Position numbers and translations under genes: made by a program. Positions 1 through 64,000 of a DNA stretch of 64,000 nucleotides are shown here, piece by piece. Under the pieces are notes generated by a model. It was not told the origin of the DNA. It ran no database searches and saw only the letters and a program-made list of their open reading frames with translations. The stretch is from Chamaelirium japonicum (Eukaryota; Streptophyta; Magnoliopsida; Liliales; Melanthiaceae): contig OX393549.1 in the NCBI GenBank assembly GCA_947650365.1, positions 83,993,362 through 84,057,361 of the forward strand. Reading direction: 5' to 3'. The first letter of the stretch is position 1; each line of letters starts with the position of its first letter.

Positions 1-84
1 ATCATCAAATTCTAAATCTTCTAGAGAGGGTAAACAAGCGATAGGTGCAACAACGATGCTACACCTCAGGTTTAGGCTCCCTGC

Positions 85-85
<1 letters not shown>
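1..85. repeat. Foldback element, family H, right end only
   Basis: This stretch matches the right end of the complete family H element at 45306-45702, including the shared run around GGTAAACAAGCGA and the terminal CTCCCTGCCC. It abuts a (TA)n array, as the other foldback elements here do. The left part lies outside the window. Non-coding and non-autonomous. Confidence 0.7.

Positions 86-147
<62 letters not shown>
86..147. repeat. (TA)n microsatellite
   Basis: Uninterrupted TA dinucleotide array of about 62 bp. It separates the family H fragment from the F-type arm that precedes the MULE. Confidence 0.97.
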
Positions 148-149
<2 letters not shown>

Positions 150-182
150 AATGCTATGCTGCGGCGTGGTAATAGATGCGGC
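148..182. repeat. Left arm of an F-type foldback element
   Basis: GGAATGCTATGCTGCGGCGTG is inverted at 7252-7272, outside the other end of the MULE, and resembles the end of family F at 44632. I infer that the MULE inserted into an F-type element that itself lay in (TA)n. The two arms are unequal (35 versus ~126 bp), so the original element cannot be rebuilt exactly. Confidence 0.5.
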
Positions 183-975
183 GATTTCTGAGAGCTTTCT
201 CTCTCTCTCTCTCTTTCAGATCTGAGGTCTCTCTCTCTCTCTCTCTCACCGAGCTCAGATCCCTCTCGCTGCCGAGCTCAGATTCCTCTCGCCGAGATCC
301 CGGAGAGGGAAAAGAGATCGCACTCTCTCTCTCTTTCTTTCTCTCAGATCTGAGGTCTCTCTCTCTCTCTCTCACCGAGCTCAGATCCCTCTCGCCGCCG
401 AGCTCAGATCCCTCTCGCCGGAGCTCAGATACCTCTCGCTGGAGCTCAGATCCCTCTCGCCGCCAAGCTCAGATCCCTCTCGCCGCCGAGCTCAGATCCC
501 TCTTGTCGCCCTCTCTCTCTCTCTCTCTCAGATCTGAGGTCTCTCTCTCACCGAGCACGTATCCTACTCTTCTCTTGCATGCGCCCCTCCACCGTCTCTC
601 GCAGCGGGTAAGCGAGCTCCTCCTCTCTATCCTTATCCGTGTCTGCTGTTCTGTTCTTGATGCGGGCATCGAGTTTTGCCCGTTTAATTTCGTTTCGTTT
701 CGTTTTTAGATTTTTTTTTTCTGAACTTTTTCGTTTGAGTTTTGCAGCTGTTCTGATATCTGCATTAGGGTTTTTGAAGATGGGTTTGTATGTTGGAAGT
801 TCTTTTTATATTGGGGGTGAAATCTGTGATTGTATTCAGTGTTTGATTGTTTTCTTCTTCTTTTTTGGGTGGGGTGGGGGGTGGGGTTTAAAGGGTTTTG
901 CTTGTGTTGCTAGAAAACTGACATCTTTGTTCGGTTAATTACTGTGCTTATGGACTGTGTGATGGATGAGGGACA
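183..975. repeat. MULE left terminal inverted repeat
   Basis: Inverted copy of 6345-7146. Similarity runs from the CT-rich outer part through the stretch around TTCTAGCAACACAAGC (opposite strand) and stops just after GGACTGTGTGATGGATGAG. In MuDR-type elements the TIRs hold the promoters. Here the TIR has a CT-rich tract followed by T-rich sequence, as plant promoter/5'-UTR regions often do, and lies upstream of the transposase. Both TIRs encode similar 99-residue frames (639-938 plus, 6384-6683 minus). I treat those as conserved TIR sequence, not genes. Confidence 0.85.
200..570. repeat. CT-rich tract and GAGCTCAGATCCCTCTCGCCG minisatellite in left TIR
   Basis: (CT)n blocks alternate with six or more degenerate ~22-bp units built on GAGCTCAGATCCCTCTCG and with the palindromic word CAGATCTGAGGTCT. 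The right TIR carries the inverted equivalent at about 6775-7130, with a different number of units and a longer (GA)n run. The arrays have therefore changed size independently since the TIRs were identical. Confidence 0.85.
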
Positions 976-1448
976 CAGAAGTATAGTTTGATTTTTTGAG
1001 GTTGGGATTTGGTTTATTAAATTTTCAAAATTCAAACTTTATGAGATGACTTATAGAAATTTGATCAACAAAATGTGGCTAAGATGCTTTAGAAACCTGA
1101 TGCTTTTAATTTCCAAACTAAAAATATTAATTTTTTTCTATAAATATGTGGGAATCAAAACTTATTTACATACATTTATTATGATAGAATTAGCACATGA
1201 AAATGTCTCTTCACTTTTAAACAAGAACAAAATACCTTCTTATTTAAAGTAATAAGTCGAAAAAGTCTCAATTTTCTTCCAAATCACATTTATATTTAAT
1301 TTTTATCATAATATTTAACTCTATATTTAACCTCATACTTAGTATTACGCTTTATTAGTTATTATATACGAATTCTATCAATTTAACACTTTGCTCAAAT
1401 ATTTAGATTTCGATGGAGTAAGGCGAAGCCTCTCTGAATATTAAAGAC
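976..1448 (+). other. AT-rich leader between left TIR and transposase
   Basis: About 470 bp of AT-rich sequence with no recognisable domain. The 68-residue frame at 1046-1252 has no familiar motif. By position this is probably leader or first-intron sequence of the transposase gene. Confidence 0.4.
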
Positions 1449-3286
1449 ATGGAAGATTCTGAAATGTATATACCACAGACTAACGAAGAATTGAAACCAA
1501 AAATAGAGATGATATTTGACTCAATAGAAGAAGGAAAAGATTTTTATACAAAATATGCAAGGGACGGAGGGTTTGGCATACGTAACTCGTCTACGGGATA
1601 TCATTCAAAAACAAAAGAGTTACAATCTAAGGTTATTGTATGCGCTAAGGAGGGAACTCCCAATATAAGGCCAAGGCCTTTGGATGTTGAAGTTAGACGG
1701 AGAAGAAATGTTGTAAGAGCGGGTTGTAAATCATATATTCGGTTTACCAAAAATTCAGAAGGAAAATGGTCTGTCACAAAGTTTACGGAAGGGCACAACC
1801 ATCCTCTTGCAACACCAAGTAAAACTCATTTGTTTCCATCGCATCGTCAAATTACCCCAACAAAGAAGGTATTGTTTAAATAAGCAAGAACAACAAATAT
1901 AGGCATTTCAAAAACTATCTCACTTTTGGGAATTCAATCTGTTGGGTACGAGAACATTGGTTGCATAGAAAAAGATATCAGAAATTTGAATCAGAAGGAA
2001 AAACATGCTGAAAAGGAATATGATGCGTATAATTTATTGGAGCATTTTAAAACTCAGCAGGAAAGTAATCTAGTTTTTTTTATGCTTTCGAATCTGATGA
2101 TGAGGACAGATTAACACACTGCTTTTGGACTGATGGTAGGGCAAGAAAAGCATACCACTATTTTGGGGATGTTGTTGTATTCGATACAACATATGAAACA
2201 AATCAGTACTCAATGATATTTGTACCTTTTTCTGGAATTAATCACCATGGTCAGTCAACAGTTTTTGGTGCTGGATTTTAAAATGATGAAAAAACAGAGT
2301 CATTTGTTTGGTTGTTTCAGAAGTTTCTAGAAGCCATGAGTAATAAAGAGCCCGAAGTCATCATCACTGATCAGGATCCGACAATGGCAGTTGCTATTCG
2401 GATAGTACTCGCACGAGCACATCATCGATTCTGCATGTGGCATATCATGAGTAAGGTTTCTGAAAAATTAGGTGCAACAGCATATGATAATAATTTTATC
2501 AATCCTTTTAAACATTGCATTTGGAACTCAGAGACTCCTAATAATTATGAGGCAAAATGGAAAGATTTGATTGAAAACAATGCAATGCAAGGTAACAAGT
2601 GGTTGACATCGTTATACGAAATTCGTGCTAAATGGATACCTACATACTCTATGAATATTTTTACAGCAGGATGCAGGACAACACAGCGTAGTGAAAGTAT
2701 GAACTTATTTTTTTCCAACTATGTGAGGAAGAAAAACACATTAGTTGAATTTTATACCAATTTTCAAATGGCAGTAAAGAGAATGAAGCATCGTGAGTTA
2801 GAAGCCGACCATAGTTCTATTAATAGTAAGCCACAGATGAAAACAACGTTTGCAATGGAAAAACAAATGACAACTATTTATACACGGGGCATATTTAACA
2901 TATTTCATGATGAACTGGTCGAAAGCATGCAATACGGTGCAAGTCCAACAAATATGGATGATTGTTCTATTACCTATACGGTAAAGAAAAAAAGAGAATT
3001 AAAATTGAAAATCGTGAAATATACGAAAGAAAATAATGAAGCAAGTTGTAGCTGCAAAATGTTTGTGACTGAAGGGGTTCCATGCAGACATCTATTACTC
3101 GTCCTGAGATTGCAATTTGTCACCTCTTTACCGTATCATTATATATTGAATAGGTGGACTATAAATGTACTAGCTAATCCTGTATTTGATGTTGCCGGTG
3201 TCAAACTTCGTGGAAGTCATAATACAGCATCATATACATCTACAGATGAATGGTCTCAAATCCTGCAAAAGTGCATCCTGAAATAG
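1449..3286 (+). pseudogene. FAR1/FHY3-like MULE transposase, broken
   Basis: The transposase moves the element by binding its TIRs and cutting DNA with a DDE active site. Domains in order: an N-terminal FAR1 DNA-binding region (1449-1883, FYTKYARDGGFGIRNSS, conserved Cys, and C-terminal GHNHPL); the catalytic core with FDTTY near 2180 and ITDQDPTMA near 2358, followed by CMWH; and a SWIM zinc motif near 3045 (CSCK followed by CRH). The start is the first ATG before the FAR1 domain. Lesions: an in-frame TAA at 1881-1883, a one-base frameshift in the T-run near 2080, and TAA at 2279-2281. Codons on either side still match the family well, so inactivation looks fairly recent. It can no longer make full-length transposase. 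FAR1/FHY3 light-signalling factors descend from such transposases, but the TIRs argue that this is a transposon gene. Confidence 0.88.
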
Positions 3287-3646
3287 GTCTGCTGCTTGTG
3301 CTGCTTTTCTGAGCACCAAGCTTCTCTTTATCTTCAATTCACGACATATTGGTCTCGAGTAGAGCTCTTCCTCGATCATATTTTTGTGAAAATAGGCATT
3401 TTTGGCACAGAATTGTTACAATTTGAATTACCTTTACATTTATTTTTTACCTTCTTTATTGCATGAGATACCACAAATATGTCTTGCTCCGTTTTTGTAT
3501 TTAACATCATACCTTGACACATCCCCAGTGCATGATGCATGAACTGAACATAAACCTGCAATTGTAATTATCAAGGTGTATTACACGGAATTCATCATGT
3601 TCTGCGCCTTATATTTTTTCTGTGTACAAATTTCATTCTCATCCAG

Positions 3647-3758
3647 AACATGCTCCAGACTGGCCTGATTGTTAGTGGATGGGACAAGTATGAAGGTGGT
3701 CAAATTTATTCGGTGCCCCTTGGAGGGACAATTTTGAGGCAGCCTTTTGCAATTGGAG
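3647..3758 (+). pseudogene. Captured exon of 20S proteasome subunit beta-1 (PBA1-like)
   Basis: Reads [18 protein letters not shown] and then [18 protein letters not shown], which I recognise as the plant 20S proteasome beta-1 (PBA1) segment after the catalytic region. It is bounded by an acceptor-like CATCCAG on the left and a donor GGAG/GTATAA on the right, so it was copied from genomic DNA with its introns. No neighbouring proteasome exon is visible, so it cannot encode a subunit. A host exon inside MULE TIRs is the Pack-MULE (transduplication) arrangement. The reading frame is intact across the exon. Confidence 0.82.
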
Positions 3759-4382
3759 GTATAACATTGGACTTCAAGTTCATGCTATATTTTGCTTGAC
3801 ATCATTCAATGCATCATTTGTTTACATTTTTATCGGTCTTTCTATTCATATAAGCAAAAATGGAGTGAGCAAATATCGAAAATGGAGTGAGCAAATATCG
3901 AAGTGAGGATGCAAAAATGGAGTGAGCAAATATCGAAATGTTCTAACCCAAAGAAAATAACATCTCAATTGAAAGAAAAAATTGATTTTTTTTTTTTTGC
4001 TTTGAATTGCTTATCAAATATTATAGAAAATGCCCTTCCTTATTGCTGAAATGCCAGGATCTCCTGTAGAGTTGCTTGTGTAAATGTGGGCAAGGGCAAT
4101 GATCCATAGGCCTATTTGTGTAGATTTTGGGACTTTTCTTCTCTTGAAGACGGCTAAGACACATGTGTGAACTGAATATAATCCTGTTTAATTCTTCCGT
4201 AAAACTGAATCAAAGGGTTCAGTAGGTGAGGGCTTGATTTAGTTGAATCGGATCTGATTCGGCCTCATTTGACTCCAATTAATCCAGGCTCCAGCCGAAC
4301 AGGATCTGCACCAAATCGATCGAACTGAATATAAACATCATATACACACAGCAGACCCTGAAACTTTTGGCCTGTGGCAATT
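3759..4382 (+). other. Intron-like sequence after captured exon, with a short tandem repeat
   Basis: T-rich non-coding sequence, consistent with captured intron or filler. At about 3854-3937 the unit AAAATGGAGTGAGCAAATATCG occurs three times, the last two separated by GAAGTGAGGATGC. A poly-T run lies near 3988. No coding signal seen. Confidence 0.6.
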
Positions 4383-4724
4383 AAGCACATGCATGAGTTC
4401 AATGGGAAAGCAAGATCAGTTTTATTTTCGCGTGCTGAAGAGATCCAAAATGACATGAAGTTTTCTGTTTTCATGCAGCAGGATAAGGTGGTGGTGACGA
4501 AGAAGAGGCCTCAGACCTTGGATTCGCTGTTTGCCGGCATGAAAGAATAGAGGATGAGGGTGATTTCCCAGAAGCAGAAGCCGCGTGGTCTTGTCTCTCA
4601 GAGTGATGCACCAAGGCACCGCACCCAGCAGCAGCAGAGGGGGAGTTGGGGTAGAGGTGTAGGTGTAGGTGTAGCTGGCGCTGGCAGTGGTTCTGGCCGT
4701 CGATTCGGCAACTTTGCGAGATAG
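4383..4724 (+). pseudogene. Second captured host-gene fragment (C-terminal exon, unidentified)
   Basis: An open frame reads from HMHEFNGKARSVLFSRAEE through KKRPQTLDSLFAGMKE, then an in-frame TAG at 4548-4550, then a Gln/Gly/Arg-rich tail ending GRRFGNFAR and TAG at 4722-4724. The RPQTLDSLFAxMKE pattern with a low-complexity basic end looks like the last exon of a plant nuclear or RNA-associated protein, but I cannot name it. The internal stop sits where KEQRMR would be natural, so it may be CAG to TAG. No upstream exon is present. I infer a second transduplicated fragment. Confidence 0.5.
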
Positions 4725-5570
4725 AATGCCAACTGTCGTAATGCCCCACATGTTTTTCAACTGTTCTAGGTGTTTTAGTGAACTCCCCCCCCCCCCCCCC
4801 CCCAGATTACGGGTGCTACTGGAGCCTGGCTATTTGCAGTTCTGATCTTCCGGCCACTTCAGCCATTTGTTAGCTGCTTTTTGGTTATATGTACAAGCTC
4901 TCTTTCAAATATTAGCTAGTTGCTAGTAATGATGACCTGATGGTTGAATTCTTTCACATTGCTCCCCAAGATCTGTTTTGAATGGGATTGACCTGATTAG
5001 CACCAGAATCCAGAAGGCAGGAGTGTTTTTTTTTTGTTCTTTTTTCTTCATGGGGTTTTTGCATATAACCCACTAACAAATATTGATATTTCAGACAACC
5101 TCCTTAACTTTTAAGTTTTATAAATAACTCCCTAGTATGTTCTGATGTTTACTAAAAGATATATGTTGTGACCTTTTTGCCATCGAGTTAAATGAATAAA
5201 ACTTCAAAAATGATGAGCAAATATTAAAGGATATGATGCTTTTGAAGGGCAAATATCTAAGGGTTCTTGCAGAAATATGATGTTTTTGAAGAGCCAAAGC
5301 CTTCCAGCTAATCTGGTCCCCTCTCTATCGATCAGGTGTCTAGCAAGCTACTATTGATTGAAACCATATGATATATTTGAAGGGCCTTGCCAATATTGAT
5401 TGCAACCTCCCCTTGCTTGCCCGTTTTGGGGTGAGTGTGATGCACCGGTTGAGTATGGATGTAATGGACGGCTATAACTTGTGGTAAATACGATGACAGA
5501 TTAACGGCGGCAGACGATTTGATTACCAAAGCCGGTTACAAAAAAGCCAGGTTACTAGGTCAAATGTTTT
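4725..5570. other. Non-coding MULE interior
   Basis: Contains a run of 19 C at 4785-4803, a 10-T run near 5025, and AT-rich sequence with fragments resembling old MITE debris (5060-5290). No supported coding region; the 65-residue minus frame at 5332-5529 has no recognisable motif. Confidence 0.55.
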
Positions 5571-6000
5571 TTATAGTTTAAATAAAACATAAATAAACAA
5601 CACAATCAGTACAAATATTATTTTTTTCTGTCGATTCTCTAGAATATTAATCCTTTTCTCCAGCTGCTCTACCATTATCATCAATTCGTGCTTCACTTCA
5701 CCACTTGATAACTCACGATCATCACTCCATTCGAAGAAACCGCAACCTCTATCATGAGGGCCCTGCCAAAAACATTATTATTATGGTCCTAAGAGTTCAA
5801 ATTGATTAAACAAAATATGATAATGTATTAATCCATTATGAGATTACTAAACATACCTTATTAGTTGGACAAATGAAAAATCGTCTCCCTCTACTATGTT
5901 CTTTTGATGATGTAAGTTCCTTACATTCACCCATTCCACATGGGCAATGTCTAATCCTTCTTTGATAACCAGACGAATAACTCTTGCTACTAACACTCAT
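5571..6000 (-). CDS. GRF-type zinc-finger protein with C-terminal membrane anchor
   Basis: Two exons on the minus strand: 6000-5857 and 5762-5571, joined across a 94-bp intron (GTATGT to TTTTGGCAG, phase 0), giving about 111 residues. The N-terminus is Ser-rich (MSVSSKSYSS). Next comes a GRF zinc finger: CPCGMGEC, then GRRFFICPTNK in exon 1, then GCGFFEW at the start of exon 2. A short coiled-coil-like stretch (VEQLEKRINILENR) follows, then a hydrophobic end (IIFVLIVLFIYVLF) typical of a tail anchor. An in-frame ATG at 6027 would add nine residues; I prefer 6000 because it matches the Ser-rich starts of similar plant proteins. The function of these small plant GRF proteins is poorly known; the finger probably binds nucleic acid. 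No stop or frameshift is seen, unlike the neighbouring transposase. By position it could be driven by the right TIR. Confidence 0.78.
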
Positions 6001-6344
6001 CCTATTAAATTCACCAAGTGATACCATTAGTTTGACAAAACGATTATACACATTACGCAAGGATGCACGGTAAAAGAAAGTAAAACGAAGGTAGAGATTT
6101 TTGAGTAAAAAAAAAAGGTTTAAAACTAGATCGTTGAGTTAAAAAAAAAAGGTTTAAAGCTAGAGATTTGTGGTTAGTGTGTAACCTGCTGCGATTTGGG
6201 GTTTCTCCGATCTGGGTGTTGAAATCTCATACTTAGTATATAATAACTTGTTCTGCTTGGTAAATCAATCTGTGTGTAACCTCATACTTAGTATATACGA
6301 AGCACAGATTTAGTGTGTAACCTCATACGAAGCATAGATTTAGT
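6001..6344 (-). promoter_or_regulatory. Region between the GRF gene and the right TIR (probable leader)
   Basis: AT-rich, with two poly-A runs (about 6110 and 6140) and three copies of TAGTGTGTAACCTCATA/C (6171-6350). It lies between the right TIR and the minus-strand GRF gene, so it should hold that gene's leader and possibly an untranslated exon. No firm promoter motif identified. Confidence 0.4.
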
Positions 6345-7038
6345 GTGTAACCTCATCCATCACACAGTCCATAAGTACAGTAATTAACCGAACAAAGATG
6401 TCAGTTTTCTAGCAACACAAGCAAAACCCTTTAAACCCCACCCCCCACCCCACCCAAAAAAGAATAAGAAAACAATCAAACACTGAATACAATCACAGAT
6501 TTCACCCCCAATATAAAAAGACCTTTCAATATACAAACCCATCTTCAAAAACCCTAATGCAGATATCAGAACAGCTGTAAAACTCAAACGAAAAAGTTCA
6601 GAAAAAAAAAATCTGAAAACGAAACGAAACGAAATTAAACGGGCAAACCTCGATGCCCGCATCAAGAACAGAACAGCAGACACAGATAAGGATAGAGAGG
6701 AGGAGCTCGCTTACCCGCTGCGAGAGACGGCGGAGGGGCGCAAGAGAAGAGTAGGATACGTGCTCGGTGAGAGAGAGACCTCAGATCTGAGAGAGAGAGA
6801 GAGGGCGGCGAGAGGGATCTGAGCTCTGACGAGAGGGATCTGAGCTCCAGCGAGAGGGATCTGAGCTCCGGCGAGAGGGATCTGAGCTCGGCGGCGAGAG
6901 GGATCTGAGCTCGGTGTGAGAGAGAGAGAGACCTCAGATCTAAGAGAAAGAGAGAGAGAGAGAGAGTGCGGTCTCTTTTCCCTCTCCGGGCTCTCGGCGA
7001 GAGGAATCTGAACTCGGCGGCGAGAGGGATCTGAGCTC

Positions 7039-7107
<69 letters not shown>

Positions 7108-7146
7108 CCTCAGATCTGAGAGAGAGAGAGCGCGCGTTCAGAAATC
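6345..7146. repeat. MULE right terminal inverted repeat
   Basis: Inverted copy of 183-975. Includes the (GA)n block 7041-7102 and the AGATCTGAG/GAGCTC-rich minisatellite. In MuDR-like elements this TIR would drive the minus-strand gene. Confidence 0.85.
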
Positions 7147-7286
7147 ACAGATTTGTACGGGTTTTCTTTTTATAATCCGCACCGATCTTGGACCGTTCGA
7201 TCAAAACCAATGAGACGGTCCAAACGCCACACCGCATCTATTATCACGCCGCACGCCGCAGCATATCATTCCTCTCTCTCTCTCTC

Positions 7287-7290
<4 letters not shown>
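7147..7290. repeat. Right arm of F-type foldback element plus (CT)n
   Basis: CACGCCGCAGCATATCATTCC mirrors the left arm at 148-168. The arm runs about 126 bp inward and contains GACCGTTCGATC-type sequence shared with families B and F. It is followed by (CT)n at 7272-7289 and then the (TA)n array. Confidence 0.55.

Positions 7291-7372
<82 letters not shown>
7291..7372. repeat. (TA)n microsatellite
   Basis: Pure TA array of 82 bp between the MULE/F-type arm and foldback element A1. Confidence 0.97.
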
Positions 7373-8001
<629 letters not shown>

Positions 8002-11000
8002 TGTCACGTCCCAGAAATCTGAAACCGACTCCTGGGGTGTGAATTGAGAAAAACCAAGGGTTTTAGGGTGTTGTCAACTGTCTACTCCAATTTGGGTTTC
8101 TCACAGGGCTTCTACTCTCTCAAGGAATATTTTAAAAATTACTTTTTACGAAAATATTTTTATTTTGAAAGAAAATATAGAGATACCGTTTCATCGCCAG
8201 AGAGATGAATACACTCGACCCTCAACCGGGCTATCCTATCAGCATGTGCGGCCTGCTAGTGCCCCACATGCTGACAGAAGTCCCTCTGAAGGGAGCACGA
8301 GACTCAAGCCTCTAACGGCGAGCCGAGTAGCCTCGCCCGCTTTCTAGCACTCGGGCACTGATTCACATGTCCTATCTAATGGGCTTGTCAATTTGGTAAC
8401 TTTAAGATTTATATTTTATTGTGAGCTATCCTAGGCTTGGGGCCTTGAGGAGAGGCCTACCCAAAGAGAACACAGTTGTATCATTGCCACTAACAACATA
8501 CACTAAGCCAAACCTAGTTCGATTACAATGCCATAAAGAAACAGTACTGCTATACGACATACTGCAATCTAAAACTCCACCGCCGTCCTAACTCCGCCGC
8601 TGACCTCGTGCTACGGCTACCCCTGAGTCTCCGAACCTGCAGAGGAGCCTACTCGTGGGAATGAGTAGCCCCCAAAATGAATTAGGAGATTAGCCAAATA
8701 AATGGCTAGTGACAAGCTAACTGCCTAGGTAATTAATGACGCCATCATTTTATAAATAATTTACTGATTATCCTAATTGTCCCACTACGTTTTCAATCAC
8801 GTCCTAAGTGTCCATGCATTTTCTACATTTGCATACAATTCCTACTATCACTAGGTTATCGAGAGTACCATTTTACAATTAATAAAATTAAACACACTCA
8901 ATGTGAACCCCGGATATTTTATTCATCCTGCCCCCGGTTGGGCATTACTATAGGGCCTTTTATTTCGATGTAGAAGACTAACTCTCTCGCCGTGCATACT
9001 CCGACACCATGTGCAAAATCATCCATATGATCATAAGGGGTTTCCCGTCTTTCACGGTGGAGCTCTTCCGCCCAACTTGCTTTCCTTGGGGGATTCAACT
9101 ACCCCGGGACAGGATTGTTAGGCCAATCCCTCTTCGAGGTCACCACCTATTGGCTTTACCACAATCCCTGCCCGTGACCCCCTAGCCTACTGATATTCGG
9201 CTGTGCGCGTAGGGTGGTTTCGATATTTTACCCCGGGATTCGCACCGCGCTCACAACCCGTGCATCATAATAACTATAAACTTTACTCTCACCCGTATTC
9301 CCGTGTGCCTGGGTCTCCACACTCCATCTAGGAGGGTGAGCCCGATAATTATTATTTAATTATAAATTTCTAGGCTTAAGGGAATTCCTACTTACGGTGT
9401 CCAAGCAATCATAAAATTTATTATTTAATTATATTATTAAGCATGCATCGCCGGACTCGCGACTCCGCATGCAAGGTGGGGTCCACTCGACCATATGCGA
9501 TGATATCCGGCGGGACCCGCATGCAGCGTTATGGACACCTACCCTTAATTTCTATAACATCATAGTTAATTATCTAAACAACGTGCAGTGTCACCTAGAA
9601 GGTGTGCTCAGGCTGATGCTACTAGGCATCCTCCGCTCCGTCTCCGACTTGATCCACGCGTCGACTAACTACCAAATATACCAGCGACCTATGGTCATTA
9701 TGTGCTACCAAAATATCGCTGGCTTAGGTCCTGATTGGCCGAGTTGAGAATTTGTGCGTCATCGAATATTGGTCTACTGGCACGCAAACCGATGCGCCAA
9801 AGATAGTGTCATCGGATATCAGTCTACTGGTACGTAACTCGATATGCCAAAGGTAGCATCATCAGACACCGGTCTACTGGCACGCAAACTGATGCTCCAA
9901 GGGCATCGTCCCGGTTAGTCGATATTATCAATGCTAGAAGTCTTTTTAGGGTTCAATGGTGCTATTCTGACAAAACGGTCGTAACCGCATTGGTCGATGG
10001 AAAAATCGCTAAAGCCGATCACGGTCGGGCTTAGGTGTTGAAGGTCGGTCTCGTGCGTAAAAGGCTATGCGAGGTGGTTTGGCCCGCATCGGTATCATCA
10101 ACTTGATACGAGCGTGACTCGAGGAGATCGGGCCCGCTAACCACAAGTGTGGGCCCAAAGTGCTTGATCTATATTGTGGGGAGGTCGAGGTTGGTGTGCC
10201 AAGCCACAACTTGGCGTGAGATCATCGGGGCTACCTGCCGCCGGTCCATCTGTTGTCAAGCAACCGGCAATGATCGTGCAAGAGAAAGGTTGTGATTTAG
10301 CTCGGTCGGCGTGATGGTGGTTGGGTGCGAGATGATGTCGAGCCAAGGGTAATCGGGTGCACTATCCATTGCTCGGCCGCCAACGGGGGTCGTCGGCAAC
10401 CTCGACAACGAAAACAACCGGGGCAGCGCCTAGCTAGTCGGGCTGGTCGGATGGGGGTTTGACTTGGCTTGGTCAGCCTTGCCGATCGTATTGTCGCCGG
10501 TCACTTGGCCGGCAGTCATGACTGCAACCATAGCAAAGGCCATAAGCAAACATGGCCGTATCAAGGTCGATAGGTTCCACAAGAAAAATACCGCCGGTAC
10601 CGGGTCGGCTTCGCCGGCTGCACAGACACCGGCCACATGGTCGATAGTCGTGCAAATGACCATAGGGGAGGGGTCTCGGCAGTTGCACAGTCGCCGGCCA
10701 CCGGGCCGACGACCATGGCCATGGCAAGAGGCGAACGGGGTGGGTGGCTGTGGTCGGTCAACCCACAACACACACACACAAAAGAAAAAAAAAAGAAGGA
10801 GGGAAGGAGGTCTGACTTGGGGGCTCCTCCCTTCAAGCTCCGGCCGGCGGCTCTCCTCCGGCGCCGGCGCGGGCGCGCTCCGGCTGCCGCACGCCACACA
10901 CACAACAAGAGGGAGAGGAGAGAGAGAGAGATCGGAGGGGAAATGAGGCTCGGAGAAGGGGGTAAGGGAGATCGGATAGGGTAAGGGGGAGGGGGGAGGG

Positions 11001-11023
11001 TGAGGGATTTTTAAAGGGAGGGG
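8002..11023 (-). repeat. Tekay-1 3' LTR, distal part
   Basis: Matches 26103-29215 of the 5' LTR over its length. The outer end is TGTCACGTCCC (plus strand), against TGTCACGCCCC in the partner. Contains a roughly threefold ~50-bp tandem repeat at 9757-9925 (core GTCTACTGGCACGCAAAC). Compared with the 5' LTR it lacks about 75 bp between two GTGGTT words (at 9214). Apparent frames in 10430-11041 are LTR sequence, not genes. Confidence 0.9.
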
Positions 11024-13337
11024 TACTGGATGTAAATCCATGGTAGAGGCCTACAGCGAAAGAAAAGTGAAGGTCCAAAGATTGTGAGCGGTGTGCGTTA
11101 CATATCAAAATTTTCATCGAAACGATCTACACGTGCATGTATGAATCTAGCATGACAACTACGCGAACCCCTAACATCGATCTAATACGAAAGAACAATC
11201 TAGCATGTATGCATATTCTATCTATACTAGATCTACATGTTAGAGATCATACTTGCGTGTGGATTCTTTCACCGCGACAAATTTCTTCTTTGTCGATGGA
11301 GACGGGCTCGGATCTACTCGATATAGCTTCGATGCGACAGCCATAACTTTATGTTCCGAACTCCGATTGGGCTGAAATTTGGACAGCAGGTAGCCAACTT
11401 CAAGACACAACTTTTGTAATAAGTTTTACCTTGTTTGGACTTCTGTAGCTCCCCAAATCATAGAAACAACATTTAGTTTTTGTGTAGATTCTGGACTACA
11501 AAAGCTTGCGGGAGATGCCTTCTAGTTCACCCGATCTCGCACGATATACGGCACTTTGTCGATGGATCTCTGAGTGCCTTCATCCGATGAGCCTTCTCCT
11601 TCTACGAAACCCTACGCAAAAAAGACGAGTCGCCATCCAATGGCGCAGGCGAGGGAGAGAGAGACGAGTGAGGAGAAGAGAAGAGAGGAGAGGGGGCGGC
11701 TAGGGTTTCCCCATGGCATGGCCGGCCCTAAGGCTTGTCATCACCGACCCCCCATCTCCCCCATTACTCTTATATAGGGATGCCCTATCCTTATGGATGA
11801 GGCTAGTACAAATAAGGTTCAACTAATTCAAACCTCTCCCTATTCATTTATCTCTATCTCTTCCTTGGTTCTGAAAACGGTCAAAATCAGCCCATTTTCT
11901 ATGCCTCGTGACTGGCCCCATCATTGGAGGCAACAACCTTCTGAAACCAATGGGGCCAGCCTTGACCAATCTCCCAACACTTAGGGCCGGCCCCCTTAGT
12001 GCATAGTGGCGCATGGTATGACCAAAACGCCCTTATGTTACTAATTGGTCGTTCCTCATGTACGAGACTTTGCAAGACACACATAAGTGAAGTGCACCAT
12101 TGATTTCAATATTCTCTGAGGTTCCCGTAGGGTGCCCCTAGTGAAGTCAAGTAGTCAACTCGCAACATATCTCAGTGCATCACACCCATGTGGCAAAGTC
12201 CACTTATGGCAAAGAATTGCTACAGGCGTCTTTGCACTAACATAGGGTTTCCCCTTAGTGCACACACGTAGTTACGCATCTACCGTGCACTAGTACGAAG
12301 CACTCACGGAGCGTAGGCTTGGACTTCTCGCTTTCTCTAACTATATTCTGTGTTTCGAGGAGATGGTATAAGGACCGTACATAATGTCGATAAGGTGAAA
12401 CCTTCAGGGACCAGGGTTTATGGCTTCCAACTTAGACTCGATCGATACACTACCCGAGTGTACCATCGATCCTCTGAGTCCGAGTTAGCTTGCGTGGCCA
12501 CCCAGAGTGCGACACAGGTTGCACTCTAATTTCTCCGGACTTACTATGTTCTCCCTCATACTCATGCTCTCCGCTTAGTATGGTAAGCCCGATGTCCCTC
12601 CACTTGGTGCCATGATGCAACTCGAGCAGTGGAGAATACCGTCAGACTTGAGTGCTCATATGACTCGGTTCCTTCCATGTTGACCACATATATCGTACCT
12701 CTGATTACTCTGACGAGCAATCGAATCCATCACCAGTCCAACTGATGACCACCTGGCCAGGGTTTAATACGACGAAGGTCAGACCAAAAAACGCACATCT
12801 CGTTAGGGGTGTGGATAGTCTGTAGGAGTGACACGCTGATGCAACGCCAACCGGGTAACCCAGTACACCGTGGTTTTGGATCACTGCATCCGGATCCTCA
12901 CATATTGGTGCGCCAAAGTACCACACAACTGGTTAGTCCACCAGACATGGCTCCTCAGGGTTTAGGACCGTTTTACCCTAAGCAGAAACGCGGCTTAGTG
13001 CATCGGTGTCTGCTTACCGATCTGTGCACCGTGTTGGTTCCGTTCGGCCACAGACACTGTGCCTGGTAATGACCGTGGTGGAGACACCCACGCTCTGTCA
13101 TCCCAATAGCTTATCCTTATAGAGCGACTAACCATAATCAGAGCTGCGAACGTATTTAGGTTACATGGGACCAGTCCCTTGAGTCTCCTACTCAAGTGGA
13201 TTACCATGTAGCCATGACTCTCTATTCTGTAATCAGAACACGTACTAAGATATGTACCAATATGCAATCCTATATTATCAACCATACATAGCTAAACTAT
13301 AGGTTTGTACGAGCTGTAGACCTCACCAATTATAACA
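11024..13337 (-). repeat. Copia-1 3' LTR
   Basis: 2314 bp, aligned along its whole length with 18600-20920. Starts TACTGGATGTAAATCCATGG and ends TATAACA on the plus strand. Carries no gene; the ORF-like stretches (for example 12705-13285) occur in equivalent form in the partner LTR. Confidence 0.92.
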
Positions 13338-16300
13338 ATCTCCTACTAGGTTTAACGAGGAATAACGGTGTTGAGCTCTGTAGCTTCTACATACTGCCCA
13401 AAAGCCTTTGCAGGAATTCCCTAAATGAATTGGCAACATTATCTGTAGATTCTACCTCAGTACCGCTACTTGCATTTCCTTCTATAACTGTCAGATCAAG
13501 TAGAGTTTGTACTTGTTGGGTTTCCCCTAACGGTGGTGCCTTGGCTCTTTGGACCATACTTACCACTGTTCTATTATTACAACAGATAACTGAGCATCTA
13601 GTACGCATCCCTTGTTCTCCAAAAACTTCCTGAGCCAGACCACTTAGTAGACTACCTCGCACGCAACAACGTGCTCAGTCTTGTGGTAGAGTCTGTGATG
13701 CAATTGTTTCACACTCTACCAACTACCGCTTCTAATCCCAAGATAAAAACAATCCCTGAAATCGATTCTCTGGAACACACATCTGACACCAAAGTCAGAT
13801 CCTGTGTGTCCAATCGATATCAGGACCTATGAAGTTCAAGCTAACTCACAATTCTTACTTGATGAGGACTTCTGAGTATACCCTTTACTTTAGTCCAGTG
13901 ATTTGGACCTGGGTTTGACTGAAACCGACCCATGAATCCTACCGCGCAATAGATATCTAGCCTCGTGTACCGAATCTGGCTAGAATCTTATCTTTATGCA
14001 TAACCTGTGACAGCAAGAGAATCATGCTCTGGTAATCTCGAGTTACCTTGATTCCCAGAACATAACTCGCCTCACTAGGGTCTTTCACATCGAATTGTGA
14101 TGACTACAAACCTTTACGGTAAATAATATTCTTACGTCATTTTCAATCAGTAGAATAATATTAACGTAAAGTACTAAGTACACCCTTGTAGCTATTTCAC
14201 CTTTCTTGTAGCCACTTGCTTTATCATCATTCTGATCAAATCCGTATGAGCAGATTTCCTTGGTTAAAATAGATATTCCAACCTAGATGCTTGCATCAGT
14301 CCATAAATGGACCTTTGCAACTTGCATTCCATATCTTCCTGACCTACTGACACAAATCCTGGGACTGTATTATCCATATATCCTTTCTAAATTTCCGTTA
14401 GAGAATAACTGTCTTGACATCCATCATCCAGATCTCCCAACTATAATGAGCTGTGATGGATTAAGAGGATCCGAAATAGACTTAGGCATAGCTACCAGTG
14501 AGATGGTTTCGACATAGTCAATCCCTTCTCCTTTGGCAACTAATATAGCTACTTAAGTCTTAACCGAGTGTTCTTCTTATACACCTCCTACACCCAGAAG
14601 GGTGATAGTGTTATAAGTGTCAAGACTGTTCCAAGAGATATTGATGCAAGCTTGCCTCCATGGTCTTTTATCAGTCAGAGCTATCGGAAGCTCCTACTAC
14701 TTATTCGTAGCTCTAGAGATCATCCTCCTGAAACTCTGGATTAACTATCGAAGTTTCTCCATAGTATCTATCAGAAGCTCTGATGCTCCCACAACGACGA
14801 GGTGGTGGTGGTACAAAGTGAATCGTTTCTATAGTGTCTGGTATACTAGTTTTTGTATTATCTACTCCCACTATATTTTCAGATGCGCACTCTCTACCAG
14901 TACCCAGTAGTTCACCCAGAACTACCTTACCGGTAAACTTATGGTCTATAATATAATCCTGGCCTAGGTAGATGATATTCGTAGAAACGATTACCTTCCA
15001 AACCTCAAGATCATAGAATAGTTCACCTTATGCCTCCTTAGGATAACCTATAAACAGATATACCTGGAACTTCATCTCCTTCTCATCCCTCTTGTCCTTC
15101 CACTCAAGTGCAGGACAACCCTATATTTTGAGACCCTATAGTGTCAGCTTTCGCTTAGACCATAGCTCTCTATAGGTCTGAGGCACTGATCTAGATGAGA
15201 GATAGTTTTAGATATAAGCTACTGTTTTAAGGTACAACCCCACCAGAAGGTGGGTAGTACACTTGGCAATATTCATCATACTACGGACCATGTCAAACAT
15301 GGTCTGATTCCTTCTCTCGGAGACTTTATTCTTACATGTCATCCTTGGAGCATTTAACTCGGAGATAATCCCATGCTCCCTCAGGATCCTATGGAACCCA
15401 TCCGATAGGTTCTCGTTCCTTCGATTAAATCAAAGAGACTCCTATCGTCTGAACGCTCTTGGAACCATAGACGTCAAAAATAACTAACACCAATACCTTA
15501 GTAGCTCTTTTAGTTATTCTGCCTTTCAGATAACTCTCATAGGTTATAGAAGGATCTCCGATGAATCTGTGAACAGAAACTCGGTCTTCTGTTACCTATG
15601 AATTTATCTGAGACAAAATATCTAAATCAGAGGGGTCACAAATGGGATAGCTTCTCCGAAGGAGTTAGATGAATTTTAATTAGATACTGCAACTGTCATG
15701 AAATCTATTTCCGAATTAGGATTAAATACAAAGAGATTTTTCTGATCTATTCCTCTAACTATGAAACTATCAATTTAGTTTAAGATACATACCTTACGGT
15801 GCTGTCTAAAACTAAAAAACTTTATTTACCAAGGAGGAAATAGTACTAAATCTCTAAAGATAAAAATCCGTGTTTCGGCAAAACTAAGACAATCATATCT
15901 AACAGCTTCCGTAGTGGCTTATGACATCAGTACCTATATTAGGATTACTTCACTATAAAGTAGCCTTCTGCTTTCTTTGAATCTCTGTAGATCCGAAGTC
16001 TACATTCCAAGAAGCATAAGAACTGCTACTAGATAGCGACTCAACTCCTAACATCCTGAGGCCATACACTATCTTCAAATATCCCTTATACTCGCCAAAG
16101 CAAAAACACTTCCGTCCTTAGCATTACCAAACTTAGAAGTCCATACCAGTTTCTGCACTAGATAGTTTTTTCAATCTCTGATAAGTTACTCCATTAGGTT
16201 CTTCTAAAGAAGACCTAGGTTAAGCACTAAAGGCATTACCTTTAATCTTGATCCCATCCTTATCTCTTAGAAATCTCCTTAGAAGTTCTATGTTTGTCAT

Positions 16301-16470
16301 CTCTAGCTTGTTAAAGCTAAAGTATCTGACAACGCCTTCGAAGGTTCCAAACAAGGATGCAAGACAGACGACTTCCACCACCTCGTCATCTGGCACTATG
16401 TCTTTGGAATCTAGTTCGATCTGGAACTCAAGTATATATTCCCGAACAAGCATACCCTCAGACATCTAGG
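13338..16470 (-). pseudogene. Degenerate Ty1/copia gag-pol of Copia-1
   Basis: Reading right to left on the minus strand: a gag piece at 16220-16465 (KLEMTNIELLRRFLRDKDG); the end of integrase and following linker at about 15060-14880 (GELFYDLEVWKVIVSTN, then TGKVVLGELLGTGRE); the reverse transcriptase motif CKLQRSIYGLMQAS near 14290-14330; and an RNase H tail near 13400-13660 (ESTDNVANSF). The gag-PR-INT-RT-RH order is that of copia. Frames are broken every 100-300 bp by stops and indels, so no protein can be made. Neither the protease site nor the YVDD box could be read cleanly. Confidence 0.78.
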
Positions 16471-18585
16471 TACCGATAAGTATCTTAGTGGAAAAGCAAT
16501 AAGTCTACTAACTTCACCTTCCAGACATCTAATGCAAGTAAAACTTTATTTGAGAAGACTTGGCATATCTCTGACTTGCTTCTAAAGAGTTGTCCGCAAG
16601 TCTGCTATAACATAGCAATTGCACATCTCCTTAGACTCTCGCTAGTCGTCATATGCCCTAGTTAGTGCCCTAGTGATATCTGGACCCGTTAGGTCTAGTA
16701 CAGGGATATTTAGATTGCAAGCCAATGTACGTTTACTACCCTAAGCATAAGCTAAAGATAGCGCTTCCGCTCTACGTAGTTAGAGACCCGATAACTGGTT
16801 CTCTTATGGGATAGTGGATAGGGGAACTATATGGTTGAATAAAAGAATGCAAAATAACTTATTTTATAGATTTTAAAAATAGGTTTAATTATATCCAAAT
16901 GTCAACGCTACCCTCACAGCGAAGACACATCTATGGATTAATTAACCATGTATGTAAGATCTCGGAATCGACTGCACTTGCCCTAGGGGGCATTATGCAG
17001 CGTCAATCCGCTTACACGGGCCTTTCCTTGACCCTATTCAAATCTGCCAACTAAGGGCTTTGATGGACCATGATTATCTTTTGGCCAGTGTCACGTGATC
17101 CCCGTTGTGCAAGCAACGGATGCCTCACGTCCACTTCGGATGCTTACCCACAAGCCTAGGTAGTTACGACACGAGAGTTCATACGGCCCCCACTAGGGTG
17201 GGATAAAAAGCCCTTCTCTCCTCACCCCGTAACCACCATATCCCAAAGGAGACTGCTAAGTCATCTAGCATGGAAAAATATAACCCTCACCCTAGGGGGT
17301 GTCGAGCTACGCCCTTCTACCCATACACAAAGTAGCTGGTTGTGGAGGCCAGAGGATCTCTAAAAGTCCTCTCTTACATCCCTTATTAAATATGAGAATT
17401 ATTTTATGCAAGTATGAGTGTATACTATGGTCACGACAACCTATACACTAGATCCTGGTCTTACCATGCTCCTACTAGCGTTTCAAGCCTTTCGCCTAGC
17501 ATTAATCGATCTCGGAATATCATAGTCCCTGACTCAAGTGGATTTCTCCACTCAAGGGTCTTATTACATATCCCAAGAACATTGATGCTCTGCAAACCTA
17601 GCTATCACGCTAATGCTCTGGAGCCTAGCCTAAGGTCAGACTGACAAGAAAGGTCTTCCACTATCATGGCGCTTTGCTTATAAATTTAACGAATGATGTC
17701 ATAGTAGAATTCTAACTCATTCTAGGTTTCGATGCCGGCCAAATAGGCACACCCGACTAATCAGGTGTTGACCTAATGGTGACATAACCAAATATGAGGA
17801 ATTCTTACTATCATTAAGGGTCAATTAAATAATAAGCATCACTAGTGGAATCCTATCCTAATAAGGTCGATAGCGCTCGAGGGGAAATGACACCCCTCTA
17901 ATACAGATAATCAAATTATCGCATCGGGGTTCTCTATAGAAATATAAAGAACAGAAGAAAGAAACAATCCACACGACTGAATCAAGTTTAGGGTCCGACC
18001 CCTGAACCTGACTGGCATAGCGTAGGCTCTCTGTCTCCTTCACAAGGTTCCTCGATCCGGTGCAAGCCTTTGTATACGATCTCCTGACGCTTTTTGCCCT
18101 TTGCCGTCATCGTGTACGCTTTGCTAGATCGCCATCGTCCTCTAAGGTTCCGCTCGACCTCATGGTGGTGGATCTCCGCGGTAGATCCTCCTCTTCAATC
18201 TGTAACCGAAAAAGATCTAGTACGGTTCGAGCAAGTACTCGCTCGTACATAATTTCCTAGAAAGAAAAAAAAAAACAAGCCTAGCAAAAAACCTGGGAAT
18301 CAAGGGTGGTCAACTTCCACCTCTTGCCCAACTACAGCTCTAAAACCTATCCACACACAGAAGAAAACATATCCAGACAATATTCGCTAACACGGGGTCT
18401 GACCCCCGGTAGCAAGCAATCATATATCCAGATTAATTTTAGAAGTGGTGCCCTGCAAGAACAATTCATAGAACATACAATATATACAATGCATGATCTA
18501 CTCGTAGAACTCCGATGGCAGCACATACTATTCATGCACGCACATGACGGTTTTATGGAAAACATAAAACGCACACCACTAGCGT
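16471..18585 (-). other. Copia-1 5' internal region (leader and decayed gag)
   Basis: About 2.1 kb between the recognisable gag fragment and the PBS. Short frames only (for example 17414-17644 and 18306-18611), none with motifs. By position this is the long untranslated leader plus an unrecognisable gag N-terminus. Confidence 0.55.
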
Positions 18586-18597
18586 GCTCTGATACCA
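18586..18597 (-). promoter_or_regulatory. Copia-1 primer binding site (tRNA-iMet)
   Basis: Coding-strand TGGTATCAGAGC, complementary to the 3' end of initiator tRNA-Met, two bases inside the 5' LTR. Standard position for minus-strand priming, and it fixes the element's orientation. Confidence 0.92.
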
Positions 18598-18599
18598 AT

Positions 18600-20920
18600 T
18601 ACTGGATGTAAATCTATGGTAGAGGCCCGCAGTGGAAGCAAAGTGAAGGTCCGAAGACCGTGAGCGGTGTGCGTTACATATCAAAATTTTCATCGAAACG
18701 ATCTACACGTGCGTGTATGAATCTATCATGACAACTACGCGAACCTCTAACATCGATCTAACACGAAAGAATAATCTTGTATTCATGCATGTTCTATCTA
18801 TGCTAGATCTACATGTTAGAGATCATACCTGTGTGCGGATTCTTTCACCGCGATAAATTTCTTCTTTGTCGATGGAGACGGGCTCGGATCTGCTCGATAT
18901 AGCTTCGGTGTAACAGCCATAACTTTCTGTTCCGAACTCCGATTGGGTTGAAATTTGGACAGCAGGTAGCCAACTTCAAGACACAACTTTTTCAATAAGT
19001 TTCACCTCGTTTGTACTTCTATAGATTCTGTATTCATAGAAACAATATTGATTTTCTGTGCAGATTCTGGACAGCAAAAGCTTGCGGGAGATGCCTTCTA
19101 GTTCACCCGATCTGGCATGATGCACGGCACCTCGTCGATGGATCTCTGAGTGCCTCCATCCAACGAGCCTTCTCCTTCTACGAAACCCTACGCGAGGAAG
19201 ACGAGTCGCCATCCAATGGTGCAAGTGAGGGAGAGAGAGACGAGAGAGGAGAAGAGAAGAGAGGAGAGGGGGCGGCTAGGGTTTCCCCATGGCATGGCCG
19301 GCCCTAAGGCTTGTCGTCACCGACGCCCCATCTCCCCCATTACTCTTATATAGGGCTGCCCTATCCTTATGGATGAGTCTAGTACGGATAAGGTTTAACT
19401 AATTCAAACCTCTCCCTATATATCTCTCCTTTATCTCTATCTCTTCCTTGGTTCTGAAAACGGTCAAAACCAGCCCATTTTCTATGCCTCGTGACCGGCC
19501 CCATCATTGGAGGAAACAACCTTCTGAAACCAATGGCGCCGGCCTTGACCAATCTCCCAACACTTAGGGCCGACCCCCTTAGTGCATAGTAACGCATGGT
19601 ATGACCAAAACGTCCTTATGTCACTAGTTGGCCATTCCTCGTGTACGAGACTTTGCAAAGCACATATAAGTGAAGTGCACCATTGATTTCACTATTCTCT
19701 GAGGTTCCCGTAGGGTGCCCCTAGTGAAGTCAACTAGTCAACTCGCAATATATCTCAGTGCATCACACCCATGTGGCAAAGTTCACTTATGGCAAGGAAT
19801 TGCTACATGCATCTCTGCACTAACCTAGGGTTTCTCCTTAGTGCACACACGTAGCTACGCATCTACCGTGCACTAGTACGAAGCACTCACGGAGTATAGG
19901 CTTGGACTTCTCGCTTCCTCTAACTACGTTTTGTGTTTCGAGGAGATGGTACAAGGACCGTACATAATGTCGATAAGGTGAAACCTTCAGGGACCAGGGT
20001 TCATGGCTTCCAACTTAGACTCGATCGACACACTACCCGAGTGTGCCATCGATCCTCTGAGTTCGAGTTAGCCTGCGTGGCCACCCAGAGTACGACACAG
20101 GCTGCACTCCAATTCCTCCTGATTTACTATGTTCTCCCTCATACCCCTGCTCTCCACTTAGTATGGTAAACCCGATGTCCCTCCACTTGATGCCATGATG
20201 CAACTCAAGCGGTGGAGAAAACCATCAGACTCGAGTACTCATATGACTCGGTTCCTTTCAGGTTGACCAAATACATCGTACCTCCGATTACTCTGACGAG
20301 CAACCGAATCCGTCACCAGTCCAACTGATGACCACCTGGCTAGGGTTTAATACGATGTAGGTCAGACCAAGGAACACACTTCCCGTTAGGGGTGTGGATA
20401 GTCTGCAGGAGTGACACGCTGATGCAACGCCAGCCAGGTAACCCAGTATACCGTGGTTTTGGATCACTGTATCCGAATCCTCACACATTGGTGCTCCAAA
20501 GTATCACACAACTGGTTAGTCCACCAGACATGGCTCCTCAGGGTTTAGGACTATTTTACCCTAAGTAGAAATAAGGCTTAGTGCACCGATATCTACTTAC
20601 CGATCTGTGCACCGTGTTGGTTCCGTTCGGCCACAGACACTGTGCCTGGTAATGACCGTGGTGGAGACACCCACGCTCTGTCATCCCAACAGCTTATCCT
20701 GATAGGGCGACCAACCTTAATCAGAACTGCGAACGCATTTAGGTTACATGGGACCAGTCCCTTGAGTCTCCTACTCAAGTGGATTACCATGTAGCCATGG
20801 CTCTCTGTTCTATAATAAGAATACGTACTAAGGTACGTACCAATATGGAATCCTATACTATCAACCATACATAGCTAAACTATAGGTTTTTACGAGCTAT
20901 AGACCTCACCAATTCTAACA
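18600..20920 (-). repeat. Copia-1 5' LTR
   Basis: 2321 bp, partner of 11024-13337. Begins TACTGGATG and ends TTCTAACA on the plus strand, followed by the AGGGG duplication. Confidence 0.92.
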
Positions 20921-20925
20921 AGGGG

Positions 20926-21292
20926 ATGGGTGACGGCCGACGAGATTCAGGTGGAATCCGGGGTGGCGACGGCGGTAGGATTTGGGGCGCGATTCGGGGT
21001 GGCGACGGCAGAGGGATCCGGGGCGAGATTCGGGGCGGGGGCGGCGGTGGCGGCGTCCGGTTTGGGGTGGGGCCGGGTCGGATTGGATCGGAGAGAGAGA
21101 GAGAGAGAGGGTCGAGTGAGAGTGGGGATCCGAGAGAAGAGATGGGAGAGAAGAAAGGAAGAGAGAGAGAGAGATTAGAAGGGACGGGTCGGGTTTGGGT
21201 TGGGTTGGGTGGTGGGTTTGGGTTTTGTTTTTTGTTTAGTTTTTTTTTTGTCTCTTTTTTTTGTTTTTTATTTTTTTATACCGGTCGTTACA
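20926..21292 (-). repeat. Tekay-1 3' LTR, proximal part
   Basis: Continues the LTR interrupted at 11023; equals about 29210-29558 of the 5' LTR. Its coding-strand start TGTAACGACCGGTATAA directly follows the polypurine tract AAGGTAGGTAGGA. Rich in (GA)n and GGTTTGGG words. Confidence 0.92.
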
Positions 21293-21337
21293 TCCTACCT
21301 ACCTTAATAGAATTTTCGTCCCGAAAATTAAATAACA

Positions 21338-24300
21338 CTAGTCATCAAACAAAGATGGGTACAGGGATCGCATCGCGGACTCAAGTTCCCAAGTAGCTTC
21401 CTCCTCACTGCAGTGCTGCCACTGCACTTTCACCATGGGGATGGTCTTCGTACGAAGCACTCGATCCTCGCTAGCTAAAATACTGATCGGTCGCTCCTTA
21501 TAGGACGCATTTGAACTGAGTGCCAGGTCCTGCCAATCCAGCACGTGGGATGGGTCCGGCTCGTACCTCTGTAGCATCGACACATGGAAGACACCGTGGA
21601 CGCTAGAGAGCTGTGGAGGCAGTGCCAACCGATATGCTACCTCACCAACTCTCTCCAAGATCTCGAAGGGGCCGATGAATCTTGGAGCCACCTTCCCTTT
21701 CTTCCCAAACCTCGTGATGCCTCGACGAGGGAAAACCTTCAAGAAGACATGATCTCCAATGGTGAACTCGAGCGGGCGTCGACGAACATCAGCATAGCTC
21801 TTCTGTCGGCTCTGCGCCGCTCGAAGTCGCTCCCTGATCAACTGGATCTTCTCCGTCGTCTCCTGAATGAGCTCCGGTCCCAAAAGGCTCTGCTCTCCTA
21901 CCTCCGCCCAACAAAGAGGTGACATACATGGCCTCCCATACAAGACCTCATAGGGGGCCATGCCGATACTGGCTTGGTGGCTATTGTTGTAGGCGAACTC
22001 CACAAGAGATAGATGCTCCTCCCAACTGCCTCCAAAATCCACCGAATATGCCCGCAACATGTCCTCCAAAATCTGAATCGTCCTCTCGGACTGGCTATCT
22101 GTCTGAGGGTGGAAGGCTGTGCTAAAACTGAGTTCAGTCCCCAAGGCTGTCTGCAGGCTCTCCCAAAAGTAAGAAACAAACCAAGAATCTTGATCTGAGA
22201 CGATGGAAACTAGAACTTCGTGCAGTCTAACAATCTCCCTCACGTACAGCTTTGCTCGGTCGATGGACGTCATCGTCATCCACACAGTAAGAAAGTGCAC
22301 TGACTTCGTCAGTCTATCCATGATCACCCAAACAATGTCATGCCTGTTCCGGGTCAAAGGCAATCCCGAAACAAAGTCCATCGTAATATGCTCCCATTTC
22401 CACTCAGCTACTAGGAGTGGTTGCAGCAATCCAGCCGGTCTCTGGTGCTCAGGCTTGACTTGCTAACAAGTCAAACATCTGGACACAAAGGCGGCCACAT
22501 CCCGCTTCATGCCCTTCCACCAGAACTACCTCCGTAAGTCATGGTACATCTTGGTGCTGCCGGGGTGCACCGAGAATCTAGATCGATGCGCCTCTGATAG
22601 CACCTCCTCTCGAACCTCCTCATCATTGGGAAGGCATAACCTCCTCTGGAACCTCAGACCTCCATCAGCATCAACTGACCAGTCTGGAACAGACTCCCCA
22701 CTATCGCACCGTACTCTTATCTCCTCAAGCTCTGAATCCAATCTCTATACTGCAATCACCTTCTGAAGTAGGTTGGGCTGTACTCGCATGGTGCACAACA
22801 CGGTACAAGATGGTTCCCATTGAACCCAAAAATCAAAACCTTCTATCGTAGCCAAAAAGTCATGTCGATCTGTTAACAATCTGGCAAGCTGACTACGGGA
22901 CTTCCAGCTCAGGGCATCTGTAACAACATTCGCTTTACCAGGATGGTAAAAGAGCGAATAGTTGAAGTCCTTCAAGACTTCGATCCACCCCCTCTGCCGC
23001 ATGTTCAGATCCTTCTAACTCGTGATGTACCGCAGGCTCTTGTGATCGCAATACATCTCAAACTCCTCACCGTACATGTAATTCCTTCAGATCTTCAAGG
23101 CAAAGACCACCGGTACCAACTCCAGATCATGGGTGGGATAATTCTTCTCATGAGTCTTCAGTTGTCTCGAGGCGTATACAACCACTCTGTCGTCCTGCAT
23201 CAGAACTGCTCCAAGCCCCATCAGTGAGGCGTCAGTGAAGACCACATAACCCTTGCCGCTAGCTAGAATCGTCAGCACTGGGGCCGAAGTGAGACGCCGC
23301 TTCAACTCTCGAAAGGACTTCTCATAATCTTCCGACCACTCGAACTTAACACCCTTCTTAGTCAGACAGGTGAGAGGTGCAGCCAGACGCGAGAATCCCT
23401 CCACAAAGCATCGGTAGTAGCCTGCTAGCCCCAAGAAACTCCTGATCTCGAAGACATTCCTTGGCTGCTCCCAGTCCCTAACAGCCTCTATCTTCGCTGG
23501 ATCCACCGAGATACCTTCCTTCGAGACTACGTGTCCGAGGAACTTCACCTCCTGCATCCAGAACTCACACTTATTGAGCTTGGTATACAGTTGGTGATCT
23601 CTAAGGGTCTGCAATACTGCGCTCAGGTGCTCTTGATGATCTTCCTCCATCTTGGAGTAAATGAGGACATCGTCCACAAATACCACCACAAATCTATCCA
23701 GGAACATGCTGAAGACGCGGTTCATCAGATCCATAAATGTTGCAAGAGCATTCGTCAGACCGAAGGGCATGACTAAGAACTTATAGTGCCCGTATCACGT
23801 CCGAAACACTGTCTTCGGAATATCCTCTGCCCTCACAGCTAGCTGGTGATATCCAGTCCTTAGATCAATCTTCGAGAAGCAACAATCACCCTTTAGCTGA
23901 TCAAACAGATCCTTTATTCGCGGTAACGGGTACTTGTTCTTTATCGTGAGGCTATTCAGCTTGCGATAATCAATGCAAAGCCTCTTCGTCCCATCCTTAT
24001 TCTGAGCAAAGAGGACCGGGGCTCCCCAAGGAGATGTGCTGGGACAAATGAAGTCTCGATCAAGCAACTCCTCCAACTAGGTCTTCAGCTCCTTCAGCTC
24101 AGCAGGAGCCATCCGGTACAGAGCAATCGAGACTGGTGCTGCTCCCGGTACTAGATCTATAGCAAACTCGACCTCTTGAGGTGGAGGTAAGCCTGGGAGC
24201 TCATCTGGAAAGACGTCTAGGAACTCACGAACCATCGGCGAGAGTACTACTGGGTTCCTATCTCGATCCCTGCTTGGTAGTTGCGCCAGTAAGCTGAGGG

Positions 24301-24757
24301 AGATCTGCTGCAGTGGTACCGGGCACAGAACCTTCTGCTTGTCTCCCATAAAGTAGAAGACCTTACTCCCCGGAGGTGAGAAGGTGACCTTCCTCGAGAA
24401 GCAGTCAAGGGTGACATGGTAAGCCGACATCCAATCCATCCCGAGCAACACGCCCACTCCTCCCAAGTCTAAGATAATCAGGTCGGCTGAGAGCTCCCTA
24501 TCTCCAACAAGAATGATGCAGTCCCGGCAGACTCGGTCCACATCGGTACTCACCCCGAGCGGTGAAAACACCGACAGAGTGTGACCCAATGGGACCGACT
24601 CCAGTCCCAAAGTTTTGACAAAACTAGGGACAATATAGGAGTATGTGGACCTACTGTCGAAAAGAACGTGAGCCAGGGTCGAGAAGACGGGGAGGGTGCC
24701 TAACAATAACGGAAGAAAGTAAGAAACTAAGCTAGCTAATGACCAGTACTAGTCCTA
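21338..24757 (-). pseudogene. Tekay-1 pol (protease, RT, RNase H, integrase, chromodomain)
   Basis: One continuous frame from protease to the stop at 21338-21340. Protease: LFDSRSTYSYI, where the catalytic DSG is changed to DSR. RT: FVDD present near 23660. RNase H: FTDAS near 23250. Integrase: HPG of the zinc finger near 22560, core with HITMDFVSGLP and HPQTDSQSE, and a C-terminal chromodomain-like motif. The last 363 codons (22429-21338) are uninterrupted. In-frame stops at 24755, 24749, 24077, 23795, 23087, 23015, 22745, 22526 and 22463 (lowest coordinate of each) are mostly TAG where Tekay-2 or the family has Gln. Not functional. Confidence 0.9.
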
Positions 24758-24928
24758 ACAAGTCTCAAAGGAATCAAAGGCAGCAAAGCAGCTACGACTA
24801 AGAATTGAACTACTAAGTTCAGGGTTACCTTCGATCGCTCCCCCAGAAGCCTCTGGGTCTTGACCGACCAACAAGTATGCTCTGCCCTGAGCCTGATTTC
24901 CTCCACCGCCCTGACAGGGGAAAGGCCT

Positions 24929-25985
24929 CTACTATTGTGGCTGGGGAGGACGCTGCTTCTGAGCTCTCTGTGGGGGCCTCTGCTGCTGCACAAGTGGTGC
25001 CGGCAGTGCAGGCCTGAGAGGTAGAGCTGGTAGAAGCGGCTGCCGACGGAGCTGTGGGCAGCTCCACTTTCGATGCTCAAGCGAGCCGCAATAGAAACAG
25101 CTACGCCTCTGGGGTCCAGGAATTGGAGGACCATGGAAATGCTGAGGCTGGCAAGGCGGGAGTCGAACCTCCGTGGGTCTGAACCTCTTCTGGGTCGGTG
25201 GGCCATGACGACTGCCATTACCCCGCTTCTCCAAGATAGCACGGGACTCCTTCAACTCTTGCTCCACTGCCAAGGATCGGTTGACCAACTCCTTATAGGA
25301 TTGCCCTAAGAAGGCAGCAATCCTACCCCTGATCGCCGGGTTCAGACCATGCTGAAACCGCATAGCCCTCCTGCCATCGGTCACCACCTGGTGAAGAGCA
25401 TACCTTGCAAGCTCTGAGAATTTGGCCTCATACTGTGACACAGTATGAGACCCCCGGTAGAGCGCCAGAAACTCCATCTCCATCCGGTTCTGCACGGTAA
25501 CCGGAAAGAACTTCTTCCAAAAGATTTCCTCGAACTCTAGCCAAGTGATCGCTCCTCGATCTGCTGCTCGGGTGTGCTGAACTGTCTGCCACCAGAAGTC
25601 TGCCTTAGCCTCGAACTGGTATGAGGTGAAGGTGACTCTCTTGTCGCCGGTGATGCCCAATGCGTTCAGTATCTTCTCTGTCTGCTGGAACCATCGATCG
25701 GCCTCCAAGGGGTCTGGCTTACCCCTGAAGCTCGACGGTCCCATCGCCTTAAAGTCCTTTAGTAATTTCCCCTGCCGCTTGCCCTTGGCCTGCTGCCAAG
25801 CCTGGGCCTGGGCAAGGGTAGCCTGAGCTAACTCAGCCTGCTGCTGAGCAGCCGTCTGCTACTGGGCAACAGCAGCTTGCTGCTGCTGGACCATGGCGGC
25901 CATCCCTTGGAGCATTTCCATCATCATCACCGTGCTATCTGACGCCCAGCGGACGATCCTGCTCCGTTGTTAGCACCATTACCAC
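24929..25985 (-). pseudogene. Tekay-1 gag (capsid and nucleocapsid)
   Basis: Gag packages the element's RNA. The capsid region (KPDPLEADRWFQQTEKILN and FWKKFFPVTVQNRMEMEFL) is followed by a CCHC zinc knuckle, CFYCGSLEHRKWSC. The N-terminal Gln-rich part has TAG at 25859-25861 and a small frameshift near 25945 relative to Tekay-2. Two adjacent TAGs at 24929-24934 cut it from pol, although the frame continues into pol, as expected for a gag-pol polyprotein. Confidence 0.9.
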
Positions 25986-26087
25986 TTCTGGTACCCACCA
26001 TCTGAAAAGAAAAGGGATTAGTCTAATGCTAACCTCCTAATAAGACTCTAGACCAAACTAGAGACTGCCCCTAGAAACATATCCCTA

Positions 26088-26100
26088 GGCTCTGATACCA
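26088..26100 (-). promoter_or_regulatory. Tekay-1 primer binding site (tRNA-iMet)
   Basis: Coding-strand TGGTATCAGAGCC lies two bases after the LTR end CGTGACA. Complementary to the initiator tRNA-Met 3' end. Confidence 0.92.
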
Positions 26101-26102
26101 GC

Positions 26103-30348
<4,246 letters not shown>

Positions 30349-30351
30349 GAG

Positions 30352-31858
<1,507 letters not shown>

Positions 31859-31872
31859 ATATATAAACAATT

Positions 31873-32215
31873 TAGCCAACACGCTAGTCCTTCCTTCATT
31901 TTGGGTGCCACATGGTACTTTTTAACCGGGGATAGGTGTTGGTTAACGTGGTTACACCCCTCCTAACAATGATCATAAAAAAAAATTTGGGAAAAAAATA
32001 TATCAAGTGGCATTTTTAATATAACCATATCATGGGTTATTTGTCCAGTTTACCGTTAAATTTGTCGACCATTGATCTGGTTGTTTTAAGTTTTTTTTTA
32101 GAATTCTTTTTAAAATCGTGATCTAAGTAGAGTGGATTGACAATCCTTAAAAAAAAAATTGATTAAAAAATGGTATGTGACACCCAAATTGATGGGAGGA
32201 CTAGCGTGTTGGCTA
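31873..32215. mobile_element. TIR element, family J
   Basis: Terminal inverted repeats TAGCCAACACGCTAGTCCTT and GGACTAGCGTGTTGGCTA, continuing imperfectly inward (TTTTGGGTGCCACAT against TATGTGACACCCAAA). The interior is AT-rich and non-coding. No clear target duplication. It lacks the GATGATCA module, so it is a different kind of element from its neighbours. Confidence 0.65.
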
Positions 32216-32242
32216 GTCGGGAGGACCGTGTTCCCTATTTCC

Positions 32243-34043
<1,801 letters not shown>

Positions 34044-34190
34044 AATGCTATAATGCGATATGCGGTAAGTGCGGCACCTCACCGCAGTCGTCTGATGCAC
34101 CGCTGCGTGCATCGCATGCACGCAGCGCGTGCATCAGACGGCTGCGGTGCAGTGCCGCACGTACCGCATACCGCATTATAGCATGCCCGT
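34044..34190. mobile_element. Foldback MITE, family A, copy 2
   Basis: 147-bp near-palindrome like A1: AATGCTATAATGCGATATGC facing GCATACCGCATTATAGCATG, and GCATCAGACGGCTGCGG inside. (GA)/(TA) on the left, ATATATATA on the right. Confidence 0.84.
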
Positions 34191-34200
34191 ATATATATAG

Positions 34201-35855
<1,655 letters not shown>

Positions 35856-36196
35856 TGTGACGACCAAGATCCAATAGGCCAATAGCCAAGAGCCAAGACT
35901 CCTGAGGCGGGAATGCCAAGATGGATGAGGTGAGGTGAGGTGAGGTGAGGTGTACAAGGCCATGAGTTAACCCCACATCGTCTGGAGAGAAGGAAATCCT
36001 GAGCTACTTATATAATTTCCCCTCCCAAACATAGAAGACGCATTTTAAAACCGTGCGCCGCTACGGATTTCGTAAGAACTCCGTAGTTAAGCGTGCTCGG
36101 GTGAGAGTAGTACCAGGATAGGTGACCCCCTGGGAAGTTCTCGTGCGGGCACGGGCAAAGCGGATAATATCTTGTGTGTTTGAGGTGGATGTTATA
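35856..36196 (+). repeat. Cassandra-like 5' LTR of Tekay-2
   Basis: 341 bp from TGTGACGACC to GGATGTTATA. In order: a GGTGA tandem repeat (35929-35950), CCCACATCGTCTGGAGAG, a TATA-like TTATATAA, AAAACCGTGCG, the 5S-derived segment, and GCAAAGCGGATAATATC. That succession is the one I know from Cassandra LTRs. It shares no similarity with the 3' LTR of this element apart from the TG start. Confidence 0.8.
36064..36152 (+). ncRNA. 5S rRNA-derived segment with pol III internal promoter elements
   Basis: Matches the 3' two-thirds of plant 5S rRNA: AGAACTCCGTAGTTAAGCGT, GAGAGTAGTACCAGGATAGG and GTGACCCCCTGGGAAGT differ from the rRNA at only a few positions. These cover the A box, intermediate element and C box of the 5S promoter. 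The first ~30 nt of 5S rRNA are not recognisable and no T-run terminator follows directly, so this is a retrotransposon-borne 5S domain, not a 5S gene. Confidence 0.87.
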
Positions 36197-36199
36197 AGC

Positions 36200-36212
36200 T
36201 GGTATCAGAGCC
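36200..36212 (+). promoter_or_regulatory. Tekay-2 primer binding site (tRNA-iMet)
   Basis: TGGTATCAGAGCC three bases after the 5' LTR. The same PBS is used by Tekay-1 and, with the LTR-end context GTTA.A-AGC, by Cassandra. It is the point where the two element types meet. It overlaps the inverted repeat CCTAGGGATATGTCCCTAGG at 36211-36230. Confidence 0.88.
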
Positions 36213-36317
36213 TAGGGATATGTCCCTAGGGGTTAGTTTCTAGGATTATGAGTCAGTCTAGAGTCTAAATAGTTGGTTAGTAGATGGTTGACGTTAGGAC
36301 TATCTTTTCAATTTCAG

Positions 36318-37560
36318 ATGGTCGGTACTAGGAGTGAAAATGGTGCGAGTAACGGAGCAGGATCGTCCTCTGCGTCTGATAGCACGGCGAGGATGATGGA
36401 AATGCTCCAGGGGATGGCCACCATGGTCCAGCAGCAGCAAGCTACTGTTGCGCAGCAGCAGACGACTGCTCAGCAGCAGGCCGAGCTAGCACAGGCTGCT
36501 CTTGCCCAGGCCCAGGCTCGTCAGCAGGCTGAGGGCGAGCGGCAAGGGAAATTGCTGAAAGACTTCAAGGCGATGGGACCACCGAGCTTCAAGGGTGAGC
36601 CAGACCCCATAGAGGTCGATCGATGGTTCCAGCAGACTAAGAAGATACTGAACGCGTTAGGCATCACCGACGATAAAAGAGTGACCTTCGCCTCGTACCA
36701 GTTTGAGGCTGAGGCAGACTTCTGGTGGCAGGCAGTCCAGCGCACCAGAGCAGCAGATCGAGGAGCGATTACGTGGCAGGAGTTCGAGGAACTCTTTCGG
36801 AAGAAGTTCTTTCCGATTACCGTGCAGAATCGGATGGAGATGGAGTTTCTGGCGCTATATCAGGGATCTCGTACTGTGACACAGTATGAGGCCAAGTTCT
36901 CGGAGCTTGCGAGGTATGCTCCACAGCAGGTGGCGACCGACGGTAGGAGAGCCTTGCACTTTGAGCATGGCTTGAATCCAGCGATCAGAGGTAGGGTTAC
37001 CCCTTTCTTGGGGCAATCTTATGAGGAGTTGGTCAACCGGTCCCTGGCAGTGGAGCAGGAGTTAAAGGAGTCCCGCGCTATCCTGGAGAAGCGGAGTGGT
37101 AGCAGTCGCAACGGTCCACCGACTCAGAAGAGGTTTAGGCCTATGGAGACTCGACCCCCGTCGTGCCAGCCTTAGAACTTTTGTGGTCCTCCGGCTCTTG
37201 AACCGTCGCGGCATGGATGTTTTCAGTGCGGTTCGTTTGAGCATCTGAAGTGGAACTGTCCACAGCTTCGTCGGCAGCCACTCCTACCAGCTCCACCCCA
37301 GAGGCCTGCTCTGCTGCGACCACCTGTGCAACAGCAGAGGCCTCCATAGAGAGCTCAGCAGTAGCAGCGTCCTCCCCAGGCACAACAGCAGAGGTCTTTC
37401 CCCCGTCAGGGCGGAGGAGGCAACCAGGCTCAGGGAAGGACGTACATGCTAGTTGGTCAAGACCCAGAGGCTTCTGGGGGAGCGATCGAAGGTAACCCTG
37501 GACTAAGAATTTCAATTCGTAAACGTATTGGTGTAGTTGTCTTTGCTATTAGTTTTGACT
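36318..37560 (+). pseudogene. Tekay-2 gag
   Basis: Starts MVGTRSENGASNG, then a Gln-rich stretch, the capsid region (PDPIEVDRWFQQTKKILN), and a CCHC knuckle, CFQCGSFEHLKWNC, near 37220. Stops at 37173, 37347 and 37362 are all TAG at positions where CAG fits. A frameshift lies between about 37500 and 37650, before protease. Confidence 0.9.
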
Positions 37561-37639
37561 CGTTAGAACCTGCAGCAACCGGTAGCTAGATTAGTTTCTT
37601 ACATATTTCCGATAACGCTAGGTACCCTTCCTGTCTTTT

Positions 37640-40600
37640 CGACCCTTGCTTTTGTTCATTTCGATAGCGGGTCTACTCACTCCTATATCGTCCCTAGTTT
37701 TGTCAAGACTTTGGGACTGGAGTCGGTTCCATTGGGTCATACTCTGTCGGTGTTTTCACCGCTCGGGGTAAGTACCGATGTGGACCGGATCTGCCAGGAC
37801 TGCATCATTCATATAGGAGACAGAGAGCTCTCGGCAGACCTCATTGTCCTGAACTTAGGAGGAGTGGACGTACTGCTTGGGATGGATCGGATGTCAGCCT
37901 ATCACGTTACCCTCGATTGCTTTACTAAGAAGGTCACATTCTCACATCCGGGGAGCGAGGCGTTCTACTTCTTGGGAGACAAGCAAAAGATCTTGTGCCC
38001 GGTACCGCTGCAACAGATCACCCTCAGCTTACTAGCGCAGCTACCGAGTAGAGATAAAGATGGGAATCCAGTAGTGCTACCACCGATGGTTCGTGAGTTT
38101 CCGGATGTCTTCCCAGACGAGCTTCCAGGCTTGCCTCCACCTCGAGAGGTTGAGTTTGCTATAGATCTCGCACCGGGAGCAGCACCGATCTCAGTTGCTT
38201 CGTATAGGATGGCTCCCGCGGAGCTAAAGGAGTTGAAGACCCAGTTGGAGGAGTTACTTGATAGAGGCTTTATTCGTCCCAGCACGTCTCCTTGGGGAGC
38301 CCTAGTCCTGTTTGCTCAGAAGAAGGATGGGACGAAGAGGCTTTGTATCGACTATCATAAGCTGAATAGCATAACGATCAAGAACAAGTACCCTTTACCT
38401 CGAATTGAGGACCTATTTGATCAGTTGAAGGGGGCTTGCTATTTCTCGAAGATCGACCTGAGGATCGGATATCATCAGTTGGCTGTGAGAGCGGAGGATA
38501 TTCTGAAGATTGCGTTTCGGACACGATATGGGCACTATGAGTTTTTGGTCATGCCCTTCGGTCTAACAAATGCCCCTGCATTATTTATGGATCTGATGAA
38601 CCGAGTCTTCAGCATGTTCCTGGACAGATTCGTTGTGGTATTTGTGAACGACGTTCTCATTTACTCCAAGATAGAGGGAGATCATCGAGAGCACCTGAGT
38701 GCTCTGTTGTAGACCCTCAGAGACCACCAACTGTATGCCAAGCTCAGTAAGTGGGAGTTTTGGATGCAGGAGGTGAAATTTCTTGGACACGTTGTCTCAC
38801 AGGAAGGCATCTCTGTGGATACATCGAAGATAGAGGCCGTGATGGACTGGGAGCAGTCGAAGAATGTATTTGAGATCAGGAGTTTCTTGGGGCTAGCAGG
38901 CTATTATAGACGTTTTGTGGAGGGATTTTCTCGTCTAGCAGCACCTCTCACCTGTCTGACAAAGAAGGGTGTCAGGTTCGAGTGGTCGGAAGATTGTGAG
39001 AAGTCCTTCCGGGAGTTGAAGAGGCGTCTTACTTCGGCCCCAGTGCTTACGATTCCGGCCAGTGGCAAAGGTTATGTTGTCTTCACCGATGCCTCACTGA
39101 TGGAGCTTGGAGCTGTACTGATGCAGGATGGTAGGGTGGTAGCCTATGCCTCTAGGTAATTGAAGACTCACGAGAGGAACTATCCCACCCATGACTTGGA
39201 GTTGGCTGTAGTGGTTTTCGCCCTGAAGATATGGAGTCACTACTTGTACAGTGAGGAGTTCGATATGTATTGCGACCATAAGAGTCTGCGATACATCGGG
39301 AGTCAGAAGGATCTGAATATGCATCAGAGGAGATGGATCGAGGTCCTGAAGGATTTTAATTATTCGTTCTTTTACCATCCTGGTAAGGCGAATGTTGTTG
39401 CAGATGCCTTGAGTCGGAAGTTCCACAGCCAGCTTGCTAGATTGGTGACTGATCGATAGGACTTTCTGGCCACGATAGAAGGCTTTGATTTGTGGGCTCA
39501 GTGGGAGTCCTCTCATACTGTGTTGTGCACCATGCGAGTGCAGCCTAGCCTACTTCAGAAGGTGATTGCAGCACAGAGGTTGGATTCTGAGTTGTAGGAG
39601 ATTAGAGTGCGGTGCGACAGTGGGGAGTCTGTCCCGGATTGGTCGATCGATGCTGATGGAGGTCTGAGGTTTCAAAGGAGGTTGTGCCTCCTTGCTGATG
39701 AGGAGGTTCGAGAGGAGGTGTTATCGGAGGCGCATCGATCCAAATTCTTGGTGCACCCTGGCGGCACCAAGATGTATCTTGATTTGAGAAGACAGTTCTG
39801 GTGGAAGGGAATGAAGCGTGATGTGGCCACCTTTGTGTCTAGATGTTTGACTTGTCAGCAAGTCAAGGCTGAGCACCAGAGACCGGCTGGATTGCTGTAG
39901 CCGCTTCCAGTAGCTGAGTGGAAATGGGAGCACATCACGATGGACTTTGTTTCAGGGTTGCCTCTGACCCGGAACAAACATGACTCAATTTGGGTAATCG
40001 TGGACCGACTGACGAAGTCGGCGCACTTTCTTCTGGTGCGGACGACGATGACATCTATCGACCGAGCGAAGTTATATGTGAGGGAAATTATCAAGCTGCA
40101 CGGAGTTCCAGTTTTCATTGTCTCGGATCGAGATCCTCGGTTCGTTTCTCGATTTTGGGAGAGCCTGCAGACAGCTTTGGGGACGGAGCTCAGTTTTAGC
40201 ACTGCGTTTCACCCGCAGACGGATGGCCAGTCAGAGAGGACGATTCAAATTTTGGAGGATATGTTGCGGGCTTGCACAGTAGATTTTGGAGGCAGTTGGA
40301 AGGAGCACCTACCTCTTGTAGAGTTCGCCTACAATAATAGTCACCAAGCTAGCATCGGCATGGCCCCCTATGAAGCTTTGTACGGGAGGCCATGTCGGTC
40401 ACCTCTTTGTTGGGCAGAGGTAAGAGAGCGGAGTCTCTTGGGGCCAGAGCTTGTCCAGGAGATGACTGAGAAGATCCAGCTGATTAGAGAGCGACTTAGA
40501 GCGGCGCAGAGTCGATAGAAGAGCTACGCAGATGTGCGTCGACGCCCGCTCGAGTTTACTGTCGGAGACCATGTCTTCCTGAAGGTTTCCCCTCGGTGAG

Positions 40601-40983
40601 GCATCACCAGATTTGGGAAGAAAGGGAAGTTGGCTCCGAGGTTCATAGGTCCTTTCGAGATCTTGGAGAGAGTTGGCGAGGTGGCATATCGTCTGGCACT
40701 GCCCCCGCAGCTCTCTAGCGTCCACGGTGTCTATCACGTGTCAATGCTTCAGAGGTATGAGCCAGACCCGTCGCACGTGTTAGATTGGTAGGACCTGACC
40801 CTCAGTTCAGACGCGTCCTATGAGGAGCGACCGATTAGGATCTTGGCTAGAGAAGATCGAGTGCTTCGTACAAAGACCATCCCCATGGTGAAGGTGCAGT
40901 GGCAGCACTGTAGTGAGGAGGAGGCTACGTGGGAGCTCGAGTCAGCGATGCGGTCCCAGTACTCTTCCTTGTTTGATGATTAG
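37640..40983 (+). pseudogene. Tekay-2 pol (protease to chromodomain)
   Basis: Protease with intact [10 protein letters not shown] near 37660. RT with the catalytic box changed to FVND at 38641-38652, which would inactivate it. RNase H with FTDAS near 39080. Integrase HHCC near 39735-39860 (CLTCQQVK) and DDE core (MDFVSGLP, IVSDRDPRF, HPQTDGQSERT). Chromodomain-like end EEEATWELES. Continuous in one frame from 37711 to the TAG at 40981, apart from stops at 38710, 39157, 39457, 39595, 39898, 40516, 40597 and 40789. Of these eight, six are TAG replacing Gln, one TAA replaces Gln, and one TGA replaces Arg (CGA). No frameshift in pol after 37711. Confidence 0.92.
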
Positions 40984-41028
40984 TGTTAGTTAATTTTCAG
41001 GATGAAAATTTTAATAAGGTGGGTAGGA

Positions 41029-41497
41029 TGTAATACCCGGTGCGTTTAATTTCAGGGCAGCCCAGTTATATTATTATTTTTTATTGTTGCTAAATTGATT
41101 GTTTTGTTTTCGTATTTATGATCATCGATGGTGTGTGCTTGAACCTGAGTTGGACCGGGCAGTGGGCCCCGGGTCCGGGTCGTTAGGCGACACTGGAGGC
41201 ATGGCATGAATGTTTTGATAATTTAAATTAATTAATATAATAGATTACAAGGCGAGTTTGCTGGACTCGTAAGGGTTGCGCACCGGCACGTCCCAGTGCG
41301 ATGCGAACTCCAGTGTGAGCCTTGCTTAATTCCGAGCAATGATTGTTTGGTGGAGAAAACAAAAATTAAAAACCGAAACCCAATCTCCACCCAACCCAAC
41401 CGTTTCTCTCACTATCTCTCTCTCTCTCTCTCTCTCTCTTTATCCTAAACCCAAACCCATTACAACCTGATCCCATCTCTCTCCCTCTCAAAACCGA

Positions 41498-41529
<32 letters not shown>

Positions 41530-44359
41530 CCATCACCGTCCAGCCCTCGCTCTCTCCCTCCATCTCTCAGCCGTTTCCCCCTCAACCCGATCCGATCTCC
41601 CCGCACGATTCCCCCCTATCCCGCAGCCCCTATCAAACCCGATCCAATCCCCTCAACAGCCCATCACCCTCCGATCTCCCTCTCAATCTCGATCCTCTCC
41701 CTCTCAATCCCGATCCCGTGATCCCTTCCCTCTCATCTCTATCTCCCCATTAGCCTCGATCTGATCCCCTCCGAGATACCCGCAGCCCCCTCCCCTATTT
41801 AACAAACCCTAGACCCAGCCCGATCCCACCCCTGTCCGACCTCTCCCTCTCTTTTGGATCTCTCCTTCCCTTCCGATCTTCCCCTGTAGTCTGTGAGCGC
41901 AGCAGCCGACCGGGGAGGAGCAGGCGGAGGAAGAGCTATAGCCGACGACCCCGACTGCACCAGGTCAGCCTCCCCTCCATCCCCTATTCTTTCTTTTTCT
42001 TTCTTTTTCGGCTCTGTTGGGACCAACTCGACGAACCCCTGTATTTTTTTCTTTTTTTTCTGTGCTAATCCGACCAGCCACCATCGACCTGTCCCTACCT
42101 TCACTACAACGTCTGTGTTTTGTGCCCGATGGCCCAACGAACCCAGTCAACCTTTGGCTTTGCATGACCCCTGACCTGCCGGTTTTGGCCGAGCACTCGA
42201 AGCTGAAAACCTAGGGTAGAATTGTTATATTCTTTTTGGTGGTATTGTTATTGGCAGTCGGCCCGATGGCGGATTCGCCAAGCCAAACCAGGTCACACCC
42301 AAACAACCCTCGTACCCATCCGGTCGTTCCCAGATTCGACCCAATGAGACTAGTTAATTACCCCCGATCCGATTTTAGACCCTGTAAGGTCCTAAGGTCC
42401 GTCTGTAAATTATTTTCTGAACCCAAAACCCTAGCCCGAGGACGTCTTGGGCAAAAGACGAACCGACCCCCGACTTGGCTTTCTCACCCTTGTAGGGACC
42501 CACCGACTTAGATTTTAATATATGCTCATGTGATTGAATTACTAGTTTGTACCGGGACGATCCAGCCGTGGACAGAGTAGAGGCCAGAGATAGGAGTCCG
42601 TGCACGTCGACCAGGTGACAGCACGTTTTCTTTAATAATTAATAATGTCGATATAGAAATTAAGGGTAGGTATCCATAACGCTGCATGCGGGTCCCGCCG
42701 GACGTCGTCGCATGTGGTCGAGTGGACCCCGCCTTGCATGCGGAGTCACGAGTCCGACGATGCATGCATAATAAGTTAATAGTTTAATAATGAATATTCT
42801 ATTGTTTGCATGGACACCATAGGTAGGTATTCCCTTAAATTGAATAAATAAATAATTAAAGAATTACCGGGACCCACCTTCCTGAGGGGAGCGTGATAAC
42901 CCCAGTAAATGGATTTTGGGCGAGAGTACTTTTATTACATTTAATTATGATACTGGGTTGTGAGTGGGTGCGAATCCCGGGGTAATCCATTGAATATGAT
43001 TAAACACTGTTTAGTTCTATCAATGCCATTTGGTATGTTAATGATTGTTAATCTATCTGGTTAGAGGGTAGGGATCCCGTGCGCGCAAGGGCCATGAACT
43101 ACCTAGCGCGTACAGCCGAAGTTAAGTAGGTTAGGGGTCACGGGCAAGGGTTGTGGTAAAGCTAATAGGAGATGCCCTCGAGTAGGGATTGGCCTAGCAA
43201 CCCTGTCCTGGGGAGTTGAAGTCCCCATAGTAAAGCAAGTTGGGCGGTAGAGCTCCACCGTGAAAGACGGAAAACCCCTTATGATCATCTGGATGAATTG
43301 TGCATGGAGTTGGTGGATGCACGGCGAGAGAGTTGGCCCTCTACATCGAAATAAAAGGCCCGATAGTAATGCCCGACCGGGGGCAGGTTGAACAAAATAT
43401 CCGGGGTTCATGTATGAGTGTGTAATTGTCTGATTATAAATTTTGAATTGTATGACTATTCACACGATGACCTAGTGACAGTAGGATTTGCATGTGAATG
43501 TAAAAATTGCATGGACACATAGGACGTGTTTGGGAACATAGCTTGACAATTAGGTTAATCAATAATTTGTCTTAAAAATTTAAGCGTTGTTAATTATTAA
43601 AATTGTTAGCTTGTCACTAGCCATTTATTTGGCTAATCTCCCAAATGCATTTTTGGGGGCTACTTATTCCCACGAGTAGACTCTTCTGCAGGAGCTGAGG
43701 CACAGGAGCAGCAGGAGGAGTCCAGCAGTCAGCTTAGGGTAGCAGCTTATTTTTCTATTTATGTCAATCTTAGTAGTGGTACTTTTTCATTCGATGTAAT
43801 CGAATTGGATTGGAATAAGATTTTATTAGTTAGTTAGTTTGATAAGTGGTAATGTGCCAGCTGAATTTCTTTGGGTAGGCCACTCCTCAAGGCCCCAAGC
43901 CTAGGTTAGATCACCACAAAGATATAAGATGAATAATTGACCTAATTTGACAAGCCCAGTAGATAGGACCTCCAGACAGATGCACCATATGTTCGGGAGC
44001 GGGTGAGATACTCGGCTCGCCGTCGGAGGCTTGAGCCTCGTGCTCCTTTAGAGAATATTCTGTCAGTATGTTGTAACACCGTTGGGTCGCATGTACTGAA
44101 CGGATATCCCTTTTGCAGGTCGAGCCTGGCCTAATGTTCTCTCGGTTGATAAATTTTAGTTCTAAAAGAAATACAAATATTTTCAAGTTTCAAACCATCC
44201 TCTTTCGTTTCTTCCTCTTCTTTCATTTGCTTGTGTGTGAGCGTAGCAGGAGCCCAGTGAGAATCCTAAATTGGCATAGTTAAGTAACCATACCCAGAAC
44301 CCCCTTCCTTTCTCACCTCACACCCCAGGAATCGGTCTTCAGATTTCTGGGGCGTGACA
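41029..44359 (+). repeat. Tekay-2 3' LTR
   Basis: 3331 bp, from TGTAATACCCGG after the polypurine GGTGGGTAGGA to GGGGCGTGACA. The right half is related to the Tekay-1 LTRs (for example GGCTAATCTCCCAAATGCAT and CTTATGATCATCTGG), while the left half differs. (CT)n clusters occur at 41404-41530. No gene. Confidence 0.88.
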
Positions 44360-44399
44360 GCTCACTTTCTAAATCGGCAGCTCACAGCTCACTGTAACA

Positions 44400-44402
<3 letters not shown>
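44360..44402. mobile_element. Foldback MITE, family C, copy 3, right part
   Basis: GCTCACTTTCTAAATCGGCA to CTGTAACATTC completes the element begun at 35499. (TA)n follows immediately. Confidence 0.85.

Positions 44403-44448
<46 letters not shown>
44403..44448. repeat. (TA)n microsatellite
   Basis: TA array of 46 bp between C3 and A3. Confidence 0.97.
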
Positions 44449-44450
<2 letters not shown>

Positions 44451-44597
44451 GCATGCTATAATGCGGCATGTGGTACGTGCGACACTGCACCACAGCCGTC
44501 TGATGCACGCGTTGCGTGCATGCGATGCATGCATCAGTGCATCAGACGGCTACTATGTGGTGCCGTACTTACCGCATGCCGCATTATAGCATGCCCC
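44449..44597. mobile_element. Foldback MITE, family A, copy 3
   Basis: GGGCATGCTATAATGCGGCA faces TGCCGCATTATAGCATGCCC. 149 bp, (TA)n on both sides. Closest to A1. Confidence 0.87.

Positions 44598-44631
<34 letters not shown>
44598..44631. repeat. (TA)n microsatellite
   Basis: Short TA array between A3 and F. Confidence 0.95.
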
Positions 44632-44633
<2 letters not shown>

Positions 44634-45255
44634 AATGATAGGCTGCGGCGTGCGCTGCCCGGCCTATAAATGCGGTGGCAAAATCTGGCCGTCCGATCGC
44701 GCGGATCGCGCGCAAATCCCCCGCCCGCCCCCCGCCCGTCTGATCATCCGTATAGACCATCTGATCCCGTATAAATCCAGTCGCTCCGGTGTGTTTCTAT
44801 GATCATTTGATTCTCATCCGTTCGATCGATGGGATCTAACGGACTAAAAAATTTTTGATGTTACTGTAGCGGCTACAGTAACAGCGAAAATCCCTTTAGT
44901 CCGTTGGATTCCCATCGATCCAACGGATGGGAATCAAGTTGATTCCCATCCGTTGGATCGATGGGAATCCAACGGACTAAAGGGATTTTTGCTGTTACTG
45001 TAGCGGCTACAGTAACAACGAAAATTTTTTAGTCCGTTCGATCCTATCGATCGAACGGATGGGAATCAAATGATAAATGAAACACACCGAGCGACTGGAT
45101 TTATACGGGATCCGACGGTCTGTACAGATGATCAGACGGGAGGGAGGTTTGCGGGCAGTTCGCAGCCGATCCGCAGCCGATCCGCGTGATCGGACGGCCA
45201 GATTTTGCCACCGCATTTATCAGGCCGGGTACCGCACGCCGCAGCCTAACACGCC
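44632..45255. mobile_element. Foldback MITE, family F
   Basis: Ends AGGAATGATAGGCTGCGGCG and CGCCGCAGCCTAACACGCC pair. The interior has two CTGTTACTGTAGCGGCTACA-type hairpins and repeated CCATCGATCCAACGGATGGG words in mirror order. About 624 bp, (TA)n left, (CT)n then (TA)n right. Its ends match the arms that flank the MULE at 148 and 7272. Confidence 0.84.
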
Positions 45256-45259
45256 TCTT

Positions 45260-45305
<46 letters not shown>
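45256..45305. repeat. (CT)n plus (TA)n microsatellite
   Basis: CT to about 45278, then TA. Between F and H. Confidence 0.96.
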
Positions 45306-45308
<3 letters not shown>

Positions 45309-45697
45309 AAAAGGGAGCCTGGACCTAAGGTGCATGATCGTTGCTGCACAGGCATTGTTTACCTATCCTAGAAGTTTTGGAATTTGATGAAATTTGGTAA
45401 TGGTGTTGTCTAGGGTAAGATGATCATCTTCACAAAAAATCTCCAAATTCCAAAACTTCTAGAGGGGTTAAATGGTCAAAGCCAAATCAGTCGTCCGCAG
45501 TCACCGTTAAAATCTGTAAATTTTGCTTCGATCATTTTACCCCTCTAAAAGTTTTGGAATTTGATGAAAATTGGTGAGGATGCTCATCTTACCCTAGAAA
45601 ACAACCTCACCAAATTTCATCAAATTCCAAAACTTTTAGGGAGGTAAACAAGCGAAAGGTGCAGCAACAATGCTACACCTTGGGTGCAGGCTCTCTG

Positions 45698-45702
<5 letters not shown>
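45306..45702. mobile_element. Foldback MITE, family H, complete
   Basis: Left arm (GCATTGTTTACCTATCCTAG, AGTTTTGGAATTTGATGAAA) and right arm (TTTCATCAAATTCCAAAACT, GGGAGGTAAACAAGCG) are inverted. The centre carries paired GATGATCATC / GATGCTCATC modules. About 397 bp. Other pieces of the family: 1-85 and the right end of the G/H hybrid. (TA)n on the left, (TG)n on the right. Confidence 0.84.

Positions 45703-45738
<36 letters not shown>
45703..45738. repeat. (TG)n microsatellite
   Basis: TG array of 36 bp at the right edge of family H, the only non-TA/GA repeat bordering one of these elements. Confidence 0.96.
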
Positions 45739-45741
<3 letters not shown>

Positions 45742-46027
45742 GTGAAATACAAAATTGCTAGTACAAAAGATAGATACTTTCGATTTGATATAATTTTCAT
45801 TAAATCTCATAAATAAAAAATAATAGTATAAAATAAAGGTACAAAAAAACATTCAATTGTTGGCTTAAATGTCTTTTACATCGCTATCAAAATATTATCT
45901 TAATTCAACATTTAGAAGCTAACAATAAACAGACGCAAATAAGAAATCTGACACACGTTTATCTATTGATGTGAATCATGAAAAAGGTTAATATATCTAT
46001 TTATTAATAGAAAAAAGGTTTCATAGA
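45739..46027. other. Unassigned AT-rich sequence
   Basis: About 290 bp, AT-rich, no open frame or recognisable repeat. Confidence 0.5.
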
Positions 46028-46400
46028 TTATTGGTCCAGTGAATTTGCTAGACCAGTGGTCCGGATGACCACCCTATAAGTTTCATAAATTTTTGAAATT
46101 TAATGGGTGTGTTATCTAAGGTAAGGTGACTATCCTCACCAAAAGTCCGTAAATTCTAAAACTTCTAGGGTCAAATGTAAGAACTTTTATTGATCGTTTA
46201 CTGTAATTGTTAATTTTTCATAGCATTTTTTATTACTGTAAATGCTTTATAATTTTGGATTTTTCATAGCATACAAAATGTGTTATTTTACTCTAGATAA
46301 CACACCCATTAAGTTTCAATAAATTCTGAAACTAACCTGTAGGATGGTCATCTTGGTTATTGGTCTAGTAAATTTGATAGACCAGTGGTCCAGGGTACCG
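46028..46400. mobile_element. Foldback MITE, family M
   Basis: GGGTGTGTTATCTAAGGTAA faces CTCTAGATAACACACCCA, and TAAGTTTCATAAATTTTTG faces TTTCAATAAATTCTGAAACT. A word TAGACCAGTGGTCC occurs near both ends in direct orientation. It belongs to the same module-sharing group as C, H and K (CTATCCTCACC, AAACTTCTAGGG) but is not bounded by (TA)n and is more divergent. Confidence 0.6.
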
Positions 46401-46717
46401 GTCCCCATATTTATATATGTATATTTGAATATCAATTTCGGATTGGATTGGTCAAACCAGACCCTCAATCCGAGCCCGTCCAAATATTAATAAGGTTAAC
46501 CTTTTATTAAACCAATCCATGGAACCCATCCTACAACTGCCCAAACCCAACCCAGTGTTGGGTTGAGCAAGGCTGGCTAGGTTCGACCCATCCAAATTTC
46601 AGCCTTAGGGGTAACGATTACTCTTATTATGTCAAGGAAAAGTCTGAAGCATCCCCACGGTACCCATTTTTACTATTTATGCTGTGAACCCAGCGGGTAA
46701 TGAATATATAAGTTGTA
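46401..46717. other. Degenerate repeat-like sequence
   Basis: Contains GATTGG/CCAATCC-rich and CCCAACCC-rich stretches resembling remnants of the hAT-type elements further right, but ends and duplications cannot be defined. Confidence 0.35.
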
Positions 46718-47262
46718 CAGGCCTATCAATGGAGCGGATCTTGATCCGAATCCAATCCGAGTATTCCGGATCTGGTAGTTATTTTTTGATCTGATATTCG
46801 ACTAAAAATTATCCGATCCGATTTAAAACATAATCGAATCGAATCTGGGTCTACCCTGATCCGATTCGATTAAGATTCGATCCGACACTATCTTACATAA
46901 GCATTGAAAAATAGCATTTGGATCTAGGTATTATGATTATCAAGCGTTTAGGTTTAAAACCTAACCTCTCTATTATATAAAATTGACAAGTGTGCTCTTT
47001 ACCAAATCTCTTTATTATTTCTTGGCATTGAGAAAGAAAATAAATAGAACTTGTTTTGAATCCATAATTTGAGGATGATTTAGTAATTTTCATTTTCTTG
47101 GTTCTAAATGATATCCAAATTTGGATTTCGGATTATCCGAAGGATTCAAACTCAAACTAAAGGTTGCAAATATCCATCGGATTTGGATCGTGCATATTCC
47201 AATCCGGATCGGATTTCAATATATCCTGATCCTGCCAAAATCTGACCCATTGACAGGGCTAA
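46718..47262. mobile_element. Probable hAT-type MITE (GATCCGAT-rich)
   Basis: Terminal AGGCCTATCAATGG is roughly inverted to CCCATTGACAGGGCT. The interior is built of GATCCGATCCGAATC-like words in both orientations. No clean 8-bp target duplication found, so the boundaries are approximate. Confidence 0.45.
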
Positions 47263-47335
47263 AGCTGTATTCTTTTTACAGCAATTTTTAAAAAATGAAT
47301 TAAAAAATAATTTGGAAAGAACATACCCAAAACTT

Positions 47336-48108
47336 TTAATTTGTCAACAACGGACTTATACGGCAATTGAATTGCCGTATAGGCAGTTTAATTGATGTGT
47401 GCCTCGATATGCAACAATTTAATTGATGTGTGCCCCGTTATACGGTAGTGTGTTGTCGTATAAGGGTGTAAAAAAAGCCCATCGGTCCAAACCCGGCTCG
47501 AAAGTCAACTATCCGAATCCAGCCCGGCTCGAACACACCATGGGCTAGGCTTGGGCCGCCACCTTGACCACGCAGCCTGGCCTGAAAGGAAGCCCGAGAG
47601 TCCGATCCATAGACTGTTTATTTCTTCTATATATACAGGCTACATATATTAAATACAAAAGTAAACATAGTGCAATGGTTATAGTACTCTTCAAACTTCT
47701 AGAGGTTAAGCTCTCAAACCCCCCCACATTTACTATTGTGTTCATGTTTTTATTTAAAAAACTTTTTTTAGCCCAAATTCGGCCCGGCCTGGTCCGAAAT
47801 TCTGATGTATATGTATACCCGGGCCTGGTCCGGGTTACCCTTGGCCCGACCAGGCCTGAGGTATTTTATGCCTGGCCAGTTTATACGACAGTTTGACTCC
47901 CTTATGAAGACCAACGACTATTTATGCGGTAGTCTAATTGCTGTATAAAGACTCCAACGACTAGTCTTGACTTTATACAGCAATCGGACTACCGTAAAAA
48001 AGCTAATGGGTGGTTTCGCGGAAAGTAAAGTGCTATTTTTTTTCTTATTCGGCAATTGAACAGCTGCATAAGTCCGTTGTTGCTAAATTAAATTGTTGTT
48101 CTTTTTAT
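47336..48108. mobile_element. Foldback/TIR element with nested hAT-like and SINE-like pieces
   Basis: Left TCAACAACGGACTTATACGG and right TGCATAAGTCCGTTGTTGC are inverted, as are GGCAATTGAATTGCC and TTCGGCAATTGAACAG. Inside, 47463-47880 contains AGCCCGGCTCGAA and GGCCCGGCCTGGTCC mirror pairs typical of another small hAT-like insert. At 47660-47725 a piece resembles a tRNA-derived SINE head (GTGCAATGGTTATAG, then AGGTTAAGCTCTCAAACCCC). All non-coding. Confidence 0.5.
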
Positions 48109-48196
48109 ATAGTAGAGACTACTAGGTTAGAAAACAAGTGCCCGATGCACGAATGTGCAGTGGGGATGAGGCATCCAAAAATTATAGGGTAATATG

Positions 48197-48445
48197 GGGT
48201 AAATTACACATAAACCCCTAGAAGTTTGAACGATTATCACCTAGACCCCTTACGTTTAAAATCCTAGAAATGCTCCTTTATAGTTTGAAAAACACATCAC
48301 TTGTACCCCCTCCAGAGTGCCTCCAGAGTCCAAAGGGATCTGTGTTTGGTTTTTCAAATTATAGGGAGGCATTTGTAGGATTTTAAACATGAGTGGTGTA
48401 AGTGATAATCGGTCAAATTACAGGAGGTCTATGTGTAATCTGACG
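48197..48445. mobile_element. Foldback MITE (AATTACACATAAACCCC type)
   Basis: AATTACACATAAACCCCTAG faces AGGTCTATGTGTAATCTG. GATTATCACCTAG faces AGTGATAATCGG, and TTTAAAATCCTAGAAATGC faces GCATTTGTAGGATTTTAAAC. About 249 bp, non-coding. Confidence 0.75.
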
Positions 48446-48965
48446 AAAATAATAATGACTCTACACACATGACAGGCGGTGATCAGACATCTAGCCGGGT
48501 GCGTTTGCCCACAACGGCGACCAGAGCCCGCATAATAAGAAGAAAGAAAAGAAAGGAGAAAAAGATGACTCGTGAAGTGGCTCCAACGGTCTCCTCACCT
48601 CTCGACCGATGACCGCTCCCTTCTTGCGGAGTAGGGCACTAATTTATTATCAACAACCCCCTTTGAATTTTTCCATCAAAATTAACTATGTCCCTAATCC
48701 CTAGACGGCGTAGTGCTCCTTCCCACGCACCCTATTGCCCATCGCCAACCCCCTCATCCCCCTTCTCATTCTTCCTCCTCCGCCTTCCTCCTGCTCCATC
48801 TTCTACTTTGAACCCTAGGAAGAATAAGGAAGGAGGAGGAATGAGGTGGAGGAAGGACGGTGGGGGAGGGACTGATGGCGGAATCAGAAAGAAAGGGGGT
48901 GACAGGGTGGAGAGAGGAATTGGAGGGGGCTGAGTGCCAACTGCCAAGGGAGAGGGTATTTTGGG
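48446..48965. other. Unassigned intergenic sequence
   Basis: Purine-rich and pyrimidine-rich blocks (48540-48565 and 48740-48930). Frames at 48688-48933 are low-complexity (Pro/Ser or Gly/Arg) and not credible. May be an old repeat. Confidence 0.45.
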
Positions 48966-48973
48966 ATTTTGAG

Positions 48974-49442
48974 TAGGGGTGGCAATGGGTCGTGTCGGGT
49001 CGGGTTCGTGTCGGGTCTAGTTTCGGGTCGTGTCAAAAACCCCTAGACCCGGACCTGACCCGTTTAACTAATCGTGTCTAGATTCTAAACCCGTACCCGA
49101 CCCGTTTATAAATGGCTAGACCCGATAAGACCTGCTAGACCCGTTTACCACACGGGTTTATCCAGTTGACTCGATCCGACTCAACCCGACATTACTCGAT
49201 AGACCCGCTGATACTATATATTATAATATCGGATTGCGGGTAGACCGGACCCGACACGACCCGGTGAATTTTAAATGGGTCTTCCCGGGTCTACCGTGTC
49301 CAGACCCTAAACCCGGACCTGACCCGTTTATTAAACGGGTCTATCGTGTCGACCCGTTTATGACCCGAACCCGTTTAGACAGACCCGCTAACGTGTCCGA
49401 TTGTGTCGGGTCTACCGTGTCGGGTCCGAATTGCCAGCCCTA
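48974..49442. mobile_element. hAT-type non-autonomous element, family N, copy 1
   Basis: Perfect 8-bp target duplication ATTTTGAG at 48966-48973 and 49443-49450. Ends TAGGGGTGGCAAT and ATTGCCAGCCCTA are inverted, as in plant hAT elements. The interior is mostly GGGTC / GACCC words in both orientations. 469 bp, no coding capacity. Confidence 0.9.
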
Positions 49443-49450
49443 ATTTTGAG

Positions 49451-50085
49451 TGTCAATATAGGCCCACCTAACTGCATTGGGTGCCAAGAGTATTGTGGCC
49501 GTCGATATTGAAATGGTGGGTGGATACAGAGTCACCTTGTGGTAAAGATTGGCCTTTTTTCTCTGATTTTCGGCACCGATTGTCGTATTTGTGATGGTGA
49601 GGCAGTTATTGTGGCATTTTGAAACCCAATGGAGGCAGTTGCTGCTACCCTGTCAGCAGGTCGGATTCAGATCAAATCATGGTAGATCCGAATTTGATCA
49701 GATTATATTTCGAATCCTGCTAGATCGTTTTTAATCGATTCTTATACCAAAATACTAATAATGAACTTAGAGTTTTCGGATTCAAATGGGACTTCATTCA
49801 TGATTCGATAGAAAAGTCTAACAAAAACTCATGAATTCTTTAAATTATTGATTAGCTTATGGATATGGATTTAGTGATCCATAGATCCAACGGTTAAAAT
49901 AAGATGGTTGGATAGGCATCAGATGGTTGAAATAAGATGACTAAGTTTGGCATCGGATGGCGAATTTGATCTTGTCAGAACGGTTTTAATCGGATCTGAG
50001 ACCAAAATACTAATACAAACCTTGGACTTTTGGATCGGGTTCAGATCATTAACCGATCCATTGACTTTTTTTTAGTTGCTGGATG
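49451..50085. other. Unassigned intergenic sequence
   Basis: GGATTCAGATCAAATC-type words recur at 49660-50040 and suggest degenerate repeat material. No gene seen. Confidence 0.45.
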
Positions 50086-50661
<576 letters not shown>

Positions 50662-50664
50662 TAA

Positions 50665-51029
50665 GAGCATCTCCAACCATGGCCCCTATTTTTGCAATTA
50701 CCAAATGGAAATATTCTAAGAATATTTCTATTTGGAGGCCCTTTATTTTGATTAGCCTCCAACCATGGCCTCCATTTGGAGGCCCTCCATTTTGATCAGC
50801 CCTTCATTTTTTGGATATGATGGTCATTACATTTAATGTATACAAATTTTAGAGGGCCTTTTCGGAATTAATGGAAAGGAATAGTCAAATAGCAGCCTTG
50901 CTATTTTGACTTGAATCTCGACAAATATACCGGCCAAACCCCCCTTGCATTTATACAGGGGGCTATAGCATGCGGTTGGAGGAGCCCGACTGCCACTTAT
51001 GGCAAAATGGCAGACAGTTAGAGATGCTC
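50665..51029. mobile_element. Tourist-like (PIF/Harbinger) MITE
   Basis: Target duplication TAA (50662-50664 and 51030-51032). Terminal inverted repeats GAGCATCTCCAACC and TTAGAGATGCTC. Sub-terminal GGAGGCCCT words are repeated. 365 bp. TWA duplications with GAGCATCTCC ends are typical of Tourist-like MITEs in plants. Confidence 0.83.
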
Positions 51030-51049
51030 TAAAAAGCTATAGCCAGAGC

Positions 51050-52159
51050 TAGGGCTGGCAATTTTGGACCCGACACGGCAGACCCGACACGAAGTTAGCA
51101 GGTCTAGGTTAGGGTTAAACGGGTTAGGGTCGTAAACGGGTCGACACGATAGACCTGTTTAATAAACGGGTCGGGTCCGGGTTTAGGGTATGGACACGGT
51201 AGACCCGGGAAGACCCGTTTAAAATTCAACGAGTCGTGTCGGGTCGGGTCTACCCGCAATCCAATACTGTAATATGTAGTACCAGCGGGTCTATCGGGTC
51301 AGGTCAGTTCGAGTCGGATTGGGTCGGATCGGGTCAACTTAATAGACCCGTGTGGTAAACGGGTCTAACGGGTTTTATCAGGTCTACCCATTTATAAGCG
51401 GGTCGGGTACGGGTTTAGGATCTAGCCATGATTAGTTAAACGGGTTGAGTCCGGGTCTAACGGTTTTGGACATGTCCCGAACCTAGACATGACACGAACT
51501 TGACCAGACACGACCCATTGCAACTAGGGGTGCAACTTGGTCCGGGTCAAACCAAGAACCAACCCGACCCGACCGCATTGGGTTGGTTTGGGTCGGTTTT
51601 CTAGTTTATAATGGGTCGGATCCGGTTTCGTTATTAGCAGACCCGATCTAAATCGGTTCGGTTATGGATACAGGTTTGTATTACCCGACCCGACCCGACT
51701 TTGTTTTACTTAATACTTTGGTAAGATATGCATTCAACTTACTAATGGTGTTGATTCAAATATATGTTATACTGATCACTTAAACACTTCGTTTCTAATC
51801 CATCTTTAGGATAAGCAAATGAATGGTCTTGTTGAAAAGCTTTGCAATATGTTTGCTGGAGTCACTACTATGCTTTCTTGTTTATTTCTTGATGCAAGTG
51901 TCTGAATGTCCCATTTTTCACGATGCCTTTGTCTGAACCGTTTCCACTTTTTAGAGGCTGGGTATATTATTTTTGTTTTCCTTCGGTTGATTTCGGATTG
52001 CCCAAAAAAAAGTCTTAAACCCGATCCGACCCGAACTTTTTATGGGTTGGGTTGGGTTGGTTCAATAGATCAATGGTTTGGTTCCGACCCTAGGTTGGGT
52101 TGGTTTTGGTTTGAGGCTAAACCGAACCGAACCGACTTGCACCCTAATTGCAACCCCTA
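51050..52159. mobile_element. hAT-type non-autonomous element, family N, copy 2 (interrupted)
   Basis: Perfect 8-bp target duplication GCCAGAGC at 51042-51049 and 52160-52167. Left end TAGGGCTGGCAATTTTGG, right end CAACCCCTA. Interior of GGGTC/GACCC words. Element O is inserted 10-15 bp from its right end. Without O it is about 480 bp, close to copy 1. Confidence 0.88.
51525..52146. mobile_element. hAT-type element, family O, nested in N copy 2
   Basis: Perfect 8-bp target duplication ATTGCAAC at 51517-51524 and 52147-52154. Ends TAGGGGTGCAACTTGG and CGACTTGCACCCTA are inverted. Both subterminal regions are rich in GGTTGGGTTGG / CCGAACCGAACC. The middle 250 bp (51710-51980) is ordinary AT-rich sequence, perhaps residual internal sequence. 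No transposase visible. Confidence 0.88.
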
Positions 52160-52167
52160 GCCAGAGC

Positions 52168-52993
52168 CCACGGAAGCCATGCCCACCCATCGCCTACACA
52201 TCAATCTCCGCCCGCTGGAGTTCTCGGTCTCCACCTCGTTTTAGTTAAGACCTCTTCTTATTTATAAATTTATTAACCATCACTCAAGGCCCTTAATTTT
52301 CTATCTTTTGTTTTTCCATTGCAGTAATACGCAATCATGGGTTTAATATATTGTCGCTAACAGATCCTCGCTAATTATTTCATCACCAAAGGCGACCGAC
52401 TTTGCTTTGTCGCCGAAGACGACCGCCACTGCAATGCCGAGATGCACGACCATTATATTATAATAAAAGATCATACATGCGGCCCAGATATATAACATAA
52501 GATAAAAGATAAAAGACTTTCTTTTCTCGTTCTGATGATTGTTTTTCATTGTTTTACTTTCTCTATGAATTTAGTTTTTTTAAGATATTTTTTTGTTGTT
52601 TTAGATTTTTTGCATCATTGGATCTTCTTGTTCTTTGCGGAGAACACCACATCATCGGAGGTGTTCGAGGTGTATCTCGTGCTTGCATGCTGTGAGTCGA
52701 TATTTTAGAGTCGTCGTGGAAATCCGAAGCACAAGTAAGCCATACGAAAGAGACGTTTATGGACTCTGATGTGGAAGAGCTTCAGAAGTTAAGTAAAGGA
52801 GGCTAGGTTGTCGGGAGGATAATCATTGGAATGGTTGCTGACTGCCAGTGTCACTCGTGTAGGGTTGTAAAAGTATCTCGATCGCACGTCAAGAATAACA
52901 CTATGTCTTCTGGTTATAACTCTTTTACTCTCTAGTGGATTGATGTGTGCGTATCTAAGCTTGCTTGGGATGGTTTTTCCTGTTTGGTTTCCA
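52168..52993. other. Unassigned intergenic sequence
   Basis: AT-rich with scattered T-runs. Frames at 52343-52549 and 52789-53052 show no motif. No gene, RNA or repeat recognised. Confidence 0.45.
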
Positions 52994-53001
52994 CCTAAAA
53001 T

Positions 53002-53599
53002 TAGGGGTGGCAATGGGTCGGGTCGGGTCGGGTTCGGGTCGGGTTGAGACATAGATATAAGGGCAAAACATCCAACCCGAACCCGACCCGTTTAATAAAC
53101 AAGTCAAAAACTTAAACCCGAACCCGACCCTCCTAATAACGGGTTGACCCGACCCGACCCGACCCGTTTAACCCGTTTACTAAACAGGTCGGGTCGTGTC
53201 GGGTCGGGTTAGCTCGGGTTGGGTCAACAAAACCTATGTAAACCTGTCGGGTTGGGTCAAGACGGGTGGGATTGGGCCGGGTTGGGTCAACAGAACCTAT
53301 GTAAACCTGTCGGGTTGGGTCAAGACAGGTGGGATTGGGCCGGGTTGGTTCAAGTTGGGTCAGGTCGGTTCGGGTTGGCTCGGGTCGGGTCAGGTCGGGT
53401 TGACACGACCCATTTGGTAAACGGGTCAAGTCGAGTCAATCGGGTTGTAAGGACAAACCCGAACCCGACCCATTAAATAAACGGGTCAATCGGGTCGACC
53501 CGTTTATGACCCGAACCCGTTTAGAGCAAACCCAAACCCGCTAACTTTGGGTCGGGTTCGGGTCGGGTTGGCGGGTCGGGTCAAGGATTGCCACCCCTA
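53002..53599. mobile_element. hAT-type non-autonomous element, family N, copy 3
   Basis: Perfect 8-bp target duplication CCTAAAAT at 52994-53001 and 53600-53607. Ends TAGGGGTGGCAATGGG and GGATTGCCACCCCTA. A direct tandem duplication of about 60 bp (53222-53280 and 53282-53340, GTCAACAAAACCTATGTAAA type) enlarges it to 598 bp. Confidence 0.9.
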
Positions 53600-53624
53600 C
53601 CTAAAATACCTCTCGTAAGCTTTC

Positions 53625-53809
53625 CTTAAATAAACCCATGTGGTCTAATGGGTCTTATCGGGTCTGCCCGTTTATAAATGGGTCGGGTACGGGTTTAGGA
53701 TCTAGACACGATTAGTTAAACAGATCGGGTCCGGATCTAGGGGTTTTGGACACGACCCGAAATTAAACCAGACACGAACCCGACCCGACCCGACCCATTG
53801 CCACCCCTA
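53625..53809. mobile_element. hAT-type element, family N, copy 4, one end only
   Basis: Right end GACCCATTGCCACCCCTA and adjacent GGTACGGGTTTAGGATCTAG match the right part of N copy 2. The left end is missing, so it is a truncated copy without a measurable duplication. Confidence 0.75.
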
Positions 53810-54128
53810 TGCACGATGCAAGGTCCAGGCTATGCATCCTTATGCCGACCCCACCTAGCTGGAATCTTGATCTTGCCCAAGTCTCCCCAGGCATCATCCT
53901 GGCCACCGGAACAAGTATGTGAAAGGAGATTCGTAGAAAACTCGTAGACATTATATGTTTGTGAGTGCGGACCCTCAGTTATTTAATAAAAATAGCAGTT
54001 ATGTTGCCCTTTTTGTTTCTATCTTCACACGTCTTTGAGCCCATGCTCTAGCTTCCGGTCCTCTAATCGTCTGTATATGCATATATTTTTTGTAATCAAG
54101 TTACAACCTACTGGTAAAATCTCATGAG
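53810..54128. other. Unassigned sequence, ending in a SINE-like tail
   Basis: No gene seen in 53810-54080. From about 54082 the sequence reads, on the minus strand, as the 3' end of a SINE-like element (TTGTAACTTGATTACAAAAA) that continues beyond Copia-2 at 60893. Confidence 0.45.
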
Positions 54129-54133
54129 TACCT

Positions 54134-54661
54134 TGTTGGGTTAGCCGCTTGCGGCATGAGGATGGCCCGGTACAAACCCACTATGGGCTTTTGGGTTTAA
54201 AACCTAATGGGCCTTAACTAAAGATGTACCCGTTAATGATGTGGTTAAGTGATGAGTCCTAGCCCTTAGATCAATCCAGTGGATGGTTGGATTGACTCCG
54301 GTTATTAGGGTTTTGGGATGGTGTCCTGGTTTAGTTATAAATAAGATGCCTCCCATCTATAAGGTATCTGTCTGATGTCATCTAGTCTCTTGACGGCCAA
54401 GAACTAAACCAGAAACACCTCTCCCTCTCCTCCCTTCTCTTCCGATCTTGCGACGGCTTCGGCGTGAGGAGAACGTCGACGAGGATTTCGGCTACGTGGG
54501 AGACGCATCGCATCGAGAAGTCATCTACCTGCGGTTCGTCACCCGGTTCGTTATGGCCGGAGGTACATCTCTTCGCTTCCGCTGTGGGTAGATCCAATAT
54601 TCGTGTCGGATCCCATTTGGTTTGATGAGATCTCCCATGACGGAGATTACATTTTCTTACA
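54134..54661 (+). repeat. Copia-2 5' LTR
   Basis: 528 bp, TGTTGGGTTAGCCGC to ATTACATTTTCTTACA. AGTTATAAATAAG at about 54333 is a good TATA-box candidate, with CT-rich leader sequence after it (54418-54445). Confidence 0.94.
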
Positions 54662-54662
54662 C

Positions 54663-54675
54663 TGGTATCAGAGCC
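54663..54675 (+). promoter_or_regulatory. Copia-2 primer binding site (tRNA-iMet)
   Basis: TGGTATCAGAGCC one base after the 5' LTR. Confidence 0.93.
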
Positions 54676-55941
54676 ATGGTTTGCTCGATCTTAACTACTA
54701 CCCTCTATTTAACATCAAACCCACTCGGTTAAACCCTTGAGCATGCAGCGGGTGGCGGCTGATGTTGTATGTGAGTGGGTGGTTTGATTAGGGTTCATTT
54801 TAAGTTTTTAACCCTAAACCCATTTACTTTACCCTTTTGCCCAATTTTCAAGATTACACTCAGTCACCACCTATGCATTCTCTTGGCTTTAATCCGATCC
54901 GATCCAACCCGACCCATTAAAGGCTTTAGACCCATAAATTTTGAAACCTCATTCAGGCCCAAATTTCATTCCGATTTTTGCCCATGAATAGTTGTTTCGA
55001 AGCTCTTCTCGAGAGCTATAATTCGACATATAGTATGGACTCAAATGGGATCGATGTTGGACCATAAAATTGGGCTTCTAAATTTATGTGCCTATTAGCG
55101 TGCTATTTTTCGAGCGATTCAGAATCGATCGAACCCGGTAGTAGTTAATGAGTTAACATAAAGATTGGGCAACTTGAGTTTGTTGCTTGGGCCGGCCAGG
55201 GATCGAATGTGGCTTGCATATATGGATTGCTTTTCACAGGTGCGAAGGAGCCCGCACAGAGCTTTGATGCAGCATAATTATTATTATTTATGGGGTCTGT
55301 ATGTACAGTGCTTCCAATTTGTAATAATACAGGGTTGCGCTCATGCTAAATGTGAATGTCTGTGTTGTATATGATTGTGGGATCCCTGGCCAAGCCCTAA
55401 TAGCCCAAGTTAACTCATTAATGCTATTTGTTTATTTTCCAAGCTATTTGATTATAGTAATCTTACTTGTTCTTGATCATCGTGACAGTAAAGATAATCA
55501 TCAAAACTGATTCAGGATTGGCCAAAGCGTCATGGGTTAATTTTGATGAGTGATTCCTAAAAGGTGCATCATAAGATGCACAGGGTCATATAAAGTTACT
55601 GTGATGGTCACATTCTAATTATATGATAATGACCGTTGCCCGGCCCCAAATGGAGGCAGCTGTCAGCATCATGTAATTAGGATATGGCAGAGTGTTGCAT
55701 GGTGAAACGGAGACAGTTCTAATGCCCACAGGTAATGGATTGTCAGTCCATTTCACGGTACAACACTCTGGCTCTATTGGAAACCTTGTAGTTTCTAAAG
55801 AACACAGTGGAATTCATGTAGCTTACGACCTTTGCCCAAAGGGAGGTCTGAATTCCCACTGACTGACCTTAACATGGGTTAATTGTCAGATATAGTTTGT
55901 TTCCTCTTATTAATGTAAGCTTTGTATGTTTCTTTTCAGCT
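54676..55941 (+). promoter_or_regulatory. Copia-2 long leader with two stem-loops
   Basis: 1.27 kb of untranslated leader. GTTAATGAGTTAAC (55143-55156), TTGGGC and GGCCAGGGATC (to ~55206) are mirrored at 55379-55430 (GGATCCCTGGCC, AGCCCAAGTTAACTCATTAA), enough to fold ~290 nt into a hairpin. AGAGTGTTGCATGGTGAAA (55690) faces TTTCACGGTACAACACTCT (55753). TTTCTTTTCAG just before the gag ATG looks like a splice acceptor. Confidence 0.65.
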
Positions 55942-57456
55942 ATGTCCTTTATTAATGACCCTACCCAGCGCCTTCCATTTTTGTCTGGTGACAATTATTT
56001 GGATTGGAAGGACAAGATTCTCTTGGTCCTGGGGTGTATGGATCTGGACTTGGCGCTCCGTGTGGAGGAGCCTACTCCTCTAACGGAGAAAAGTACGCCA
56101 ATTGAGGTTGCATTATACGAGCGGTGGGAGCGATCCAACCGCTTGAGTATGATGCTCATCCAGACCCATATTGATAAAAGCATCAGGGGTTCTATCCCTG
56201 AGTGCCGACTGGTCAAGGACTTTATGAAGGCTATCGAAGAGCAATTTAAAAGCTCTGATAAAGCCTTGGCCAGTACCCTAATGGCCAAACTATCATCCAT
56301 GAGGCTAACTGGCGATAAGAGTGTGCGAGAGCACATCATGCAGATGCGTGATGTAGCATCTCAGCTGAAGGGCATGAAGATAGACATCAACGAGTCATTC
56401 CTGGTGCACTTCATACTGAACTCCCTGCCCGCTCAGTACGGGCAATTCAAGATCTCCTACAACACTCATTCAACCAACTGGTCAGTAAATGATCTATTGG
56501 TTATGTGTGTTCAGGAGGAAGGGAGGCTGAAGCAAGAGAAATTGGAGGTGGCTCACCTCGTTTCTCATAAGGCAGGGCAGTCCAAGTCTCACAAGGCTTT
56601 TCCCAAGAAGAAGCAAAGCCATGGAGTGTCAATAAAGAAAACTGATGGCACCCATAAAGAGGTGAAGTGCTTCTTCTGCAAGAAAAGGAGACATCTCAAG
56701 AAGGACTGCACCAAGTACCAGAAGTGGCTCGCTAAAAGAGAGTCTGAAGGTAATCTCATGACCCTAGTGTGTTATGAATCAAATTTGGTTGATTCTCATA
56801 ATGTCTCCTGGTGGATTGACTCCGGATCTACAATCCACGTTTCTACCATCTTGCAGGGGTTTCTCAATCTAAGGGAACCAACTGATGGGGAACACGTCAT
56901 CTACTCTGGCAATAAGATGAGTTCAAGAGTTGAAGGTGTTGTGACATACAGGCTTCGTCTCCAGACAGGATACACCTTGAACATAGAGAAGATATTTTTT
57001 ATTCCTAGTTTCTCTAAGAATCTAGTATCTGTATCAAGACTAGTTCCATATGGCTTTGATTTTCAGTTCAAAGATTCGTCTTTTCTGATTATTAAAGATA
57101 AAGTAACCATTGGTTCAGGCTCTTTGATAGATGGTTTATATTGTCTTTCTCTAAGTTCTTCTCTTGAATGTTCTATGATGACTGTGAATGAAAATTCCTC
57201 TACATTGTGGCATAGGAGACTGGCTCACATCTCCATAGAGCGCCTAAAGAGGTTAGTGAAGGATGGAGTCTTAAAGACTCTTGACTTCACTGACTTTGGG
57301 ACTTGTGTAGACTGCATAAAGAAAAAGCAGACTAACAAGTCCACTAAGGGTGCCACGAGAAATAATGAGAAATTAGGGATCATACACACTGATCTCTGTG
57401 GACCATTTAGTACACCCTATCTGAATGGTCAGAGGTATTTAGTACACCCTGTCTGA
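55942..57456 (+). pseudogene. Copia-2 gag, protease and start of integrase
   Basis: Starts MSFINDPTQRLPFLSGDNY. Gag (UBN2-like) runs to about residue 220, followed by a zinc knuckle with an altered spacer (CFFCKKRRHLKKDC). Protease has the intact active site WWIDSGSTIHVS near 56815. Integrase begins with LWHRRLAH and ends at a stop at 57446-57456, where about 20 bp (TTTAGTACACCCT) is repeated and breaks the frame. Up to that point no stop is seen. Confidence 0.88.
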
Positions 57457-57954
57457 ATAACCATACTCGATACATATATCTCTACCTCTTAGATGATAAG
57501 GCTGAGGCATTTGATACTTTCAAAATCTATAAGGCGGAGGTAGAGAAACAATCTAGAAAGAGTATCAAAATTGTAAGATCAGACAGAGGTGGAGAATACT
57601 ATGGAAGGTACACAGAGAGTGGACAAAGACCTGGTCCATTTGCGAAGTTCCTAGAAGAACACGACATTGTGGCTCAGTACACAACGCCAACGGTGTTGCT
57701 GAAAGGAGGAACCACACTTTGATGGACATGGTGAGGAGCATGATTTGTAACTCCTCCCTTCCTCTCAATATGTGGAGTGAGGCCTTAAAAACCGCTGTGT
57801 ATGTGCTTAATAGGGTTCCATCTAAAGCCGTTCCTAAAACACCCTTTGAGTTATGGAATGGATGAAAACCTAGTTTAGGACACATGCACATATGGGGTTG
57901 TCCAGTTGAGGTCAGGGTGTACAACCAAATGAGAAGAAGCTTGACCCTAGGACT
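57457..57954 (+). pseudogene. Copia-2 integrase core, frameshifted
   Basis: Integrase catalytic region in shifting frames: [14 protein letters not shown] near 57575, then about one base lost near 57690 before the [17 protein letters not shown] motif, TGA at 57863-57865, and another base lost near 57930 in the VRVYN region. The reading then returns to the original frame at 57955. Confidence 0.85.
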
Positions 57955-59958
57955 GTGAGTGGTTTCTTCATCGGTTATGCCGAGAAGTCCAAGGGTTATA
58001 GGTTCTATTGTCCCTCGCACACTCCTAAAGTTGTAGAAGCTAGAAATACCAGATTTCTTGAGGATTACAACCTCAGTGGGAGCGTTCCAACACAATCAAT
58101 TGTGTTTGAGGAAATACGGGTTCCGGTAATCATACCCGTAATCGAGGGTGGACAGATTGCTCATCAGGAAGAACCACCCCAGGTGATTCACGAGCAACCA
58201 GCCCAGGACCTCCCAGCCCAAGAGGAGCAGGTTGCCATAGAACCTATTGAAGCTGTTGCTCCGGAACCACAAGTTGTGGTACCAACAGAAACTAGGAGAT
58301 CCTCAAGAAAAAGGAAACCTGCGATTTCTAATGACTACGAGGTATACCTACAAGAGTCCGATGACTCAGTTGGACTTCAAGACCCACAAACGTTTTCACA
58401 AGCCATGAGTGGAGGTAACTCCACGAAATGGTATGATGCCATGTTGGAAGAGTTGAAATCCATGGTTGACAATCAAGTCTGGGATCTAGTAGAGTTACCT
58501 AGAGGTGCTAGGCCAATTGGCTGTAAATGGGTCTATAAGACCAAAACGGATGCCTCTGGTAACATCGAAAGACATAAGGCAAGACTTGTGACCAAGGGTT
58601 TCACTCAAAGAATCGGCATTGATTATCATGACACCTTCTCTCCGGTTTCAAAGAAGGATTCATTGAGGATAATCATGGCTTTGATAGCTCATTATGACCT
58701 AGAGCTACAACAGATGGATGTGAAAACGGCCTTCCTGAATGGGGATCTTGAGGAGGAGGTATACATGCTCCAGCCTGAAGGCTTTACTTCAGATAAAGGG
58801 AGTCAGCTGGTTTGCAAACTTAAGAAGTCTATATACATACTGAAACAGGCTTCCCGACAGTGGTATTTAAAGTTCCACAATGTCATAACTCCTTTCGGTT
58901 TTGTGGAGAACATTGTGGATGAATGTATATACCTTAAGACTAGTGGGAGCAGTTACACATTTCTAGTCCTATATGTTGACGATATTTTGCTAGCTAGCAA
59001 CGACTTGGGGATGCTACGTGAGACGAAGTAGTTTCTCTCACAGAACTTTGATATGAAAGACTTAGGCGAAGCATCCTATGTTATAGGGATAAAGATCCAT
59101 AGGGATCGATCCCAAAGGGTTCTAGGATTATCTCAAAAGGCCTATGTTAACAAAGTTCTGGAAAGATTCAATATGCAGAACTGCTCGCCCAGCATTGCTC
59201 CCATTATCAAGAGTGATAGATTCAGTTTGTCCCAATGCCCGAAAAACTCTCTTGAAAGAGAGGCTCTGGCTAATATTCCCTATGCATCTACAGTTGGCAG
59301 TTTGATGTATTTGGAGGTCTGCACAAGACCAGACATCGGATTTGCAGTAGGGATATTAGGAAGGTACCAGAGTGATCCAGGCATGGATCACTGGAGGGCT
59401 ACTAAGAAGATCATGAGATATTTACAAGGGACCAAGGACTTCATGCTTACATACAATCACTCTGATCATTTAGAGCTGATCGGGTACTCTGATTCGGACT
59501 TTGCGGGTTGTATAGACTCCAAAAAGTCAACATCGGGTTATATCTACCTTTTAGCTGGTGGTGCTGTCTCCTGGAAGAGCACCAAGCAGACCATTACGGC
59601 ATCGTCGACTATGGAGGTAGAGTACGTTGCACTTTACGAGGCAACCACCCAGGCATCTTGGCTAAGGAATGTTATCACAGGGATAAGGATCATGGATTCC
59701 ATATCCAGACCTCTAAAGATCTACTGTGATAATCTTGTTGCAGTGTTCTTCTCCAAGAACAACAAAAGTGGAAGCCGAAACAAGCACATCGACATAAAGT
59801 ACGTTGTTGTTAAAGAAGATGTAGCAAAAGATAAGGTTCAGATTGAGCATATTGGTACTGAGCTTATGGTGGCTGATCCACTGACCAAAGGATTACCACC
59901 AAACCTTTATAGAGGTAATGTGGATCGGATGGGTCTGATTAGCTCATTGTATTCTTAA
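57955..59958 (+). pseudogene. Copia-2 reverse transcriptase and RNase H
   Basis: Linker rich in Glu/Pro/Gln, then RT from WYDAMLEELKSM through QMDVKTAFLNGDLEEEVYM, to the catalytic LYVDDILLAS near 58975. One TAG at 59029-59031 (TK*FLSQNF) sits where Gln is expected. RNase H follows with YSDSDFAGC and TASSTMEVEYVAL, ending ADPLTKGLPP and TAA at 59956. Apart from that stop it is intact over about 660 codons. Confidence 0.9.
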
Positions 59959-60364
59959 AGATTATGCATTATGAACCTATTGTTTCTTTTACTGCAGTGA
60001 ATAAAGTACAATGTCTCTATTTGTGCACTAAAGTTTGAGACATATAGTTTTGACACAGAGTGAAGCATGCATTCACTCATAAAGTAATTCATCACATAAA
60101 GTGTTTAACTGGACTGATCATGCTACATAGTAATATATGGAAGGAAGTGTCTATTTGTTAGGACACGACCGCCATGATTCATGTAGTTGGTGTCTTCAGT
60201 TTAAACTAAAGGATACCACATAAGGCATTACGGGTGCTTTTGTTTTCTGGAATTTTTCGTATGCGCATATTAAAGTTTTCATTGCTTTTGGCCCATTAGA
60301 GTTTTGTTTTCTTTAAAACAAATGGTTGTTTTCGAATGTGTGTTTGTAGGTCCAAGTGGGAGAG

Positions 60365-60892
60365 TGTTGGGTTAGCCGCTTGCGGCATGAGGATGGCCCG
60401 GTACAAACCCACTATGGGCTTTTGGGTTTAAAATCTAATGGACCTTAACTAAAGATGTACCCGTTAATGATGTGGTTAAGTGATGAGTCCTAGCCCTTAG
60501 ATCAATCCAGTGGATGGTTGGATTGACTCCGATTATTAGGGTTTTGGGATGGTGTCCTGGTTTAGTTATAAATAAGATGCCTCCCATTTATAAGGTATCT
60601 GTCTGATGTCATCTAGTCTCTTGACGGCCAAGAACTAAACCAGAAACACCTCTCCCTCTCCTCCCTTCTCTTCCGATCTTGTGACGGCTTCGGCGTGAGG
60701 AGAACGTCGACGAGGATTTCGGCTACGTGGGAGACGCATCGCATCGAGGAGTCATCTACCTACGGTTCGTCACCCGGTTCGTTATGGCCGGAGGTACATC
60801 TCTTCGCTTCCGCTGTGGGTAGATCCGACCTTCGTGTCGGATCTCATTTGGTTTGATGAGATCTCCCATGACGGAGATTACATTTTCTTACA
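60365..60892 (+). repeat. Copia-2 3' LTR
   Basis: 528 bp, the same length as the 5' LTR, no indels between them, 11 substitutions. Confidence 0.94.
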
Positions 60893-61062
60893 TACCAACC
60901 TCTCGGTAAGGCCGGTTTGAAATGTAACTTAGTAACTACATCTTTTTCTGCCGACTTGACCACGCCCATACAACTGTTGCGGTCGTGGCTCGGCCGTGGG
61001 ATTCGAACTGAGCATCTACTCTCCAAAGGGTGCAACGTAACACCAACGATGATTAACAGGTG
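60893..61062 (-). mobile_element. tRNA-derived SINE, head part (interrupted by Copia-2)
   Basis: On the minus strand, GTTGGTGTTACGTTGCACCC and then CAGTTCGAATCCCACGG (a good RNA polymerase III B box) about 45 bp apart resemble a tRNA-derived SINE head. The sequence continues through GGTTGG at 60893, jumps Copia-2, and resumes at 54128 with TACTCATGAGATTTTACCAG, ending near 54085 in an A-rich tail. Its own target duplication was not found. Confidence 0.5.
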
Positions 61063-61900
61063 GGTACTAAAGTGTACTATTCGGTCCTATGTTTTTTTTC
61101 TTGCAGGAAACCAAGGGGGTTTTATTTATGGCACCCCAGCCCCAAGCCCAGAATGAGATCAAAGCATGCTACACCGTCTTGGTTAACCAAATCCGAGGAA
61201 GGTTCTTCTTCTATTACATTAATAACCGACAAAAAAAAGTCACAGCCACTATCAATATACTGAGCAGCCACATCACGCGCCACCTGGTTTGCACTTCTAA
61301 ACACATGACTCATCATGCAGTAGGAATAGATAGAGCTTCGATAATCTCTTGCATTCCGTAATATCATTATCGATACGTCATGAAGGGGAGACTTCGTCGT
61401 CCAATAAGAACATGATCACTATAAAAGGAGACATCGATCGTCGTCCAACAGGAACATGATCACTATAAGATTATCCCCTCTCAGGACCACTTTGTTCACA
61501 TCCAACCTCAAACAAGTTTTTTTTTTTAATTCTTTTTACAATTCAAACGAGTTTTAATACCCACTTCAAGGTCCTATATATGTATTTTGCACCAGTTAAG
61601 TACTTCCCCATCCAGTTTTATTTCTCGAGCTCCCATCTATTCGGATATCAAGTATTTGTTCCTTCTTCCTCCGTATATAGTCTCTCTCTCTCTCTCTCTG
61701 TCTCTCCAAATTGGATGATGGGACGTGGAATGAGAGAGGAGGAGTATGGATATGTGATGGGACGTGGGATGAGAGAGAGAGAGTGGCCGATATATACATA
61801 GAGAGAGAGAGTGGGGGAGGGGCTGTGAGTGAGAGAGAGAAAGAGAGAGAGGGGAAGGAGGGGGCTACTGTCGGCCTGGACAACGATTTTGTTTACAGCA
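61063..61900. other. Unassigned sequence with a short tandem repeat
   Basis: At 61385-61471 a ~45-bp unit is repeated (GTCGTCCAATAAGAACATGATCACTATAA, then GTCGTCCAACAGGAACATGATCACTATAA, each preceded by GGAGAC). (CT)n at 61681-61704 and GA-rich sequence at 61770-61860. No gene supported. Confidence 0.5.
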
Positions 61901-61904
61901 CGTC

Positions 61905-62050
61905 CGGACAGGTGGTGAAGCATTACCTCCCAATGTAACAGTGGGATGCACATGATATGACACCACTGACGTACGATATGCAACCGGTGATGTGCATCAA
62001 ACGGTCTCTGTTGGGAGGAGGTAATGCTTCACACCGGTTGGTGGGCCTGG
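61905..62050. repeat. Imperfect inverted repeat
   Basis: GTGAAGCATTACCTCCCA (61915) faces TGGGAGGAGGTAATGCTTCAC (62012). Inner GATGCACATGATATG partly faces GATGTGCATC. Probably a small foldback MITE of about 140 bp. Confidence 0.65.
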
Positions 62051-62993
62051 CGCGCATCATTGCCTCATGGAGTACGATTCACTTTCGGATCCCCTGCTAT
62101 CGTACGGCTGTGGTGCGTGCTGGTCCCACCCAGTGGGGCGGATCTGCAATTGAGATCACAGGATCCAACGCGGCCACACACAACCTTAACTAACTATAAT
62201 CCTCGGTGCATCGGGATCTCTGCGCCGTGATTGTGTGGGGACATCAGCCAGCGCTCAGTGTATCGGGATTCAAGCCAAGCAGACACTGATCATTGGCCTA
62301 GTGCCACCAACCCACGCCACCACGGGTTGTCCCCTAGTATACAGCATTGCTCGGGAAATAGCCATCGAGGCACGAATCCTAATTTCTAAACGGGCTCTTG
62401 CAAGGCCAGTTCTGAGATTTTTGGGAAATAGGACGAAGATAGAAAATATGATCCTTTTATACATACTAATAGACATAAAACTAACATTGAAGTAAATAAA
62501 TCGATAAAAATAAAGTATTACTTTATAGCCCGACCGCCTAAAGACTTTTCCGCATTATGGATCTTCAAAGAGAGCTACCCTGTTGAGTTAAAAATACCAT
62601 AAGTAAAATATTTAAACAGTAAAATTATAGAAAAAAAGTTAAAACTAACGTACAATCATTTTATATATCTTGTTGAATTTTTTAAATAACAAAATTGACA
62701 TCTTCATCCACATAATTATTTTTTTTAAAAGAAGTTTATTGTTGCAGAGCGATTAACGATTAGCGAGAGACAAAAAATTAGATGAAAAACAAAAGCTACC
62801 TTGGACTTGAGTGAATAGCGATTAGCGAATCAATGATCAAAGTTGGATTCGAGACGGCTTTGTCGCAAACACACACACAGATCGAGTGAGCGAGAAAGAA
62901 GCCTGTTGTTGTAAAGCTGTCGGCCATGAGCGGTCGTCGATCACAAACAAACACACGAAGAGCAAGCGAGAGCGCACGGGCGAGAAATAAAGG

Positions 62994-63000
<7 letters not shown>
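62051..63000. other. Unassigned intergenic sequence
   Basis: GTGCATCGGGATC / GTGTATCGGGATTC appear twice (62206 and 62258), each near GCGC-type words. The remainder (62470-62830) is AT-rich with nothing recognisable. Confidence 0.45.

Positions 63001-63060
<60 letters not shown>
63001..63060. repeat. (GA)n microsatellite
   Basis: Pure GA array of about 60 bp. Frames of Arg-Glu repeats across it are artefacts. Confidence 0.96.
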
Positions 63061-63063
<3 letters not shown>

Positions 63064-64000
63064 GGGATCGACCGCTACAGCAAAGCCGCTGGCCACCAGC
63101 CATTAGCAGTCTCTAGTCGCCAGTTATAAACACACACACACACACACATACACGGAGAGGTTGTGGCTTATCACCTGTGGCATATGGCTGTGGAGCTATC
63201 GTCGGTGTCCATAGGCAGTCACACTGCATGACAACGAGAGAGAGGAAGGGAAAACACCGACGAGATGACCCATAGGACTCGAGGATGGTGAACCATGAAT
63301 GGTCGAACATATCACAGTCACCGAGCGAACAAGAGAGAGCGAGAGAGGCATGATAATATTTTTGGTAACCGTGCAGATTTTCGGCGCTGATGTCTTTCTG
63401 TTTCGAGAATATTGAGTAGTTTTAATAGGTACCAGGCATAATTGTTTTGCATACTGCACATGTGGCCCCGTGAAAAGCCTACAGCTGTTTGTTTAGGTTT
63501 TTGGGACCCAAATATAAGGCAAAAACCCAAAGATTGGGGGCCTTCTTAGTTCTTCCCAAGTAGGACATGCCTGCTTTGAACCCTTTCTCAGTCACTGACG
63601 TTAGGTGCCCAATTTGTCCTAGAGTAGATATAAATAAAAAAAAATTAGGGCCCCCTAATAGCGGGGCCCTTGGCAGTTACCCACAGCGCCCATGCTCAGG
63701 GCCGACCCTGGGCTCTTGGCCTGGCGGTACTCCCTCTCTCTCATATTGGAGAGGTTCCCTGATATGGATACTGTGGAGCAAAGTTTTCCTCAAAGCCGTT
63801 GTGCTATTTTTTGCGCATACGAGTCTTGACCGTTGATGTCATGTTCACGGGATTATGAAATTGGTAAAGAGCAGCTGCTGCCTCCCCTACTTTAATCTTC
63901 GGACCTTTTTGAGCCCTTGCTAGCTTTACCGCACGGTTTGTCCTCTGATCACTTGGCCGGTCCAATAAAAAAAAACAAAGACTAGATAGTTAGGTGTAAT
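63061..64000. other. Unassigned intergenic sequence
   Basis: (AC)n at 63129-63148. AGGGCCCCCTAATAGCGGGGCCCT (63648-63671) is a small inverted repeat. GGCCTGGCGGTACTCCC followed by AGAGGTTCCC near 63718-63758 vaguely resembles a SINE head but is too weak to call. No gene supported. Confidence 0.45.

Follow-up and report, generated by a model that had tools for sequence, protein, structure and literature searches.

A single retrotransposon insertion in Chamaelirium japonicum with a Cassandra-type 5′ LTR and a chromovirus body and 3′ LTR

The DNA discussed here is a 64,000-nucleotide stretch of the Chamaelirium japonicum genome (Melanthiaceae; assembly GCA_947650365.1, contig OX393549.1, forward-strand positions 83,993,362 to 84,057,361), which we refer to as “the window.” Features are numbered from its first base and lie on the + strand unless stated otherwise. 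One insertion occupies positions 35856–44359 and is flanked by a perfect 5 bp target-site duplication (TSD), GCTCA, read from the sequence at 35851–35855 on the left and 44360–44364 on the right. The insertion splits a foldback element, the left part of which lies at 35500–35850 (start approximate; arms at 35554–35681 and 35714–35841), with a residual right end at 44365–44402. In an empty-site test, joining the flanks with one copy of the TSD restored the foldback arm; the alignments to the foldback's own other arm and to a paralogous foldback at 34343–34479 are gapless at the join, with small gaps elsewhere. Among 17 right-hand starts tried (44357–44373), 44365 gave the top score against both the element's own arm and the paralogous foldback (138 and 82), with the runners-up close behind (134 and 80). 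Because one TSD borders both ends and the empty site is restored, the locus represents a single integration, and the claim of an earlier sequence-only reading that both ends belong to one unit stands. Two independent insertions are ruled out, since they would not give a common TSD and a seamless empty site.

The 5′ LTR (35856–36196; 341 bp; TGTGACGACC...GTTATA) abuts the TSD with a TG of its own and runs up to the primer-binding site (PBS). It contains a 5S rRNA-derived stretch at 36037–36150, which matches positions 1–120 of the Rfam 5S_rRNA model (RF00001) with 42.8 bits against a gathering score of 38, the sole match at that gathering score in the 64 kb. A published Cassandra query, consisting of box A, box C, and then the PBS, was adapted from PMC7215508 by dropping its first letter and widening its second gap to 61–90 bases. 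This query has one exact match in the window, at 36086–36211, and none in 100 shuffles. The dropped letter is nonetheless satisfied (A at 36085), whereas a gap of 30–60 bases gives no match in the window, the actual gap being longer. The LTR therefore carries the 5S rDNA-derived promoter by which Cassandra LTRs are defined (PMC7215508), with box A RGTTAAGYRHGY and box C RRRATRGGTRACY. The PBS, TGGTATCAGAGC, follows just inside the LTR at 36200, 49 bp past the end of the 5S match; distances of 8 to about 173 bp have been reported for Cassandra. The Cassandra-type label given to this LTR in the sequence-only reading is thus borne out. In Cassandra elements, moreover, matching LTRs enclose a short, non-coding interior; here, only the left LTR is Cassandra-like, so the element as a whole is not filed as Cassandra. 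The LTR has no other match within the window at an E value of 1e-3, and it is the one Cassandra LTR there. The query also had no matches in collections of viral and prokaryotic contigs, a result that has no bearing on the host plant. The last bases of the LTR, at 36196, are TA rather than CA (a 1 bp shift is possible), followed by AGC and the PBS; we read the TA as later C-to-T decay.

Downstream of this LTR, the element is of a different kind. The AGC spacer and tRNA-iMet PBS (36197–36211) are followed by a leader (36212–36317), a gag piece with a Retrotrans_gag domain and an in-frame stop at its end (36318–37175), and a broken pol (37567–40983), the stop-separated pieces of which were searched apart and contain protease, RT, RNase H, integrase, SH3-like, and chromodomain segments. 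The integrase core match (rve, 28.3 bits) falls under its curated cut-off of 32.6, and the chromodomain match (25.5 bits) is barely above its cut-off of 25.1. The coordinates of the pieces give the gag-PR-RT-RH-INT order with a C-terminal chromodomain that characterizes chromoviruses (Ty3/gypsy). A protein search with gag found three relatives among 2687 candidates, the best being 41% identical (Rhododendron vialii). A polypurine tract (PPT), AAGGTGGGTAGGA, at 41016–41028 precedes the 3′ LTR (41029–44359; 3331 bp; TGTAATACCC...GGGGCGTGACA). By its domains, the body is a decayed chromovirus. The narrower name, Tekay, which the sequence-only reading had applied to body and 3′ LTR alike, is suggested by anatomy, i.e., the 3.3 kb LTR, the Met PBS, and the chromodomain. 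A long LTR is a trait of Tekay elements. Membership in the clade is assigned by grouping with Tekay in RT, RH, and INT trees, as described in PMC6317226.

A second chromovirus in the window, on the − strand, serves as an internal control. Its body (21293–26102) matches all 4832 bp of the hybrid body at 83.7% identity, with a homologous leader and a PPT that agrees at 12 of 13 bases. Its 5′ LTR (26103–29558; TGTAACGACC...GGGGCGTGACA) ends directly before GC and the PBS, and so displays the usual LTR/PBS border; identity with the hybrid starts at AGC/PBS, the spacer being AGC in the hybrid and GC in the second element. Since the LTR of the second element ends directly at the same PBS, the hybrid switches from one family to the other at the LTR/PBS border, at the PBS or nearby, in agreement with the earlier placement of the join at a tRNA-iMet PBS. 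At the other end, the last 1765 bp of the hybrid 3′ LTR are 73% identical (1796 columns) to the 5′ LTR of the second element, terminus included, with no comparable match for the first 1.56 kb. Both LTRs end in TTTCTGGGGCGTGACA, so the U5 of the hybrid 3′ LTR is the chromovirus's own.

The two LTRs of the hybrid resemble each other no more than chance would predict. Their best local alignment score is 21, and 126 of 200 shuffles did at least as well, confirming that they are unrelated, as previously suggested, and ruling out a diverged normal pair. In a normal retrotransposon, both LTRs derive from one template; this is not the case here. Faithful copying of an already chimeric parent is also rejected, as unrelated R regions should block the first strand transfer. 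The sequence itself shows a 5′ LTR of Cassandra type that gives way at the LTR/PBS border to the body and 3′ LTR of a chromovirus, all within one TSD.

The left tip of the hybrid, TGTGACGACC, agrees with that of the second element, TGTAACGACC, at nine of ten positions. Only four of the 7898 10-mers in the window that start with TG, counting both strands, reach 9/10: the one just described, the starts of the two LTRs, and a fourth at 50831, where the surrounding sequence inspected has no sign of an LTR. By contrast, just six of ten positions (counted by eye) are the same between the Cassandra tip and the start of the hybrid's own 3′ LTR, TGTAATACCC. The likeness of TGTGACGACC and TGTAACGACC is compatible with recognition by one integrase. 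LTR tips of this kind are not printed in the main text of PMC7215508, and a literature search found no paper giving the exact tip TGTGACGACC with Cassandra.

We consider it likely that one integration placed here a cDNA with a Cassandra left end and a Tekay-like chromovirus body and right end, formed when plus-strand strong-stop DNA was transferred at the PBS. In this scheme, the RNAs of Cassandra and the chromovirus would have shared one virus-like particle, which could have come from a third element, and tRNA-iMet would have primed both RNAs. The chromovirus minus strand would have been finished normally, which would explain why the chromovirus's own U5 stands at the far right end. Plus-strand strong-stop DNA of Cassandra (U3-R-U5-PBS), begun at the Cassandra PPT, would then have annealed through the common PBS to the chromovirus minus strand, taking the place of the plus strand of the chromovirus itself. 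With both strands extended, the product would be Cassandra LTR, PBS, chromovirus body, and chromovirus LTR, in that order, and integrase would take one end from each element. The limits of the left LTR, with TG at the TSD and its end at the PBS, are as expected of PPT-primed plus-strand strong-stop DNA. Since the R regions of its two LTRs are now unrelated, the hybrid should be unable to spread as it is and is expected to be a dead end. Further insertions sharing this junction are therefore not expected from this copy, and finding none would not in itself argue for local recombination, as the sequence-only reading had it.

Precedents for this route come from other systems. For HIV-1 proviruses with asymmetric LTRs, PMC9278108 proposes that plus-strand strong-stop DNA passed from one molecule to another at the PBS, an intermolecular second transfer has been inferred from HIV-1 recombinants (PMC5651808), and Ty3 particles are described as accumulating dead-end plus-strand strong-stop DNA (PMC5371799). 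The final step, for which the sequence-only reading had called for an unusual explanation, is thus one that intermolecular transfer would provide, since it would yield exactly such a product. Several points weigh against it. In retroviruses, the second transfer is said to stay within one molecule as a rule, with one review seeing no consensus on transfer order; the U5/gag breakpoint that would directly mark such a transfer was reported in 0 of 27 HIV-1 proviruses (PMC5651808); and a model for Ty1 and Ty3 pairs the plus strand with R and U5 (PMC5371799), whereas only the 12-nt PBS is known to be common to the two elements here. In addition, the hybrid is known from one old locus only.

The same borders would result if the growing chromovirus minus strand had jumped at the PBS onto an LTR lying inside a Cassandra transcript of tandem or read-through origin and copied the whole LTR, with plus-strand synthesis starting from the Cassandra PPT just upstream. 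As with the preferred route, the left end would coincide exactly with the U3 start and the join would fall at the PBS, and tandem Cassandra arrays and concatenated transcripts are reported in PMC7215508. We nevertheless regard it as unlikely: the Cassandra RNA would have to be multimeric and the switch limited to the short PBS, and the window has no second Cassandra LTR. A minus-strand switch would also take place in one common particle, without an intermolecular second transfer. The sequence-only reading had offered co-packaging with template switching or later LTR replacement; co-packaging with strand transfer fits best, and replacement fits poorly. Ectopic gene conversion or template-switch repair could in principle have exchanged the chromovirus 5′ LTR for a Cassandra LTR, as there is short likeness at both borders, namely the PBS and the LTR tip (9/10 against the second element, 6/10 against the hybrid's own 3′ LTR). 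Such an exchange appears quite improbable, given that the two breakpoints would have to coincide exactly with the LTR tip and with the PBS, that 0.34 kb would have to replace 3.3 kb through about 10 and 12–16 bp of likeness, and that the TSD border is intact.

Still less weight goes to recombination of extrachromosomal cDNA, a rare event that PMC5668417 considers for Onsen, or to packaging of both RNAs by the particle of a third family. Neither would be expected to leave a distinguishing trace at the locus, but each calls for additional steps or partners beyond one chromovirus particle, and the tip likeness would then be a coincidence. Least probable of all is an assembly error fusing a Cassandra copy with a chromovirus copy. 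The region is rich in repeats and (TA)n, but a false join would not give two distant ends that share a TSD and together rebuild a foldback arm, and it would have had little overlap to work with (the 12-nt PBS, perhaps up to 16 nt).

Set beside known elements, the hybrid resembles Cassandra (a TRIM of the TRIMp3 lineage) in its 5S promoter boxes, Met PBS, and short, non-coding LTR (341 bp, compared with about 200 to 400 bp reported), but has a single Cassandra LTR, no matching 3′ LTR, and a coding chromovirus after it. With Tekay/Del chromoviruses, it shares a gag-pol with chromodomain, a Met PBS, and a 5 bp TSD, a clade likeness that is one of anatomy; unlike them, it has a 5′ LTR from another family. 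LTR swapping in soybean, reportedly described by Du in 2010, also concerns chimeras attributed to reverse transcription. Template-switching complexes of Angela in Triticeae, Squiq in rice, and Opie in maize (Sabot and Schulman 2007) are likewise chimeras ascribed to reverse transcription, and these have a true TSD on both sides, but their outer LTRs are similar, whereas those of the hybrid are unrelated and come from two families. For the asymmetric-LTR HIV-1 proviruses of PMC9278108, plus-strand strong-stop transfer at the PBS between two RNA copies is proposed; as described there, they mostly involve 3′ LTR deletion in otherwise matching genomes, while the hybrid joins two unrelated families and would be a natural case of plus-strand transfer between molecules of unrelated elements. 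Among the papers listed in literature searches, no title or abstract opening reports a Cassandra-chromovirus hybrid, although an earlier report is possible.

Cassandra is reported across vascular plants, yet its autonomous partners were called unknown in 2020 (PMC7215508), and according to a 2024 paper nothing indicates which family mobilizes it (PMC10886601). Integration of the hybrid is evidence that both cDNAs were within one reverse-transcription/integration complex, and it hints at a Tekay-like chromovirus as a Cassandra helper. More tentatively, and with less than even confidence, we suggest that in the lineage of this plant Tekay-type chromoviruses may act as Cassandra's helper: they would package its Pol III-made RNA, their RT would copy it, and their integrase would accept the TGTGACGACC end, and the hybrid would be a fossil left by a particle of this sort, where the two cDNAs became linked at the common primer site. 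The question of the Cassandra helper thereby becomes testable through the partner family of PBS-joined hybrids.

The element at 35856–44359 (+ strand), which we call the hybrid, carries two unrelated long terminal repeats (LTRs) but entered the genome as a single unit. Its borders read ...CCGCA GCTCA / TGTGACGACC ... GGGGCGTGACA / GCTCA CTTTC..., and the insertion target was a foldback element with arms at 35554–35681 and 35714–35841. We rebuilt the empty site by joining the left flank, up to 35855, to the right flank, from 44365, keeping one GCTCA. The product was aligned with the foldback's own other arm, in reverse complement, and with a paralogous foldback (34343–34479); neither alignment has a gap at the join, and both have small gaps elsewhere. 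Of 17 right starts compared, from 44357 to 44373, 44365 scored highest against both references (138 and 82). Adjacent offsets scored just a few points lower, so the case for a single insertion depends on the unbroken alignment at the join in combination with the exact 5-bp repeat. These two features bear out the sequence-only reading that one target-site duplication, at 35851–35855 and 44360–44364, encloses the element. The surrounding cluster of foldback (inverted-repeat) elements (33151–35339 and 44438–45641) adjoins (TA)n tracts, and related copies lie to either side of the insertion.

The left LTR (35856–36196) contains a 5S rRNA match at 36037–36150 (+ strand, 42.8 bits), the only Rfam match at gathering score across the 64 kb and 4227 families. 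A published Cassandra query combines box A, box C and the primer-binding site (PBS) (PMC7215508). Adapted by dropping its first letter and setting the second gap to 61–90, it matches 36086–36211 exactly and none of 100 shuffled sequences. The dropped letter is also satisfied (A at 36085); the version with a 30–60 base gap gave no match to this LTR in the window. At 341 bp, the LTR falls inside the range given for Cassandra LTRs, about 200 to about 400 bp (PMC10853983). It has no further match elsewhere in the window at E 1e-3, and its similarity to the right LTR (41029–44359, 3331 bp) is not above chance (best local score 21, equalled or beaten in 126 of 200 shuffles). These features identify the left LTR as Cassandra-type.

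The body and the right LTR are those of a chromovirus. Eight stop-free pieces of the body match models for gag, protease, RT, RNase H, integrase, SH3-like and chromodomain. The integrase core scores 28.3, below its 32.6 cut-off, while the chromodomain, at 25.5, just clears its own of 25.1. Sequence alone had suggested a Cassandra-like left LTR and a body and right LTR of Tekay type; the 5S and query matches uphold the former, and the domain matches uphold a chromovirus body. LTRs of about 3.3 kb are a Tekay trait, and we call the element Tekay-like by anatomy only (3.3-kb LTR, Met PBS, chromodomain). The body's reading frames are interrupted by in-frame stops, so this copy looks old and inactive.

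A second, related chromovirus (20924–29558, − strand) shows what a normal LTR/PBS border looks like. Its body (26102–21293) shares 83.7% identity with the hybrid's across all 4832 bp of the latter, and the polypurine tract preceding the right LTR is conserved. Its 5′ LTR (29558–26103) aligns at 73% (1796 columns) with the final 1765 bp of the hybrid's right LTR; the initial 1.56 kb of that right LTR finds only weak, partly low-complexity matches in it (59–61%), indicating different subfamilies. The control 5′ LTR terminates ..TTTCTGGGGCGTGACA, followed directly by GC-TGGTATCAGAGC. An alignment across this border shows two elements with no relationship as far as the LTR end and then identity over AGCTGGTATCAGAGCCTAGGGATATGT, which places the switch in the hybrid at the LTR/PBS border; setting its right-hand bound would take internal sequence of a Cassandra. 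What Cassandras are known to have in common here is the 12-nt PBS.

Reverse transcription normally yields two identical LTRs. The hybrid most likely arose when Cassandra plus-strand strong-stop DNA was transferred intermolecularly, at the PBS, onto a chromovirus minus strand. These steps are inferred from the product, which matches the prediction: a complete Cassandra-type LTR starting at its own U3 tip, then the PBS, then a chromovirus body of full length that keeps its own LTR. The same transfer is the mechanism proposed for HIV-1 proviruses with asymmetric LTRs (PMC9278108), and in HIV-1 an intermolecular second transfer is said to leave a breakpoint between U5 and gag (PMC5651808). Ty3 particles accumulate dead-end plus-strand strong-stop DNA (PMC5371799), and such accumulation would supply the donor; the Ty3 model, however, has pairing through R and U5, whereas the PBS alone is proposed here. 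The second transfer is described as generally intramolecular, and a U5/gag breakpoint is reported in 0 of 27 HIV-1 proviruses (PMC5651808), which would fit an intermolecular step that is rare, or count against it. One review finds no consensus on the order of strand transfers. A close rival has the minus strand switching onto a tandem transcript of Cassandra, and it too requires that both share one particle. Post-integration gene conversion is unlikely, as one breakpoint would have to fall exactly at the LTR tip and another exactly at the PBS.

The hybrid should not be able to spread in its present form: its left R is 5S-derived and its right R chromoviral, so a daughter cDNA would lack a matching R for its first strand transfer. 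The same join at several loci would reflect either repeated formation or duplication at the DNA level, not the hybrid having transposed.

Cassandra's autonomous partners are called unknown (PMC7215508), and another source states that nothing indicates which family is responsible for its mobilization (PMC10886601). The hybrid's structure implies that an integrase acted on two kinds of end, one from Cassandra and one from a chromovirus, and joined both to a single target. The Cassandra tip TGTGACGACC agrees with the second chromovirus's LTR start at 9 of 10 positions, a level found in 4 of 7898 TG-started 10-mers (both strands of the window), two of them second-chromovirus LTR starts. Against a chromovirus integrase link, the hybrid's own right LTR start, TGTAATACCC, agrees with the Cassandra tip at just 6 of 10 positions by eye count, and ..GTTATA, with which the Cassandra LTR ends on the right, is not chromovirus-specific. 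Since one accidental co-packaging event suffices to make the hybrid, this element offers a lead to Cassandra's helper, not proof.

Other LTR traces lie nearby. The second chromovirus's full 5′ LTR adjoins a (TA)n tract; its 3′ LTR begins at 21292 and matches the 5′ LTR over only about 340 bp (88%), so the element appears truncated or interrupted near 20924. An LTR piece of the same group (8002–9671, −; about 73–74% to the hybrid's 3′ LTR) ends ..GACGTGACA with no PBS directly behind, and represents either a 3′ LTR or what is left of a solo LTR. Exact TGGTATCAGAGC sites also occur at 18586–18597 (−) and 54663–54674 (+) and are probably PBSs of other LTR elements; upstream of 54663 the sequence ends ..CTTACA C. 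The stretch before the PBS at 18586 (−) has sequence in common with 10601–11600 (−), e.g., GATCGTTTCGATGAAAATTTTGATATGTAACGCACACCGCTCAC, suggesting copies of another LTR family.
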